DNA from: Acidobacteriota bacterium
GTDB taxonomy: Bacteria > Acidobacteriota > Vicinamibacteria > Vicinamibacterales > UBA8438
Assembly: GCA_009838525.1 (NCBI GenBank)
Contig: VXRJ01000018.1
Coordinates: 583,087 to 647,086, forward strand
Length of the DNA: 64,000 bases
Reading direction: 5' to 3'
Of this stretch, positions 1 to 64,000 are shown in pieces (the stretch's first letter is position 1; each line of letters starts with the position of its first letter). The notes below the pieces were generated by a model that saw only the letters and a program-made list of their open reading frames with translations, had not been told where the DNA came from and ran no database searches. The position numbers and the translations under genes were made by a program.

Positions 1-2616
1 CATCGGCAGAAAGCGTGTCTCTCCACCGGTCGCGCCGGTCGCCCCTGGGTCCGCCGTCGGCTCGACGAACCGATCGATGCGTAGCCAGGACATCGCCCGG
101 CGCCATTGCATCTGGTCGGCGCCCAGCGTCGGCACGTTGTTCTCCGCGTAGCAGGCCGCGACGCAGGCGTTGCAACCCGTGCACGCGTCGATGTCGATCG
201 CCATTCCCCAGCGGTGCTCCGGGTGAACCAGCGGTGGGTTGAGGGTGAGGTGCTCCTCCTCATGCGGAATGTCACCCGCATCGAGCGCCTGCTGCGTAAC
301 CGCCCGAGCCAGACCACGGCCATGCTGATCGAACGTACCCTGCAAACGATGCACCGGCCGGTGCAGTTCACGCGGCGTCAAATCGACCCTCGTGCCGGCA
401 AAGCGCAGGCCGCGTGACGCGCCCGCCGGAACCGGATCGAGCAGGGCCAGGGGATTCGCTCCCCTGCCGCTGGCGTAGCGGCCCGCAGCGGTCTGTCCCT
501 GACCAATCGGCATCGCGGCGGCCCCCGCATGGAGGTGCAGGTTGAGCAGAACTGTCGCCTCGACACGGCCGTGATCCGATTCGACGGTGACCAGTTGGTT
601 TTCCTCGGCGCCGATCGCCGCCGCCGTCTCCGGGTGAAGTTCGATCCAGCTTCCCCAGGTCGCCTTCAGGATCGGATCCGGAATCTCCTGCAGCCATGGC
701 CGGTTGGCGGCACGGCCGTCGTAGAAGTGAAGTGACGGGTAGGGGAGGAGCGTCAGCGCGCGTCCGTTGCCCGTGCCCGCCGCGTCGCGTGCCAGGGCGC
801 CGAAGTCGAGACCGTCGAATGAGTCGTTCAGACTGACGGGCTCGGGTTCGACCAGCCACCAGAGCCCGCCCCGGCGAATCGCGTCGGCCCAGAAGTCCTC
901 GAAGTCCTGCGGTTCGGGCGCTTCGGCATCGTCCGGCGCCTCGACCTCGTCGGGCGCGGCGGCCGCCTCCGCCGCGATCCGTGCCGCCTGCAGCGCCCGC
1001 CACCGCTCGCGCAGCACATCGTAGAACTCGCCGTCCGGCAACGTCGCCGGAACTTCGTTGTCCCCGGTTTCCGCGGCCGTTGCGTCCGCCTGAGCGTCCG
1101 CCAGCGCCGCGCGACCCACCGCCAGGAAGATGTCGCCCGTGTGCCGCGTGTCGTACAGCGGTCGCATCGCCGGCTGCATCAACCCCTCGACACCGGTGGC
1201 GAGCACGTGATCGCCCCACGATTCCAGCGGCGTGTGCGCTGGCAGAACGATGTCGGCGCGAGCCGTTGTGTCGTTCGGACTGGAGGCAATCGCAACGGCC
1301 AGCGGAACCTGTTCCATCGCCCCGGCGAAGTCGGCCGCCGCCGGCATCGTGTGGACCGGGTTCACCTGGTGGAGCACCAGCAGATCGATCTCGCCGGCGT
1401 GCATCGCCTCCGCGAGGGACGTCATGTCGGCGTACGTTGCGGCGCCGTCCCACATCGTCTCCGGCGCCATCCGGACGGTCGCGCCGATGTTGCCGGCAAC
1501 GTAGTTCAGCAGCGCGACCGCCGCTGCCGCCTCGGCCCCATCGCTCCCCGACGCGGCGACCGCGCCGCCCGCCGCCAGCGTCCGTCCCGCGCCGGCCACG
1601 GGATCCGAAAAGGCGCGCGCCAACTCGGCAATTCGCTCCGCGGGTACGCCGCTTCGTTCCGCCGCCGTCTGGGGCGTCCAGTCGGCGACGACGCCGGCGA
1701 TCCGCTCGAGCCCGGCTTCGTCCTCGACCTGCGCGCGGCCCTCGGCAACGATCACCTGCACCATCGCTGCGGCAATCGCGCCTTCGCTGCCGGGCTCAAT
1801 CGCCACCCATTCGTCGGCGTTCGACGCAGTGAGCGAGAGGCGTGGCTCGAAGTGGACGGCACGCGCCCGCGCGCCGGTTGTCGAACCATCCGGCCGCCGG
1901 GCGTCGGCGTAATCGCGCGCATGCGCCACGCTGGCAAGCCAGGTCTCCAGGAAGTCCGCACTGAACGAAACCACCAGCTCCGCCCGGCTGAAGTCATGGT
2001 ACGGCGCAGCCGCCCGGCCGAAGAGCGCGTCGTTGGCCGCGCGCATCGCTTCCCAGGCGTAAGTCTCGTAGCGCAGGCGACGCGCGCCGCCCACCGCCTG
2101 GCACCAGCGGTCGATCAGTGCGTCGAGGGTGCCGGTAAGCGCCGGCGTTACGACCGCGATGCGGTCGCCACGTCCCTCCGCGCGTAACGCCGCGATGCGC
2201 TCCGCCACTTCCGTTTCGGCGTCGTCCCAACTGACCGGCGCCAGGCCGTCCCGCCCTTCGCCCTCCCGGCGGCGGAGCGGTTCACGGTACCGGTCCGGGT
2301 CGTACAACCCCTGCAGCGACGACTGTCCGCGCACGCACAGCCCGCCCCGATTCACGGGATGCCGGGGATTCCCTTCTACCTTGATCGCGCGCCCTTCCCG
2401 CGTCTTCACCAGCACGCCGCAGCCGGTGGGGCACTCCCCGCAGACACTGGCATACCAGGTGGCGATGCCGGGAACGACGTCATCCGGCGGAATCACGTAC
2501 GGAATGATCCGTTCCGGCGGGACCGGCGAGCAGGCTGCGGCCGCGGCGGCAGGGCCGGCGCTGCCGAGCATCCTGAGGAAGGTGCGCCGGCCGACCGTCT
2601 CCGTCAATGGTGACAT
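1..2616 (-). CDS. actB: Alternative complex III molybdopterin-like/iron-sulfur subunit ActB (partial, C-terminus beyond window)
   Basis: Open frame from ATG at 2616 to the left window edge without a stop (872 codons). The N-terminus has a twin-arginine type motif (GRRTFLRML), then the molybdopterin-oxidoreductase Cys cluster CGECPTGCGV and LCVRGQ. Close to the window edge follows a ferredoxin domain reading CTGCNACVAACYAENN, and the last residues FLPM fit the start of the next Fe-S cluster motif. This fusion of a molybdopterin-like domain with a four-cluster ferredoxin domain is the ActB arrangement of alternative complex III, a quinol:electron acceptor oxidoreductase that replaces cytochrome bc1. 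The start overlaps the end of actA by 13 bases, so the two are translationally coupled. actC to actF would be expected to the left of the window. Confidence 0.88.
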   Translation of the reverse strand, partial: MSPLTETVGRRTFLRMLGSAGPAAAAAACSPVPPERIIPYVIPPDDVVPGIATWYASVCGECPTGCGVLVKTREGRAIKVEGNPRHPVNRGGLCVRGQSSLQGLYDPDRYREPLRRREGEGRDGLAPVSWDDAETEVAERIAALRAEGRGDRIAVVTPALTGTLDALIDRWCQAVGGARRLRYETYAWEAMRAANDALFGRAAAPYHDFSRAELVVSFSADFLETWLASVAHARDYADARRPDGSTTGARARAVHFEPRLSLTASNADEWVAIEPGSEGAIAAAMVQVIVAEGRAQVEDEAGLERIAGVVADWTPQTAAERSGVPAERIAELARAFSDPVAGAGRTLAAGGAVAASGSDGAEAAAAVALLNYVAGNIGATVRMAPETMWDGAATYADMTSLAEAMHAGEIDLLVLHQVNPVHTMPAAADFAGAMEQVPLAVAIASSPNDTTARADIVLPAHTPLESWGDHVLATGVEGLMQPAMRPLYDTRHTGDIFLAVGRAALADAQADATAAETGDNEVPATLPDGEFYDVLRERWRALQAARIAAEAAAAPDEVEAPDDAEAPEPQDFEDFWADAIRRGGLWWLVEPEPVSLNDSFDGLDFGALARDAAGTGNGRALTLLPYPSLHFYDGRAANRPWLQEIPDPILKATWGSWIELHPETAAAIGAEENQLVTVESDHGRVEATVLLNLHLHAGAAAMPIGQGQTAAGRYASGRGANPLALLDPVPAGASRGLRFAGTRVDLTPRELHRPVHRLQGTFDQHGRGLARAVTQQALDAGDIPHEEEHLTLNPPLVHPEHRWGMAIDIDACTGCNACVAACYAENNVPTLGADQMQWRRAMSWLRIDRFVEPTADPGATGATGGETRFLPM

Positions 2617-3185
2617 ATCAGGCAGTCGCGGGACGCGTCGTTGGCCTCGTGGCACTGGACGCACCAGCCCATCGTGAGTGAAGAAACCTGCCGGGCGATC
2701 GTCATCCCGCCCACGTCCCCGTGGCACTCGGCGCAGCCGAAGCCGGCGCGAAGATGCGCCTTGTGGTTGAACCGGACGTGGTCCGGCAGGTTGTGGACAC
2801 GGACCCAGGGAATGGGTTGCTCGTTCTCCCAGTAGTCGAGCACTTTCAGGATCTCGGGCGCTTCCGCCAGGATGGCCTGATGGCAGCCGGCGCACCGCTG
2901 GACCGACGGAATCCCCGCTACCGGGCCGCGCCTTGCGTAGGCGTGGCAGAACTGACAATCGATCCCCGCCTGCTCGACATGGAGCGCGTGACTGAAGTCA
3001 ATCGGCTGCTGCGGCGGCGCGCCCGGCTCCGTCGCTTCCGCGCCGGCAATGGCTGCTTCCGGCTGGCCATGCAGCACGACGCCCGGGATCATGCCGACGC
3101 CGGCGGCGAAAAAGGCCGCGCCGGCGGTCAGCAAGACCGCCGCGCCCACGCGTAGCGCGAGCCGGACAAGGGTGTGATGCGTCAT
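2604..3185 (-). CDS. actA: Alternative complex III pentaheme cytochrome c subunit ActA
   Basis: 193 aa from ATG 3185. An uncleaved or cleaved N-terminal membrane segment (about residues 8-32) is followed by five CxxCH haem motifs: CQFCH, CAGCH, CAECH, CVQCH and CLICH, the last at the very C-terminus. Five haems, one membrane anchor and direct coupling to actB match the ActA subunit, which passes electrons out of the complex on the periplasmic side. An upstream in-frame start at 3311 would add 42 arginine-rich residues with no signal-peptide character, so I prefer 3185. A general multihaem cytochrome c3/c7-type protein is the alternative, but the neighbour argues for ActA. Confidence 0.86.
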
Positions 3186-3319
3186 ACGGGGTCCGTGGAG
3201 TCGAGCCGTGCAGCGCAGGGTCGAAAACCGCGCGTATCTTACGGCGATCCGGGCGTTTCGGACAAGGCGGATTCGGCCGCCTTGCCCGTTCCGGCAACGA
3301 TGGTGGATCATGGGCGGTT
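3186..3319. promoter_or_regulatory. Divergent intergenic region between actA and acnA
   Basis: 134 bases separate the divergent start codons of actA and aconitase, so promoters for both must lie here. No clear -35/-10 pair or dyad stands out to me. Confidence 0.35.
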
Positions 3320-6016
3320 ATGAGTAGTGACACGTTCGGTGTTCATCGGACGCTGAAGCTGGGCGCCGGGGCGGAAGTGGACTTCTACAGCCTTCGCGCG
3401 CTTCAGGCGGCCGGATTCTCCGGGGTGGGACGCCTGCCCTACGCGCTGAAGATACTCCTCGAGAACATGCTCCGGCGGGAGGATGGCGAGAGCGTCACCG
3501 CGGCCGACATCGAGGCGCTGGCGCGCTGGACTCCGGGAGCGGGCAAGGAAATCGCCTTCATGCCGGCGCGCGTGCTTCTGCAGGACTTCACCGGGGTACC
3601 GGCCGTGGTGGATCTGGCCGCGATGCGGGACGGCATCGCGCACCTTGGCGGCGACCCGGCCCGAGTCAATCCCCTGCAGCCGGCCGAACTGGTGATCGAT
3701 CACTCGGTGCAGGTGGATCACTTCGCGACCGCCGACGCGTTCGACCTGAACGCCCAGCTCGAGTTCTCGCGCAACCGAGAACGCTACGCCTTCCTCAAGT
3801 GGGGGCAGGACGCGTTCGACAACTTCAAGGTGGTGCCGCCCGATACCGGGATCGTCCATCAGGTGAATGTCGAGTACCTTGCCCGGGTCGTCTGCCGCGA
3901 CGCGATCGACCGAGGGCGGAGCGTGGCGTATCCCGACACGCTCGTCGGCACGGACTCGCACACGACCATGGTGAACGGCCTGGGCGTCGTCGGGTGGGGC
4001 GTCGGCGGAATCGAAGCCGAGGCAGCGATGCTGGGGCAGGCGATCTCGATGCTGATCCCGGAAGTGATCGGCTTCCGGCTTGCCGGCACGCTGCCCGAAG
4101 GGGCTACCGCGACCGACCTCGTGCTGACCATCACCGAGCGCCTCCGGCAGTACGGCGTGGTCGGCCGGTTCGTCGAGTTCTTCGGGCCGGGACTTGCCTC
4201 GCTCACGGTTGCCGATCGCGCGACGCTCGGCAACATGTCACCGGAGTACGGATCCACGGTGGCGATATGTCCAATCGACGGGATGACCCTCGACTACCTT
4301 TCCCTGACCGGCCGCGATCCGGCGCGGGTCGAGCTGGTGGAGGCCTATGCGAAGGCGCAGGGTCTGTTCGCCACCCCGGATGACGACCCGGTCTACAGCG
4401 ACGTAATCGACTTCGATCTGGGCGCCGTCGAGCCGAGCTTGGCGGGACCCAAGCGCCCCCAGGATCGCGTGCCGCTACGGCGCGCCGCGTCGGCGTTTGC
4501 CGCCGTGCTCGAGGATCTCGGCGCGGGCCCCGACGGGGGCGCGGCAACGAACGGACGTGAGTCTGCGACACCTGGCAACGGCGCGGGCGCGCTCGACGAT
4601 GGAGCCGTGGTAATCGCCGCGATTACAAGTTGCACCAATACGTCGAACCCGAGCGTCATGTTGGCCGCCGGCCTTCTCGCGCGCAACGCCGTCGCCCGCG
4701 GCCTTCGGCCGAAGCCCTGGGTGAAGACGAGCCTCGCGCCCGGTTCGATGGTGGTGACGGAGTACCTGCGCGCCGCTGGATTGCTGGAACCGCTGGCGCA
4801 GTTGGGCTTTGGACTCGTCGGCTACGGCTGCACCACGTGCATTGGCAACAGCGGTCCGCTGCCGGACGAAGTGGCTTCCGCGGTAACCGACCGCAACCTT
4901 GTCGTTGCGTCCGTCCTGAGCGGCAATCGGAATTTCGAGGGGCGCGTGCAGCCGCTCGTGAAGGCGAACTACCTCGCGTCACCACCGCTGGTCGTCGCGT
5001 ATGCCCTCGCCGGGCGGATGACCGCCGATCTTGCCACCGAGCCGCTCGGGACCGACCGCGATGGCAATGCGGTCCATCTGCACGACCTCTGGCCATCGGC
5101 GGCCGAGGTCCAGTCGGCGCTCGCCTCCGCCGTCCGGACCGATCAGTTCATCAGCAAGTACGCGGCGGTCTTCGACGGCGACGCGCGTTGGCGCGGCCTC
5201 CCCGCGCCGGAAGGCGACCGCTTCGACTGGTCCTCGGATTCGACCTACGTCCGGCGTCCACCCTTCTTCGAGTCGCTGGTAGCGGACCCGGCGCCGCCGG
5301 GAGATGTCACCGGCGCTCGCGTGCTGGCCCTCCTGGGGGACAGCGTGACCACCGATCACATCTCGCCCGCGGGATCGATTCCCGCCGACGGTCCGGCGGG
5401 GCGGTATCTCACGTCGCTCGGAGTCGCTCCGAAGGACTTCAATTCATTCGGTAGCCGCCGCGGCAATCACGAGGTGATGATGCGCGGCACATTCGGCAAC
5501 ATCCGCCTCCGCAACCGCCTGGCGCCGGGCACCGAGGGTGGCTGGACCCGCCATCTGCCGGACGGCGAGCAGATGGCGATCTATGACGCCGCGATGCGCT
5601 ACCAGGAAGAGGGAACGCCCCTCGTCATCCTCGCCGGCAAGGAATACGGCTCGGGTTCCTCACGTGACTGGGCGGCGAAGGGAACGATGCTCCTCGGCGT
5701 CCGCGCGGTCCTAGCCGAGAGCTTCGAGCGTATCCACCGGAGCAATCTGGTTTTCATGGGGGTGTTGCCGCTCGTCTTTGCGCAGGGTGAATCAACCGGG
5801 AGCCTCGGCCTGGCCGGCACGGAACGCTACGACCTGACCGGCATCGCGGGCGATGCCCTCGCTCCCCGTGCCGGTGTCCGCGTCCGTGCCACGCGACACG
5901 ACGGAACGACGATCGACTTCGAGGCCACCGCCCGCATCGACACCCCGGAAGAACTCCGCTACTACCACCACGGAGGCATCCTGCCCTACGTCCTGCGTCG
6001 CCTGGCGGCGGCGTGA
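3320..6016 (+). CDS. acnA: Aconitate hydratase A
   Basis: 898 aa, the normal length for AcnA-type aconitase, which interconverts citrate and isocitrate in the TCA cycle. The N-terminal half shows the family motif [20 protein letters not shown]. The Fe-S cluster ligands are in [10 protein letters not shown] and [14 protein letters not shown]. The swivel domain near the C-terminus has [29 protein letters not shown] and [15 protein letters not shown]. The interdomain linker at about residues 400-430 is an unusually Gly/Ala-rich low-complexity stretch. It is divergent from the act operon and stands as a single gene. Confidence 0.97.
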
Positions 6017-6097
6017 TCGCAGAAAAGCGAGACGACCAGACAGACGGGAACGGCGATCGATCTGACGCTGGGCACCGTCATTCCGGGAGCACTGACG

Positions 6098-7939
6098 ATG
6101 GCATCTGTCGTGACGGAACAACCAGCGCCGGCGCCCCTCGTGCCGGAGCAGATCGTGTGGGACCTGGCCGACCTCTATCCGTCAGTCGAGGCGTGGCGCG
6201 CAGCCAGGAAGGACATTGCGGGGCGGGCGGATGATCTTGCCCGGTTCCGCGGGACGCTGAGGGAGAGCGCGGGACAACTGGCCGACGCGCTCGACAGCGT
6301 GCGCAGTACCGAAAAGGACCTGGTCCGGCTCTTCGTGTATGCGTTCCTCAAGGCGGACGAAGACCGGCGCGTCTCCGAAGCCCAGGAGCGCCGCGGCGAG
6401 GCCTCGGCGCTGATGGCCAGGTTCGAGGAGGCGGCCAGCTTCATCGCACCGGAATTGCTGCAGATTGGCGCCGCGACGATTGAGCGTTTCATCACGGCGG
6501 AGCCACGCCTCGATAGGCACGCGTTCGGGTTGCGCGACACGCTTCGGCAGGCGGGCCACACGCTGTCCGACGAGTCGGAGGAAGTGCTCGCGGCGACCGG
6601 TTCGATGCGTCAGGGCCCGGAACGCATCTACGCCATGCTCTCCAGTTCGGACCTGCCGTTCCCGAGCGTGACGCTGTCGACCGGAGAGGAGGTACGGCTC
6701 GATCAGGCGGCATACGGGCGACACCGCGCGTCGCCCGTCCGTGAAGATCGGAAACTCGTATTCGACGCTTTCTGGGGAGCCTGGCGCAACTACGAGGCGA
6801 CTCTCGGGCAGACGCTCGAAACGCACGTCAAGTCACACGTCTTCGAAGCGAAGGTGCGCAACTTCGACAGCGCGCTCGATCAGGCGCTGTTCGGGGCGAA
6901 CATCCCGCCCGCGGTCTACCGCACGCTGATCGAAGCGGCCCACCGCCACCTGCCATCACTGCATCGGTACTTCCGGATCCGCCGGCGGCTGCTGGGTGTC
7001 GACGAATTGCGGTACTCGGATATCTATCCGCCGCTGGTGTTCTCCGACCGGGTCTACACATTGGACGAGGCTCGTGGCCTCGCCCTTGCCTCCGCCGCGC
7101 CGCTGGGGGCCGATTACCTCACGCTTCTCGGTGAGGGCCTCGCAAGCTGCTGGACGCATGTTTATCCGCAACCGGGGAAGGCGCCCGGGGCCTATATGTA
7201 CGGCTCGGTCTACGACGTCCATCCGTACCTGCTGCTGAACTTCAACGGTGCCTACGATGACGTCACGACATTCGTTCACGAGTGGGGACACGCGGTCCAC
7301 ACCATGCTCGCCACGCGCGCCAATCCCTACGAAACGGCGGGCTACGCGACGTTCACGGCAGAAGTGGCGTCTACGACCAACGAAGTCCTGCTCCAGGAAC
7401 ACCTCCTTACGCGGGATCTGTCCGACGAGGAACGACTCTTCTACCTGGGCAGCGCGCTGGAAGGGATTCGCGGCACCTTCTTCCGACAGGTGATGTTCGC
7501 CGAGTTCGAGCTGGCGATTCACGAACTGGTGGAGCGGGACGAGGCGCTTTCAGGGGCCAGGCTGTCGGAACTGTACGAGCGGCTCGTCCGCCAGTACCAC
7601 GGCTCTGACGAGGGAGTGCTCTCCTATGACACCGACTACGCGATCGAGTGGGCGTTCATCCCGCACTTCTACCGGAACTTCTACGTCTTTCAGTACGCCA
7701 CGTCCATCGCGGGCGGGACGATGTTCGCCGACCGGTTGCTGACGGGCGACGGGACTTCCCAGGAAGCGGCTCGCCGGGACTACCTGGCGGTGCTCTCGGC
7801 CGGCGGCTCCGACTACGCCTACGACCTGCTTCGGAATGCCGGCATCGATCTCGCCACGGACGCTCCCTACGACGCCCTGATTGCCAGGATGAACCGTGTG
7901 ATGGACGACATCGAGGCGATCCTGGCCCGCCGCGTCTAG
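6098..7939 (+). CDS. pepF: Oligoendopeptidase F (M3 family zinc metallopeptidase)
   Basis: 613 aa, the usual PepF length. The zinc-binding motif HEWGH is in the segment TTFVHEWGHAVHTML, with a third ligand expected in the following helix (YATFTAEVASTTNEVL). The family substrate-binding region YQYATS-like segment appears as VFQYATSIAGG near the C-terminus. It is a cytoplasmic enzyme that trims oligopeptides of roughly 7-17 residues. There is no signal peptide. It lies 81 bases after acnA on the same strand. M3 assignment is firm; exact substrate is inferred from the family. Confidence 0.94.
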   Translation: MASVVTEQPAPAPLVPEQIVWDLADLYPSVEAWRAARKDIAGRADDLARFRGTLRESAGQLADALDSVRSTEKDLVRLFVYAFLKADEDRRVSEAQERRGEASALMARFEEAASFIAPELLQIGAATIERFITAEPRLDRHAFGLRDTLRQAGHTLSDESEEVLAATGSMRQGPERIYAMLSSSDLPFPSVTLSTGEEVRLDQAAYGRHRASPVREDRKLVFDAFWGAWRNYEATLGQTLETHVKSHVFEAKVRNFDSALDQALFGANIPPAVYRTLIEAAHRHLPSLHRYFRIRRRLLGVDELRYSDIYPPLVFSDRVYTLDEARGLALASAAPLGADYLTLLGEGLASCWTHVYPQPGKAPGAYMYGSVYDVHPYLLLNFNGAYDDVTTFVHEWGHAVHTMLATRANPYETAGYATFTAEVASTTNEVLLQEHLLTRDLSDEERLFYLGSALEGIRGTFFRQVMFAEFELAIHELVERDEALSGARLSELYERLVRQYHGSDEGVLSYDTDYAIEWAFIPHFYRNFYVFQYATSIAGGTMFADRLLTGDGTSQEAARRDYLAVLSAGGSDYAYDLLRNAGIDLATDAPYDALIARMNRVMDDIEAILARRV

Positions 7940-7958
7940 CCCCTGCGCGCCGTCGTCC

Positions 7959-9869
7959 GTGCGCTTGGAGCCGGGCGCGGCCGCGTGGTACCATCCCCGG
8001 TTAAGCCGGGAGAGTACGGGACTGCCGACCGAGAGCGAGATTTCTTTTTCCACACCTGATGCATTCGGCCCCTACCGGGTAATGCACCAGATCGGTGTTG
8101 GCGTTCTCGGCCCCCTGTTCCGTGCCGCTGACGCCGCGGGAAACGTTGTTGCGGTCAAGTCCTTCCGGCTTGACCTGACGCCCGAGCAGGCGGAACGTTT
8201 CGGCGATGCCCTGCACGCCGTGATCGGCGTCGGGCTTTCCGATTCCTCCATCGTCCCGTTGCTCGACGCCGGTCTTGAGGCCGGCGTGCCGTTTCTCGTT
8301 TCCGAATGCGTCACCGGCAGCTCGCTCGACGTAGTCCTGCGCAACGAAGCAGGGCGTCCTGCCGGGGCGCCGGAAATCGTCGGCCGAATCGCTGCCGCGG
8401 TCGATGCCGCCCATGCCAGCGGCGTGATGCATGGCACGCTTCATCTGCGCGACGTGATCGTAGACGGCGACCGCGTCCGGGTGAGTGGTTTCGGGATCGC
8501 CAACGTGCTGGAACATGTGGGGTTGCGCGTACCCATCCGGCGCCCCTACGCCGCCCCGGAGCTGGTGGCGGGCCGACACTGGGGACCGGAGGCGGACCGC
8601 TACGCGTTAGCTGCGATCGGCTACGAACTCTTGACCGGGATGCGCGCAGCCGGCTCGGGTGAAGACGTGGTGGCGCGACTGCGTGATCTAGCCGGCATCG
8701 ACGTGGCGGACCGGGCAGGGTTGCAGCAGGCTTTTCGGAATGGACTGGCCGAGGATCCGTCGCTCCGTCCTGCTTCCGCCAGGCGTTTCGCCCTGGCGTT
8801 CGCCACCGCGCTCGGCCAGCCCCTGGTCGAGCCGGACAGCGTTGGCGCGCCTCCGGCACCCGCGCCACTGGTCGAGACGGCGCCGCCAGAGGTGGACGGT
8901 GAGGCCGAACCACAGTCGTCGGGCGAGGCCGAATCCGTGTCTTCCGAGAAGGTCGAACCCACGTCGTCCGCGGAGGCCAGATTCGTATTGCCCGAGGAGA
9001 CTGCATTTGAACTGGTGGCCGAACCGGCCACTCCCGATCCCGCACGAACCGCGAAGCCCATCGACTGGCCGAATGCGGCGGGAGCACCGTACCCGCCGGA
9101 CGGCGCACGCGATGACCCCGACCTGCGCCCTGATGACGAGCAATTCACCGAAGAGGGCGACGAAGGGGACGGCGACACGCTTGCGGGGCCGGAAGCAGTA
9201 CCGGTGAACCTGGCCTCCCGGCAAGGGGAGCACGCACCAACGGGGCGGGGACTGCTTCTACGGTCGGTGGGACCGGTGGGGATCGCGCTGGTGATCGGCG
9301 TCGGCTTGGCGTACGTCCTGGGCATGGAGGTGGGAGGGCCTGCGGAAGCGCCGAACGGCTCGTCCTCCGCTGCGACGACCGTTGCGGACACCGGCGGGGA
9401 AGCGGCGGCCCCGCCACCATCCCCGGCGGAATCCGTTAGTCCGCCTGCGGTGATGGACGGTGCGCCGCGGGCGACAGCCGGTTTCGAAGCGCCCGTACAG
9501 CGGCGGGTGACCGCGCCGGAATCGACACCGGTGGCCGTGCCGGGGGATGAGGCTCCCGCGCCAGCGCTACCGCCGACGGAAGCGTCCACGCCAGGCGAGC
9601 CGGTCGATCCCACTCCCGCGCGTCCAGCGCCCACCGCACCGACAGGCGCTGGATCGATCTACGTTCAGACGCGTCCGCCGGGCGCCATCGTGCTGCTTGA
9701 CGGCGAACGGGTCGGCGTCACGCCACTGCTCTTGCCGGACGTCGCGGCGGGCCCCCACGAGGTGCGGTTCGAGTTGCCGGGCTACCTCCCGTGGGCGACT
9801 GATGTGGCAGTAGCGGCCGAGGAACAGAACCGCGTGGGCGCTTCACTGCAACCCGACGGAACCCGATGA
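7959..9869 (+). CDS. Membrane-anchored pseudokinase with C-terminal PEGA domain
   Basis: Up to 636 aa. Residues about 37-290 match a Hanks-type Ser/Thr kinase fold: a glycine loop ([10 protein letters not shown]), the ATP lysine K67 (VAVKSF) and an AAPEL segment. The catalytic HRD motif is replaced by HGT (158-160) and the DFG motif by GFG (177-179), so catalysis is not expected. A long acidic, Pro/Ala-rich linker follows, then one membrane helix (about 435-455), another Pro-rich stretch and a PEGA domain from about residue 575 ([19 protein letters not shown]). The kinase part would be cytoplasmic and the PEGA part outside. The start is uncertain: GTG 7959 is the longest, but a -10-like TACCAT at 7989 and a GGGAG at 8007 suggest initiation further in, perhaps CTG 8022. 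Confidence 0.8.
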
Positions 9870-9882
9870 TCAAGACGGCAAA

Positions 9883-11100
9883 ATGAAGGCGATCCTCGCG
9901 CTCGAAGACGGCACCTGGTACGAGGGAAACGCCGCTGGCGCCAGCGGTGCGGGCGACCGCGACGACGGCAGGGATTCCGCCGCGGTCCGCACCGCGTCCA
10001 ATCCGCAGGCCGGCTCCGGGGCGGCCGCGGTCGGCGAGGTGGTCTTCAATACGAGCATGACGGGCTATCAGGAGATCCTGACGGACCCCTCCTACGCCGG
10101 GCAGATCGTGACGATGACCTGCCCGCAGATCGGCAACTACGGCGTCGCGCCGGCCGATGTCGAATCGGCGGGCCCGCAGGTGGCCGGCTTCGTGATGCGG
10201 GAGGAATCACCGATTCCCAGCAACTGGCGCGCCAGCGGATCGCTTCGGGATTACCTGGTGACGCACGGCATTGTCGCCGTTTCCGGCATCGATACGCGAG
10301 CGCTGACGCGTCGCCTGCGAAGCGCGGGGGTCATGCGAGGCGTCATCGGCACGGGTTCCGCCGTAGATCCAGCCGCTCTGGTGGCGCAGGCGAAGAATGC
10401 CCCCTCGATGGAGGGAGCGGACCTGGTGCGCGGGGTCACCTGCGGCGCCCCCTATGACTGGCGTCCGGACGAAGAGGCGGGAGCGCCCGGCTTCGTCCTC
10501 GACGTCGAACGGAACACCGGACGACGACTGCGCGTAGTGGCGTACGACCTCGGGATGAAACGGAACATCCTGCGCCGACTCTCCACCTATGGCTGCGACG
10601 TGCGCGTGTACCCGGCCGACGCGCCGGTGGCGGAACTGCTAGCGGAGAAGCCGGACGGTATCTTCTTCAGTAACGGCCCGGGCGATCCTGCCCCGGTCGA
10701 CTACGCGATCCGGAATGCGCGCGGCGCCGTTGCGTCGGGACTTCCGGTTTTCGGCATTTGCCTCGGCCACCAGATTCTCGGCCTGGCGATGGGCGCGTCG
10801 ACCTACAAGTTGAAGTTCGGCCATCGCGGCGCGAATCACCCGGTAAAGCAGCTCGATACCGGGAGGGTGGAGATCACGTCGCAGAACCACGGCTTCGCGA
10901 TCGACCCGGAGTCGATTCCGGACGACGTGGAAGTAACGCACAGGAACCTGTACGACGGAACGATCGAGGGGCTGCGACACCGGAACGCCTCGGTTTCGTG
11001 CGTGCAGTATCATCCCGAGGCGTCCCCCGGACCGCACGACGCCGACTACCTCTTTGCCGGCTTCATCCAGGCGATGGAACGGCAGGCGGGTCGCCGGTGA
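9883..11100 (+). CDS. carA: Carbamoyl-phosphate synthase small (glutaminase) subunit
   Basis: 405 aa. It hydrolyses glutamine to supply ammonia to CarB for carbamoyl phosphate, the precursor of pyrimidines and arginine. The N-terminal domain reads [11 protein letters not shown] and [21 protein letters not shown]. The class I glutamine amidotransferase domain has the nucleophile Cys in [11 protein letters not shown] and the His-Glu pair in [11 protein letters not shown]. About 30 residues (roughly 17-48, Gly/Ala/Asp-rich) are inserted between the first strand and GEVVFNTS compared with usual CarA, which explains the extra length. It is followed by carB after 31 bases, as an operon. Confidence 0.97.
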
Positions 11101-11131
11101 ACGGCCGATTCCCGACGCCTGCCCTGACGTA

Positions 11132-14100
11132 ATGCCCCGCCGCACGGACCTCCAACGCGTCCTCGTCATAGGGTCGGGTCCGATCGTGATCGGGCAGGCG
11201 TGCGAGTTCGACTATTCGGGCACCCAGGCCTGCAAGGCGCTGCAGTCCGAGGGCCTCGAGGTCGTGCTGATGAACTCGAATCCGGCGACGATCATGACCG
11301 ATCCGGATGTCGCCACGCGGACCTACGTCGAACCGCTGACCTGGGAGTATGCCCGCTCCGTGATCGAGCGGGAGCGGCCCGACGCGCTATTGCCGACCGT
11401 CGGCGGGCAGACCGCCCTGAACCTGGCGATCGAACTGGGCGAACGCGGCGTACTGGAAGAGTTCGACGTCACCCTGATCGGCGCCTCGCTCGACGCGATC
11501 CGCGTCGCCGAAGACCGTCTCGAGTTCCGGCGGGCGATGGAGTCGATTGGGATTGCCGTGCCCGAGAGCGCTTACGCCCGATCGTTCGACGAGGCGCTGG
11601 AGCTGGTCGAACGTTTTGGCTTCCCGGTGGTGCTCCGCCCGTCGTTCACGCTAGGCGGCGTGGGCGGCGGCATCGCCTACAACATGGAGGAGTACCGCGA
11701 GCTCGCCCGCCGCGGCATCACGCTGAGTCCGGTCGGCGAGATGCTGATCGAGGAGTCCGTCATCGGGTGGAAGGAGTTCGAGCTGGAGGTGATGCGCGAC
11801 GGAGCGAACAACTTCGTCGTCGTCTGCTCGATCGAGAACATCGACCCGATGGGCGTGCACACCGGCGACAGCATTACCGTCGCGCCTGCCCTGACGCTGA
11901 CCGACAAGGAGTTTCAGCGGATGCGCGACGCGGCGCGGCGCATCATCAACCGCGTCGGCGTGGAAACCGGCGGGTCGAACATTCAGTTCGCCATAAACCC
12001 GACGGATGGCCGGATGGTCGCCATCGAGATGAACCCGCGGGTCTCCCGTTCCTCGGCCCTCGCGTCGAAGGCGACCGGCTTCCCGATTGCGAAGATCGCG
12101 GCGAAGCTGGCCCTCGGCTATCGGCTGGACGAGATCCCCAACGACATCACGCGGCTGACGCCGGCATCGTTCGAACCGACGATCGACTACGTCGTCGTCA
12201 AGGTGCCGCGCTGGACGTTCGAGAAGTTCCCGAAGGCGGATCCGACCCTGACCACGCAGATGAAGTCGGTCGGCGAAGCAATGGCGATTGGCCGAACGTT
12301 CAAGGAAGCTTTCCTCAAGGGAATGCGTTCCCTGGAGATCGGTTCGAGCGGACTGCTGTTCCAGCGCAAGTCCGGCGATCGGGACGGTGGCCCGGACGAC
12401 CTGCGCCGGCGGCTGATTTCACCCACCGACCGCCGGATGTGGGCCGTGTTCGAGGCCATCGAAGCGGGCTGGTCCGTCGAGCGGTTGCACGAGGCAACCG
12501 GCATCGATCCGTGGTTCCTCGCGCAGTTCACGGAGATCGTCGAATTGCGCCGCGCCGCGGCAGTGGTCGGCGCGCGCGAGATGTCGGACGAGCTGCTGCG
12601 CGTGCTCAAGCGGGCCGGCTTCGGCGACGAGCAGCTAGGCGTCATCCTGGGCATCGAGTCCCAGGCGATCTCCGCGCGGCGCGACGAAGCCGATCTGTAT
12701 CCCGTCTACAAGCGCATCGATACGTGCGCCGCCGAGTTCGAATCGTTCACGCCGTACCTCTACAGCACGTACGAACCGGAGTGCGAGGCGGACCCGACGG
12801 ACCGCCCCAAGGTGGTCATCCTCGGAAGCGGCCCCAACCGGATCGGTCAGGGGATCGAGTTCGACTACTGCTGCTGCCACGCCGCCTTCGCCCTGCGCGA
12901 GGAGGGCTACGAGACGGTGATGGTCAACTGCAACCCGGAGACGGTCTCGACCGACTACGACTCGGTCGACCGGCTCTACTTCGAGCCGCTTACGCTCGAG
13001 GACGTCAGCGCCGTCATCCGCCGCGAACGGCAGGGCGGCGGGCAGGTTTCCGCCATCGTGCAATTCGGAGGCCAGACGCCGCTCAAGCTTGCCCTCGGCC
13101 TGCAGGCGTCGGGCGTCAACATTATCGGGACATCACCCGACTCGATCGACCTCGCGGAGGACCGGAAGCGGTTTGCACAACTGCTTTGGGACCTCGGAAT
13201 CCCGCAGGCGCCGCACGGCCTGGCTGTGTCGCGCGAAGAGGCGCGGCAGATTGCGAGCGAGATCGGCTTTCCGGTTCTGGTCCGCCCGTCCTACGTGCTG
13301 GGCGGCCGGGCGATGGCTATCGTTTACGACCCGGGCGCGCTGGACCGCTACGTCACCGAGGCGGTCGCGGCTTCGCCGGAGCATCCGATCCTGATCGACA
13401 AGTTCCTCGAGAACGCCTTCGAGCTGGACGTCGACGCGGTGGTGGACGCGACCGGCGCCGTCGTCATCGGCGGCATCATGGAGCACATCGAGGAAGCGGG
13501 GATCCACTCGGGCGACAGCTTCTGCGTCGTGCCGCCCTACCTGGTGGAGGAGCGGCACCAGGACACGATCCGCGACTACACCCGCCGGATTGCGCGGGCG
13601 CTGAAGGTGGTCGGCCTCCTCAACATTCAGTTCGCGATCCAGGATGGCACCGTCTACCTGATCGAGGTGAACCCGCGCGCGTCACGCACCGTCCCGTACC
13701 TGTCGAAGGCGACCGGCGTGCCGCTCGCCAAGGTGGCGGCGCGGCTGATGGTGGGGAAGACCCTCGCCGAGCTGGGACTCGAATCCGACCTGGACGTGGC
13801 CGGCGTGTTCGTCAAGGGTCCGGTCTTTCCGTTCGTCCGCTTCCCCGGCGTGGACACGATCCTGGGCCCCGAGATGAAGTCGACCGGCGAGGTGATGGGC
13901 GGAAGCGATTCGTTCGGAACCGCCTTCGCGAAGGCCCAGCTCTCGACGGGGCAGGGCCTGCCCGATGGCGGCCGCGCTTTTCTGAGCGTCAACGACGCGG
14001 ACAAGCCGCTGTTGCTGCCAGTGGCGCGCGATCTGGCCGATCTCGGTTTCGACCTGCTCGCCTCGTCCGGCACCGCGGCGTACCTCCGGGCCCACGGCCT

Positions 14101-14395
14101 CGACGTGGACGTGGTCTACAAGATCAACGAGGGGCGGCCGCACGTCGGCGACCGACTGCTCGACCGTGAGGTGCAGTTGATCATCAACACGCCGCTCGGC
14201 CGCGAGTCGTTCTTCGACGACATCACGATGCGCCGGATTGCCATGTTCACCGGCGTGCCTTGCCTCACGACGATGACCGGCGCCGCCGCGACCGTCGCCG
14301 GGATCCGGGCGCTTCGCTCCGAGCAGCGAACCGTCCGGCCGCTGCAGGACTACCACGCTGGCGTCACGTCGGCTGCCGACACAGCGGGCGGCTGA
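11132..14395 (+). CDS. carB: Carbamoyl-phosphate synthase large subunit
   Basis: 1087 aa, the expected size. The protein is an internal duplication of two ATP-grasp halves: the first opens with [21 protein letters not shown], the second with [21 protein letters not shown]. Conserved segments include [12 protein letters not shown] and [12 protein letters not shown], and [18 protein letters not shown]. The C-terminal MGS-like allosteric domain follows (about residues 945-1070). It makes carbamoyl phosphate from bicarbonate, ATP and the ammonia channelled from CarA. ATG 11132 is chosen because an upstream in-frame start would overlap carA and add non-homologous residues. Confidence 0.97.
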
Positions 14396-14428
14396 TCCGG
14401 TTACGGAGATGATCCGACCCGTTTGGGA

Positions 14429-15256
14429 TCAGTAGTCCCCGGTCACGGACGCGGCTGCGGCCAGAAGTGCGGCATCCGGCGCCACATCCGTGGCGACGTC
14501 CAGTTCCAGCCCATCCCAGGCGAGCGACATGCTGTCAGGCAGCTCCGCGCAGGTCTGCGCGTGCGGGAGGTCGTGCGTCATGTGGGTGAACCAGGTCCGC
14601 CGGGCGCCGATTCGGCGCGCGGTCTCGACCGCCTCCGCCAGCGTGAAATGCGTCGGGTGCGGCTTGTGGCGGAGGGCATCCAGCACCAGCGTGTCAAGGT
14701 TCTCGAGCAGTGGCCAGGATGCCTCGGGGATGTGGTTGCAGTCGGTCAGGTACGCGAAGTTCCCGATCCGGAATCCGAGGACCGGCAGGCGGCCATGCAG
14801 GACCGGGACGGGGAGGATGGTGGCGCCGCCGAGCGTGAACGCTCCATCGAGCGGCCGGAGATCGAGCTGCGGCAGTCCGCCTCCCTTCTGCGCCGCAGCA
14901 TCGAAGACATAGGCGAACATGCGCCGCACCTGCGTCAACGCGCGCTCCGCCCCGTACACCGGAATCGCCGCCCTCTGGCGGAAGTTGTAGATCCGCACGT
15001 CATCAAGGCCCAGGATGTGATCGGCATGCGCGTGCGTCAGCACGATGGCGTCGACGCGTGGGATGCGGAAGCGCAGCGCCTGCGCGCGCAGATCGGGCGA
15101 GGCATCCAGCAGGACCGAGCGGCCGTCGTCGAAGCGCAGCCAGAGGGATGGCCGTTGCCGGCGGTCGTGCGGATCGTCGGAGCGACAAACCTCACAGTCG
15201 CAGCCGATGACCGGCACGCCGGCCGAGGTGCCGGTCCCGAGGAAGGTGATCTGCAT
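14429..15256 (-). CDS. PhnP-like metallo-beta-lactamase-fold phosphodiesterase/hydrolase
   Basis: 275 aa from ATG 15256. It begins MQITFLGTGTSAGVPVIGC, followed by a CEVC pair, as in PhnP-type proteins. The metal motif is THAHADHILGLDD (HxHxDH), with later ligands likely in VPVLHGR, LTDCNHI and WFTHMTHDL. The family includes the cyclic phosphodiesterase PhnP and related enzymes of unknown substrate. No phosphonate genes lie nearby, so the phn role cannot be assumed. It is convergent with carB and divergent from mazG (46 bases between starts). Confidence 0.84.
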   Translation of the reverse strand: MQITFLGTGTSAGVPVIGCDCEVCRSDDPHDRRQRPSLWLRFDDGRSVLLDASPDLRAQALRFRIPRVDAIVLTHAHADHILGLDDVRIYNFRQRAAIPVYGAERALTQVRRMFAYVFDAAAQKGGGLPQLDLRPLDGAFTLGGATILPVPVLHGRLPVLGFRIGNFAYLTDCNHIPEASWPLLENLDTLVLDALRHKPHPTHFTLAEAVETARRIGARRTWFTHMTHDLPHAQTCAELPDSMSLAWDGLELDVATDVAPDAALLAAAASVTGDY

Positions 15257-15289
15257 CGTAGGCCGCGGATGCCCCGCGGGCGACCTGCT

Positions 15290-15295
15290 AGCATA
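15290..15295 (+). promoter_or_regulatory. Candidate -10 element for mazG (TAGCAT)
   Basis: TAGCAT ends 7 bases before the GTG start of mazG, which would give a leaderless or nearly leaderless transcript. No good -35 is visible. The same spacing recurs upstream of other genes in this window. Confidence 0.3.
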
Positions 15296-15302
15296 CGCCA
15301 CG

Positions 15303-16172
15303 GTGTCAACCATTCCCCCCGATGACGAGCGCGACAACGAACTGCGCGCCGCCGCCGACGGCTTCGCGCATCTCGTGTCGCTGATGCGCACGCTCCGTTC
15401 GGAGGAGGGCTGCGCCTGGGATCGCGAGCAAACGCTGGAATCGCTTCGCCCCTATGTGATCGAGGAGACCTACGAAGTGGTCGACGCGATAGATCGCGGC
15501 GACCCGGCAGCCCTCCGCGACGAGTTGGGTGACTTCCTCCTCGAAGCAGTCTTCCTGGCGCAGGTGGCGCACGAGCAGGGCGATTTCCATATCAGCGACT
15601 CGTTGCAGGCGATCTGCGACAAGCTAATCCGCCGCCATCCCCATGTCTTCCCGCCTGCTGCGGATGGGACCACCGCCGGCCACGGTGGTGTCGCGGCGGG
15701 AACATCGCTGACCTCCGATGACGTCAAGCGGCAGTGGGACGCCATCAAGTTGGAGGAACGGGCGGAGGCGGGAGAAGAACCGGGCCTGCTGGGCACGGTG
15801 CCGGAGAGCCTGCCCGCGTTGCTGCGCGCCTACCGGCTGGGCAAGCGTGCCGCGAGCGCCGGTTTCGACTGGCCCGATCCGTCCGGTGTCGAGGAGAAGG
15901 TCATCGAGGAGCTGGCCGAACTGGCGAACGCCCGTACCCAAGGTTCGCACGCCGCGATCGAAGAAGAGCTGGGCGACATGCTCTTCGCCATCGCCAATCT
16001 CGCCCGCCACCTCGGCGTCGATCCCGAAACGGCTCTGCGCAGCGCGAACCGGAAGTTCACGGAGCGTTTCACGAGGGTCGAGGCGCGCTTCCGCGATCGG
16101 GGCATAGAGCTGTCGGACGCCTCACTCGATGAGATGGAGGCGGAGTGGCGCCGGATCAAGACCGGCCTCTGA
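15303..16172 (+). CDS. mazG: Nucleoside triphosphate pyrophosphohydrolase MazG
   Basis: 289 aa from GTG 15303. It has two MazG domains. The first shows CAWDREQTLESLRPYVIEETYEVVDAI and the metal-binding ELGDFLLE; the second shows EEKVIEELAEL and EEELGDMLFAIANLARHLG. The enzyme hydrolyses (d)NTPs to monophosphate and pyrophosphate, a house-cleaning role. A loop of about 20 Gly/Ala/Thr-rich residues after HPHVF is longer than usual. The frame stays open upstream to 15045, but that part overlaps the divergent neighbour and is not homologous. Confidence 0.94.
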   Translation: MSTIPPDDERDNELRAAADGFAHLVSLMRTLRSEEGCAWDREQTLESLRPYVIEETYEVVDAIDRGDPAALRDELGDFLLEAVFLAQVAHEQGDFHISDSLQAICDKLIRRHPHVFPPAADGTTAGHGGVAAGTSLTSDDVKRQWDAIKLEERAEAGEEPGLLGTVPESLPALLRAYRLGKRAASAGFDWPDPSGVEEKVIEELAELANARTQGSHAAIEEELGDMLFAIANLARHLGVDPETALRSANRKFTERFTRVEARFRDRGIELSDASLDEMEAEWRRIKTGL

Positions 16173-16209
16173 GCGGTTACCCGGTCCGGCTGTCTTCGGT
16201 ACTCTCCGG

Positions 16210-18828
16210 TCAAGGCGCGGACAGCGTGAACCGACGGCCGCGGACGGTCGAAACGCCGACGCGGTCCCCGTCGGTGCAGAGAGCCACCGCGCCGTCGTAA
16301 CCCGTCTGCAGTACTTCCACGCCGGCCCTCTCGTAGCGCGCGAGCACGTCCGGGTGTGGATGTCCGAAGAGGTTACGCCGGCCGGCGCTTACGACGGCCA
16401 GCGACGGATCGAGTGCCTGGATGAACGCCGCCGAGCTCGACGAACGGCTGCCATGATGCGGCGCTTTCAGAATCCGGAGCGCCGCAGGAACGAGAGCCGC
16501 CGCCACTGTCGGCTCCACCTCCTCGCCGATGTCACCCGGCAGGACAATCGAGACCTCGCCGTGACGCAGTTCGATGACGATCGAATCGTCGTTCCGGACA
16601 CGGCGCCGCTCCCAGTCCGGGGCCGGCGGATGCAGAACGTGGAGGCCGATGTCGCCCATGGTGATACGGTCGCCGGCTCGTACCGTCCGCCACAACGCGC
16701 CCTCTTCCTCTGCGGCGGCCCGCAATCCGGCCAGAATCTCGGACGATGGCACGGGGACCCCTTCCCAGACCTCGCCCGGACGCAGGTCGCGGACGACAGC
16801 AACCCCGCCTCCCGCATGGTCCGGGTCACCATGGGTGATGGCGAGATAGTCGAGCGACCGGACTCCCAGAGCCCAGATTGCCGGCACGACGATGCGGGCG
16901 CCGATGTCGAACGGCCCCTGGAGCACGTCTCCCGCCGCATCCACCAGAAGCGTCTGCCCGTTTGGGAACCGGACCAGCGTGGCGTCCGCCTGATCGACGT
17001 CGAGCATGTGAACCCGCAGAAACCGTCGATCGGCGGGCTGGCCGACCCCGTCCCCCAGTAGCCCGCACGCATCGCCCGCCGGGGCGCCCGGCCACCCCGG
17101 AAAGGGAGCCGCGAGCATCACCACGGCGCTGGCGGTGACCATTCCCCGACCCAACCAGCGTTGCCACCAGCGGGCATCTCCCGAGAGCCAGACAATCCAA
17201 CCGATGTAGTAGCCGCCGACAATGGGCAGCCACGGCGGTGGCAACCGCCAGGAGAGCGCGGGCGCCCAATCGGCGAACCGCGCCGATTCCACGATACCTG
17301 CCGACGCCAGGTGGGCCGTCCAGCCCGCGAGTGCGGCAGCGCCCACGAGGCCCGAGGCGTGCAGGCCGACCGCCGCCATCCCGGCCATCTGCGTTGCGGT
17401 CATCAACGGAATTGCCGCGAAGTTGAGCAGTAGGCCGGCGAGGGTGACCCGCGAGAAGTGGAGTACCGCAACCGGGAAGAGGGCCAGCTCCGCGCAAATG
17501 GTCGCAACCAGCAAACCGACAACAGCCGCCGCCAGATAGCGACTGCCGGTGGAGAGGCGCGAGCGGTTCGAGCCTGACGCAGGCGGAACGTCACCCGCGT
17601 TCGACTGGTCGGCCGAGGGCCACTGCGCGCCCAGCCACGCCATCATGCGCGGCACGCCGATGAGCAGGCCGGCCGTGGCGCCGAAAGTCAACTGGAATCC
17701 AGGATTGAACGGGGCGCGCGGATCGACCAGGGTCAGTCCACCAGCGGCCAGGGTCAGCGTGTTGATGGGGTCCGCACGCTGGTCGACAGCCTGCGCGGCC
17801 AGGACCACGATGGCGACGAACAGGGCGCGCGTCACCGAGGGCTCGGAAGCGACAACCTGCCCGTAGGCCAGCAGGGACACGATGACGATCACGGCCGGAA
17901 GGCGCCCCGCAAGACCCGCCAGCCGCAACAGGAGCAAGAGCAACGCGGTCAGGATGGCGATGTTGCCGCCGGAGATAGCGATCACGTGATACGTGCCGGC
18001 CCGCTGCAACCGATCCGTCATCTCCGGATCGAGGCCGGCACGGTCGCCAATCAGCACAGCCGTGACGATGGCGGCCGACTGCAGGTCGTACGTGCCGACC
18101 GTTGCGTTGATGGAATGACGTACCGCGGCCCGCATCCGTGCGCCCCACTCTTCCAGTGGAACGGCAGGCGCCAGCACGTTGACCAGCAGCGCGCTCTTGA
18201 CCGATCCGATCAGGTGGATTCCGCGTGCGTAGAGGCGATCGAGCCCATCGGGTGTACCCGGATTGGCGTATCGCGCGGGTTGTCGCAGCGTCGCCGGCGC
18301 GCGGATCATGCGGCCGTTCCGCCACAAAGCGATGTGATCGGACACCAGTTCGCCGCCCACACTCAGGCGGACGACACCCTCCAAAGGGCGCCATCGGCCG
18401 TCGTGGCGAATCTGGCTCACGGCCACCGTGAGACTGCCGCCGTACGTCGTCGGCGCTGCATCCCCGACCAGCCGGCCCTCGACGACGGAGGTTCCTTCCG
18501 GTGTCTGACTCGGGTCTGGCCCGCCCCTTCCCTCGAACCAGTCGAGCAGCGACGGGCGCATTTCGCCTCGAGCGCCAATGCCTGCCGCAGCTCCCGCCAT
18601 GAGCGTCCCCGCCATAACGAGCAGGAGCGTCACCCGCGGGGCTCGATCTACCTGAAGGAAGCCGCCGGCCGCCAACAGGGCTCCCGCGGCCAAGCCGACC
18701 AACGGGTGAAACCACACTTCCGGCAGCGCACCAGGGATCGCCGCAATTCCCCCACCGGTCAGAAGTGCGAACGCCAGCGGCGCCGCGGGGCGGATCACGC
18801 TCCGGGGCTGGAGCAAGATCCGGGCCAA
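16210..18828 (-). CDS. comEC: DNA internalization channel protein ComEC/Rec2
   Basis: 872 aa with the three expected parts: an N-terminal membrane segment plus OB-like domain (to about residue 220), the polytopic Competence domain (about 225-560, including AISGGNIAIL) and a C-terminal metallo-beta-lactamase domain with THGDPDHAGG near residue 663 and a later APHHGSRSS. ComEC carries single-stranded DNA across the inner membrane during natural transformation. The start used is TTG 18828; no better upstream codon is evident. The Competence domain holds a Ser/Asn-rich loop (about 400-425). No other competence genes are in the window. Confidence 0.93.
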   Translation of the reverse strand: MARILLQPRSVIRPAAPLAFALLTGGGIAAIPGALPEVWFHPLVGLAAGALLAAGGFLQVDRAPRVTLLLVMAGTLMAGAAAGIGARGEMRPSLLDWFEGRGGPDPSQTPEGTSVVEGRLVGDAAPTTYGGSLTVAVSQIRHDGRWRPLEGVVRLSVGGELVSDHIALWRNGRMIRAPATLRQPARYANPGTPDGLDRLYARGIHLIGSVKSALLVNVLAPAVPLEEWGARMRAAVRHSINATVGTYDLQSAAIVTAVLIGDRAGLDPEMTDRLQRAGTYHVIAISGGNIAILTALLLLLLRLAGLAGRLPAVIVIVSLLAYGQVVASEPSVTRALFVAIVVLAAQAVDQRADPINTLTLAAGGLTLVDPRAPFNPGFQLTFGATAGLLIGVPRMMAWLGAQWPSADQSNAGDVPPASGSNRSRLSTGSRYLAAAVVGLLVATICAELALFPVAVLHFSRVTLAGLLLNFAAIPLMTATQMAGMAAVGLHASGLVGAAALAGWTAHLASAGIVESARFADWAPALSWRLPPPWLPIVGGYYIGWIVWLSGDARWWQRWLGRGMVTASAVVMLAAPFPGWPGAPAGDACGLLGDGVGQPADRRFLRVHMLDVDQADATLVRFPNGQTLLVDAAGDVLQGPFDIGARIVVPAIWALGVRSLDYLAITHGDPDHAGGGVAVVRDLRPGEVWEGVPVPSSEILAGLRAAAEEEGALWRTVRAGDRITMGDIGLHVLHPPAPDWERRRVRNDDSIVIELRHGEVSIVLPGDIGEEVEPTVAAALVPAALRILKAPHHGSRSSSSAAFIQALDPSLAVVSAGRRNLFGHPHPDVLARYERAGVEVLQTGYDGAVALCTDGDRVGVSTVRGRRFTLSAP

Positions 18829-18852
18829 GAACGGCAGGTGGCCTGCGCTACA

Positions 18853-20304
18853 TCACGGCTCGAGAATCGTTGCGGCCGAATCGGTCAGCTCCACGATGTG
18901 CAGTCCGGTATCCGCCCGGTCCGCCAGGTAGATCAACCCGCGGTCATCGACCTCGACGTTGTTCGTCTGGATGGCGATCTGGCACGTCTCGACGCCATCG
19001 ATGGTGGCGCAGCGCTCGGCCGTCCGTTCGGTGGTGGCAGGTATGTAGTACGCCACCTCGGCCATGTTGAACGGGTCGCGGATGTCGATGACTCTGGCTC
19101 CCGCGTTGAACCACGAGACAACCATCAGCTTCCCGTAGAACGGGGGCTCCATGGACCACTGCGGCGCATGCGGTCCGAACCGGCCGCCGCGCTCACAGAA
19201 ATCGCCGCTCGATTCGTCCACCTGAAAGGTCCCGATCGGCAAGGGGTGCGCCTCGTCCGTGATGTCGAGCATGAGGGTGACGTGGCGTGTCTCCTGGCAC
19301 CGGTTGGCGGTTGATTCGGAGACGACGAACAGGAAGTCGCGTGTGGCGTTGTCTCGGTTGCCGGCGTAGTCGGCAATCTCCACGTCGAGCAGCGGCATCG
19401 CGGTGTGGGCGCCCCAATAGGACGGCAGATCGACGCGGCCGATCTGCGGGTAGGCGAGGGCGCCGGGGCTCGTCCCGAGCGGCGCGGCGGCAGCGGGGTC
19501 CCCGTTCAGCAGCCGCTCGCGGTCGAGGATCTGGACGGCGCCGTCGGCGGACGTGCCGTACGCCATGTAGACGCGATTGCCCAGGATGACCGCCTCGTGC
19601 AGGCCCGATCCCCCCGGTATGGGTCCGCTCGCGTCGGGCTGGACACCGGGCAGGCTGAAGTCGCGGATCCGCCGCGGAGCGGCCGGGTCAGCCAGATCGA
19701 AGACCTGCAGTATGCGCGGCGCGCGCCAGCCGTCGACGGTCCCGACCAGATAGGCGACGCCGGTGTCGCACTCCCACCAGTTCTTGTGGGTGTGTTGTTC
19801 GCCGGACGGAGTGCGGCCCATATCGGCCGCCGTGCTCACGAACGCCGGGCTGGCCGGATCGGTGACGTCCCAGACTTCGTGGCTGATGTTCCCGTTCGAC
19901 CGCAGCAGATAGAAGCGGCCGGTGTCCGCGCCGGGGAGCCGGTCGCCCTCGCACACCTGGACCATCTGCGCGCCGCTGGTACCACCGGTCGCGGGAATGT
20001 GGGCGAGGTAGACGGGAGCGGCGGGGTCGGTGACGTCGACCACCGACGTGCCATTGGCTTCAACGGCACCGGTCAGCGGATTCAGCGCCTCGCCGGCGTG
20101 GTGGCCGATGTACGCGATGCGACGCTCACCTTGCCGGACCGGCAGCGGCTGATAGGCGGAGCGCCCCTGGAGGTCGCTCATGCCGACGAGCCGGGAGTTG
20201 AAGCTCTCCTCGCCATGGCCGGTGTTTGCGGGCTGCGCGAGGGCGTGGCCGGCGACAACGACAACCAGGAACGCAGCGAGCCTAGGGAGAATCCAACGGT
20301 TCAT
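18853..20304 (-). CDS. Secreted LVIVD-repeat (beta-propeller-like) protein
   Basis: 483 aa with a clear signal peptide ending around AGHALAQ. The body has repeated units of the type SVVDVTDPAAPVYLAHIP, EVWDVTDPASPAFVST, QVFDLADPAAPRRI and RVIDIRDPFNMAEVAYY, which are LVIVD repeats and probably build a beta-propeller. Several Cys residues suggest disulfides in the periplasm. Its role is unknown; LVIVD proteins are seldom characterised. It ends 24 bases from comEC on the same strand and starts 86 bases from the divergent sigma factor. Confidence 0.8.
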   Translation of the reverse strand: MNRWILPRLAAFLVVVVAGHALAQPANTGHGEESFNSRLVGMSDLQGRSAYQPLPVRQGERRIAYIGHHAGEALNPLTGAVEANGTSVVDVTDPAAPVYLAHIPATGGTSGAQMVQVCEGDRLPGADTGRFYLLRSNGNISHEVWDVTDPASPAFVSTAADMGRTPSGEQHTHKNWWECDTGVAYLVGTVDGWRAPRILQVFDLADPAAPRRIRDFSLPGVQPDASGPIPGGSGLHEAVILGNRVYMAYGTSADGAVQILDRERLLNGDPAAAAPLGTSPGALAYPQIGRVDLPSYWGAHTAMPLLDVEIADYAGNRDNATRDFLFVVSESTANRCQETRHVTLMLDITDEAHPLPIGTFQVDESSGDFCERGGRFGPHAPQWSMEPPFYGKLMVVSWFNAGARVIDIRDPFNMAEVAYYIPATTERTAERCATIDGVETCQIAIQTNNVEVDDRGLIYLADRADTGLHIVELTDSAATILEP

Positions 20305-20389
20305 AGTGACCTCCCGTCAGTAGATCCTGCCCAACTGTAGCGCCTTGTGCCGCAATCAACCGGCTTTGCCCGAAGCGACGTTACGGGGC

Positions 20390-21016
20390 ATGATCACTCC
20401 TGGCATGGTACCGAAAAGGGCTTCTGCTTCGTCGAAGTCCTTCCACCAAACGGACACCGGCAATTCAAGTGAAGGGCACCTGCTGGCACAGGCCCGGCGC
20501 GGCAATCGATCAGCCTTGGACGCGCTGTTTGAGCGGTACAGATCCTGGCTCCGCCGGTGGGCGCGGGGCCGCCTGCCGGGGTGGGTGCGCGATGGTATCG
20601 ATACCAGTGACGTGGTCCACGACGCACTCTGCCGCACCTTCGCCCGTCTGGAGTCGTTTCGGTCGAATCGGAGCAGCGCCTTGCGTGCGTACCTGCAGCA
20701 CGCAGTGGAAAACCGTATTCATGACCAGTTGCGGCGTGCTCAACGACGCTCGGTCACGAACATCCAGGATGACGTCGTCTGGGTTGCCGGGGGTGGCGGA
20801 TCGCGCCACGACCAGGTTCTCGACGACGAAGGGTGGCAAGCCTACCGGCATGGACTGGCGCGCCTCACGGACCGCGAACGCCGTCTGATTGTGGGTCGCC
20901 TGGAGATGGGCTACAGCCACCGCCAGCTTGCCTTCATAGAGGGTCTTCCAAGCAGTGACGCGGCGCGCAAGGCTCTGGGGCGGGCATTGAGAAGACTCAT
21001 TGACGTCGTCGATTGA
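20390..21016 (+). CDS. ECF-type RNA polymerase sigma factor
   Basis: 208 aa. Sigma region 2 is recognisable (ALDALFERYRSWLRRWARG, DVVHDALCRTFARLESF, LRAYLQHAVENRIHDQLRR), followed by a linker and region 4 (LTDRERRLIVGRLEMGYSHR with a helix-turn-helix). No anti-sigma factor is adjacent; the next gene is a membrane Ser/Thr kinase, a pairing seen in ECF groups of Acidobacteriota and Planctomycetota that may be controlled by phosphorylation (inference). ATG 20390 is preferred over TTG 20345; ATG 20405 is also possible. Confidence 0.85.
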   Translation: MITPGMVPKRASASSKSFHQTDTGNSSEGHLLAQARRGNRSALDALFERYRSWLRRWARGRLPGWVRDGIDTSDVVHDALCRTFARLESFRSNRSSALRAYLQHAVENRIHDQLRRAQRRSVTNIQDDVVWVAGGGGSRHDQVLDDEGWQAYRHGLARLTDRERRLIVGRLEMGYSHRQLAFIEGLPSSDAARKALGRALRRLIDVVD

Positions 21017-21201
21017 GTGAGCGCAACGGAGGCAACCACCCTCCGAGCCCCACCGCAGCCCCCGATTTGCGCATCGACCCGGACCGGCGGTTGGCCTGCG
21101 CCCTCTAACAAGGCGCCGGCCGTCCGGTTCCAGTTGGGTTGGACGTCAATACAAGTAGATCCGGGTAGTGCGAGTAGTCGCTGGGGGGTAGGGTCCGCCG
21201 G
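21017..21201 (+). promoter_or_regulatory. Intergenic region upstream of the sensor kinase
   Basis: 185 bases. Four GTAG tetramers occur at 21155, 21165, 21174 and 21188, just before the kinase start. They may be chance or repeated regulator half-sites. No convincing terminator or -35/-10 pair is seen. Confidence 0.2.
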
Positions 21202-23913
21202 ATGTCAGACAGCGATACCAGGGACGTCGTGGACGACGCGATCGATGCCGTCACCCTGAATCAGGACGTTCAGTGGGAGCGGTGTGCGAGGCTTGCCACA
21301 CCCGTTGAACGTCGCGCGCTCGACAGGCTCCACCGGTTTACCCGGCTCTTCAGGTCCAGCGAGGCCACCGGACCCGGGTCGGCGACCTCGTCAGCCCCGC
21401 TCCGGTTCTCAAGCGGTTTCGCTCGCCGTGGCGTCCACATCCTCATGGCCCTTGCCGCGGTCGAGCTGCTCTTCACGCTGTCGCTGCTGCCGTGGCACTG
21501 GGACAACTACCATCAGGCGCACGGCGAAGTCGCCGTCTTCATGACGCTGCTGTTCGCCAGCCATGGCGTCAGTGCGGTCCTGCTGCTATGGGCCGGCCGC
21601 GATGACCAGCGGACCTGGTTGCTGGGCAGCTATTTCCTGTTCAGGGCCACGGTAGCGCCGCTCCACATGCTCCCGGCTTTTTGGGGACAACTGCCGTCGG
21701 CCGAATTGCTAGAGGCATCGGTTTTGGATGTGCCCGCGCCGGCCAGGATCTTCCGGCTCCTGTTCGCGTATCCCCTGGCGTTCGCCGTCGCGCCCGCGTT
21801 CCTCTGGGCGTTCGCCAGACAGTGCCCGCGGATCCATCGCAGGACCGGACTTGACGACCTCGCGCGCCACATGGTTCCCGTCAGCGTGGCGCTCGGTTGC
21901 GCCATATGCATCGCCTTGACGTTGGTGTACCTGGCCGGGACGGTCACGGACGCTGTCAACGATTCGCACTACTTAGCGGTTCTCGACGTAGCCATCGCCA
22001 CCCCGAACGTCCTGTCGCTGGCCGCGGTCTTCGTCATCGCGTTGCGTGCGCGCACGGCGGCGGCCGACGAGGTTAGGCGCGTCATTCTGTTCAGCGCCGC
22101 GTTTCTGATGTGGATGGGCCTGGCGACGGCATACGACGTCGTCGAGGCATTCTCGCCGGGATTCTGGCTGTCCAACTATCAGCCGGGTTCGGTCCCCCAG
22201 CTTGTTCAACCGTTGCGTTTTCCCGGGATGATCCTGCTCTGGTACTCCGTGCTCGCGGTGCGCGTGCCCCACCCTCGCGAGTTGATTCGAGCGGGCTACA
22301 GGCGGCTGCTACTACGTCCGGGCCTGCTCGGCCTAGCGGTAACGGCGCCGCTGTTTGGCCTCGGCTGGCTACTGGTCAGCACTCCCGAGCGCGAGGTCGG
22401 CGCGGTCATCGCCGATCCACTGGCCCAGGCATTGGTCGTCGCCGCCGGAGTCATGTTGTTGGTCGTGCTCGGCCGCGAACGACTCCTGCAACGCCTGGAT
22501 GCATGGATCGATCCCGCGACCGTGGATCAGGCGCCGGTACTTGCAGCCGCTGCCACTTCCTTGGCGAGAGCGGAGCGCGTAGCCGAGATCGGCCGAACGG
22601 TGACAAGGGCGGTCAAGCACGGCTGCGGCTCGCCCTCGACACTGCTCGTCGCCGACGAGGCACGGCACCGTTTTCAAGGGCCGGATGCCGCCGTTGCAGC
22701 GCTGCCGAGGACGTCGGCAATCGCCCAGATGCTGGAAACGGGCGGTGGCGCGTTGCGTGTCTGCCCCGGGAACCCGGAATCTGTCTTCGATCTGCTGCCG
22801 CCCGACGAGGCGGCATGGGTATTGGAGACGGCCGCCGACGTGCTCGCGCCGGTTCCCGGACCCGGCACTCAGATCGTCGGGATCGTCCTCGTGGGACGGC
22901 GTTTCGACGATCGGATTGTCCGCGCTGCCGACGTTCCGTTTCTCGAAGTCGTGGCGTCCGCAACTGGGCAAGCGGTCACGCGTCTGCAATTGCAGCAGGG
23001 AACGCAAACTCGGCTGCCGGAGGTTGCACTAGCGCTTGAATGCCCCGACTGCGGCTGCGTGACCGGGGGCGATGAACTGCCCGCGTGCGACTGTGGGGCG
23101 GTGTATGTCGTGACAGAGGTTCCGAGGCTTCTCGCAGGTAAGTATCGACTGACGCGGCGGCTGGGCGCTAGCGGAATGTCGTCGGTCTATCTGGCGTGGG
23201 ACTTCAGCCTGCAGCGCGACGTGGCAGTAAAGACGCTGGGCAGGCTATCGGAGTCGGGCCTTCTCACGCTGAAACCGGAAGCGTGGGCCATGGCGAGGGT
23301 GGCGCATCCCGCGTTGGCCGAGATTCACAGCGTCGAGTCCTGGCGGGGACGCCCGTTCCTCGTCGTCGAGTTCCTACGCGGGGGCACGCTCGCCGATCGG
23401 CTTTGCAAGGGGTCGATTCCGGGACCCGAGGCGGTTGCCCTCACCATCACTCTTGCCGAGGCTCTCGGCACCTTGCACGAAGCCGGCTATCTCCACGGCG
23501 ACGTCAAGCCGAGCAACATCGGGTTCACGTCGAACGGCTTGCCGAAGCTGCTCGACTTCGGTCTGGCCCGAGGGCCGAACGATTTGAGAGTCGCAGGTGG
23601 CACGCTGCGCTATCTGTCACCCGAGGTTCTGGAGGGGCGGCCAGCCGACGAACCGGACGATGTGTGGTCCCTGTGCGTGGTCTTGTACGAAATGGTGGCC
23701 GGTGGTCATCCGTTTGCCGCGAACGATGTTGACGGCGTGGTGGACCGCATCCGGCATCAGCGGGTGAACTCACAGGCACGTCCGGCCTCGGGTTCGGACG
23801 CGTCGTTGCGCGTGGCAACGTTCGCGGGATGGCTGCTGACGGCGCCCCGCTCGGCGCGACCGACATCCGCACGCGCGCTTGCCGACGCGCTTCGGGAGGC
23901 ACCAATCGCATGA
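21202..23913 (+). CDS. Membrane sensor Ser/Thr protein kinase (multi-TM, GAF-like, Zn-ribbon, kinase)
   Basis: 903 aa with an inverted layout for a bacterial Hanks kinase: about nine membrane helices (residues 75-430), then a GAF-like region (about 440-605), a four-Cys ribbon (CPDCGC...CDCG, near 614-633) and the kinase at the C-terminus from about 647. The ATP lysine (DVAVK), HGDVKPSN and DFGLA are intact, so activity is likely, although the glycine loop reads LGASGMSSVY with two Gly-to-Ser changes. The membrane/GAF half resembles that of the SpoIIE phosphatase at 31978-34305. It follows the sigma factor, a possible substrate, and its stop overlaps the next start. Confidence 0.87.
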   Translation: MSDSDTRDVVDDAIDAVTLNQDVQWERCARLATPVERRALDRLHRFTRLFRSSEATGPGSATSSAPLRFSSGFARRGVHILMALAAVELLFTLSLLPWHWDNYHQAHGEVAVFMTLLFASHGVSAVLLLWAGRDDQRTWLLGSYFLFRATVAPLHMLPAFWGQLPSAELLEASVLDVPAPARIFRLLFAYPLAFAVAPAFLWAFARQCPRIHRRTGLDDLARHMVPVSVALGCAICIALTLVYLAGTVTDAVNDSHYLAVLDVAIATPNVLSLAAVFVIALRARTAAADEVRRVILFSAAFLMWMGLATAYDVVEAFSPGFWLSNYQPGSVPQLVQPLRFPGMILLWYSVLAVRVPHPRELIRAGYRRLLLRPGLLGLAVTAPLFGLGWLLVSTPEREVGAVIADPLAQALVVAAGVMLLVVLGRERLLQRLDAWIDPATVDQAPVLAAAATSLARAERVAEIGRTVTRAVKHGCGSPSTLLVADEARHRFQGPDAAVAALPRTSAIAQMLETGGGALRVCPGNPESVFDLLPPDEAAWVLETAADVLAPVPGPGTQIVGIVLVGRRFDDRIVRAADVPFLEVVASATGQAVTRLQLQQGTQTRLPEVALALECPDCGCVTGGDELPACDCGAVYVVTEVPRLLAGKYRLTRRLGASGMSSVYLAWDFSLQRDVAVKTLGRLSESGLLTLKPEAWAMARVAHPALAEIHSVESWRGRPFLVVEFLRGGTLADRLCKGSIPGPEAVALTITLAEALGTLHEAGYLHGDVKPSNIGFTSNGLPKLLDFGLARGPNDLRVAGGTLRYLSPEVLEGRPADEPDDVWSLCVVLYEMVAGGHPFAANDVDGVVDRIRHQRVNSQARPASGSDASLRVATFAGWLLTAPRSARPTSARALADALREAPIA

Positions 23914-24830
23914 CCACTCCACTGCGAATCGTCTTGATGGGCCTGCTTGTGCTGCCGCCGTTCGCCGCAGCGCAGGTCGAAGAGATCGACACCGTGCCGC
24001 GCCTGCCAGGGGGGGCGCCGGACCTTCAAGGCATCTGGCTTCGGCAGAGCAGCACACCGCTGGAACGCGAGGCCTCCGTTGCTGACAAGGCAGTCCTGAC
24101 GCCGGAGGAAGCAGAGGCGTATTTGGCGGAGCGCCATGCCGCAATCAACCGCTATCTTGCGCTGGATCTTAATGCCGACTGGCCGTCACTCGGCGAGCTC
24201 ACGGACCGCCGCACGTCGTTGATCGTCCGGCCTGCGAACGGGCGTCTTCCACCACGAACGCCTGCGGGGCAACGCCGAGCGGACACCCTCGGCCGCGGCC
24301 TGCGGGCCCGCGGCGCCGACGATCCTGAAGACCGTGAGTACTTCGAACGCTGCGTCATGGGGCGGTCGATCCCCTTCATCGCGCCCTCATGGGATGAGCG
24401 ACTTCAGATCTTCCAGACCCCCGACCATGTCGGCCTCCATGATGAAACGGGCGAGTTGCGCCTCATTCCAACCACGCGGCAGGCGGCGCCGCCGCAGTCC
24501 ATCCGGCAGTGGACCGGAGTCTCACGCGGGAGGTGGGAAGGCGACACACTGGTGATCGAGACCAGCCACTTCAACGGGAAGTGGACGTTCCACGGGGCCG
24601 GGCCAAACATGCGCCTCGTCGAGCGCTTCACCAGGGTCTCTGCGACCAAGCTCGACTATGGGTTCACCGTTCACGACGTCGAGTCCTTCGCCGAACCGTG
24701 GACCGTAGCCTTCCCCCTCACCCTGGATCCGGGTCCCATCTTCGAGGCCGCCTGCCACGAAGGCAACTACAGCATGGCCCTGATGCTCAGCGTTGCTCGT
24801 GCGCAGGAACGCGGCGGAGAGGATAGGTAG
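23910..24830 (+). CDS. Secreted protein of unknown function (paralogue of 26107-27129)
   Basis: 306 aa from ATG 23910, which overlaps the kinase stop (ATGA). A signal peptide ends around PFAAAQ. Family hallmarks are APDLQGIW, TPLERE, GRLPP, a Cys in FERCVMG, RGRWEGDTLVIETSHF, RLVERFTRV, EPWTVAFPL and ACHEGNYSM near the C-terminus. I recognise this as a secreted family expanded in Acidobacteriota but know of no assigned function. The conserved Cys pair (ERC and ACHEGNY) may form a disulfide. The track also allows an earlier start, which would lie inside the kinase gene. Confidence 0.75.
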   Translation: MTTPLRIVLMGLLVLPPFAAAQVEEIDTVPRLPGGAPDLQGIWLRQSSTPLEREASVADKAVLTPEEAEAYLAERHAAINRYLALDLNADWPSLGELTDRRTSLIVRPANGRLPPRTPAGQRRADTLGRGLRARGADDPEDREYFERCVMGRSIPFIAPSWDERLQIFQTPDHVGLHDETGELRLIPTTRQAAPPQSIRQWTGVSRGRWEGDTLVIETSHFNGKWTFHGAGPNMRLVERFTRVSATKLDYGFTVHDVESFAEPWTVAFPLTLDPGPIFEAACHEGNYSMALMLSVARAQERGGEDR

Positions 24831-24903
24831 CCCCGCCCACCGAACCGACGCCACGACGTCAACTAGCGCCGCGCCGTCGGGCTTGCTCGTCTGACCGCTC
24901 CTG

Positions 24904-25911
24904 CTACTCGTGTCTGGCGAGCCAGTCGCGCAGGTGGGCGACCTCCTCGCCGGCGGACGGATCGAGCTCGGCCTGGTATAGCCGGCTGCGAACGACGAAA
25001 CGGTCCAGGTCGCCGGGCGGTGTTTCCCGGACGAGGGTCTCCTGAACCTTCCGCCGGAAGAAACCACCCCAGTCCGGCTGACGTCCGTCGACGTCCGTGA
25101 ACCCGTACTCCTTCGCCAGGGCCCAGCTTGACAGCAACTGGCCGCTCTTCCGTCTCACCCGGGGATCCGCGGCCAGCGCCGCCACAGCGCGACCGACGTA
25201 GCAGGGCGTCTCCGACTCGGCGAAGTACGGATCGTCGTCGATGGCCTCACGCCAGTTCGCCTCGGTGACGCCGAAGTGGTCGAGCACCTGTTCCGAGCGC
25301 AGAAACCCCGGTGTGATGGCGACAGCCGTCACCGGGTGGGCGTGAAGATCCGACGCCATCGCATAGGCGAGACGGATGACGGCGTTCTTGGCCAGGTCGT
25401 AGAACAGGTTGCCGCGGTATCCGAACGTGTCGCCGTCGGTCACCTCCACGATGAGTCCGGCGCCCCGCTCGACCATCAGCGGCGCGCCGTGCCGACTGGT
25501 GATGATGTGGCTGTGCACGGCCCGTTCGAGAAGCGTCTGCCCCTGGGAAGTGGAGAGCGTCCAAAAGGGCGATCCCCACTCGGTCAGCGCGTCGCCGCCC
25601 CAGATGTCGTTGACCAGCACGTCGAGCCGGCCCTCGTCCGAGCGGACGCGGTGAAACAGACGTTCGACTTCCGCCTCGACCGTATGGTCCGTCCTGATCC
25701 AGATGCCGCGGCCACCCTCCGCCGTGACCATCTCCGCCGTCTCCTCGATGGTCTCGGTCCGACCCGCGGTGGCGGGACGGCCCCGGACACTGCGCCCCGT
25801 GCAGTAAACGGTGGCGCCCGCCGCGCCCAGCATGCGCGCGATGCCGCGCCCGGCGCCGCGCGTGGCGCCGGCAACGACGGCCACCTGGCCATGAAGGGGT
25901 TTGTCGGACAT
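24904..25911 (-). CDS. Short-chain dehydrogenase/reductase (SDR) family oxidoreductase
   Basis: 335 aa from ATG 25911. The cofactor motif is VAGATRGAGRGIARMLG (TGxxxGxG type) and the catalytic pair is in YDLAKNA (YxxxK); LVNDIWGG replaces the common NNAG. Residues after about 240 form a C-terminal extension beyond the usual 250-aa SDR core. Substrate is unknown. An ATG at 25935 would add eight residues. It is divergent from the secreted protein at 26107. Confidence 0.85.
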   Translation of the reverse strand: MSDKPLHGQVAVVAGATRGAGRGIARMLGAAGATVYCTGRSVRGRPATAGRTETIEETAEMVTAEGGRGIWIRTDHTVEAEVERLFHRVRSDEGRLDVLVNDIWGGDALTEWGSPFWTLSTSQGQTLLERAVHSHIITSRHGAPLMVERGAGLIVEVTDGDTFGYRGNLFYDLAKNAVIRLAYAMASDLHAHPVTAVAITPGFLRSEQVLDHFGVTEANWREAIDDDPYFAESETPCYVGRAVAALAADPRVRRKSGQLLSSWALAKEYGFTDVDGRQPDWGGFFRRKVQETLVRETPPGDLDRFVVRSRLYQAELDPSAGEEVAHLRDWLARHE

Positions 25912-26106
25912 GGTGCGCGGCGGGCGTGGCGTCATTTCGATGGGCGCGAGCCCGCGAAACTACGCGACGTTCAGCGTACCACGCTGCGGCACACACGGGG
26001 CGGTGACGCTATTCCGTTGAACCCGAGTCGTTACGGTCCACGGTTGCGACCCGCTCCACCAGGGCGTAGCATGGCCGTAGGGTTGCACAGGTCAGGGAGG
26101 GGCAAC
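25912..26106. promoter_or_regulatory. Divergent intergenic region (SDR / secreted protein)
   Basis: 195 bases between divergent starts. A TAGCAT sequence at 26068 is a possible -10 for the plus-strand gene, which has a purine-rich ribosome binding site (GGGAGGGG) just before its ATG. No -35 is evident. Confidence 0.25.
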
Positions 26107-27129
26107 ATGAAGAACCGATCTATCGTCGCGGCAGTCACTGTCGTACTCGCCGGCGGCGTGTTCGCACCCCTTTCGGCAACGGGCCAGGAGACCGCGCCGC
26201 GCACCCCGTGGGGGCATCCCGACCTGCAGGGCACGTACACCAGCAAGACCATCACGCCGTTGGAGCGCCCCGCGGGGCTTGCCGACCGCGAACGTCTGAC
26301 CGCGGAAGAGGTGGCGGACCTGGAGCAGGAAGTCGTCGACCGTAACGCGGAACTGGCGGCCCGGCCGGCGCGGCGGACCGAGGTCACGGAAAGCGTGGAC
26401 GTCGGAGAAGACGGCGCGCCCGGGTTCTACAACAACTTCTGGCTGGATCGGGGCGTCACGTCGACCGGCCGGACGTCGATAATCGTCGACCCGTCCGACG
26501 GCCGACTCCCATCCCTGACGCCGGAGGCGCAGCGGGACGAGGACGCGCGCCTGGCCGAGCGCGCAACCCGGGGGCCGGCCGACACCTGGACCGACATGGA
26601 CCTCAACGACCGGTGCATGCTCTGGTCGGTGGGGCCGCCGATGTTGCCCACCGGCTACAACAACAACTACCTGATCCTGCAGACGCCCGACTACGTCGTC
26701 ATCCACGTCGAGATGATCCACGACACACGCATCATTCCGCTCGACGGCCGGCCGCGCCTCGACCGCCCGATCCCGCAGTGGCTCGGCGAGATGCGCGGCC
26801 GCTGGGAGGGCGACACGCTCGTCGTCGAAACCCGCAACATCGCCCGCAGCGAGGAAGGCTCGTCGTTCGGCAACGACGTCGTCCGCATTCGCGCGGCCAA
26901 CGGAGGCCGCACCGAGAGCCTGCGCGTGATCGAACGGTTCACGCGGGTCGACACCGACACACTTCGTTACGAATTCACCGTCGAGGACCCGACGCGCTGG
27001 ACCCGGCCATGGTCCGGCGAGTTGCCGCTGCGGCGCACCGGCGACTCGCTCTTCGAGTACGCCTGCCACGAGGGCAACTACAGCATCGTCAACATGCTGA
27101 GCGGCGCGCGGGCGCAGGAGCTGAGATGA
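26107..27129 (+). CDS. Secreted protein of unknown function (paralogue of 23910-24830)
   Basis: 340 aa with a signal peptide ending near ATGQ. It shares the landmarks of its paralogue: HPDLQGTYTSKTITPLERP, DGRLPSLTPE, MLWSVGPP, RGRWEGDTLVVETRNI, LRVIERFTRVDTDTLRYEFTVED, TRPWSGELPL and YACHEGNYSIVNMLSGARAQE. The frame is open far upstream to 25276, but that part is antisense to the SDR gene; the ATG at 26107 has a strong Shine-Dalgarno and begins the signal peptide. Function unknown; a periplasmic or outer-surface role is inferred. Confidence 0.78.
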   Translation: MKNRSIVAAVTVVLAGGVFAPLSATGQETAPRTPWGHPDLQGTYTSKTITPLERPAGLADRERLTAEEVADLEQEVVDRNAELAARPARRTEVTESVDVGEDGAPGFYNNFWLDRGVTSTGRTSIIVDPSDGRLPSLTPEAQRDEDARLAERATRGPADTWTDMDLNDRCMLWSVGPPMLPTGYNNNYLILQTPDYVVIHVEMIHDTRIIPLDGRPRLDRPIPQWLGEMRGRWEGDTLVVETRNIARSEEGSSFGNDVVRIRAANGGRTESLRVIERFTRVDTDTLRYEFTVEDPTRWTRPWSGELPLRRTGDSLFEYACHEGNYSIVNMLSGARAQELR

Positions 27130-27165
27130 AGTTGCGCCGACCCGGTACATGGCCAACGGTGCTTC

Positions 27166-27489
27166 TCACCACATCCACTCGAACATGAAGATGACGAGCG
27201 GGACGCAACTTGCAATCGGATACAGCGCCGCCGCCTCGCACAGCATCTCCATCGTCGCATCGGGCTCCTCGCGCTCCTGCTCGAGACCTTCCAAGTGACG
27301 CAATAACCGATTCTCGGCTGCGAGGGAGCCGGAGATCCAAAAGACAAAGCTAGCTGTCATAGCCACGCGGAACATCGAAGACAAGCCCGGCCCCGCTACG
27401 GCGTAGAACAGGATCGCCCCCAGCGCCACGCCGAACAAGATGTAGGCCTGGATGCGGACGCTTCGCAGCGTGCCCAGCTTGTACCGCAT
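27166..27489 (-). CDS. Small membrane protein of unknown function
   Basis: 107 aa with three likely membrane helices (about residues 13-33, 38-58 and 88-106) separated by a charged segment rich in Glu (EGLEQEREEPDATMEML). No family is recognised. The hydrophobic pattern and start position make a real gene likely, though there is no conserved motif to prove it. It is convergent with 26107-27129 and divergent from ribF. Confidence 0.5.
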   Translation of the reverse strand: MRYKLGTLRSVRIQAYILFGVALGAILFYAVAGPGLSSMFRVAMTASFVFWISGSLAAENRLLRHLEGLEQEREEPDATMEMLCEAAALYPIASCVPLVIFMFEWMW

Positions 27490-27675
27490 TGATCAGTCGG
27501 AATATCACGGCCCTGCGGAGCGATCAACCAGCAACACGCGGCGTTCGTTCTCCCCGTAGCCGCCTGCGGTTGCGACGCATCACCTCGAGGCGAGCATGGC
27601 ATCAGCGAAGGCTCTGTGCGACATCGCGCACGGCACCCTGCGGTACCGATGCAACGTCCGCGAATCCGGTGCCGG

Positions 27676-27705
27676 CTGACCCGCCAGCACGCGGGCGGGT
27701 ATCAT
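27676..27705 (+). promoter_or_regulatory. Candidate ribF promoter with inverted repeat in its spacer
   Basis: CTGACC (27676-27681), an 18-base spacer and TATCAT (27700-27705) form a possible -35/-10 pair. A perfect 7-bp inverted repeat, ACCCGCC (27679-27685) and GGCGGGT (27694-27700) with an 8-base gap, sits across the spacer and would suit a repressor or DNA-distorting regulator. The -10 ends 10 bases before the GTG start. Confidence 0.35.
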
Positions 27706-27715
27706 CCCTGCGACC

Positions 27716-28672
27716 GTGGACGTCATTCACTACCCGGACGATCCGGCGCCGGCCGTGCGCTGGTCGCAACCCGTTGTCGCACTCGGCAACTTCGACGGCG
27801 TGCACCGCGGCCACGCGAAGATCCTGGAAGAGGTGTACCGCCGGGCGGCGGCCCGTCGGACGACGCCGGCGGTCCTGACGTTCGATCCGCATCCGTCCCG
27901 CGTGGTCCGGCCCGATCGGGCGGCGCCGCTCATCATGACGATGGCCCAGAAACTGGAGGCGTTCGCGGCGGCGGGCATGGCTGGAACCGCGATCGTGCGC
28001 TTCACCAAGGCGCTGTCACAGTGGGATCCCGATCGCTTTGTCCGGACCGTGCTGGTGGAATGGCTGCAGGTGGGGGAGGTGTGCGTCGGCGCTAACTTCC
28101 TTTTCGGGCGCAACCGGAGCGGGAACTTCACGCTGCTGCGCGAACTGGGCGCCCAATACGGATTCGAGGCGGAGAAGGTCGAGCCGGTTCGCTACAAGGA
28201 CTTCGTCGTGAGCAGCACGCGGCTGCGACGGCTGATCGCCGACGGCCGGGTCGACGAAGCCGGCGCCCTGCTGGGGCACCACTACACCCTGGACGGCAGG
28301 GTAGAGCAGGGCGACGGCCGGGGACGCGGCCACGGCATCCCGACGGCCAACCTCCGGACCGACAACGAACTGCTTCCCGCGGACGGTGTCTACGCAACGA
28401 CCGCCGTGATTGACCGCGTGCTGCACCCATCGGTGACCAACGTCGGTGTCCGTCCGACCTTTGGCGAGGGCGGGCCGCGGACCATCGAAACCCACCTTCT
28501 GGACGGTGGCGGGGATGGCGCACCGGTCGATCTCTACGGAGTGCCCCTACGCCTCGCGTTCGTGCAGCGCCTGCGGGACGAGCGGACGTTCGCTGACGCG
28601 GCGGCCCTCCGGAGGCAGATAGACGACGACTGCGCGCGGGCGCGCACCCTGTTCCGACAGATTTCCCTATGA
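27716..28672 (+). CDS. ribF: Bifunctional riboflavin kinase/FAD synthetase
   Basis: 318 aa from GTG 27716. The N-terminal FMN adenylyltransferase half has LGNFDGVHRGH and LTFDPHPSRV, and SSTRLRRLI near residue 164. The C-terminal riboflavin kinase half has GRGHGIPTANL, PADGVYA and TNVGVRPTF. It makes FMN and then FAD from riboflavin. Its stop overlaps the cysS start by four bases (ATGA), indicating coupling. There is no FMN riboswitch-like structure upstream. Confidence 0.95.
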   Translation: MDVIHYPDDPAPAVRWSQPVVALGNFDGVHRGHAKILEEVYRRAAARRTTPAVLTFDPHPSRVVRPDRAAPLIMTMAQKLEAFAAAGMAGTAIVRFTKALSQWDPDRFVRTVLVEWLQVGEVCVGANFLFGRNRSGNFTLLRELGAQYGFEAEKVEPVRYKDFVVSSTRLRRLIADGRVDEAGALLGHHYTLDGRVEQGDGRGRGHGIPTANLRTDNELLPADGVYATTAVIDRVLHPSVTNVGVRPTFGEGGPRTIETHLLDGGGDGAPVDLYGVPLRLAFVQRLRDERTFADAAALRRQIDDDCARARTLFRQISL

Positions 28673-30099
28673 CCGTGACGCCGCTTCGTCTTTACAACAC
28701 GCTCACGCGCCAGGTCGAACCGTTCGCGCCCCTGCGCGACGACACCGTCCGCATGTACGCCTGCGGCCTGACCGTCTACGCGCGGGGACACATCGGCAAC
28801 TTCCGGACGTTCGTCTGCCTCGATCTGCTTCGCCGCACGCTCCGGCATGTCGCCGGCTATCGGATGCAGCAGGCGATCAACTTCACCGACGTGGACGACA
28901 AGACCATCGCGGGGGCCCGGAAGGCGGGGGAAGAGCTGCGCGCGTACACCGACCGCTACATCGACGCCTGGCGGGAAGATGCGGAGGCGCTCGGCCTCGA
29001 GCCGGTCGAGGAGAACCCCCGTGCCACCGACGACGTGAACCTGCGGGCGATGGGCGAGATGGTGCAGCAGCTCGAGTCGCGCGGCCACGCCTACCGGAGC
29101 GACGGCTCGACCTACTTTCGTATCGCATCGCTGCCGGAATACGGCAAGCTGGCCCGCCTCGACCATGCCGGCATGCAGGACGGCGCGCGGATCGACAGCG
29201 ACGAGTACGCCAAGGAGACGGCCCGCGACTTCGTGCTTTGGAAGGCCTCAGGGCCGGACGAGCCGAGCTGGGAGGTCGGTGTGGGGCCAGGCCGTCCAGG
29301 CTGGCACATCGAGTGCTCGGCAATGGCGCTACGCCTGCTGGGCGGACCGCCCATCGACATCCATGCCGGCGGCGTCGACCTGATCTTCCCCCACCACGAG
29401 AACGAGATCGCGCAGGCGGAAGGGGCGACGGGGGAGCCCTTCGCCCGCTGGTGGGTCCATGTCGAGCATTTGCTGCTCGGCCGGGACGTAAAGATGTCGA
29501 AGTCGCTCGGCAACGTCCTGACGGTACGCGACATCCTCGATGAGGGACATCGCGCCTCGGCGCTTCGCTACGTCCTACTGTCGACGCACTACCGTAAGCA
29601 GTTGCGCTTCGACTGGAGCAGTCTCGCGCAGGCGGAAGAGGCGCTCCGGCGACTGATGGACTGTCTCGCCCGCGTGGAGGCGGTGACCGCGCCGGGCGGA
29701 CATCCCGAGACCGCCCAACTGCTGGCCGCGGCACAGGAGGCGTTCGCGGCCCGGCTGCGCGACGACCTCAACGTCCCGGGAGCACTGGGCGCGGTTTTCG
29801 AGCTGGTTCGCGAGGTCAACGGAGCCATCGATCGCGACGAACTGGGCACGGACGACGCGGCGCGCGTGGGCGAGACGTTCGACCGGTTCGACGACGTGCT
29901 TGGGGTGATTGCCCTACGGAAAAGGGAAGAAGCGGCCCCGCCAGTGGATGCCTCGGAGATCGAAACATTGATCGAGACGCGCCGGCAGGCGCGGCGGAAC
30001 CGTGATTTCGCCGAGGCGGACCGGATCCGAGACGATCTCGAATCACGCGGGATCGTCTTGGAGGATACGCCCGCAGGCACGCGCTGGAAGCGAAAATAG
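28669..30099 (+). CDS. cysS: Cysteinyl-tRNA synthetase
   Basis: 476 aa, normal length. The class I signature HIGH is present in YARGHIGNFRTF, preceded by the zinc-site YACGLTVY, and KMSKS is in DVKMSKSLGNVLT. The WHIECSAMA and GGVDLIFPHHENEIAQ motifs of CysRS are intact. It charges tRNA-Cys; a tRNA-Cys gene lies about 670 bases downstream on the same strand. Coupled to ribF by the ATGA overlap. Confidence 0.97.
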   Translation: MTVTPLRLYNTLTRQVEPFAPLRDDTVRMYACGLTVYARGHIGNFRTFVCLDLLRRTLRHVAGYRMQQAINFTDVDDKTIAGARKAGEELRAYTDRYIDAWREDAEALGLEPVEENPRATDDVNLRAMGEMVQQLESRGHAYRSDGSTYFRIASLPEYGKLARLDHAGMQDGARIDSDEYAKETARDFVLWKASGPDEPSWEVGVGPGRPGWHIECSAMALRLLGGPPIDIHAGGVDLIFPHHENEIAQAEGATGEPFARWWVHVEHLLLGRDVKMSKSLGNVLTVRDILDEGHRASALRYVLLSTHYRKQLRFDWSSLAQAEEALRRLMDCLARVEAVTAPGGHPETAQLLAAAQEAFAARLRDDLNVPGALGAVFELVREVNGAIDRDELGTDDAARVGETFDRFDDVLGVIALRKREEAAPPVDASEIETLIETRRQARRNRDFAEADRIRDDLESRGIVLEDTPAGTRWKRK

Positions 30100-30191
30100 C
30101 TGCCGCGCCCTGACTCCTCGGACGGGAATCCGTAGCCGGAACGGCCCGCTGGCCAAGCTCTGGCACGCTTCTTGCGTCAACCCTCGGCGTC

Positions 30192-30575
30192 ATGCCGGGC
30201 TCGCAGCAGGATCGTCTCGGTCGCCGGGGGGAAGACCTTGCCTGCGAGGAGTTGCGTCGCCGCGGATACGCCATCCTGGCACGCCGCTTCCGAACCCGTC
30301 ACGGCGAGATCGACATTGTCGCCAGAGAAGGCGATGTACTCGTGTTCGTCGAAGTAAAGGCGCGCTCATCCTCTCGATTCGGTGGGGCACGTTCGGCAGT
30401 CAACTGGCCAAAGCAGCGGAAGATCGCGATGATGGCGCAGCGCTACTTGAAGCGCGTTGGATGGTCGATGCGCCCATGCCGCTTCGATATCGTGGCGATT
30501 CAGCAGCACAAGGACGGACGCCCGCCGGAGGTGGCGCTGATTCGGAATGCGTTTACCGCGGAGGGAGCCTGGTAA
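30192..30575 (+). CDS. YraN-family (UPF0102) putative endonuclease-fold protein
   Basis: 127 aa, typical size. It has the restriction-endonuclease-like core: GRRGEDLACEELRRRGY near the N-terminus, then HGEIDIVAREG and LVFVEVKARSSSRFG (acidic and lysine residues of the PD-(D/E)xK fold) and KQRKIAMMAQRYL. The family is widespread with no settled function; a nuclease role is suggested only by fold. It follows cysS after 92 bases. Confidence 0.9.
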   Translation: MPGSQQDRLGRRGEDLACEELRRRGYAILARRFRTRHGEIDIVAREGDVLVFVEVKARSSSRFGGARSAVNWPKQRKIAMMAQRYLKRVGWSMRPCRFDIVAIQQHKDGRPPEVALIRNAFTAEGAW

Positions 30576-30656
30576 CCGTGTGTGTTGGAGGCGGCTGTGC
30601 CGTCCTTGCTGGCGGACCGCTGGTGTGGTAGGTTGAATCCACGTGGCTCGGGACGG

Positions 30657-30731
30657 GCGGGAATAACTCAGTGGTAGAGTGCGACCTTGCCAAGGTCGAA
30701 GTCGCGGGTTCGAATCCCGTTTCCCGCTCCA
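30657..30731 (+). tRNA. tRNA-Gly (GCC)
   Basis: 75 bases including an encoded CCA end. Acceptor stem GCGGGAA pairs with TTCCCGC (30721-30727). The anticodon stem CGACC/GGTCG encloses the loop TTGCCAA with anticodon GCC at 30689-30691. The T arm GGGTTCGAATCCC is canonical. Confidence 0.97.
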
Positions 30732-30769
30732 TTCTCCGTCGCCCGTTCAGCCCACGCTTCCGGTTCGAC

Positions 30770-30843
<74 letters not shown>

Positions 30844-30948
30844 TTCCATCCAGGCTCGTAACGCTGGTTGACAAATGACGGTGACACCCTTCGTGCCTGC
30901 TCCGACTGTAATTGCCGCGACGAACGGCGCCAGCCGAACGGCGGAGTG

Positions 30949-30964
30949 GGCAACCGTGGTTGCC
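30949..30964. promoter_or_regulatory. Dyad GGCAACCGTGGTTGCC upstream of the M28 peptidase
   Basis: Two perfect 7-base arms with a 2-base centre, 48 bases before the peptidase start. It is too tight for an RNA hairpin of full length and looks more like an operator. No regulator can be named. Confidence 0.3.
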
Positions 30965-31012
30965 GACAGGGGAACGTCAATTCGCCAGCAACGCCATGGC
31001 ACCCGCCGACAA

Positions 31013-31933
31013 ATGCACCGCGCCGCCGGGCTGACGATCGTCGCGACCCTCACGCTGGCCGCGCCGGCCGCTTCGCAGCCCGACGAGCAGAGGCTCGTTG
31101 CCGATGCTCAACGCCTTTTGGCGCCCTCCAACGCCGAGCGGATTGCTGCTCTCGAAGCACTGCTCGACCAGCGTGGTCTGTCCTACGTCGCGCACGAGTT
31201 TCCCGGCCCGCGCGACCGGAACGACTCGCGACAAGTTGGGCGTAACCTGGTTCTGACCTTTGGGACGGGCCTCCCGGCGATCGTCGTCGGGGCGCACGCG
31301 GATGCGGCGCAACTTCAGGACGGTTCACTCAGCCACGGCATGGTGGACAACGCCGCGGGCGTCGTTGCCCTCCTCGAATTGGCCGAGTCGCTCCGCGACG
31401 ATCCACCGGACCGCCAGGTGCGCGTCGTGTTCTTTGACATGGAGGAACTGGGGCTGGTCGGTTCGGAGGCGTTCGTCTCGACCCTCCAGCCGTCCGCGGT
31501 CGCCGGCATGATCAACGTGGACATCGTCGGCTACGGGGACACCGTGCTGTTCGGACCTGACGGATCGGACCGCGCCGAACCGCCCGGCGCCGGCGGCATG
31601 ACGCTGGCGGACCGTGTCCGGCACGTCTGCGCCGGGCAGTCACTCGTCTGCGTGAGCACGCCACGCATGCCGCCGAGCGACGACCGGAGCTTCACCGGCG
31701 CCGGCATTCCCAGCGTGTCGATTGCGATGCTGCCGGCAGCTCAGACGCACCAGATCTGGCTGTTGCTCAACGGCGGGGAGCAAAGCGGGCTGCGGGAGGG
31801 CTGGGTACCGGAGATACTGCAGACCATCCATACCGACCGGGACACCACCGACCGGCTGGAGCCGCAGACACTCGGCCGCGCGGCGCGGTTACTGACTCAG
31901 CTCGTTCGGGACTTCGCGGCAGACGGCGGCTGA
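31013..31933 (+). CDS. Secreted M28-family zinc peptidase
   Basis: 306 aa from ATG 31013, which opens a signal peptide (LTIVATLTLAAPAASQ). The M28 metal ligands are visible: H95 in GAHADA with D97, D112 in MVDNAAG, the E144-E145 pair in FDMEELG, D170 in INVDIVGYGD and H273 in IHTDRDT. This family has aminopeptidases and related exopeptidases with two zinc ions. The frame is open to 30875, but the added residues are not signal-like. A single gene between the tRNAs and the phosphatase. Confidence 0.88.
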   Translation: MHRAAGLTIVATLTLAAPAASQPDEQRLVADAQRLLAPSNAERIAALEALLDQRGLSYVAHEFPGPRDRNDSRQVGRNLVLTFGTGLPAIVVGAHADAAQLQDGSLSHGMVDNAAGVVALLELAESLRDDPPDRQVRVVFFDMEELGLVGSEAFVSTLQPSAVAGMINVDIVGYGDTVLFGPDGSDRAEPPGAGGMTLADRVRHVCAGQSLVCVSTPRMPPSDDRSFTGAGIPSVSIAMLPAAQTHQIWLLLNGGEQSGLREGWVPEILQTIHTDRDTTDRLEPQTLGRAARLLTQLVRDFAADGG

Positions 31934-31977
31934 CCGCGGCTGGATTCGAGGTCCCCAACCCTGCCAGGGGGTACAGG

Positions 31978-34305
31978 ATGATGTCACCGGCGCGCGCGCG
32001 CATCGGGGGGCTCGCGCTGTTCGCGATCAACCTGGCTTACGCTGCCGGCCTGTTCGCCGCCATGTTCGGACCGAACGGGACCGGAACCCTCAATCTGGGG
32101 CCGGTGCTGGGAGCACCCCTCCTGCTGGTGCCATTCGGGCTGCTCATGCTGCGGCCGGTCGACCGGAACGCGTGGCTGCTGGCCCTGATGTGCAGCGGGT
32201 TCTTCGTCTTCGTCGGCGGGATCACGACGGGGCTGACTCCCGGCGCCACCGTGGCGATGGCCATGTACCGCAGCTTGGTGATGACGATGTCGCCGGCGCT
32301 GTTCGCCTGGCTGTTCCTAGTGTTCCCCGCCCGGACCCCTCTCGACGACCACGCCCCGGGTTTCAAATGGGGGCTCCTCGTCGTTGGAGCGGCCCTCGTG
32401 CTGACTTCCGATATATGGCCAGTGCTGCTCGGCGCGGCCCGGCCGGCTGACGCCGACGGCATGCTGCAGGTGCCCCTCATACAGGGGAACCTGCGTCGCG
32501 CAATCGATTTCCTGTACATCATGGGAGCCTTCGGCGCCGGTCTCTACGGCCTGATCTGGAACGCGTCGCGATCCCCTCGGTCGGACGTGCGCCGCAAGAC
32601 CACGGTGCTGGCAACCGGCACGGCCCTCACCGTGGTCCCCTGGGTACTAGTCGTGATGGCGGAATTGCTGGGCATCCCAGCTCCACAATGGCTGGGAATC
32701 GTGGCTGTGCTGAACACACCGTTCCTCCCGGCCGCCGTCGCGTACGCCGTCGTCCGCCATCGGGTCATGGCAATACCGGTATTGCTGCGTCGAAGCGCGC
32801 GGTACCTGCTGGTGCAACGGGGACTGGCGATCGCGAGCGTGCTGGCGAGCATCCTGGTGGCCATCCTGCTCGTGGGGGTGGTGCAACGGCTGCTGCCGGA
32901 GGAGTCGGAATTCGGCGTACCGGGCGCGGTGGTGCTGGCGGTCCTGACGGGTGTCACGCTGGCGCGCACCGGCACGCAGGTCGAACGCCAGGTTTCCGGC
33001 CGGATCGACCGGCTGTTCTTCCGCGAGAGCTACAACGCGCGCAACGTGCTGGAAGCACTCGCCGAACACGCGAACTCCGCCGCGGGACGCGACGAGCTCG
33101 CGGAGATGCTGGAGGCCGAGATCGACGAGGCGCTTCACCCGGCAACCATCGCCATCTACTTGGAGGACCAGCACGACCGGCTGACGATGATGGCGTCCAA
33201 ACCCGACGGTTCACGGGCGCCCCGGTCGCTGGATCCGCGGATGGAGACTTGGGCTCCTTTGGCTGGACGGCGGAAGTCGGTGCTTCTGCCCATCGGCCCC
33301 GGGATGTTGGTCGCGCAATCGGCCGGCGGGGATGGAGGAGTGGCCGGGCGGCTCTCCAGCCTGCTCCATCCCGTCGAAGCCGAATGCCTGGCGCCGCTCG
33401 CGGCGCGGCGCGACCACCGCCTGGTGGGATTGATCGCGCTCGGACCGCGGCTGTCGGAGGAGCCGTACTCGCGGGAGGATCTCCAACTGCTCGACTCGAT
33501 CGCGGACCATGCGGCGCTGACGGTCGAGAACATCGGCCTGAGCGAAGAGATGGCCGAGCGCCTCGAGGCGCAACGGGCCGCAGAACGGGAGATCGAGGTT
33601 GCACAGGACGTACAGCGCCAGCTCCTTCCCGCCAGAGCGCCCGAATTGCCCGGCTTCGTCTGTGCCGGACATTGCACGCAGGCAAAGTCGGTCGGCGGCG
33701 ACTACTACGACTTCATCCCGACGGGATCGGACGGCCTTACGCTGGTGCTGGCCGACGTGGCCGGCAAGGGGATCGCCGCCGCGCTGCTGATGGCCAACCT
33801 TCACGCCATTCTCCGTGGGCACCATGACCTGACGCGAAACGACCCGATCGGTCTGCTGGAACGGGTAAACCGGCAGTTCTACGCCTCGACCCCCGGCAAT
33901 CGGTACGCCACGCTGTTCCTAGCCAACTTCGACCGCCCGAGCGGCCGCCTGCTATACGTCAACTGCGGCCATGTCCCGCCCCGTGTAACGCGGGCGGACG
34001 GCGGGATCGACAAGCTAGAGACGACCGGGTTGACGATGGGCATGTTCGACACGTGGATCGGCGAGTCCGCCACGACGACCCTGCACCCGGGTGAAACGCT
34101 GGTGGTCTGTTCCGACGGTGTGCCGGAGGCGATGAACGACGCCGACGAGCTCTTCGGCGACGAACGCTTCGACGACCTGCTGTGCACGCACGCCCACTTG
34201 CCGGTGCCCGAGCTGATTACCGCCATCAAGTCCGACGTGCAGGCCTTTGCCGGCGACCGGCGAAGCGACGACCTGACGCTGCTCGTCGCCCGGGTTACGG
34301 CGTAA
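31978..34305 (+). CDS. Membrane SpoIIE/PP2C-type Ser/Thr phosphatase with GAF-like sensor
   Basis: 775 aa: about eight to nine membrane helices (residues 8-340), a GAF-like domain (about 360-515), a short coiled coil (SEEMAERLEAQRAAEREIEV) and a SpoIIE/RsbU phosphatase domain from about 545. The latter shows SVGGDYYDF, LADVAGKGIAAALLMANL, YVNCGHVPP, VVCSDGVPEAMN and SDDLTLLVARV, with the metal-binding Asp residues in place. It probably dephosphorylates a partner in response to a membrane or GAF signal. The membrane part contains a block (RHRVMAIPVLLRRSARYLLV then VERQVSGRIDRLFF) laid out like that of the kinase at 21202. It overlaps idi tail-to-tail by 11 bases. Confidence 0.9.
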   Translation: MMSPARARIGGLALFAINLAYAAGLFAAMFGPNGTGTLNLGPVLGAPLLLVPFGLLMLRPVDRNAWLLALMCSGFFVFVGGITTGLTPGATVAMAMYRSLVMTMSPALFAWLFLVFPARTPLDDHAPGFKWGLLVVGAALVLTSDIWPVLLGAARPADADGMLQVPLIQGNLRRAIDFLYIMGAFGAGLYGLIWNASRSPRSDVRRKTTVLATGTALTVVPWVLVVMAELLGIPAPQWLGIVAVLNTPFLPAAVAYAVVRHRVMAIPVLLRRSARYLLVQRGLAIASVLASILVAILLVGVVQRLLPEESEFGVPGAVVLAVLTGVTLARTGTQVERQVSGRIDRLFFRESYNARNVLEALAEHANSAAGRDELAEMLEAEIDEALHPATIAIYLEDQHDRLTMMASKPDGSRAPRSLDPRMETWAPLAGRRKSVLLPIGPGMLVAQSAGGDGGVAGRLSSLLHPVEAECLAPLAARRDHRLVGLIALGPRLSEEPYSREDLQLLDSIADHAALTVENIGLSEEMAERLEAQRAAEREIEVAQDVQRQLLPARAPELPGFVCAGHCTQAKSVGGDYYDFIPTGSDGLTLVLADVAGKGIAAALLMANLHAILRGHHDLTRNDPIGLLERVNRQFYASTPGNRYATLFLANFDRPSGRLLYVNCGHVPPRVTRADGGIDKLETTGLTMGMFDTWIGESATTTLHPGETLVVCSDGVPEAMNDADELFGDERFDDLLCTHAHLPVPELITAIKSDVQAFAGDRRSDDLTLLVARVTA

Positions 34306-34825
34306 TCCTGCGCTCGACGAGGGCGTCGAGGGCGATCCGGAACCAGACCGTGAACGTCTCGGGTTGCTCCGCGACGGTGCGGCGCACGTCCTCCAGGGAC
34401 ATCCACTTCCAGCCGCCCACTTCATCCGTGTTCGGGACCGGCTCGCCCGCGTAGCGTCCGATGACGACATGGTCGTACTCGTGTTCCGTCAGGCCGTGAT
34501 CCAGGTCCGTGCGATAGATGAAGCCGAAGGCCGTCTCGAGCGGACAGTCGAAACCCATCTCCTCGCGCAGCCGGCGGTGCGCCGCGTCCAGCACCGATTC
34601 GCCCGGCCGCGGATGGCTGCAACAGGTGTTCGACCAGAGCCCCCCCGAGTGGTACTTGCCCGACGCCCGCTGCTGCAACAACATTCGACCGGCGTCGTCG
34701 AAGACGAAGACGGAGAACGCCCGGTGGAGAAGTCCCTTCCGGTGCGCGGTCATCTTCTCCGCGACACCGGTTTCGCGATCCTGCGCGTCGACCGTCACGA
34801 CCTCTTCGATCACGGACTGAACCAT
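34295..34825 (-). CDS. idi: Isopentenyl-diphosphate delta-isomerase, type 1
   Basis: 176 aa from ATG 34825. It interconverts IPP and DMAPP. The catalytic Cys lies in SNTCCSHPRPGE, the catalytic Glu in LTEHEYDHVV, and the Nudix-like helix is RRLREEMGF. Length and motifs match type 1 Idi. It is the last gene of a tight minus-strand set that starts with the RiPP precursors; its start overlaps the upstream membrane-protein gene by 16 bases. In this position it could supply DMAPP for a prenylated peptide, or simply be a housekeeping gene next door. The upstream extension to 34975 would lie inside the neighbour. Confidence 0.93.
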   Translation of the reverse strand: MVQSVIEEVVTVDAQDRETGVAEKMTAHRKGLLHRAFSVFVFDDAGRMLLQQRASGKYHSGGLWSNTCCSHPRPGESVLDAAHRRLREEMGFDCPLETAFGFIYRTDLDHGLTEHEYDHVVIGRYAGEPVPNTDEVGGWKWMSLEDVRRTVAEQPETFTVWFRIALDALVERRITP

Positions 34826-35463
34826 GGCGCCAAGACGCCAGCGTACAGCATGGCGCCAGTAACAAGGCCAGCCATCATCGCCGGAATCGCGATGGCCCTT
34901 TGTCCTGACGGGAAGAAACGCAAGAGCCACGTTCCGCTCACGGCCAGTATCGCGACGCCGAAACCGATCGGCCACTCTACAGGCACTCCCGTCAGGTAGC
35001 TGAATTGCAGCTCATCGAACACTCTGTTGTCCGGGATGGGCCTGCCCAGCAGCTCGTCGGCGATATGCCGAACGCCGGCCACGACACGGACCTGCGAGAG
35101 GTAGGCAATCGCGACAAAAACGGGAAGCGGCTTCCACCAGGCACATGCCCAGCAGCACAAGGCCACGACGAGATACGTCACAACCGGACCCGCCAGATGC
35201 GCCAGCGCCACCGCCCTGATGGGCGCGATGGCTGCCGCCGCTGCCAGATCGCCCGTGGCAATCGCCGTCCGGAACGGGATATTGGTCCACCCGACCGCCA
35301 TCGGGTAGAAGCGCAGGTCCGGAACGTCAAGCAGCCAGTACACGACGTAGTGGCCTGCCTCGTGGGGCAATACCGCAAGCGGCGCGGCCGGAAGGCTCGC
35401 CAGGAACCACGGCAGTCCGATCCGCCAGAAAGGCCCGTTGGTTGCGAGGGTTGCCCGTTCCAT
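34810..35463 (-). CDS. Polytopic membrane protein with HEAGH motif (putative zinc metalloprotease)
   Basis: 217 aa with about five to six membrane helices. H34-E35-A-G-H38 sits in the first helix region (VLPHEAGHYVVYWLL), like site-2-protease (M50) or related intramembrane peptidases; AGPVVTYLVVAL and the loop GRPIPDNRVFDEL could provide the other parts of the site. A full M50 NxxPxxxxDG motif is not visible, so catalysis is unproven. It lies between the 383-aa protein (23 bases) and idi (overlap), inside the precursor operon, and might process, protect against or sense the peptide product. Confidence 0.65.
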   Translation of the reverse strand: MERATLATNGPFWRIGLPWFLASLPAAPLAVLPHEAGHYVVYWLLDVPDLRFYPMAVGWTNIPFRTAIATGDLAAAAAIAPIRAVALAHLAGPVVTYLVVALCCWACAWWKPLPVFVAIAYLSQVRVVAGVRHIADELLGRPIPDNRVFDELQFSYLTGVPVEWPIGFGVAILAVSGTWLLRFFPSGQRAIAIPAMMAGLVTGAMLYAGVLAPWFSP

Positions 35464-35486
35464 CTGTTGCTATCGATCGAGGAACG

Positions 35487-36638
35487 TCAGTTCCCGAGCG
35501 CGGCACGATTCGCGACACGTCCGGGCGCGCTATGACACAGGTACGACAGCAACAGGTAGGCCTTCACATCGAAGGTGGCGTCGCCGTCGAGAACGAACTT
35601 CAAGTGGTTGACGCGCCGGTCAATCAGGCTCCACCAGAGTTCGTGCGGCAGAACGGCCACCGATCGCCCGGGCCATTCCAGGAGCGCGTCGCGCTTGTCG
35701 CTCGTGCAGGCGCCAAACCGATTGAGCAGCGAGAGCAACTGCCGGTCGTCATTCGAGATCCGCCCGGCGCGCTGACACGGGCGCGAGAACAGCCTTTCCA
35801 GGCCGACTCGCGGCAAGACGCCCTGGACCGGGTTGACATCGAGATGGAGCATCGGCACGCACGGCGTGCCGTCCAAACTGTACCGGAACGCGGAAAGCCG
35901 GACCGCCGCGTCGAGATGCCGGTGACGCGTCGACGTGAGGCCGGTGACATATGACATCACCGCGTCAGTTGGCACGTTGGCAAGGCAGACGCGAATGGTC
36001 GGCGTCGGGCGGTGCATCATCAAACCGATGTAGGCCACAGCGGCAGACCGGGGAAGCGGCTCGATACAGGTGTGGAGCGCGTCCCGCACGAGCCTGGCCA
36101 CGGCGGCGGTCGTGGTGGCCTCGACCGCCCTCAGCACCTGATCGAACCAAGCCGACGGTCGGCCACGGCGCAACGGCGATAGCTTGACCAGACTGATGAA
36201 CATCCCGGGTTCCGGAACGCGAGATGTGGCGCGACGCGTTCCGGCGCCCGTGACGCCCGCGCCGACAGCGACGTCGTACTCCAGCCAAACATGATCCAAC
36301 GTCGCGCGGAGCGACGCACTGGTGATCCAGCGACGGCAGAAGGCCTGGAGACTCGCCCACCAGCCCGGCGCGCACCCTGCGTCTGCGAACTCGTGTCGAG
36401 CCAGAATCGCGGCGCCGCGCGGATAGATCGCCAGGACCAGATCGACTTGCGGCGCCGCATCACGCAAGCGGCACTCGAAGTAAATCATCTTCGACAATGC
36501 GGCAGGCAGATGATCAACTGCCGCTCCCAATCTGCTCAGGACGTCGTTCGAAACGAGCGGAAGTGGCAGTCGCGAACTCGCGGCCTGTAGGGTCGTGGTC
36601 AGCGAGTGCATTAGCGTGGACCCGCGAGCGATCCCCAA
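35487..36638 (-). CDS. Unrecognised 383-aa protein of the NHLP RiPP operon (possible core-modifying enzyme)
   Basis: 383 aa, soluble, with no signal peptide or membrane helix and no family I can name. Landmarks are YFECRLRDAAPQVDLVLAIYPRGAAI, HVWLEYDVA, VPEPGMFISLVKL, LHLDVNPVQGVLP, ISNDDRQLLSLLNRFG and, near the end, RRVNHLKFVLDGDATFDVKAYLLLSYL. It lies 9 bases after the second precursor gene and so is almost certainly co-translated with it, the usual place for a tailoring enzyme. With idi two genes on, a peptide prenyltransferase is one idea; no DDxxD motif is present, though ABBA-type enzymes lack it. A leader-recognition or immunity protein is also possible. Confidence 0.6.
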   Translation of the reverse strand: MGIARGSTLMHSLTTTLQAASSRLPLPLVSNDVLSRLGAAVDHLPAALSKMIYFECRLRDAAPQVDLVLAIYPRGAAILARHEFADAGCAPGWWASLQAFCRRWITSASLRATLDHVWLEYDVAVGAGVTGAGTRRATSRVPEPGMFISLVKLSPLRRGRPSAWFDQVLRAVEATTTAAVARLVRDALHTCIEPLPRSAAVAYIGLMMHRPTPTIRVCLANVPTDAVMSYVTGLTSTRHRHLDAAVRLSAFRYSLDGTPCVPMLHLDVNPVQGVLPRVGLERLFSRPCQRAGRISNDDRQLLSLLNRFGACTSDKRDALLEWPGRSVAVLPHELWWSLIDRRVNHLKFVLDGDATFDVKAYLLLSYLCHSAPGRVANRAALGN

Positions 36639-36647
36639 CGCATTGCG

Positions 36648-36962
36648 CTACTCGCCACTCCAGTTGTAACTACCGGTCGGATCGTAGATGGTGGCCGGGC
36701 CATCAACACCGATGCCTCCAGCAACCGCCTCGAGTTCCTCCGCCGACAGTTCGTCCTCGGAGACAGGGTCGGGCAGTACAAACAGCACATCGCAATCGCT
36801 GCCCTTCTCGATGAATCTCAACCGAAGGTTCTCCGGGAATGGGTAGTCAGTCATCGTCTGGAGAGTCCTTCGTGGATCCGTGAGCAATCCCCTGCGCAAG
36901 TCTTCGTCCGCTACAGCCCGCGCCAGCACCTTGTCGATCTGAGCCGCCAATTTGGTATTCAC
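36648..36962 (-). CDS. NHLP-leader RiPP precursor peptide 2
   Basis: 104 aa from GTG 36962, with AGGAGG nine bases upstream. The leader is of the nitrile-hydratase-like (NHLP) type: LTDPRRTLQTM, PENLRLRFIEKGSDCD, LFVLPDPVSEDELS. It ends in LEAVAGG at residues 82-83, a double-Gly site for the C39 peptidase encoded at 40734. Cleavage leaves a 21-residue core starting IGVDGPATIY and ending SYNWSGE, with no Cys, one Trp and two Tyr. The leader aligns without gaps with precursor 1. It is the middle gene of the minus-strand operon. Confidence 0.88.
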   Translation of the reverse strand: MNTKLAAQIDKVLARAVADEDLRRGLLTDPRRTLQTMTDYPFPENLRLRFIEKGSDCDVLFVLPDPVSEDELSAEELEAVAGGIGVDGPATIYDPTGSYNWSGE

Positions 36963-36971
36963 CGTGATTTG

Positions 36972-36977
36972 CCTCCT
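36972..36977 (-). promoter_or_regulatory. Ribosome binding site of precursor 2 (AGGAGG)
   Basis: A consensus AGGAGG lies 9 bases before the GTG at 36962. It fixes the start of precursor 2 in preference to the in-frame ATG at 36998. Confidence 0.7.
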
Positions 36978-37031
36978 GGAATCCCCTTGTTCGTGCATAC
37001 CTAAACGCCCCGCGCGGCAGCAGGACCTCGC

Positions 37032-37065
37032 CCGGTGGCCCCGGCCATGCCGCCGGAGCCACCGG
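37032..37065 (-). promoter_or_regulatory. Strong stem-loop between the two precursor genes
   Basis: CCGGTGGC (37032-37039) pairs with GCCACCGG (37058-37065); inside, CCGGC pairs with GCCGG around a 6-base loop, with one mismatch between the two helices. On the coding strand it begins 22 bases after the stop of precursor 1. No T-run follows, so partial termination, attenuation or 3'-end stabilisation that favours precursor 1 mRNA is more likely than full termination. Confidence 0.55.
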
Positions 37066-37087
37066 CGTTCGCTGCGCGCCTCGCTCC

Positions 37088-37390
37088 CTACTCGCCGCTG
37101 AAGATCCAGCCGTTGCACAGGTTGATGTGGAGGTCGCCGACGCCACCCGCAACCGCCTCGAGTTCCTGATCGGTCAGTTCGTCACCGGAGATCGGATCGG
37201 GCAGCACGAACATCGCGTCGCAGTCGCTGTCCTTTTCGATGAACTTCACCCGCAGGTTCTCCGGCACCGGCTCGCCGGCCATCTTCTCGAGCGTGGTGCG
37301 CGGGTCGCTCAGCAGCCCCGCCCGGAACTCGCTGTCGAGGGCAGACTTCGACAGCACCTCCTGCACGCGATCGTTAACGTTCTCAGCCAT
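37088..37390 (-). CDS. NHLP-leader RiPP precursor peptide 1
   Basis: 100 aa from ATG 37390, with AGGAGG six bases upstream. The leader matches the NHLP (nitrile-hydratase-like) family: LSDPRTTLEKM, PENLRVKFIEKDSDCD, MFVLPDPISGDEL. It ends in LEAVAGG (residues 82-83). Cleavage after the double Gly would release the 17-residue core VGDLHINLCNGWIFSGE, with single Cys, Trp, Ser and His residues. By my count 46 of 83 leader residues are identical to precursor 2, with no gap, while the cores share only the C-terminal SGE and nearby aromatics. It is the first gene of the minus-strand operon. Confidence 0.9.
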   Translation of the reverse strand: MAENVNDRVQEVLSKSALDSEFRAGLLSDPRTTLEKMAGEPVPENLRVKFIEKDSDCDAMFVLPDPISGDELTDQELEAVAGGVGDLHINLCNGWIFSGE

Positions 37391-37906
37391 GTCATACCTC
37401 CTTGGGATGATGAGGGGAGCACCGCACCATGCGTTCGCTCCGATGGCCGCAATGAACGCAAGCTGCATGCCAAGTGACGACGAACGTGTCGCGGCGCCCC
37501 GTTCCGGAACCCGTAGGTTGCGTCAGCAACTTCCGAAGAACGACAGATCCGCCCACAGGTAACGACCGACGTGATCCCATGGTGCGCGGCGGGGCGCCAG
37601 AAGCCCCTCTCGATTCGGAAGAAGCACGTCTACGGCGACTGCAACCGGAGATACCGGCGTCGCCGCCCAGCCTCGACCGTGTGCGTGCTGCGGGAGCGGT
37701 TCTCCTCGAAAAACACGGAGTGCGGTCGGCGCCGAACGCCGGCACCAATGAGTAACGCCGGTTGACATCGCTGCCGACACAGGGTGGCGGCAAGCTCGCT
37801 GGCTGGGTAGGCACCGGCAGTTCGCAACTCAATTGCGAGCCCGTAATCGCCAAGGCCAGGGTCACCGACCGGCGGTTCCGGCACGGACTTTGCATCCCCG
37901 CCGGAC
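37391..37906. promoter_or_regulatory. 516-base divergent control region of the RiPP locus
   Basis: This gap separates the precursor operon (minus) from the export operon (plus), so it must hold the promoters of both. AGGAGG for precursor 1 is at 37397-37402. A perfect TTGACA is at 37762-37767 on the plus strand, but the position 17 bases on (TGGCGG) is not a -10 box. A 10-base palindrome GTTCCGGAAC lies near 37501. A plus-strand frame of 58 codons from ATG 37579 (ending 37755) has no family resemblance and is probably not a gene. Confidence 0.4.
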
Positions 37907-39478
37907 GTGCATCGAACCGCAAGCCCGCGGCCCGGAGATTGCAAATGGTTTCTGCCAGTTGGTCGTGGCGACCTGCTTGCGATCCTGAGCGCGGTTCCCC
38001 TGGCATGCACGCCCGTCGCGTTCGGGCAGACCGCACCCGTCGGAATCAGCATCGGCACCGTGATGACAACTGTCCTGGCGGAGAGCCCCGACATCGAGCG
38101 GAGCACCCTCGCGATCGAAGCAGACGCTGCCGACCGGATCACCGCCGCCAGCCCGTTCGATTTCCGAATGCGCACGACGGTAGGCGGCGGGCGCGACAAC
38201 ATCGAGGTGAGCGGGGCGCTCGCGCCGACCGGCAACCTGACCACGCTCCTCTCGGGGACAAAGCTCTTCCGGTCCGGCGTCGCCATCTCTGCGGACGCTT
38301 CACTCGGAAGGTCCCGCGGTCTAGGCTCCCTGTCGCTCAATCAGGCGGACTCGTCGGTCTCCATCCGTGTCCCGTTGGCCGGCGGGCGCAAGGGGGGCGC
38401 AGCGGCAGGTATCGAACGCTCGGCGGAGCAATCGTATCGAGCAGCTCTGTTGGATCGCAGTCACGTGTCGGCCCTCGCGGTATTGCAGGCAGTTGCAGGG
38501 TACTGGCAGTACGCCGCCGCGCAGGAGCGACTCGAAATCCACCGGGCTTCGGCCGAGCGTGCGGAAGTCCTGGTTGAAGTCACGCGGGCACTGATTCGCG
38601 CGGACGAAAGACCAGCCTCAGATCTCGATCTGGTGACAAGCAACCTGGCCAACAAACGGACCGCCGTATCGGCCTCCGAGCAGGGCGTGATCGACGCCCG
38701 CTACGCCCTGGGCCTCGCAATGGGCCTGCAAGCCGACCAGCTTCAGGGGCTCGGCCTCCCGCTGACGGCCTTTCCGGCTCCCGGAAGAGTCTCGGAGCGC
38801 GGACCCGGCGTGCTACCCGCTGTGTTGGTCCGCATGGCGATTGGCGCACGGCGCGACCTGGCAGCGGCCAGGGCGCGGCGCAACGGCGCGCGGCTCGCGT
38901 GGCAAGGAGCATTGCACGACCTCCGCCCCCGCTGGGACGTCGTAGCGACAGTCGGCCATACGAGCGTTTACCTGAGCCCGAATCAGGAGAAATCCGCCAC
39001 ACCGTTGGGCACGTCGGGCCTCAACACCTTTGTGCAGATGCGATACGAGCCAATCGCGACCAACAGCGCCGCCCGCGGGCTTGCCCTGCGAACGGAAACC
39101 TCGTACCGAACGGCGGCGGTTGCCGCAAACGACCTCACGCGTCGAATTGGAGCCAACGTACTGGCGGCGACTGCGGCGCTCAACAACACCGCAAGCGAGG
39201 TGGTAATCGCCCAGGATGCGGTCCGTCTCTCCGGACGCTCCGTTGAAACCGAAGAAGCGAAGCTCCGCCTCGGACTCGCCACGCTGTTCGACGCGATCCT
39301 GTCCACCGACGCCCTGACAAGTGCACAACTCCGCCTGACGGATGCGCGGTACCGGTACGCCATTGCCCTCGCTCGCCTGCGGTTCGAGACCGGCACGCTC
39401 CTGCAGCACAACGCGGGCGGCGTCTCCGCAGAAACCCATCGTGTCCTGACACTCGAACTGGAGGGCGAATCCCAATGA
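37907..39478 (+). CDS. TolC-family outer-membrane efflux protein of the RiPP export operon
   Basis: 523 aa. A signal-like segment (LLAILSAVPLACTPVAFGQ) precedes a TolC/OEP body with long helical hairpins (for example YRAALLDRSHVSALAVLQAVAGYWQY-type and ETEEAKLRLGLATLFDAILS). Two OEP repeats are evident. It should form the outer-membrane duct for the peptide exported by the two ABC proteins and the HlyD adaptor. GTG 37907 gives the longest frame; it has no good Shine-Dalgarno, so the start is uncertain. Its stop overlaps the next start (ATGA). Confidence 0.82.
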   Translation: MHRTASPRPGDCKWFLPVGRGDLLAILSAVPLACTPVAFGQTAPVGISIGTVMTTVLAESPDIERSTLAIEADAADRITAASPFDFRMRTTVGGGRDNIEVSGALAPTGNLTTLLSGTKLFRSGVAISADASLGRSRGLGSLSLNQADSSVSIRVPLAGGRKGGAAAGIERSAEQSYRAALLDRSHVSALAVLQAVAGYWQYAAAQERLEIHRASAERAEVLVEVTRALIRADERPASDLDLVTSNLANKRTAVSASEQGVIDARYALGLAMGLQADQLQGLGLPLTAFPAPGRVSERGPGVLPAVLVRMAIGARRDLAAARARRNGARLAWQGALHDLRPRWDVVATVGHTSVYLSPNQEKSATPLGTSGLNTFVQMRYEPIATNSAARGLALRTETSYRTAAVAANDLTRRIGANVLAATAALNNTASEVVIAQDAVRLSGRSVETEEAKLRLGLATLFDAILSTDALTSAQLRLTDARYRYAIALARLRFETGTLLQHNAGGVSAETHRVLTLELEGESQ

Positions 39479-40737
39479 GCCGGGATCGAGTGTTTCGAAA
39501 GGTGGCGCTGGACCGCCTCGCCTCTCCCGAGCAGCTCGACAAGCTGCTGCAGGTGACGCGACCGCGCAGTTGGATTGCCCTGGCCGCGCTGGGGTGCCTG
39601 GTTGGATCCGCTGTTGTTTGGGGGTTTGAGGGCAGCATCCCTTCCAGGGTGAGCGGCCAGGGCATCTTGCTCAAGAGCGGCGGCGTCTTGGAAATCGCGA
39701 CGGGCGCGGGCGGCAGGATCACTGATATCGCAGTGAATGTCGGCGATGTGGTTCGGGAGGGGCAGGTCGTGGCCCGAATTGCCCAACCCGACACCCTGAA
39801 CCGCATCCGGCAGGTGCGGCTCGCGCTCGACAACCTCCAGGTCGCACATCGGCTGACGAGGACGCACCGAGAGGAAGAAACCAACCTGCAACTCGCCCAA
39901 CTGGCACAACGTCGTGACGGACTCGAACAGTCAATCGACGCCGCGGCAGCCATCCTCATCTGGCTGGACAGCAAGATGGCCGCACAGGAGCAGCTCGTTG
40001 AACAGGGTCGATTGACGCGACAGGCACTGATTGACACTCGCCGTCAGCGTGACGGAACCGCGGAGGAAATGCGAGCTCGGCAAGACCAGTTGGCGGAGCT
40101 TCGAATCCAGGAAGTGGCAGCGCGAGCCCGTAACGCCCGTACTCTTCAAACCAGTGAATACGAAGTCGCTCGCGCGCGGACGGAACTGACCCAACTTGAG
40201 CGCGAGTTGAAGGAGATGTCCGAAGTGCTCTCCACTTTCTCCGGCCGAGTCATCGAAGTGATGACGGAGCAAGGCGATCTCGTCGCACCAGGACAGCCCT
40301 TGCTCCGGCTGGACCGCACCGGCCGCACTGTCACTGGCCTCGAAGCCGTCGTCTACGTGCCGTCGGCACATGGCAAGCGAATCCGATCCGGCATGACGGT
40401 GCGGATTGCGCCCGCGTCCGTTGCGCCGGAGGAGTATGGCTATCTGCTCGGCACCGTCACCTTCGTTTCGGACTTCCCGACGACATCACGCGCCGTTCAG
40501 CGAACGCTGCGGAATCCGGAACTGGTAGCCGCCCTCACCCGGGGCGACGCGCCGTACGAAATCCGGGTGGACCTGCGTCTTGATCCGACGACGGCAAGCG
40601 GCTACCTCTGGTCGTCATCGGACGGGCCGCCGATCGACATCCTTACCGGCACGCTCTGCAGTGTGCTCATCACGGTGGAGCGACGGCGGCCGATCGACCT
40701 CGTAATCCCCATGATTCGCGATCAGTTCGGGCTGTGA
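39475..40737 (+). CDS. NHLM-type HlyD-family secretion (membrane fusion) protein
   Basis: 420 aa. One membrane helix (about residues 33-52) is followed by a biotinyl-lipoyl half (ATGAGGRITDIAVNVGDVVREGQVVARI), a long coiled-coil hairpin (about 105-245), the second half-motif (GRVIEVMTEQGDLVAPGQPLLRL) and a beta-barrel region. This matches the NHLM bacteriocin secretion protein that links the inner-membrane ABC exporter to TolC. It overlaps tolC and the peptidase/ABC gene by four bases each, so the trio is coupled. Confidence 0.9.
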   Translation: MSRDRVFRKVALDRLASPEQLDKLLQVTRPRSWIALAALGCLVGSAVVWGFEGSIPSRVSGQGILLKSGGVLEIATGAGGRITDIAVNVGDVVREGQVVARIAQPDTLNRIRQVRLALDNLQVAHRLTRTHREEETNLQLAQLAQRRDGLEQSIDAAAAILIWLDSKMAAQEQLVEQGRLTRQALIDTRRQRDGTAEEMRARQDQLAELRIQEVAARARNARTLQTSEYEVARARTELTQLERELKEMSEVLSTFSGRVIEVMTEQGDLVAPGQPLLRLDRTGRTVTGLEAVVYVPSAHGKRIRSGMTVRIAPASVAPEEYGYLLGTVTFVSDFPTTSRAVQRTLRNPELVAALTRGDAPYEIRVDLRLDPTTASGYLWSSSDGPPIDILTGTLCSVLITVERRRPIDLVIPMIRDQFGL

Positions 40738-43031
40738 CCGTGCCTTCCATTCCCGACCGGCTGCTGGCAGTCGTCAGTTCGTTCCGTGCAGGCCTGGAGG
40801 GACTGTCGCTACCTGGGCTTTCGGTCAGGTTTCCCGGGCAACGCCGGATCCACGTCCCGACCGTGTTGCAGATGGAAGCGGTTGAATGCGGCGCAGCCGC
40901 ACTGGCCATGGTGCTCGGCTGGTTTGGCCGTTACGTCCCCCTTGAGGATCTGCGCGTTGCCTGCGGCGTGTCGCGCGACGGAAGCAAGGCTGCCAACATG
41001 CTAAAGGGAGCCAGGCAATACGGCCTCACGGCACGGGGTCTTCGCCGCGAACCGAACGACCTGCGACGGTTGCCGGTCCCGTTGATCGTCCACTGGAATT
41101 TCAACCATTTCGTGGTCCTCGAGGGCTTTGGGCGGGACCGCGTATTCGTCAACGATCCGGCGTCGGGGCCCCGCGCCGTGTCAGTGGAGGAGTTCGATCA
41201 AGCGTTCACCGGCGTCGTGTTGACGTTCGAGCGTGGCGCGGACTTCAGGCGAGGCGGGGCAAGGCGCCGCCTCGTTACGGCACTCCGGCCGCGGCTTGCC
41301 GGATCGTACCCGGCACTCGGCTACGTCGTCGGAACGGGGCTGCTGTTGGTCGTTCCTGGCCTGGTCGTGCCGACCTTCTCCAGGCTCTTCGTCGACGACG
41401 TTCTGGTCCGAGGCGCGGCTGAGTTGGCACGCCCGCTCTTCCTGGCGATGGGAGTCGCCCTGGCGGCAACCGCGACGCTGACGTGGTTGCAGCAACGCTA
41501 CCTGCTGCGGTTGGAGACGAAGTTCGCCGTGACGACGTCAAGCCAGTTTCTCTGGCATGTGATGCATCTTCCGATGCAGTTCTTCTCACAACGATACCCG
41601 GGCGACATCGGTTCTCGTGTAGTCATAAACGACCGGATCGCCTATCTGCTGTCGGGGGAACTGGCGGCCGCCTTCATCAGCGCGTCCATGGCGGTTTTCT
41701 ATGCGGCATTGATGTGGCAATACGACCGAGGGCTCAGCTTCGTAGCAATAGCGACAGCAGTGCTGAATGTCATCGCGTTGAAGTACTTCTCCGCCAAGCG
41801 GGTCCACCTCAATCAGCAGTTACTTCACGAGCAGGCGCGCATGCTCGGCACTGCCATGGGCGGACTGCAGAGCATCGAAACACTAAAGGCGATGGGCGCC
41901 GAATCCGACCTGTTCACCAAGTGGTCCGGCTATCAGGCCAAAGCTGTCGGTGCGGAGCAGCGGCTCAAGCTCCAGACAGAACTCCTGTCGACCGTACCTC
42001 GCCTGCTGATGCCGATCAGTACGGCATGCATCCTGGGGATTGGCGGCCTGCGAGTCATGGACGGAGGGATCAGCATGGGGATGTTGATCGCCTTTCAGGC
42101 CCTGATGCTGGGCTTCATCACCCCAATCAACCGCATGGTGGATCTCGGCAGCACGTTGCAGGAAGTCAAGGGCGACGTAGCGCGCCTCGATGACGTCCTG
42201 TCCGCTACCGCCGAGCTTCACCCGATGGATGACGGTTTCATGGTGATACCGGAGACCGGTACCGGCATGCAACAACCGTTGCAGCCCGCGACCGTCGGTT
42301 TCCAGGTCAAGCTGTCTGGATACCTGGAACTGCGGGACGTCAGCTTCGGCTACAACCCGCTCGAACCACCTCTGGTTGAACGGTTCAGCCTGAGGCTGCA
42401 ACCCGGCCAGCGGGTAGCGCTCGTTGGCGGATCCGGTTGCGGAAAAACGACTATCGCCAGACTTGTCTGTGGCCTCTACCAACCCTGGAACGGCGATGTT
42501 CTCTTCGACGGCCGACCACGGCAGACGATCCCGAGACGATTGATGACCACTTCGTTCTCCGTCGTCGACCAGGACGTATTTCTCTTTGAGGGGTCCATCC
42601 GCGACAACCTGACACTCTGGGACTCAACCGTCGCGGAGGCAGACATGGTGCGTGCGGCGGCTGATGCTTGCATGCATGAAGAGATCTCCGCTCGCCCGGA
42701 TCACTACAACGGCCCGGTCGAGGAGGCCGGGCGCAACTTCAGTGGAGGCCAGAGACAACGTCTCGAAATAGCCCGCGCGTTGGTAACCAACCCGACCGTG
42801 CTCGTGTTGGACGAGGCGACCAGCGCACTTGACCCGACCACCGAGGCCCGGATCGATGACAACCTCCGCCGTCGCGGCTGCACTTGCCTGATTGTTGCTC
42901 ACCGCCTCAGCACCATCCGCGACTGCGACGAGATCATCGTGCTCGATCGGGGAGCGATTACCCAGCGCGGTACGCATGACGAACTGATGGAAACGGACGG
43001 TCCCTACAGCCGGCTCATCGCAGCCGCCTGA
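40734..43031 (+). CDS. NHLM-type peptidase-containing ABC exporter (C39 peptidase/TMD/ATPase)
   Basis: 765 aa from GTG 40734. The N-terminal C39 peptidase has its catalytic Cys52 in QMEAVECGAAALAM, His125 in NFNHFVVLEGF and Asp141 in VNDPASG. Six membrane helices follow (about 190-470), then the ATPase with Walker A GGSGCGKTTI, signature FSGGQRQRLEIARAL, Walker B LVLDEATSALD and a switch His in VAHRLST. It should cut the precursors after the Gly-Gly at leader position 83 and export the core. Catalytic residues are all present. Confidence 0.95.
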   Translation: MTVPSIPDRLLAVVSSFRAGLEGLSLPGLSVRFPGQRRIHVPTVLQMEAVECGAAALAMVLGWFGRYVPLEDLRVACGVSRDGSKAANMLKGARQYGLTARGLRREPNDLRRLPVPLIVHWNFNHFVVLEGFGRDRVFVNDPASGPRAVSVEEFDQAFTGVVLTFERGADFRRGGARRRLVTALRPRLAGSYPALGYVVGTGLLLVVPGLVVPTFSRLFVDDVLVRGAAELARPLFLAMGVALAATATLTWLQQRYLLRLETKFAVTTSSQFLWHVMHLPMQFFSQRYPGDIGSRVVINDRIAYLLSGELAAAFISASMAVFYAALMWQYDRGLSFVAIATAVLNVIALKYFSAKRVHLNQQLLHEQARMLGTAMGGLQSIETLKAMGAESDLFTKWSGYQAKAVGAEQRLKLQTELLSTVPRLLMPISTACILGIGGLRVMDGGISMGMLIAFQALMLGFITPINRMVDLGSTLQEVKGDVARLDDVLSATAELHPMDDGFMVIPETGTGMQQPLQPATVGFQVKLSGYLELRDVSFGYNPLEPPLVERFSLRLQPGQRVALVGGSGCGKTTIARLVCGLYQPWNGDVLFDGRPRQTIPRRLMTTSFSVVDQDVFLFEGSIRDNLTLWDSTVAEADMVRAAADACMHEEISARPDHYNGPVEEAGRNFSGGQRQRLEIARALVTNPTVLVLDEATSALDPTTEARIDDNLRRRGCTCLIVAHRLSTIRDCDEIIVLDRGAITQRGTHDELMETDGPYSRLIAAA

Positions 43032-43056
43032 CGGCGAGCCCGACCGGACGCACACG

Positions 43057-46020
43057 ATGGAGATGAACGAGACGAGACATCGGGGAGTGACGCTGTTCTC
43101 CAAGTGCGATCCTGCCTACGAGACGGGGGCCAACCACCCGTTCCTGCTGGACGACGGCTCGGTGTGGTTCGTGCAGCAGGGAAGCCTGGACGTCTTCTGC
43201 CTCCGCCACAGCGCCGACGGCAAACTGTCCGGCCGAACGCTCGTGACTCGGATTGAAGAGGGAAGCTGCCTGGTTGGGGCGACCGCGGTCAGGGAAAGCG
43301 GCGGATCTCCGGGTGCGCTTCAGGCGGTGTCCCGCCCTGGAACGACGCTGCGCCACCTGGCCCCGGCAACCGCCCGCAAGCGGTTCGGGGAACCACAGGC
43401 GCGTGATGACGCGGCCCACCTTCTTGACCGCTGGATCGACGCGGTTTGTACTGGGCTGACCACCGACCCTCGGCCGCGGGACTGCCGTCCAGTCAGGCAA
43501 ACGTCAAGTGTCCATCTCGCAAGAGGGGCAGCCGTCTCTTCGTTCAGTGGCGTTTCCTGGATTGCTCACCGCAAGGGCCGGTCGCGGTTGCTCGGGCAGG
43601 CCGCGCTTCCCATGGATGCGGCGCTGATTCCGTGCACGAAGCACATCTGGTTCGAGACCTACTGCCCGGCGGACGTGGCGGTACTCAGCACTCGGACCGT
43701 CCTGGCAACGGACGACATCTGGGCCGCGCTTGCCAACTTCCAGTCAGTCGTCATCCAGTGCGCTCTCTTGCGGATGGAACAGGCCGCAAAAACCGAGGCT
43801 GCCCGGCAGCAACGTCGCGACCTCAACCGGGTCGAATTGCTGACCGGTGCATTTGCCGACCTGCTTGCCGCGTACAACGCCTCGACCACCGGGTTGGCCG
43901 GCGACGTGAACAGGCCTGCGCGTACAGACGCAAGGAACAACGGCGACGGCGACGCGTCGTTCGCCAGGGCATGCGGCTTGATCGGAGACGGACTCGGCCT
44001 GCAGATCGCGACGGCGCCGAGCCGCGAGAGGGCGCCGGCAACCGACCCGGTGACGGCAGCGGCGAGGGCTTCCGGTATGCGTGTCCGGCAAGTTCTGCTG
44101 GAAGAGGGCTGGTGGCGAACCGATAGCGGCCCCCTACTCGCGCGGACTGAGGGCGAGCCGGCCCGATGGGTCGCCCTCCTGCAGGAAGCACCCGGACGCT
44201 ACCTGCTTCACGGCCCCTCTGCTGCGGACGTTCCGCAGCGCGTAACGGGCGCCGTGGCGAAGACGCTGGCGCCTGTCGCCCACAGCTTCTATCGGCCATT
44301 CCCGGCGAGCGGGCTTTCGTTCCGCGGGATTCTGCGGTTCGCCGCCCGCGGATGCGGCCGGGACCTGACGAGGATAGTCCTGCTTGGCCTGGCCGGCGGT
44401 CTGCTCGGCCTGCTGACACCGGTCGCCACGGGCGCGTTGTTCAACACGATCATCCCGAGCGCGGAGCGCGATCAACTGTGGCAAGTGACCTCGATTCTCC
44501 TCGCCGGCGCCATCGCCACCGGGATGTTCGAATTGGGTCGGCGGCTGTCACTCGTTAGGCTCGACGGCCGGCTGGGCGCGACCGTACAGGCTGCGGTCTG
44601 GGATCGACTACTCAGTTTGCCGCTGGGGTTCTTTCGACCCTACTCGGCCGGCGACCTTGCGGTGCGCGCCATGGGCATCGATACGATGCGGCAGACACTG
44701 TCGGGCGCTGGTGTGACCGCGGCGCTGGGCGGAATGTTCTCGCTCTCGAACATCGGGCTCCTCTTCTACTACGGAGGAAACCTCGCGTGGTGGGCCGTCT
44801 TTCTACTCGTAGCCGCCATCGGCGCAACGCTGACGATTGGCTGCGGGCAGCTTCGGCTGCAACGCCGTATCGTCCCCCTCAGCACGAGGACTTCCGGCCT
44901 GGTCCTCCAGCTGCTGAACGGCATCTCCAAGCTCCGCGTCGCGGCTGCCGAAGGGCATGCGTTTGCCCAGTGGGCCAACCTGTTCAGTCAGCAGCGTCGC
45001 CTTCAAATACGGTCGCGCACGGTGAGCAACTCGCTCATCGTCTTCAATGCCATCTTTCCCTCTCTGGGCATGCTGGTGATCATGGCCGCGGCAACGGCAG
45101 GCGGGACTGCCGTCGCGGCGATACGGACAGGCGACTACCTTGCCTTCTCCGCAGCCTTCGGCGCCTGCCTCGCGGCATCGGTTTCGCTGAGCACCGCGGC
45201 GATCGAAGCGCTGGGCCTGGTGCCCGTCTACGAGGCGGTCAGGCCGATTCTGGCTGCAGCACCAGAAACGACCGACGCCGAGCGCGATCCCGGGGTGCTG
45301 AGCGGCCGGATCGAAGCGCAACACCTGACGTTCAGCTACCGGCCGGACGTGCCGGCCACGCTGATCGATGTGTCACTTTCGGTGCGGCCGGGTGAGTTCG
45401 TTGCGATCGTGGGACCGTCCGGATCCGGGAAGTCGACCCTGCTTCGCCTGCTGCTTGGCTTCGAACCACCAGACACGGGCTCGGTCTACTTCGATGGCCA
45501 AGACCTGGCCGGACTCGACGTGCGCGCTGTCCGCTCGCAGGTCGGCGTAGTCCTGCAATCGGGACGTATCATGGCAGGCGATCTCTTCACGAATATTGTC
45601 GGCTCGAGCATCCACACCCTGGATGACGCGTGGGCCGCAGCCCGCATGGCGGGACTTGATGACGACATTCGCGCCATGCCCATGGGAATGCACACCGTGG
45701 TCAGCGAGGGCGCCAATACCCTGTCCGGCGGGCAGCGCCAGCGGCTGCTGATCGCCCGGGCGATCGTCAACCGGCCGCGCATGCTCTTCTTTGACGAAGC
45801 GACCAGCGCCCTCGATAACCGTACGCAGGCGATCGTCAGCACCAGCCTCGCACAATTGAGCGCAACGCGCATCGTTATCGCCCACCGCCTCAGCACGATC
45901 GAACACGCGGATCGGATTCTCGTCATGGAACGGGGTGGCATCGTCCAATCCGGGCGATACGCCACGCTAATCAACCGGGATGGGCCTTTTGCCGAGCTGG
46001 CAAGCAGGCAGATGGCCTGA
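43057..46020 (+). CDS. NHLM-type ABC transporter ATP-binding/permease protein with N-terminal cupin-like domain
   Basis: 987 aa. The N-terminal region (about 20-130) resembles the cNMP/cupin-like domain of NHLM ABC proteins (FLLDDGSVWFVQQGSLDVF), followed by a long linker. Membrane helices span about 430-710, and the ATPase has GPSGSGKSTLL, LSGGQRQRLLIARAIV and LFFDEATSALD. There is no peptidase domain; such proteins accompany the C39 exporter and probably form a heterodimer or a second translocator. It begins 25 bases after its partner. Confidence 0.92.
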   Translation: MEMNETRHRGVTLFSKCDPAYETGANHPFLLDDGSVWFVQQGSLDVFCLRHSADGKLSGRTLVTRIEEGSCLVGATAVRESGGSPGALQAVSRPGTTLRHLAPATARKRFGEPQARDDAAHLLDRWIDAVCTGLTTDPRPRDCRPVRQTSSVHLARGAAVSSFSGVSWIAHRKGRSRLLGQAALPMDAALIPCTKHIWFETYCPADVAVLSTRTVLATDDIWAALANFQSVVIQCALLRMEQAAKTEAARQQRRDLNRVELLTGAFADLLAAYNASTTGLAGDVNRPARTDARNNGDGDASFARACGLIGDGLGLQIATAPSRERAPATDPVTAAARASGMRVRQVLLEEGWWRTDSGPLLARTEGEPARWVALLQEAPGRYLLHGPSAADVPQRVTGAVAKTLAPVAHSFYRPFPASGLSFRGILRFAARGCGRDLTRIVLLGLAGGLLGLLTPVATGALFNTIIPSAERDQLWQVTSILLAGAIATGMFELGRRLSLVRLDGRLGATVQAAVWDRLLSLPLGFFRPYSAGDLAVRAMGIDTMRQTLSGAGVTAALGGMFSLSNIGLLFYYGGNLAWWAVFLLVAAIGATLTIGCGQLRLQRRIVPLSTRTSGLVLQLLNGISKLRVAAAEGHAFAQWANLFSQQRRLQIRSRTVSNSLIVFNAIFPSLGMLVIMAAATAGGTAVAAIRTGDYLAFSAAFGACLAASVSLSTAAIEALGLVPVYEAVRPILAAAPETTDAERDPGVLSGRIEAQHLTFSYRPDVPATLIDVSLSVRPGEFVAIVGPSGSGKSTLLRLLLGFEPPDTGSVYFDGQDLAGLDVRAVRSQVGVVLQSGRIMAGDLFTNIVGSSIHTLDDAWAAARMAGLDDDIRAMPMGMHTVVSEGANTLSGGQRQRLLIARAIVNRPRMLFFDEATSALDNRTQAIVSTSLAQLSATRIVIAHRLSTIEHADRILVMERGGIVQSGRYATLINRDGPFAELASRQMA

Positions 46021-46072
46021 TTTGGCAGGAACGGCGGCATCCATACGCGGTCACGCGCGCCGGAGGCAAGGA

Positions 46073-47281
46073 ATGGGACGCTGGAATCTTGAACCCCTGC
46101 GTAACGCAATGGTCTCGATCGTACTGGCGGGGTTGCTCGGTACCGCTATGACCGGGTGTCAGGAGCATGAGTTCGCCAGAGGAGAGGAACAGACGCTCGC
46201 AGGGGGCCCGATCACCATTGCTGTGATCTGGCCGTGGGAATCGCGGGGAATGCTGCTCTACGGAGAAGGGCTGCAACTAGCGCTCGATGAAGTCAACGGC
46301 GCCGGCGGCCCCCTGGGCCGGCCGCTGGTCGTGCTGCGGGAAGACGATCACGAATCGGTGGATCGCGGACGAGTCGTAGCGCAGCGTCTCGCGCAGAACC
46401 ATGACGTTGTCGCAGTGGTCGGTCACCTGCAGTCGTATGTGTCTCTTCCGGCGGCGGCCATCTATGACCTCTCCGGCCTGGTGCATGTTGCGCCGACCGC
46501 GACCGACCCGCGGCTGACGCAGCAGGGTTACCGCCGGCTGTTTCGCATCACCTTCACGGATCGGGAGACGGGTGCGCAGATGGCTGACGTCGCCGCGTCC
46601 CGTGGCTACCGTCGTCTGGCCATCTACTACATTCGAAACGCCTACGGGCGGAGCCTGGCGAACGCGTTCGAGGAGCAGGCGATTGAACGACGACTCGTAG
46701 TGGCGGATCGTCAGTCGTACGACCCGGACACGACGACCGGAAACCGCACCCTGTCAGACATCCTGACTGCCTGGCAAGACCTGGCGCTCGACGCGGTATT
46801 CGTTGCCGGAGAGCCGCGACAGGCCGCCACGATGATCGAGGCTGCGCGCGCCAGGGGGATCGGGGCCGTGATGCTCGGGGGCGACGCACTCGGCACGGTC
46901 GACTTCATCGATCGGGGCGGTGCGGCCGTAGAGGGAACCATCATTGCCACGGCATTCCACCCGCACGATCAACGCGAGGAAGTGCAGCGGTTCGCGGCGG
47001 GATTTCGGCAGCAGTACGGCCTGGAGCCGGATGCATCCGCAGCTCTCGGATACGACGCGGTTCATCTGATTGCCCACGGCATCGAGACGGCGAGATCGGT
47101 CGAGCCGGACCGAGTGGCGGACGCACTGCGCGCGACACGAGACTGGCGCGGCGTCACCGGTCGAGTGACATTCACCGACGCGGGAGAGCTGCTGGATCGC
47201 TCGCTCGGCACGGTCGTCGTGCGCAACGGCGGTTTCGACTGGCTGGGCGGTGCACGCGCCAATCCTCCGGAGAACGACTGA
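46073..47281 (+). CDS. Periplasmic substrate-binding lipoprotein (branched-chain amino-acid type)
   Basis: 402 aa from ATG 46073 with GGAGG upstream. A lipobox (TAMTGC) makes it a lipoprotein. The fold is the two-lobe Peripla_BP type: LQLALDEVNGAGGPLGRPL, VAVVGHLQSYVSLPAAAIYDLSGLVHVAPTATDP, YGRSLANAF, FVAGEPRQAATMIEAA and GYDAVHLIAHGIETA. It is like the ligand-binding proteins of LIV-type transporters or sensors, but no permease genes are adjacent. In a RiPP export operon (52 bases after the ABC protein) it may bind the product or a small ligand. The ligand is unknown. Confidence 0.82.
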   Translation: MGRWNLEPLRNAMVSIVLAGLLGTAMTGCQEHEFARGEEQTLAGGPITIAVIWPWESRGMLLYGEGLQLALDEVNGAGGPLGRPLVVLREDDHESVDRGRVVAQRLAQNHDVVAVVGHLQSYVSLPAAAIYDLSGLVHVAPTATDPRLTQQGYRRLFRITFTDRETGAQMADVAASRGYRRLAIYYIRNAYGRSLANAFEEQAIERRLVVADRQSYDPDTTTGNRTLSDILTAWQDLALDAVFVAGEPRQAATMIEAARARGIGAVMLGGDALGTVDFIDRGGAAVEGTIIATAFHPHDQREEVQRFAAGFRQQYGLEPDASAALGYDAVHLIAHGIETARSVEPDRVADALRATRDWRGVTGRVTFTDAGELLDRSLGTVVVRNGGFDWLGGARANPPEND

Positions 47282-47282
47282 A

Positions 47283-48527
47283 GTGCCGGCGAGTATCGAC
47301 GAGAGGGCTTCGGTGCTGAAGGACGCCGGCGCTTCGCCGGACGAGACGGAAGAACTGTTGTACTACAACGCCAATCGGTTCGATACGGCAGCACTCAAGA
47401 CAACCGCTCATCTCCCGCTTGACGACGAACCGTTCGTGAAAACGTGGGAAGGATACGCCCGGGCCGCTGAGACATCCGGCGCATGGACCACGTTGCGCCA
47501 AGCGCTCCCTCAGCTCCGCTTTCCGGTCGAGGGAGGCATCAGCCGCAGACCCGCCTATCGAGCGTCGGTGCTCCGACTCGAACCCGTGCCGGAAGATACG
47601 CGGCCGCTGCGCCTGCATCGGCCAGAGGACCTTCGGATCACGCTCCACCAGACGCCGGCAGGCCGACTGCCGGTCCTTACCATTCCGCACAAGCCGGACT
47701 TCGTCCTACTGACGCAGGCGTTCACCGGATGGAACGAGCCGATCCCGGTCCCCGCGGCGCTGGGCGCGACAATGGTGTCCGGATACCCCAACGCGGATCG
47801 GATGCGACGTCTGAAGGCAAGCTGGCTGGTGTCGCATCCCGATGCAACCGAACTCGACTGGAGGATCGCGTTTCAGTCGTTCCGGTCGCAAAAAGGGAAG
47901 TACCTGGATCGGTTCATGCTGGCTTCGACCGCCCCCTACAGTGGCGTTCCGGGGGCGCGGCTCGGGCTCGATGCCAACACCTGGAAACGTCTTTCGCTCG
48001 CCATCCGTATCGAACACGAGGCGGTTCACTACTTCACGTGCCGCGTCTTCGGCTCGATGCAGAATCGTCTGCTCGACGAACTGATCGCCGACTACGCCGG
48101 TCTCGTTTATGGTACCGGCCGCTACCGCGCCGACTGGGCCCTGCGGTTCCTGGGCCTTGAGGCATTCCCTACGTACCGACGGGGCGCGCGACTGGAGTAC
48201 TACCGAGGCGATCCGCCGCTCGGTGCTGGCGCGTTTCGTGTCCTGCAGTGCCTCGTCAAGCGCGCGGCACACAACCTGGAGGCGTACAACCGGGAACGTC
48301 GCACCAGTCTCCGCCCGGCGGGTCGTCTTCGGACAGTTGTGGCCCTAACCAGGCTCACGGTGGAAGACCTCGCCGCAACCAATGCCTCTCGACGGCTGGA
48401 GGCGGCTCTACACGAAGTGGAACCGCTATTCGCGCCAGCGGGCTCCGTCGAGCGGAACCAGGGTGACGAACCACCACTCTCCAGCGCAGGCGCCTTGCAT
48501 CCCGGAGGGCCCCAACATGCCGTTTGA
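47283..48527 (+). CDS. Soluble HExxH protein of unknown function (gluzincin-like)
   Basis: 414 aa from GTG 47283, one base after the previous stop. No signal peptide. H245-E246-A-V-H249 lies in IRIEHEAVHYFTCRVFG and is followed by LLDELIADYAGL (E266, D270), the pattern HExxH...ExxxD typical of gluzincin zinc peptidases. Upstream part has ELLYYNANRF and IPHKPDFVLLTQAF without known motifs. A zinc hydrolase role is inferred; processing of the precursor or of a partner is possible. It overlaps the ATP-grasp gene by 11 bases. Confidence 0.65.
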   Translation: MPASIDERASVLKDAGASPDETEELLYYNANRFDTAALKTTAHLPLDDEPFVKTWEGYARAAETSGAWTTLRQALPQLRFPVEGGISRRPAYRASVLRLEPVPEDTRPLRLHRPEDLRITLHQTPAGRLPVLTIPHKPDFVLLTQAFTGWNEPIPVPAALGATMVSGYPNADRMRRLKASWLVSHPDATELDWRIAFQSFRSQKGKYLDRFMLASTAPYSGVPGARLGLDANTWKRLSLAIRIEHEAVHYFTCRVFGSMQNRLLDELIADYAGLVYGTGRYRADWALRFLGLEAFPTYRRGARLEYYRGDPPLGAGAFRVLQCLVKRAAHNLEAYNRERRTSLRPAGRLRTVVALTRLTVEDLAATNASRRLEAALHEVEPLFAPAGSVERNQGDEPPLSSAGALHPGGPQHAV

Positions 48528-49545
48528 ACCGAGGCTGGGTAGAGGCCTTATGGCCTTGTTGGACGCTGCCCGCCGCGCCGGCTACGCCTTTGAAGTGATC
48601 TGTGGCTACCCCGGGAATATCGTCCGCGTGGTGGACCACGACGCCTCGGGCTTCATCTTTCAGACCTGGCCTGGATTCCTGACGTTGCAGCGACGCGACG
48701 ACTACGCCCGCTTGACTGACAAACCTGCGCAAAAACTGTTGCTGGCTGAGGTTGGATTGCCTGCGCCCCGGCTGCTTGCCTGTCTTGCCGCGGACGACGA
48801 CGTGGGGGAGGTGCTTGAATCCGCACCGGTGTCCTTTCCCTGCGTGGTCAAACCATGCATCGGCACGTACAGCCGTTGGGTCTTCACTCACATACAGACG
48901 CGTCGGCTCCTCCGCATGGCTGTGGAACGGATCGCGGCCTCCGGCCACAGAGTGCTGGTTGAGCAACAGATCGAAGGGGCGCACTACCGGGTACTCTGCG
49001 TCGGAGGTGTTCTTGCCGGCTGCGTCGAGCGCCGGCCACCCCGGGTGACCGGTGACGGCGAGCGAACGGTGGCCGAGCTCGTCACCGAACGGAACCATGA
49101 ACCAGGCCGCGATGGAAGCTGTGAAGACGGCCTGCTTCATCCGATCGTGATCGACAGAGCGGCCGAAGCATATCTCCGGCAGCAGGGTTACACACCAGAA
49201 AGTGTGCCACCGCCCGGAACAGCCGTGGCCCTCAACCGTCTCGTTACAGGGCTTGCGGGCGCCGACTTCATAGACGCCTCCGATCGGATTCACCCCGAAA
49301 CTGTCCGCCTCTGCGAGACATTTGCCCGCCGACACCGCCTCTTCATCGCCGGATTCGATCTGATCACACCAGCGATCGATCGGTCGATCCGCGACGTCGG
49401 CGCGATCAACGAGGTAAACGTCCGCGAAGTCGACGCCACCTGCATCGAGCAGTGCAATGTCGGCAAGCGCCGTCCCGTTTCCAGCTACGTCTGGGAGCGA
49501 CTGCCGTTCGACAGGATTGCAGCAACATCCTGCCCCATTTGGTAG
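48517..49545 (+). CDS. ATP-grasp ligase (cyanophycin-synthetase/GshF-like half) in the RiPP operon
   Basis: 342 aa from ATG 48517 with GGAGG upstream. The ATP-grasp fold shows K112 in FPCVVKPCIGTYSRW, the adenine-loop HRVLVEQQIEGAHYRVLCVGG, RRPPRVTGDGERTVAELV and the metal ligands D281 (AGFDLITP), E299 and N301 (INEVN). These blocks resemble the ATP-grasp part of cyanophycin synthetase and GshF. It probably activates a carboxylate as acyl phosphate to form an amide or ester. Known graspetide ligases use this chemistry on core Glu/Asp; both cores here end in Glu. It is the last gene of the export operon. Confidence 0.82.
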   Translation: MPFEPRLGRGLMALLDAARRAGYAFEVICGYPGNIVRVVDHDASGFIFQTWPGFLTLQRRDDYARLTDKPAQKLLLAEVGLPAPRLLACLAADDDVGEVLESAPVSFPCVVKPCIGTYSRWVFTHIQTRRLLRMAVERIAASGHRVLVEQQIEGAHYRVLCVGGVLAGCVERRPPRVTGDGERTVAELVTERNHEPGRDGSCEDGLLHPIVIDRAAEAYLRQQGYTPESVPPPGTAVALNRLVTGLAGADFIDASDRIHPETVRLCETFARRHRLFIAGFDLITPAIDRSIRDVGAINEVNVREVDATCIEQCNVGKRRPVSSYVWERLPFDRIAATSCPIW

Positions 49546-49548
49546 TGG

Positions 49549-49567
49549 GCCCGCGAGGCCGGCGGGC
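49549..49567 (+). terminator. GC-rich hairpin after the RiPP export operon
   Basis: GCCCGC (49549-49554) and GCGGGC (49562-49567) form a perfect 6-bp stem with a 7-base loop, four bases after the ATP-grasp stop. There is no T-run, so it is only a possible terminator. Confidence 0.35.
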
Positions 49568-49648
49568 GAGCCGAGGTCCGCTTGGCGGGATTCCCGCGTC
49601 CGGCGCGGATGGTAGAATCGCGCGACGGGCCGAATACCGGGGGGAACC

Positions 49649-52600
49649 ATGTTCACGCGGGCTTCACGCGCGGTGATTCTGGGTGCGGCGGGAGCAGCCA
49701 TCAGCCTCCAGGCGGGGCAGTCCGAGCCGGCGGCAGGGGCGGCACCGGTCGACTTCCAGCGCGAGGTGCGGCCGATCCTGGCCGACAACTGTTTCTCCTG
49801 CCACGGCCCGGACGAGAGCACGCGGCAGGTACGGCTGCGGCTGGACACGGAAGAAGGTGTGTTCCAGGAACGGCCGGCGGGGCAGCCGGTGGTCGTCGGC
49901 GACGCTGACGCCAGCCTGGTGATCCAGCGCGTCTCGCACTCGGACGAGCGGCTCCGGATGCCGCCCGCGGAGACGAACAAGTCGCTCACGGACGATCAGG
50001 TCGACACGCTGCGGCGCTGGATCGATGAGGGCGCCAACTGGGATCGGCACTGGGCCTTCGAGACCATCACGCGGCCCGATCCACCGGCGGTGGCGGACGC
50101 GGACTGGGCGCGGACGCCGCTCGACCGGTTCATCCTCGCCCGACTGGAAGCGGAGGGGCTCGCGCCGGCGCCGGAGGCGGACCGGCGGACCCTCGCGCGG
50201 CGGGCAGCCTACGACCTGACCGGCCTGCCGCCGACGCCGGAAGCGCTGCAGGCGTTTCTGGACGATGCCGCGCCGGATGCTTACGAGCGGTACGTCGACG
50301 GCCTGCTCGCAACGGAGCAGTGGGGCGAGCACCGGGCGCGCTACTGGCTCGACGCGGCGCGCTACGGCGATACCCACGGCATCCACATCGACAACTACCG
50401 CGAGATGTATCCCTACCGCGACTGGGTCATCCGCGCCTTCAACGAGAACAAGCCGTTCGACGAGTTCACCATCGAGCAGGTGGCGGGCGACCTGCTGGAC
50501 GAGCCGACCCTCGATCAGTTGGTCGCCACCGGTTTCCAGCGGAACAACATCACCACCAACGAAGGCGGCGTCGTCCCGGAGGAGTACGAGGCGATCTACG
50601 CCAAGGACCGCGCGGAGACGATCGCCGGCATCTACCTGGCGCTCACCGTCGGCTGCGCCACCTGCCACGACCACAAGTTCGACCCGATCCGGCAGAGCGA
50701 GTTCTACGCGATGACCGCGTTCTTCCGGAACACGACGCAGTACGTGATGGACGGCAACGTCTCCGACCCGCCGCCCATTCTCGTGGTGCCGGAAGAGGCG
50801 GATCGCGAGCTGTGGCACGACCTGCGCACGGAAGCGGCCGAACTCGAGACGCGCATCAGCACGCGCGCCGCCGCGGTGGACGACGCGTTCGCGGAGTGGC
50901 TCGCCACCGGCGAGTACCGGACGCTGCGCGCGCCGCTCGAGGAGGCGTCGACCTGGATGGCGCTCGATCTGACGGACAGCGCGGCCCCGGCATTCGTGGT
51001 GGACGGCGAAGCCCATCCGGTCGAGTTCCACGGCGATACGCGGATTGCGCCCGGACCCCACGATCTGCCGGCGCTCCACTTCGGCGACGAGTCGTGGGCG
51101 GCTCTCCCGCCGTCGGCGATCGATAGCGACACGCCCTTCTCGATGGCCCTCTGGATCTACCAGCCGGAAGAGGAAGGGAACTACGTGGTGGCCGGCCAGT
51201 ACGACCCGGACGACGGCAGCCGGGGCTGGTCTATGACCATCGGATCGCGGCAGCTCTCGTTCAGGCTGACCGGCGACAAGGACCCCGAAGACCCGGAGCG
51301 CCGCCCGGCCCCGCGCGTCTCCCCGACGAACCTGAAGCGGATGCCGCCGGGCGAGTGGACACACATCGTCCTCACGCATGACGGCACGGGCGAGCGGGCC
51401 GGCATGAACGTCTTCCGTGACGGCGACGTGCTGGAGGCGTCCGGCAGCGAGTACTTCACCCGGGCCATCGGCAGCATCCAGGTCGACACGCCGCTGGAGC
51501 TGGGCCGCGGCCGCACCACCGTCCGCACCGAAGACGCCATGCGCTACTTCGCGGGCGGGGGCGTCGCCGACCTGCGCATCTTCAACCGCGCCCTCACGGT
51601 GCAGGAAGCGGCCGTCGTCTCCCGCTGGGCGACGCTGGAGCGGGCGAGCGCGAAGGCGGCCGACGCCCTCGACGCCGGCGAGCTGGCGGCGCTGCGCCTC
51701 TACTACCTGAGCGTGCGCGACGAACCGTACCGGGGGATGCTCGCCCGCTCGCACGAGATCAACCGCGAGTGGCGCGAGATGCGCCGGCGGGGCGGCGTCA
51801 CCCACGTGATGCAGGAATTGCCCGACACCGAGCCGGAAGCGCACATCCTGTACCGCGGCATGTACGACCAGCCGCGCGAACGGGTGGCGGCCGGCGTGCC
51901 CGCGGTGCTGCCGCCGATGTCGGAATCGCTCCCGCGCAATCGCCTCGGCCTTGCCCACTGGCTGGTCGACGAAGCGAACCCGCTGACGAGCCGGGTCACC
52001 GTGAACCGTTTCTGGCAGCAGGTGTTCGGCACGGGCCTGGTCACCAGCAGCGAGGACTTCGGCGCGCAGGGCGATACACCCACCCACCCGGAGCTCCTCG
52101 ATTGGCTCGCTTCCGAGTTCCGGGAGTCCGGTTGGGACACGAAGGGCTTCTTCCGGATGCTGGTCACGTCGTCCGCCTACCGGCAATCGGCGCTGGCGAC
52201 CCCCGACAAGCTGGAGCGCGATTCGGCGAACCGGCTGCTGTCGCGCGGCCCGCGCTACCGCATGGACGCCGAGATGTTGCGCGACACCGCGCTCGGGGCG
52301 AGCGGCCTGCTCGTGCCGACGATTGGGGGGCCGAGCGTGCGGCCCTACCAGCCGGAAGGAGTCTGGTCGACGGTCGCGATGCCGCAAAGCAACACCCGGC
52401 TCTACAAGGTGGACGACGGGGAGGCGTTGTACCGGCGCAGCGTCTACACGTTCTGGAAGCGTTCGGCGCCGCCCGCGTCGATGGAGATCTTCAACGCGCC
52501 GACCCGCGAGCACTTCACCGTGCGCCGCGAACGGACCAACACGCCACTCCAGGCGCTCGTGACGATGAACGATCCGCAGTTCGTCGAGGCGGCGCGGCAT

Positions 52601-52882
52601 CTCGCCCAGCGTGCGCTGCGCGAAGGAGACAGCTTCGATGAACGACTTGATTTCGTTACCGTCCGCCTGCTGTCACGCCCGTTCGGCGACGCCGAGCGGG
52701 CCGTGAGCGAGAGGACGTTCGACCGGCTGCTCGACACCTATGAGGCGAATCCCGCCGAGGCCGACCGGCTGCTGTCGGTCGGCGAGTCCGAGGCGGACCC
52801 GGATCTCGGCGCGGCGGAGTCGGCAGCCTGGACGATGCTCGTGAACCAGGTGATGAACCTGGACGAGACACTGAACAAGTAG
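49649..52882 (+). CDS. PSCyt1/DUF1549/LamG/DUF1553 secreted cytochrome protein
   Basis: 1077 aa with a signal peptide. Domains in order: planctomycete-type cytochrome C with CFSCHGPD (about residues 50-54), DUF1549 (about 150-370) containing a second CxxCH in CATCHDHKFDP, a LamG/concanavalin-like insert (about 455-660) and DUF1553/PSD1 (about 760-1030). Such proteins occur in pairs with DUF1501 proteins, as here, in Planctomycetota and Acidobacteriota. The role is unknown; redox activity at the cell surface or polymer degradation has been suggested from domain content. A TAGAAT box lies about 30 bases before the start. Its partner is 25 bases downstream. Confidence 0.93.
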   Translation: MFTRASRAVILGAAGAAISLQAGQSEPAAGAAPVDFQREVRPILADNCFSCHGPDESTRQVRLRLDTEEGVFQERPAGQPVVVGDADASLVIQRVSHSDERLRMPPAETNKSLTDDQVDTLRRWIDEGANWDRHWAFETITRPDPPAVADADWARTPLDRFILARLEAEGLAPAPEADRRTLARRAAYDLTGLPPTPEALQAFLDDAAPDAYERYVDGLLATEQWGEHRARYWLDAARYGDTHGIHIDNYREMYPYRDWVIRAFNENKPFDEFTIEQVAGDLLDEPTLDQLVATGFQRNNITTNEGGVVPEEYEAIYAKDRAETIAGIYLALTVGCATCHDHKFDPIRQSEFYAMTAFFRNTTQYVMDGNVSDPPPILVVPEEADRELWHDLRTEAAELETRISTRAAAVDDAFAEWLATGEYRTLRAPLEEASTWMALDLTDSAAPAFVVDGEAHPVEFHGDTRIAPGPHDLPALHFGDESWAALPPSAIDSDTPFSMALWIYQPEEEGNYVVAGQYDPDDGSRGWSMTIGSRQLSFRLTGDKDPEDPERRPAPRVSPTNLKRMPPGEWTHIVLTHDGTGERAGMNVFRDGDVLEASGSEYFTRAIGSIQVDTPLELGRGRTTVRTEDAMRYFAGGGVADLRIFNRALTVQEAAVVSRWATLERASAKAADALDAGELAALRLYYLSVRDEPYRGMLARSHEINREWREMRRRGGVTHVMQELPDTEPEAHILYRGMYDQPRERVAAGVPAVLPPMSESLPRNRLGLAHWLVDEANPLTSRVTVNRFWQQVFGTGLVTSSEDFGAQGDTPTHPELLDWLASEFRESGWDTKGFFRMLVTSSAYRQSALATPDKLERDSANRLLSRGPRYRMDAEMLRDTALGASGLLVPTIGGPSVRPYQPEGVWSTVAMPQSNTRLYKVDDGEALYRRSVYTFWKRSAPPASMEIFNAPTREHFTVRRERTNTPLQALVTMNDPQFVEAARHLAQRALREGDSFDERLDFVTVRLLSRPFGDAERAVSERTFDRLLDTYEANPAEADRLLSVGESEADPDLGAAESAAWTMLVNQVMNLDETLNK

Positions 52883-52907
52883 CGCTTCGGCAGGGAAGGG
52901 GTTCGAC

Positions 52908-54395
52908 ATGCATCCTGTGAAGGAAGCGGTTCTGGCCGAGACCCGGCGGCAGTTCTTCGGCACGGCGGCCAAGGGCATTGGCGGTCTGGCCCTCTCCACG
53001 CTGATGGCGAAAGACGCCTTCGCAATCCCGGGGCTGGTCCAGGCGGTCGAGGGAAGCGGCGAACGCGTGGGCGGACTGCCCGGGCTGCCGCACTTCGCGC
53101 CGAAGGCGAAGCGCTGCATCTATCTGCACATGATGGGCGCGCCGCCGCAGATGGACCTGCTCGACTACAAGCCGGAGATGCGCGACTGGTACGACAGGGA
53201 TCTTCCCGAGTCGATCCGACAGGGACAACGGCTGACGACGATGACGTCCGGCCAGGCCCGCTTCCCGATCGCGCCGTCCGTCTTCGACTTCCATCAACAC
53301 GGCCAGAGCGGGGCCTGGATCTCGGAGTTGCTGCCGCACACAGCGAGCATGGTGGACGAGATCGCCATCGTCCGGTCGATGCACACCGACGCGATCAACC
53401 ACGAGCCCGGAATCACGTTCATACAGACCGGGCAGCAGATCCCGGGACGTCCCTGCATCGGCGCCTGGTTTGCCTACGGGCTCGGCAGCATGAATGAGGA
53501 TCTGCCGACGTTCGTCGTCATGAACGCTGAAAAGAGCCATCCGAAGTCGGGCGTGCAGGCCATCTCGGCGAAACTGTGGAGCGCGGGATTCCTCTCTCCG
53601 GAGTATGCCGGCGTCGGTCTTCGGACGGGCGCCGACCCGGTGCTGTATCTCCGCGATCCGGAAGGGGTCTCTCGCGATGTCCGGCGCGAGATGCTCGACG
53701 GACTGAGCGAGCTGAACCGCATCCAGCACGAGCAGATCGGCAATCCGGAAACGCTCGCCCGCATCCAGCAGTACGAGATGGCGTACCGGATGCAGATGTC
53801 GGTCCCCGAGATGGCCGATCTCGGCAGCGAGCCCGACAGCACGTTCGAGCGCTGGGGCGAGGAGGCGAAGCAACAGGGCAAGTTCCAGAACGCGGCGCTG
53901 ATGGCCCGGCGGCTGGTGGAGCGGGGCGTCCGCTTCGTCCAGATTTACCATCGCGGCTGGGACGTCCACGCGTTCGCGCCGGAGGTGCTCCCGGCGCAGG
54001 CGGCCGACGTCGATCGCGCGGCCTGGGCCCTGATTCAGGATCTGAAGGAGCGCGGCCTCTTCGACGAGACGCTGGTGATCTGGGGCGGCGAGTTCGGCCG
54101 CACCATCTACTCGCAGGGCCGGCTGACGCCGACCGACTACGGGCGCGACCATCACCCGCGCTGTTTCAGCCTGTGGATGGCGGGCGGCGGCGTGAAGGGT
54201 GGCGTCGTCTACGGTGAGACGGACGAGTTCTCGTACAACATCGTCAGGGATCCGGTGCACATCCGAGATTTCCAGGCGACCATCCTCCACCTGTTCGGCA
54301 TCGACCACGAGCGCTTCACCCACAAACATCGCGGCCTGGATGCGAAGCTCACCGGCGTCGAGCCGGCAAGGGTGGTGCGGGAGCTTCTGGCGTAG
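52908..54395 (+). CDS. DUF1501 family secreted protein
   Basis: 495 aa. The N-terminus has an RR motif (TRRQFFGTAAKGIGG) followed by a hydrophobic stretch, consistent with Tat export. The body has the alkaline-phosphatase-like features of DUF1501: CIYLHMMGAPPQMDLLDYKP, MVDEIAIVRSMHTDAINHEPG, LVIWGGEFGRT and RDHHPRCFSLWMAGGGVKGG near the end. It almost certainly works with the upstream PSCyt1/DUF1553 protein. Substrate unknown. Confidence 0.93.
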   Translation: MHPVKEAVLAETRRQFFGTAAKGIGGLALSTLMAKDAFAIPGLVQAVEGSGERVGGLPGLPHFAPKAKRCIYLHMMGAPPQMDLLDYKPEMRDWYDRDLPESIRQGQRLTTMTSGQARFPIAPSVFDFHQHGQSGAWISELLPHTASMVDEIAIVRSMHTDAINHEPGITFIQTGQQIPGRPCIGAWFAYGLGSMNEDLPTFVVMNAEKSHPKSGVQAISAKLWSAGFLSPEYAGVGLRTGADPVLYLRDPEGVSRDVRREMLDGLSELNRIQHEQIGNPETLARIQQYEMAYRMQMSVPEMADLGSEPDSTFERWGEEAKQQGKFQNAALMARRLVERGVRFVQIYHRGWDVHAFAPEVLPAQAADVDRAAWALIQDLKERGLFDETLVIWGGEFGRTIYSQGRLTPTDYGRDHHPRCFSLWMAGGGVKGGVVYGETDEFSYNIVRDPVHIRDFQATILHLFGIDHERFTHKHRGLDAKLTGVEPARVVRELLA

Positions 54396-54427
54396 CCGCT
54401 TACAGAGAACCGATCGCGGAGGGAATC

Positions 54428-55378
54428 GTGAAGAGACTGTTTGGCATCGTGGTGGCATTCGTGCTGGCGGCGACGCCGGCCTGGGCACAGGTGACGATTT
54501 CCGACTGGCGCGGAGCGTCAGTGACGGTCGAAGCGGGCGCGGTAGACAACGACGGGGTGCGGATTTCCTACCACACGGCGGGGGAGGGGCCGCTCGTCGT
54601 CTTCGTCCACAGCATCACCGGACCGTGGTTCGACTGGCGGCACCAGATGGTGGCGCTGGCGGCGGACTACCGCGTGGTCGCCATGTCGACCCGCGGCACC
54701 GACCGCAGCGACAAGCCGGAGGGCGTGGAGCACTACACGATGGCGAAGATCTCGTCGGATATCGACGCCATCATCCGGCACTTCGGCGAGGACAAGGCCA
54801 TCGTCATCGGGCAGGACAGCGGCGGCTTCTATGCGTGGCACTTCGCCATGACGTATCCGGAGCGGGTGGAGCGCCTGGTTTCGGTCGGCACCGTCCATCC
54901 GGAAGGGCTGATTCGTCAGCTTGCCGTCGACACGGTGCAACAGGAAGCGAGCACGTTCCAGCGCGGCATGCAGGAAAACCCCAACGCGGGAGAGCAGTTC
55001 GGCCAGCGGATGCGTAACGCGCCGGCGCCTCCGGGCGAAGCCGAAGAGCTCGCGAGGCTGCGCAGCGAAGCGTACGGACGGCTCGACGGCCAATCGGTCG
55101 CCAATTTCTATCTCGCCAACTGGCCGCGGCCGCCCTTCACGCAGGAAACCGAAGGGTTCGGCTTCCGGCCCGGCGAGTTCCCGCCCGTGCAGGCGCCCAC
55201 GCTGCTGATCTACGGCAAGGACAGCGGGCCGTTCACGAACGGTACGCTCGACGGCATGCATCAGTGGGTGGATGGCCGGCTGACGATCCACGTGCTGCCG
55301 GGCGTCGGCCACGGGCCGCACACCCAGGTCCCGGAGATCGTCACCCCCACCATTCTGGAGTGGCTCGCTTCCGAGTAG
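54428..55378 (+). CDS. Secreted alpha/beta hydrolase with Asp nucleophile (epoxide hydrolase/dehalogenase type)
   Basis: 316 aa from GTG 54428 (GGAGGGAAT upstream). A signal peptide ends at AWAQ. The nucleophile elbow is GQDSGG, so the nucleophile is Asp, as in epoxide hydrolases and haloalkane/haloacetate dehalogenases; HSITGPWFDWRHQM is the oxyanion-hole region and VGHGPH carries the catalytic His. Substrate unknown. It follows DUF1501 by 32 bases and may belong to the same operon. Confidence 0.85.
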   Translation: MKRLFGIVVAFVLAATPAWAQVTISDWRGASVTVEAGAVDNDGVRISYHTAGEGPLVVFVHSITGPWFDWRHQMVALAADYRVVAMSTRGTDRSDKPEGVEHYTMAKISSDIDAIIRHFGEDKAIVIGQDSGGFYAWHFAMTYPERVERLVSVGTVHPEGLIRQLAVDTVQQEASTFQRGMQENPNAGEQFGQRMRNAPAPPGEAEELARLRSEAYGRLDGQSVANFYLANWPRPPFTQETEGFGFRPGEFPPVQAPTLLIYGKDSGPFTNGTLDGMHQWVDGRLTIHVLPGVGHGPHTQVPEIVTPTILEWLASE

Positions 55379-55490
55379 CGCCCGCGGATCGTCGACGGGC
55401 ACGAGCGGCGTGCATATCCGGGTTGTAGACGGAAACGGCGCGCGGTGAGATAATCTGGGCTTGCGTTCTGGGGCCGTGGGTGGCACCCTT

Positions 55491-55513
55491 TGCGGAGCGT
55501 GTTCCGCAGGAGG
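55491..55513 (+). promoter_or_regulatory. Hairpin touching the ribosome binding site of the NHL-propeller gene
   Basis: TGCGGA (55491-55496) and TCCGCA (55503-55508) form a 6-bp stem with a 6-base loop; the last stem base is the first base of the AGGAGG ribosome binding site (55508-55513). It could tune translation. A GATAAT box at 55449 may be the -10. Confidence 0.35.
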
Positions 55514-55518
55514 ATGAA

Positions 55519-56757
55519 ATGACTCGCAATCTGAGCATCTGGAGCCTGGTGGCACTGCTGGCCGTCGCCGTGGCGTGTGGCGGTGGCAGCGGTGAGATGG
55601 AGTCGATGGACGAGGCACCGATGGCGGAGGCGCTGCCGCCCACGACGGGTGACGGGGCGCCGATGTTTGAGGTGGACCCGTTCTGGCCGAAGCCGATGCC
55701 CAACAACTGGCTGCTCGGCTCGACCATCGGTGTCGCCGTAGACGCGGACGACCATGTCTGGATCGTCCACCGCGGCAACCTGGGCGCCAACGAGCAGCCG
55801 GCCGCGCTCGACCCGCCGCTCGCCGCCGAGTGCTGCTTCCCGGCCCCGCCGATCCTGGAGTTCGATTCCGACGGGAATCTGATCCAGCACTGGGGTGGAC
55901 CTGGTGACGGCTACGACTGGCCCGCTTCGAACCACGGGATCGCGGTCGATCACATGAACAACGTCTGGATCGGCGGCAACGGCGGCGACGACTCCCATGC
56001 GTTGAAGTTCACCCATGCCGGCGACTTCCTCCTGCAGATCGGCGAGCATGACCACGAAGGGCCCGACAGCATGTCGACCACGCGCTACTCGCAGGTCGCC
56101 AAGGTGTCGATTGACGCCGCGAACAACGAGGCGTACCTGGCAGACGGCTACGGCAACAAGCGGGTCGCCGTCGTGGACATGGACACCGGAGAGCTGAAGC
56201 GGTTCTGGGGCGCCTACGGGAACGAGCCGGACGACGCGGAGCCGCCACGGTTCGATCCGGACACGGCGCCGGCGAACGGTGACGTCAACACCGAAGCCAA
56301 CGCGCACGATCCGCAGTTCCGCAACCCGGTCCACTGCGCCGATCCGACCCGCGACGGCCTCGTGTATGCCTGCGATCGCCCCGGCAACCGGGTGCAGGTG
56401 TTCACGACGGAGGGCGAGTTCGTCGAGGAGATCTACCTCCAGACGAAGACGCTGGGCGCCGGCGCGGTCTGGGATATCGCCTTCTCGACGGATCCCGACC
56501 AGACGTTCGCCTACGTCGCGGACGGCATGAACGAGAAGGTGCACGTCCTGCGTCGCCAGCCGCTGGAGTACATCTACAGCTTCGGCAGCGGCGGCCGGAT
56601 GGCCGGCCAGTTCTACGGGACGCACAGCATTGCGGTCGACTCTCAGGGGAACGTCTACACGACCGAGACGTACGAGGGGAAGCGGGTGCAGAAATTCCGC
56701 TACACCGGCATGGGCAACCCGATGGGCGACGTCGGCGTGCCGCACCCCACCAACTAG
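55519..56757 (+). CDS. NHL-repeat beta-propeller lipoprotein
   Basis: 412 aa from ATG 55519, fixed by AGGAGG five bases upstream. The lipobox is AVAVAC, so it is an outer-surface or periplasmic lipoprotein. Repeats of the NHL/six-bladed propeller type are clear: GIAVDHMNNVWIGGN, AYLADGYGNKRVAVVD, VYACDRPGNRVQVFT, IAVDSQGNVYTTETYEGKRVQKF. Function unknown; such propellers bind ligands or act as peptidyl-glycine-lyase relatives. It is followed by a strong terminator. Confidence 0.85.
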   Translation: MTRNLSIWSLVALLAVAVACGGGSGEMESMDEAPMAEALPPTTGDGAPMFEVDPFWPKPMPNNWLLGSTIGVAVDADDHVWIVHRGNLGANEQPAALDPPLAAECCFPAPPILEFDSDGNLIQHWGGPGDGYDWPASNHGIAVDHMNNVWIGGNGGDDSHALKFTHAGDFLLQIGEHDHEGPDSMSTTRYSQVAKVSIDAANNEAYLADGYGNKRVAVVDMDTGELKRFWGAYGNEPDDAEPPRFDPDTAPANGDVNTEANAHDPQFRNPVHCADPTRDGLVYACDRPGNRVQVFTTEGEFVEEIYLQTKTLGAGAVWDIAFSTDPDQTFAYVADGMNEKVHVLRRQPLEYIYSFGSGGRMAGQFYGTHSIAVDSQGNVYTTETYEGKRVQKFRYTGMGNPMGDVGVPHPTN

Positions 56758-56790
56758 GGCGCGACCGGACGGCGGAGTCTTTGATGGGAG

Positions 56791-56828
56791 GCCGGGTGCC
56801 CGATCCTGAATCGCGGCATCCGGCTTTT
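56791..56828 (+). terminator. Intrinsic terminator after the NHL-propeller lipoprotein
   Basis: GCCGGGTGCC (56791-56800) pairs with GGCATCCGGC (56815-56824) through one G-U pair, and inside it CGAT pairs with ATCG around a CCTGA loop; TTTT follows at once. It lies 34 bases after the stop codon and is the clearest terminator in the window. Confidence 0.78.
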
Positions 56829-56858
56829 CACGTTTAGCGGGCTCAGACAGGACGGACC

Positions 56859-57338
56859 ATGCGAATTCTTACTGGCTGCGTAGTGATGGTCACTCTGCTC
56901 GTCACCGGGTGCGGTGCGCCCGAGCCTCCTCCCGGGCCGCCGCTCGACCTGCGGCACAACACCCGCGATCTCATGGCCGGGATGATCGACGCCTCGGCCG
57001 ACGCGCTCTGGGACGCGGTGGGCACCATACTCGACGACGAGGGGGAGACCTACTGGGAACCGGAGACCGAGGAGGATTGGCTTGCCGTGACCGGTGCCGC
57101 CATGACGCTGATGGAATCCGGCAACCTGTTGATGCTCGGCCCGCGGAAGCGTGACGACGAGAACTGGGTCCAGTTCTCCCAGGCGATGATCGACGCCTCG
57201 GCCATCGCGCTGGACGCGGCGCAACGACGCGATCCTCAGGCGGTCTTCGACAGCGGGGAAATCGTCTACAACTCGTGCAACAACTGCCACAACCTCTACT
57301 GGGTGGGAGACGAACAGCGCGGCCGCACGATTCGCTAG
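56859..57338 (+). CDS. Cytochrome c'-like lipoprotein with C-terminal haem site
   Basis: 159 aa. A lipobox (LLVTGC) ends the signal peptide. The rest is helical and carries one CxxCH (CNNCH) close to the C-terminus, the position used in cytochrome c' four-helix bundles; YNSCNNCHNLYW is the haem segment. It may carry electrons or bind NO/CO. A separate transcription unit, because a terminator precedes it. Confidence 0.75.
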   Translation: MRILTGCVVMVTLLVTGCGAPEPPPGPPLDLRHNTRDLMAGMIDASADALWDAVGTILDDEGETYWEPETEEDWLAVTGAAMTLMESGNLLMLGPRKRDDENWVQFSQAMIDASAIALDAAQRRDPQAVFDSGEIVYNSCNNCHNLYWVGDEQRGRTIR

Positions 57339-57474
57339 CGGCCCGTGGTGAAACCCCGCGTCGCACCGAGAGCGTCGAGGCACCCGGCTGCCAAGGCGCG
57401 ACGAGAGAGCATAGCCCCAACCAGGTTTACTCGAATCGCCGTCGGCACGCCGGACCGGCGCGTCGGCGCGCGCC

Positions 57475-57921
57475 CTAGTTGGGCTGCGTCAGGTCGGCGA
57501 TTGTGGGCGCCGACGCTTCCACGCACAGTTGCGCCCGGGCGTCGGAGCCGAGCGTGGAGACCGCGTCGTGCCGCGCTATATTCAGAAGGTAGAGACGATA
57601 GGCGGCCGGATCGCGTCCCGGGTGCCCGCACACCGCAACGGCATCCCCGCGCGTGAGTTCGGTGCCGTCGAGGCCGGCCCGCGCCAGACGGTCCGCCGCC
57701 CGCCACTCGACCGCCCAGGTGCGCGTCGCGCCGTCGCGGTCGGTCACGCGGATATGCAGAAGAGAGTGGGGGTTGCCGAAGAGGAACGCCTCCACTTCGC
57801 CCTCGAGGATCACCGTCCGCTCGTCGTCGTAGACCTCGGAGATGGGGTGATGGGCGCGCGCCTCAAGGCCCGCCAGAAGCAGGCTGGCGACGATCGGCGC
57901 GAAAAGCTTCCGGCTCACCAC
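57475..57921 (-). CDS. DUF6152 family secreted protein
   Basis: 148 aa with a signal peptide ending at EARAHH. It shows the DUF6152 pattern: AHHPISEVYDDERTVILEGEV, FGNPHSLLHIRV, TWAVEWRAADRLARAG and GDAVAVCGHPGRD. Such proteins are small periplasmic beta-rich proteins of unknown function. It is convergent with the cytochrome gene and divergent from the response regulator. Confidence 0.8.
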   Translation of the reverse strand: MVSRKLFAPIVASLLLAGLEARAHHPISEVYDDERTVILEGEVEAFLFGNPHSLLHIRVTDRDGATRTWAVEWRAADRLARAGLDGTELTRGDAVAVCGHPGRDPAAYRLYLLNIARHDAVSTLGSDARAQLCVEASAPTIADLTQPN

Positions 57922-57990
57922 GAACCTGACCTAGTGCGTCATCATACTCCTGCTTGGCAGTGCGCGTACCTGACATTCCCCTGACACGGA

Positions 57991-58019
57991 TTTACTGCCG
58001 GTCGTCTCGCCGGTAAGCT
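57991..58019 (+). promoter_or_regulatory. Candidate promoter of the response-regulator operon
   Basis: TTTACT (57991-57996), a 17-base spacer and TAAGCT (58014-58019). The -10 ends 8 bases before the ATG at 58028, which would give a leaderless mRNA. Confidence 0.4.
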
Positions 58020-58027
58020 CGATCCGG

Positions 58028-58729
58028 ATGGCATCCGCGATGCGCCTGCTGGTGGTCGAGGACGAACCAAAAGTGGCCGACGCGCTCCGCGACGGGCTGG
58101 AGAGCGAAGGTTACGATGTCGCCGTAGAGACTGATGGCGATGCTGCGTTCGCCCGGCTTGCAAGCGACCATTTCGACCTGCTGCTGCTGGACCTCACGTT
58201 GCCCGGCCGCGACGGCCTCGACGTGCTGGCCGCGGCTCGCCGCCTGGGGATAACCACCCCGGCGGTGGCGCTCACCGCCCGTGACACGCTCGACGACCGC
58301 GTCGCGGGTCTCGACGCGGGCGCCGACGACTACCTCGTAAAGCCGTTTGCGTTTGCCGAGCTGCTGGCGCGCATCCGGGCCATCAGCCGCCGAGGCCGCC
58401 CGCTGATGGTTGAACCGCTCACGGTCGACACACTGACAATCGACATTCCGGGCCGTCAGGTTACACGCGCCGGCCGGGTGCTGGACCTGACGTCAACGGA
58501 ATTCGCGCTGATCGCCTGTCTCGCCCGGTACGCGCCGGGCGTCGTCACGCGCGACATGCTGATTCGCGAAGTCTGGCCGGACCAGTCCAGAAGCCTGACC
58601 CTCGACAACGTGATCGACGTCCATGTCTCACGGCTCCGCCGCAAGGTGGACGCGGCCGAGGCGGTGCCGCTGATACGTACCGTGCGCGGGATCGGCCTGG
58701 CGCTTCGGGCCGAGGAGAATGCGGAATGA
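58028..58729 (+). CDS. OmpR/PhoB-family response regulator
   Basis: 233 aa. The receiver domain has the acidic pocket VVEDE, phospho-acceptor D55 (LLLLDLTLPGRDG) and K105 (YLVKPF). The C-terminal winged helix (about 135-230) has LDLTSTEFALIACLARYAPGVVTR and LDNVIDVHVSRLRRKVD. Its stop overlaps the histidine-kinase start (ATGA). The likely target includes the downstream PepSY gene (inference). ATG 58040 is an alternative start. Confidence 0.95.
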   Translation: MASAMRLLVVEDEPKVADALRDGLESEGYDVAVETDGDAAFARLASDHFDLLLLDLTLPGRDGLDVLAAARRLGITTPAVALTARDTLDDRVAGLDAGADDYLVKPFAFAELLARIRAISRRGRPLMVEPLTVDTLTIDIPGRQVTRAGRVLDLTSTEFALIACLARYAPGVVTRDMLIREVWPDQSRSLTLDNVIDVHVSRLRRKVDAAEAVPLIRTVRGIGLALRAEENAE

Positions 58730-60090
58730 CCTTCCGGGTTCGTCTCACCCTCTGGCACATGGCGGCGATGATCGTCGTGCTCACCATCTATGCGGCCGCC
58801 GTGCTCACGCTGGTGACGCGCCAGCTCTCGGGTACTCTCGATGCACGTCTCCGCAGCGACTACCGCTGGGCCACCAGCATGGCGGAGCGGGCCCCGGACG
58901 GGTCGCTTACCTGGTTCGAGGGAGACCCATGGAACGAGGAGAGCCCCTGGCTCCAGGTCTGGACGCCGGACGGTCGGGAGCTCTTTCGGACGGCGGTTGC
59001 CTGGCGCCTGCCGGTGCCCGAGAGCGAGGCGCTCGCCAGTGCACCGGATGGGAGGATCGTGGCGGTGCCGGCCGAACCGGCGCCGTTCCGTATCCTGACC
59101 GAACGGACGACGGTGGGCGGCGATCCCGTGGTGATACAGGTGGGCCGTTCGGAAGCGCTGATGCGCGAGGAAGTGCGCGATCTGGCTCTGTTGTTGGCTC
59201 TCGGTCTGCCGCTCAGCGTCGCTGCAACGGGCCTGGGAGGCTACTGGCTCGCGCGCCGGGCGCTTGCGCCCATCGATCGCATGACGGAGCGCGCCCGCGA
59301 GATCACGGCGCGCCGCCTGCACGATCGCCTGCCGGTTGATCAGCCGAACGACGAGCTGGGACGACTGGCGTTTGTCTTCAACGAGATGTTGGCGAGGCTC
59401 GAGTCGTCGTTCGCCGAGATGCGCCGCTTCACGTCGAACGTCTCGCACGAATTGCGCACGCCGCTCACCGCCATCCGGAGCGTCGGCGAAGTGTCGTTAC
59501 GCGGCGGCCGCGATGCGGCAGCGTACCGCGCGACTGTCGAGAGCATGCTGGAGGAGGCCGACCGACTCGCCACTCTGGTCGAACGCCTCTTGACCGTCGC
59601 CCGGGCGGACCAGGGCGACCGCCCGCGCGCCGACGAGCCGATCGATCTCGGGACGCTGGCCGATGCGGTGGTCGAGCAACTCGCCGTGCTGGCGGAAGAG
59701 AAGGAGCAGTCGTTGACCGTCACGTGCAACGGCGACAAGCCCGTCTGCCGTGGCGACCGTATCGTGCTACGCCAGGCCCTCGTCAATCTCGTGGACAACG
59801 CCATCCGCTACACACCCACCGGCGGCTCCATCGACGTGCGCGTCGACGCGGTGGACGGCGATTCAATCCTCGACGTGCGCGACAACGGCCCTGGGGTCCC
59901 CGAGAGCCGCGCGACGGCGCTGTTCGACCGGCTCCACCACGATCCGGCGGACCCGACCAACGCTGTTCCGCCAAAGGGCCTGGGCCTCGCCATCGCCCGG
60001 TGGGCCGTGGAGGCGCATCACGGCCGCCTCACCTATTCGCGAACCCCTACCGACCAAACCACGTTTCGCATCACGCTTCCCTCGACGTAA
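58726..60090 (+). CDS. Membrane sensor histidine kinase
   Basis: 454 aa. Two membrane helices (about 12-34 and 152-175) flank a periplasmic domain of about 115 residues; a HAMP domain follows, then HisKA with the phospho-His in FTSNVSHELRTPLTAIRS and the ATPase with LVNLVDNAIRYTPTGG, DVRDNGPGVP and GLGLAIARW. The signal is unknown. It pairs with the response regulator by overlap and precedes the PepSY gene by about 60 bases, suggesting a sensed metal or membrane-redox signal (inference). Confidence 0.95.
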   Translation: MTFRVRLTLWHMAAMIVVLTIYAAAVLTLVTRQLSGTLDARLRSDYRWATSMAERAPDGSLTWFEGDPWNEESPWLQVWTPDGRELFRTAVAWRLPVPESEALASAPDGRIVAVPAEPAPFRILTERTTVGGDPVVIQVGRSEALMREEVRDLALLLALGLPLSVAATGLGGYWLARRALAPIDRMTERAREITARRLHDRLPVDQPNDELGRLAFVFNEMLARLESSFAEMRRFTSNVSHELRTPLTAIRSVGEVSLRGGRDAAAYRATVESMLEEADRLATLVERLLTVARADQGDRPRADEPIDLGTLADAVVEQLAVLAEEKEQSLTVTCNGDKPVCRGDRIVLRQALVNLVDNAIRYTPTGGSIDVRVDAVDGDSILDVRDNGPGVPESRATALFDRLHHDPADPTNAVPPKGLGLAIARWAVEAHHGRLTYSRTPTDQTTFRITLPST

Positions 60091-60146
60091 GGCAATCGTC
60101 AGGCCGATGGATCGGTAGACGGCTCGGGCCCTGGAGGGTAACCAGC

Positions 60147-60152
60147 TATCAT
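60147..60152 (+). promoter_or_regulatory. Candidate -10 element for the PepSY gene (TATCAT)
   Basis: TATCAT ends 7 bases before the ATG at 60160, consistent with a leaderless start. No -35 is evident. This spacing also favours 60160 over the GTG at 60154. Confidence 0.3.
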
Positions 60153-60159
60153 CGTGACC

Positions 60160-61686
60160 ATGCTGCGCCGCTGGCTGATCTGGACCCACCGCTACGTGGG
60201 CATTCCCCTCAGCGTGGTGTTCGTCATCTGGTTCGCCTCGGGAATCGTGATGATGTACACGGGCGGCATGCCCCGCATCACACCGGCGGAACGTTTCCTG
60301 CGCATCGACCCGGTCGATGCTGCGGAGGTTCGGCTGACGCCGGCCGAGGCTGCCGCGCGCGGCGGCCTGGACGGACCGCCGAGCCGCGTGGTACTGCTCA
60401 CGGTGCTGGCGCGGCCGGCCTATCGCTTCGACGGCGTGACGGTGTTCGCCGATACCGGCGAACGGCTGGCGCCGATCGGATCGGCCGCCGCGGAGACGGT
60501 CGCGCTTCGATTCACTGGGGCGCCGGCGTTGGCCGTGACCTATGACCGGCTCCTCATGGATCCGGACCAGTGGACGCTGCAGTTCCGGGGCGCACTGCCG
60601 GCGCACCGGCTGCTCGTCGACGACGGGTCCGGGACGGAAGTGTACGTCTCGCAGCAGACGGCCGAAGTGGTGATGCTGACCACGCGGCGCAGCCGCGCGC
60701 TGGCGTGGGCGGGGGCGATCCCGCACTGGTTCTATGTTCGCGCGCTGCGGGTGGAGCAGACGCTCTGGACACGCGCCGTCGTCTGGACGTCGATCGTCGG
60801 TTGTGCGGTGGTGCTGCTCGGGCTCGCCCTCGGAGTGACGCAGTTCCGGTGGCGAGGAAACGGACGTCGGATTCCCTACGCCGGGTGGATGTGGTGGCAC
60901 TACGTAACCGGCGTGATCTTCGGTATCGTCACCCTGACCTGGACTTTCAGCGGGCTGATGTCGATGGAGCCGTTCGCCTGGACCCGGGCCCGCGGCCTGG
61001 ATCTGCCACGCGACACGCTGGCGGGGGGACCGCTTGACCTGGGCCAATTCCCGGCGATCCCGCCGGCCGCATGGAAGCGGGTCGTCAATGGACGCGAGGT
61101 GAAGGAAGTGGCGTTACGCCAAGTGGACGGCCAGCCCTTCTATGAGGCTCGGCTCCCGTGGGGGCCCACCAATGGGGCAACTGGCACCGGTCATGAGATC
61201 ACTGGTAGTGCGTCCCCCGCGGCGGGATTCGACCGACTGCTGATCGCAGCGGATACGATGGAGGTTCGAAAGGAGCCGTTCGACGCCGCCACGCTTGTCT
61301 CTCGGCTGAAGGAAGCGTCGGGGGTCCCTGTCGTCGAGACGGAGCAACTGGAAGCGTACGACAGCTACTATTACAGCCGCCCGGAAGGCGCGCTTCCGCT
61401 GCCGGTGCTTCGGGTCCGTTTCGCCGATCCCCTGGACACCTGGGTATATGTCGATCCCGCAGCCGGGCAGATCGTCCGGAGTCTGCATCGGTACAGCCGC
61501 GCCGAGCGCTGGCTCTTCAACGGACTGCACAGCCTCGACTTCGGCTTCTGGTACAGCCGGAGACCGCTTTGGGATGTCGGCGTGATCCTCCTGAGCATCG
61601 GCGGCCTCGCGTCGAGCGGGATCGGCCTCTGGATCGGCGCTGGACGAATTCGCCGCGCGGTCTCGCGGTGGCTCGCGCCGGCGTGA
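60160..61686 (+). CDS. PepSY-associated membrane protein
   Basis: 508 aa from ATG 60160 (GTG 60154 adds two residues). Four or so membrane helices are seen: WLIWTHRYVGIPLSVVFVIWF near the N-terminus, one near residues 205-230, one with WWHYVTGVIFGIVTLTW and one near the C-terminus with IGGLASSGIGLWIGA. The intervening regions are PepSY-like. Histidines in WTHRYVG, WWHYVTG and NGLHSLDF could bind haem, as proposed for PepSY ferric-reductase relatives. It lies beside a B12/iron-type ABC transporter and may serve iron reduction or uptake (inference). Confidence 0.85.
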   Translation: MLRRWLIWTHRYVGIPLSVVFVIWFASGIVMMYTGGMPRITPAERFLRIDPVDAAEVRLTPAEAAARGGLDGPPSRVVLLTVLARPAYRFDGVTVFADTGERLAPIGSAAAETVALRFTGAPALAVTYDRLLMDPDQWTLQFRGALPAHRLLVDDGSGTEVYVSQQTAEVVMLTTRRSRALAWAGAIPHWFYVRALRVEQTLWTRAVVWTSIVGCAVVLLGLALGVTQFRWRGNGRRIPYAGWMWWHYVTGVIFGIVTLTWTFSGLMSMEPFAWTRARGLDLPRDTLAGGPLDLGQFPAIPPAAWKRVVNGREVKEVALRQVDGQPFYEARLPWGPTNGATGTGHEITGSASPAAGFDRLLIAADTMEVRKEPFDAATLVSRLKEASGVPVVETEQLEAYDSYYYSRPEGALPLPVLRVRFADPLDTWVYVDPAAGQIVRSLHRYSRAERWLFNGLHSLDFGFWYSRRPLWDVGVILLSIGGLASSGIGLWIGAGRIRRAVSRWLAPA

Positions 61687-61736
61687 CGTGACGCCGCGAG
61701 CGGCGCACGAGGATGACCTCCGGACAATTAACCAGC

Positions 61737-62510
61737 TTACGCGGCGCCGGCAACCGAGACCAGCCAGTCGCCGTCGAGGCGTCGGACAGTCGCACTTACG
61801 CCGTACACCTGGGCGATCCGATCGGCCGTCAGCGTCGCCTCCGGCAGCCCGTCGGCAACGACGCGGCCTGCCGCCATCCAGGCTAGTCGGTCCGCGAACT
61901 GGGCGGCAAGCCCGATGTCGTGCGTGACGACGAGGACGCCGCAGCCGGCATCGGCGCTCGTGCGCAGCAGGCGCATGACCTGATGCTGGTGGAGGGGATC
62001 GAGCGCTGCCGTCGGTTCGTCCGTGATCAGCAGCGGCGCCTCGGCCGCGATGGCCCGCGCCACGTGCACGCGCGCCAGCTCGCCGCCGGAAAGGGTGGTC
62101 GCGGCGCGGCCTGCGAACGCCGTGAGATCGCAGACCGTCAGGGCGCGCTCCACCGCGGCGGCATCCGACGGACCCAGGCGGCCGAGCGCGACCCCATGCG
62201 CGAAGCGCCCGAGCGCCACGAGGTCGCGGACACGGATCGGCCAGGCGAGGGGACGGAGTTGCGGCAGGTAGGCGACACGACGGGCGCGCTCGGCGGCGCC
62301 GAGCCGCGCTGGATCGTCACCGCCAATCGCTACCGTCCCGCCGGTGCGCGGCGCCAGCCCGAGCAGACCGCGAAGGAGCGTCGTCTTGCCGGCGCCGTTC
62401 GCCCCGAGCAACGCCACCAACTCTCCCTCGCCCACCTGGAGCGACGCGTCGTCGACGATGGTCCGGCCGCCGAGCGCGACGCTCAACCCGCTTACTGTCA
62501 GGTCAGGCAT
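61737..62510 (-). CDS. ABC transporter ATP-binding protein (iron-siderophore/cobalamin type)
   Basis: 257 aa with Walker A GANGAGKTTL, signature LSGGELARVHVARAI, Walker B LLITDEPTAALD and H-loop VVTHD. It resembles BtuD/FecE/HemV. It overlaps the permease gene by 8 bases. The metal-chelate substrate cannot be told from sequence. Confidence 0.93.
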   Translation of the reverse strand: MPDLTVSGLSVALGGRTIVDDASLQVGEGELVALLGANGAGKTTLLRGLLGLAPRTGGTVAIGGDDPARLGAAERARRVAYLPQLRPLAWPIRVRDLVALGRFAHGVALGRLGPSDAAAVERALTVCDLTAFAGRAATTLSGGELARVHVARAIAAEAPLLITDEPTAALDPLHQHQVMRLLRTSADAGCGVLVVTHDIGLAAQFADRLAWMAAGRVVADGLPEATLTADRIAQVYGVSATVRRLDGDWLVSVAGAA

Positions 62511-63492
62511 TGCTCATGCTTCGACGTGCCGCGATCCAGACGAAGAACGGTGCGCCAATCAGCGCGGCCACGACACCCAGACGCAATTCCGCGCTGGTGG
62601 GTGCGATGCGGACGCCGATGTCGGCCACCACCAGGATCAACCCGGCCAGGAGCGCCGACGGCGCCAGGGTCCGGGCCGGGTCGTGATCAACGAATGGACG
62701 CACCAGATGGGGCGCGACGATGCCGACGAAACCGATGGCGCCGGCGACCGAAACCGCGGCGCCCGTGGCCAGACCCGCGCCGATGACGACGAGGCGCCGC
62801 GCGCGCGGGAGGTCGACGCCGACACCTGCGGCCGCCTCTTCACCCAGCGTCAGTGCCGAGAGACTACGCCGGGACAACGCCAGCAACCCCAGCCCGGCAA
62901 TGCCGAATGGCGCAGCCAGCAGGAGATCGGCAAAGCTCCGGTTTGCGACCGTGCCAAGCGTCCAGCTCAACATGTCGGCAAGCGAGAAGGGGTTCGGCGC
63001 GAAGTTCATCAGGAGCGACATCATCGCCCCGGCGAAACTGGACAACCCGATGCCGACCAGGATGAGCGTCACCATCGAGCCGACGCGGAGCGCGGCGACG
63101 GTCAGAACGGAAGTAGCGGCGAGGGCGCCGGCGATCGCGGCCAGCGGCATCGCGAACGCACCCACGTCGACGAGGCCGTAGTAGATGACGAAGGTAGCTC
63201 CAAGCGATGCCGTGGCGGAGACACCCAGCACGCCCGGCTCGGCCAGGGGATTACGGAGCAGACCCTGCATCGCGGCGCCGGAGGCGCCGAGCGCGGCGCC
63301 GACGGCGAACGCGGCAAGGGCTCGCGGCAGGCGGATTTCCCAGACGACGATCTGATCGCCGGGAGATCCGGCGCCGGCCAGCGCGGCGACGACGCGGCCG
63401 ATTCCGAGCGGTGTCGATCCAATCAGGCAGGCCGCGACGACAGCGGACGCGGACGCCGCGGCGAGCCACCAGAGGAGCGCGCGGCCAGTCAA
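62503..63492 (-). CDS. FecCD-family ABC transporter permease
   Basis: 329 aa with about nine to ten membrane helices and the FecCD/BtuC pattern: LPRALAAFAVGAALGASGAAMQGLLRNPLAEPGVLG near the N-terminus and GFVGIVAPHLVR with ADIGVR near the C-terminus. It transports vitamin B12, haem or ferric siderophores with the ATPase and the binding protein. Start ATG 63492 overlaps the stop of the binding-protein gene. Confidence 0.94.
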   Translation of the reverse strand: MTGRALLWWLAAASASAVVAACLIGSTPLGIGRVVAALAGAGSPGDQIVVWEIRLPRALAAFAVGAALGASGAAMQGLLRNPLAEPGVLGVSATASLGATFVIYYGLVDVGAFAMPLAAIAGALAATSVLTVAALRVGSMVTLILVGIGLSSFAGAMMSLLMNFAPNPFSLADMLSWTLGTVANRSFADLLLAAPFGIAGLGLLALSRRSLSALTLGEEAAAGVGVDLPRARRLVVIGAGLATGAAVSVAGAIGFVGIVAPHLVRPFVDHDPARTLAPSALLAGLILVVADIGVRIAPTSAELRLGVVAALIGAPFFVWIAARRSMSNA

Positions 63493-64000
63493 CCCGCAGA
63501 CTCCACCAGCGCTTCGACGGCGTCTACCAGATACCAGCCGCCGCAGGTGACCGTCGCCCCATCGATCGGCGTCATCGGCCCCTCCGCCACGCGGCGGGTC
63601 GCGACCGGATGACGAAACGGGGTCCAGGCGTCGACGTGGCTTCGGTTCCGTCCGAACAGACCGACAGCGTAGCGTTCAGGTGTCTCGTAGGCGAGGCGTT
63701 CGAGCGGGAGCGAACGCCAGCCGGGCTGCCGCTGGAAGTTGTCAAAGCCCGCGGTCTCTATCAGTTCGTGGACGAAAGTGCCCGGTCCCGCACTCACGCC
63801 CGCGGGCGACAGGTAGAGGATGTCTGCGTCCACCGACTGGGCGCGCCGTTTCGCACGCTCGAGCCCGGCGTCCATCTCCGTCACAAGCGACTCGCCGCGC
63901 TCCGGGACGCCGAACGTGGCGGCGGCGCGACGAACGGTGGCCCGCACGGCATCGATATCCTGCATGAAGCCAAGTGCGAGAACCGGCACGCCCGCCTGCT
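63489..64000 (-). CDS. Periplasmic metal-chelate/B12 binding protein (partial, N-terminus beyond window)
   Basis: Partial: the frame runs off the right edge, where it reads QAGVPVLALGF, the typical BtuF/FhuD strand. Later parts are ILYLSPAGVSAGPGTFVHELIETAG and PGWRSLPLERLAYETPE, consistent with the FecB/BtuF family. A GTG at 63989 inside the frame is not the true start. It belongs to the three-gene ABC operon. Confidence 0.85.
   Translation of the reverse strand, partial: QAGVPVLALGFMQDIDAVRATVRRAAATFGVPERGESLVTEMDAGLERAKRRAQSVDADILYLSPAGVSAGPGTFVHELIETAGFDNFQRQPGWRSLPLERLAYETPERYAVGLFGRNRSHVDAWTPFRHPVATRRVAEGPMTPIDGATVTCGGWYLVDAVEALVESAG

Follow-up and report, generated by a model that had tools for sequence, protein, structure and literature searches.

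A predicted ABBA-type prenyltransferase encoded next to NHLP precursor peptides in an acidobacterial genome

The stretch of DNA analysed here (64,000 nucleotides of an Acidobacteriota contig, VXRJ01000018.1; hereafter, the window) encodes, next to two NHLP precursor peptides, a protein that is very probably a RiPP-modifying enzyme. We consider it highly likely that this protein is a soluble ABBA prenyltransferase acting on the cores of the NHLP precursors, most likely on the single Trp of each. The assignment is based on an AlphaFold2 model, structure comparisons with Foldseek and VIA-align, homology to an mpp-type prenyltransferase from Moorena, and a set of conserved polar residues. From its place in the operon, the protein had previously been proposed as the foremost candidate for modifying the cores; both the predicted ABBA fold and its enzyme-like character strengthen this proposal.

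The open reading frame at 35487-36638 on the minus strand is real: it comprises 383 codons from a TTG start, and its GC content by codon position (0.66/0.52/0.79) is coding-like. The preliminary description placed it 9 bases after precursor 2, which stops at 36648; this distance holds for the TTG start, but becomes 36 bases for the ATG at 36611, the likelier start (35487..36611, 374 aa) because the N-termini of the homologs line up there. No clear ribosome-binding site was seen at either TTG 36638 or ATG 36611. The gene is the third of five on the minus strand, following precursor 1 (37088..37390) and precursor 2 (36648..36962), both with NHLP leaders (TIGR03793), and preceding genes for a membrane protein bearing a metalloprotease-like HEAGH motif (34810..35463) and a type 1 isopentenyl-diphosphate isomerase (34295..34825). 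The successive intergenic distances of 122, 36 (to ATG 36611), 23 and -16 bases, the last being an overlap between the membrane protein and isomerase genes, are operon-like. Divergently from the precursors, the plus strand encodes a TolC-like outer membrane channel (37907..39478; PF02321), an NHLM membrane fusion protein (39475..40737; TIGR03794, 386.5 bits) and two NHLM ABC exporters, the first of which carries a C39 leader peptidase (40734..43031; TIGR03796, 1066.3 bits; PF03412) and is followed by the second (43057..46020; TIGR03797, 889.5 bits). With TIGR03794, TIGR03796 and TIGR03797 all above their cut-offs, and TIGR03793 above its own for one of the two precursors, this is an NHLP cluster. 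Of the genes annotated from 34 to 46 kb, only the 383-codon frame visibly encodes a core-modifying candidate. A scan of positions 33500-38500 against Rfam gave no match at the gathering thresholds.

Searched against Pfam at E<=1, the window protein had no match; NCBIfam gave a chance match only (E 0.18), and PDB sequences a single one at E<=10 (E 1.7). A single-protein scan of genome contigs returned 20 stretches, none of them containing a relative by tblastn. A profile of the homologs obtained no match among PDB sequences at E<=10 and reached no solved ABBA structure, so that the fold assignment rests on prediction. The AlphaFold2 model, calculated from an alignment of eight sequences (the window protein and those of seven related loci), has a pLDDT of 83.1 and a pTM of 0.84, and displays long strands in five pairs between helices, together with one short extra strand, that is, a predicted ten-stranded barrel built from alpha-beta-beta-alpha repeats. 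Foldseek returned 38 PDB matches at E<=0.001 (the best at E 4.1e-6, with TM-scores between 0.37 and 0.56), every one of them an ABBA prenyltransferase, including 5- and 6-dimethylallyltryptophan synthases, PriB, IptA, CymD and TleC, as well as DMATS1, AmbP1, NphB, CloQ and EpzP; the majority of the 38 are indole prenyltransferases. VIA-align gave a Z-score of 16.6 to DMATS1 (4.4 A over 295 residues) and 16.5 to both CymD and MpnD. The ABBA barrel, which headed the list of folds suggested by the preliminary description, is thus what the model, Foldseek and VIA-align all predict, and what is seen is a predicted barrel with a conserved polar set rather than an immunity or structural protein devoid of a pocket. 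Readings of the protein as a ligase or a leader-binding RRE were dropped on the strength of the predicted ABBA fold.

Conservation was evaluated in 69 aligned rows, the window protein included, with residues numbered from the ATG. E46, near the N-terminus, is kept in all 69 rows, D57, E111, R207, K338, K350 and Y352 each in 68, D113 and R201 in 66, and D258 in 65; the three residues K338, K350 and Y352 bear out the earlier suggestion of a conserved C-terminal block. Except for R201 and D113, these residues lie on predicted strands, and they are presumed to face the barrel pocket. The window protein retains E46, D57, E111, D113, R201, R207, D258, K338, K350 and Y352. Omitted from both the tree and the column counts were seven of the 76 rows that represent fragments of less than 280 aa (L020, for which a wrong fragment had been taken, L077, L166, L168, L180, L185 and L190). 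L061 was dropped altogether, being the same contig as L026.

Homologs were found by a single-sequence search in 9 of 100 related genomes, the genome of origin included. Wider searches with a profile of 12 homologs, each count including the centre genome, detected homologs in at least 26 of the 193 class genomes, at least 10 of 396 sampled across the phylum, at least 14 of 292 belonging to the same phylum as the Moorena genome and at least 23 of 200 belonging to that of a Gemmatimonadetes genome, these being lower bounds because only 5 to 10 first-look candidates were scored per genome. In 58 of the 76 homolog loci examined for context, including the window, an NHLP or Nif11 precursor, LanM, LanKC or YcaO is encoded within 6 kb; the remaining 18 lack these RiPP genes within that distance, some having them farther off or lying at contig ends. 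This context covers three members of genus g100 in the class search, leaving out five others (G121, G122, G123, G125 and G126) and a G022 fragment, and, for the Gemmatimonadetes phylum, leaves out pieces in G864 and G1009:C35. By tblastn matches, the 76 loci include 42 labelled NHLP, 21 YcaO, 20 terpene-cyclase-like, 18 LanM, 10 Nif11, 8 FAD oxidase, 8 halogenase, 3 isomerase and 1 LanKC; ABC exporters of any kind may have received the exporter label, and the LanM and LanKC labels cross-match, such that L016 bears both and one of the 18 LanM labels is the L016 LanKC.

The four closest relatives of the window protein (39-40% identity) share the gene order precursor, LanM, homolog and membrane protein, with an isomerase gene inserted between the latter two in two of the four and not nearby in the other two. 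The window assembly, which is 96.85% complete, yields no LanM with TIGR03897, and its cluster thus has no lanthionine synthetase of the kind that accompanies MppC-type enzymes. It is one of 13 loci with a precursor and without LanM, LanKC, YcaO, FAD oxidase or PhyH within 6 kb. The most window-like among these, L071 and L184, combine a precursor, the enzyme and an NHLM exporter, with no LanM in the stretches examined. In the phylogenetic tree, the window protein groups with the four LanM-linked relatives (100/96), but deep branching is poorly supported, with the Moorena protein placed in the opposite half (66/38); the LanM-free loci are therefore not claimed to share one origin.

The neighbourhoods of the more distant homologs are diverse. 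The genome of origin itself carries a second, very different paralog (L058, contig C32:72000-91999; 8491-9609), surrounded, at 8060-20000, by an NHLP precursor ending in LCCCW, a YcaO cyclodehydratase, NHLM exporters and a halogenase-like gene, and including, at 11957-13264, an NHLP-like leader fused to a squalene-hopene-cyclase-like protein (SQHop_cyclase_C, E 4e-5, under the Pfam cut-off). NHLP, YcaO and cyclase-like genes co-occur within 6 kb in eleven further loci of the 76. In another group of loci (L018, 5287-6200; L020, 7713-8369; L062; L064; L065; L068), NHLP precursors with very short Trp-containing cores, such as NYETW, HGADESDAW and HWCSPV, are found beside an FAD-linked oxidase (FAD_binding_4 in L062, tblastn matches in the others) and a prenyltransferase homolog. 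By eye, the distant homologs L163 (8597-10885) and L165 (8296-10710) have a cyclase-like C-terminal half in the same open frame, L160 (8205-10541) has a terpene-cyclase-like N-terminal half, also in frame, and L173 (9497-11278) and L174 (8561-10279), both from Moorena-phylum genomes, have a 2-oxoglutarate-oxygenase-like C-terminal extension and adjoin several Nif11 precursors, mostly ending in KIKW or PKPKW. Finally, at L016 (7064-11699), a class III lanthionine synthetase (RamC_N, kinase and LANC_like) is followed by a prenyltransferase homolog and a methyltransferase.

A link to a characterized enzyme is provided by a contig of Moorena sp. SS36440bin_2 (L024), recovered in a further scan of genome contigs through a homolog 29% identical to the query L002. 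The window and Moorena prenyltransferases align over their full length (27% identity, 364 columns, E 2e-30). The Moorena gene is accompanied by LanM, a Nif11 precursor, a UPF0489 protein, with a second UPF0489-like gene recognized by eye, a Trp halogenase, and a further protein of which one part is squalene-hopene-cyclase-like. The 84-aa precursor ends in ACWRWSG, with Trp at positions 80 and 82, and this core is that of the published mpp cluster. The mpp cluster further comprises the halogenase MppI, the LanM MppM, two arginases, the prenyltransferase MppC, the terpene synthase MppD and an oxygenase (PMC11791876). MppC geranylates Trp82 at the indole C5 on the macrocyclised, leader-bearing peptide, favours GPP and the macrocyclised substrate, and requires the leader, which Phe340 engages according to an AlphaFold 3 model, with mutants in support (PMC12715784). 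The Moorena protein shares Phe340 with MppC but differs from it at position 336 (Leu instead of Trp), and is therefore a close relative of MppC rather than its record. Through this homolog, the window protein appears homologous to the CHARACTERISED enzyme MppC, the connection running via the matching Moorena locus and not via the MppC sequence itself. Hence, instead of the new RiPP enzyme family proposed in the preliminary description, the protein represents a divergent relative of a lanthipeptide prenyltransferase published in 2025 (PMC12715784); the related statement that it matches no recognizable family stands insofar as no Pfam or NCBIfam model covers it, but not in view of its homology to the mpp-type enzyme.

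The relationship to MppC has its limits. Opposite the Moorena element that bears Phe340, the aligned window protein has a 15-residue gap and is therefore to be considered a relative of the MppC-type enzymes, not a member. Lacking this element, it is predicted to recognize its leader differently from MppC, as the NHLP rather than Nif11 leaders and the missing LanM would also suggest, which poses the question of how such enzymes recognize NHLP leaders.

The two precursors of the window bear on the identity of the acceptor. Precursor 1 scores above the TIGR03793 cut-off of 50.9 (56.1 bits) and, after the double-Gly end AVAGG, has the core VGDLHINLCNGWIFSGE, with one Trp and no Tyr. Precursor 2, which starts from a GTG at 36962 or in a longer frame reaching 37118, scores below that cut-off (46.6 bits), and its core, IGVDGPATIYDPTGSYNWSGE, contains one Trp, two Tyr and no Cys. 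Trp, in the contexts NGW and YNW, respectively, is the only aromatic residue common to both, and the motif ICW is present in the cores of all four closest relatives. Parsed cores contain Trp in 29 of 38 prenyltransferase loci compared to 3 of 10 hand-picked NHLP loci in which no prenyltransferase was found (Fisher P 0.0097), a value that is optimistic because related loci are counted as independent and the controls are few and hand-picked, with L114 and L117 being near copies. The controls exclude partial NHLP matches and frames with two matched halves that resemble another protein, whereas the count for prenyltransferase loci excludes precursors more than 5 kb from the gene (e.g., L017 and the Trp-containing L060 and L169). 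Also excluded were eight loci in which no double-Gly motif was parsed: L161, L179, L183 and L196, with Trp in the tail, and L159, L181, L186 and L187, with none there. Two of the three Trp-bearing controls, L108 and L111, look like parts of prenyltransferase clusters; the L111 core is identical to those of L017 and L060. The third, L109, has the LCCCW core seen elsewhere beside YcaO and a prenyltransferase. At L108 (9770-11146; G010 contig C1), four NHLP precursors end in Trp (TPCW, HPCW, FRGW and PPCW), and NHLM exporters are present, with no prenyltransferase found in 13.6 kb and a contig end nearby. Given that nine of the 38 loci have no Trp in the parsed core (L019, L026, L070, L075, L077, L170, L172, L194 and L202), several of these containing Tyr, Trp is not the acceptor throughout the family.

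On the donor side, the isomerase scores above the TIGR02150 cut-off (124.5 versus 105.8 bits), has a NUDIX domain and contains NTCCSHP and EHEYDH, which we take to be the catalytic motifs. Type 1 enzymes convert IPP to DMAPP and are rare among the related genomes (7 genes in 6 of 100 genomes), and three of the seven genes lie 0.07 to 0.7 kb from a prenyltransferase homolog. By a rough estimate, the chance of such proximity is ~0.002 for each, and as two of the three pairs come from one genus, they represent at most two independent events. On one contig of G010, the isomerase, with its own ATG, and a prenyltransferase homolog share an open frame with no stop between them, perhaps a fusion. Either isomerase or terpene-cyclase-like genes occur within 6 kb in 26 of the 76 loci. 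Because DMAPP also feeds GPP synthesis, the isomerase leaves the chain length of the donor free. The membrane protein encoded at 34810-35463 has a conserved counterpart (46-50% by tblastn) next to the prenyltransferase gene of each of the four closest relatives, and HExxH is invariant in an alignment of four sequences, the window protein and three relatives. It has no Pfam match, and examination as a known protease (AlphaFold2 pLDDT 74.7) gave no Foldseek match at E<=0.001; it may be a maturation protease or an immunity protein.

Under the proposed mechanism, the window enzyme would use an allylic diphosphate to isoprenylate an aromatic side chain, most plausibly that of the single Trp in each NHLP core. 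The conserved Arg, Lys and Tyr residues on the barrel strands would bind the diphosphate, and Glu46 may hold or deprotonate the indole, by analogy with DMATS enzymes. The donor could be DMAPP or a short-chain diphosphate, its supply aided by the isomerase encoded at the operon end. Prenylation would come before the NHLM exporter removes the leader with its C39 domain and the product is exported. As LanM is absent and precursor 2 lacks Cys, the substrate is probably linear rather than macrocyclic.

The main alternative, that an ABBA prenyltransferase modifies Tyr or another residue instead of Trp, draws on the cores with Tyr but no Trp at several homolog loci (L019, L026, L070, with GGYY, and L077) and on the two Tyr in the core of precursor 2. 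Nevertheless, we consider it unlikely, given that precursor 1 offers no Tyr in its core and shares only Trp with precursor 2, that the four closest relatives carry ICW, and that MppC modifies Trp (PMC12715784). That the enzyme acts on a small molecule or on free tryptophan, with the precursors adjacent by chance, is the least probable of the alternatives, even if the best-matching solved structures are those of small-molecule prenyltransferases: RiPP genes flank 58 of the 76 homolog loci, the precursor, enzyme and membrane protein stay together in relatives of about 40% identity, its distance from the precursor genes is typical of an operon, and free Trp is not accepted by MppC (PMC12715784).

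It also seems very improbable that the protein is a decayed, non-catalytic relative left behind after the loss of LanM, or serves only as a leader-binding partner. In favour of this reading, the search of the window assembly detected no LanM, although all four closest relatives encode one next to the enzyme, and the leader-binding element of MppC is missing; yet the frame is intact, the conserved polar residues are all retained, Trp is kept in both cores, and LanM-free loci recur (L071 and L184, in the stretches examined). Prenylation of the core Trp by a functional ABBA enzyme thus remains the preferred reading.

Beyond the window, the evidence is evenly balanced on a broader proposal: that ABBA prenyltransferases serve generally, and not just among lanthipeptides, to tailor ribosomal peptides guided by a leader, working in LanM, LanKC, YcaO and FAD-oxidase clusters, and that in window-like clusters they would be the sole core modifiers, yielding exported NHLP peptides modified only by prenylated Trp, with donor supply raised by an isomerase of the same operon, once perhaps fused to the enzyme. 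Judged from sequence, the apparently new elements are the lack of LanM, the isomerase at the operon end, the lack of the Phe340 insertion, and the homologs in YcaO, LanKC and FAD-oxidase clusters. In the mostly open-access main texts consulted, no account was found of an ABBA prenyltransferase encoded near YcaO or in an NHLP cluster that lacks LanM; with further mined clusters shown in the supplement of PMC12715784, this is no proof of novelty. A protein without a family model thus receives a testable function, and homologs in the class and in the Moorena and Gemmatimonadetes phyla are now linked to peptide prenylation. If the proposal is correct, an enzyme that needs no macrocyclase and takes linear peptides with their leader attached could find use in peptide lipidation.

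The nearest described peptide prenyltransferases that we met are MppC, NctPC and PalQ. The isoprene synthase fold is all-alpha, whereas the window model is an alpha/beta barrel, so that the window protein and PalQ, an enzyme of the isoprene synthase superfamily, presumably have separate origins. PalQ resembles the window enzyme in being a Trp prenyltransferase of a small cluster with an NHLP precursor, the only further gene named in the text consulted being a histidine kinase, and differs in its superfamily (PMC10853753). According to a review, NctPC (Hubrich 2024) has an ABBA fold, a Trp acceptor and low similarity to cyanobactin enzymes, but is a fusion of an ABBA prenyltransferase and a terpene cyclase that uses GGPP (PMC13290415), whereas the window enzyme is single-domain. 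Cyanobactin prenyltransferases, such as PagF and its relatives, also combine an ABBA-type fold with peptide substrates (PMC12715784; PMC13290415), but act after leader removal (PMC12715784). No NCBIfam, beyond the chance match, Pfam or PDB sequence match ties the window protein to this family, insofar as the model libraries include a cyanobactin model. Like the window protein, MppC is of the ABBA type, and its gene adjoins that of a leader-bearing precursor whose core contains Trp; it differs in its association with LanM and a Nif11 leader, whereas the window enzyme is accompanied by NHLP leaders and an isomerase gene, without LanM.
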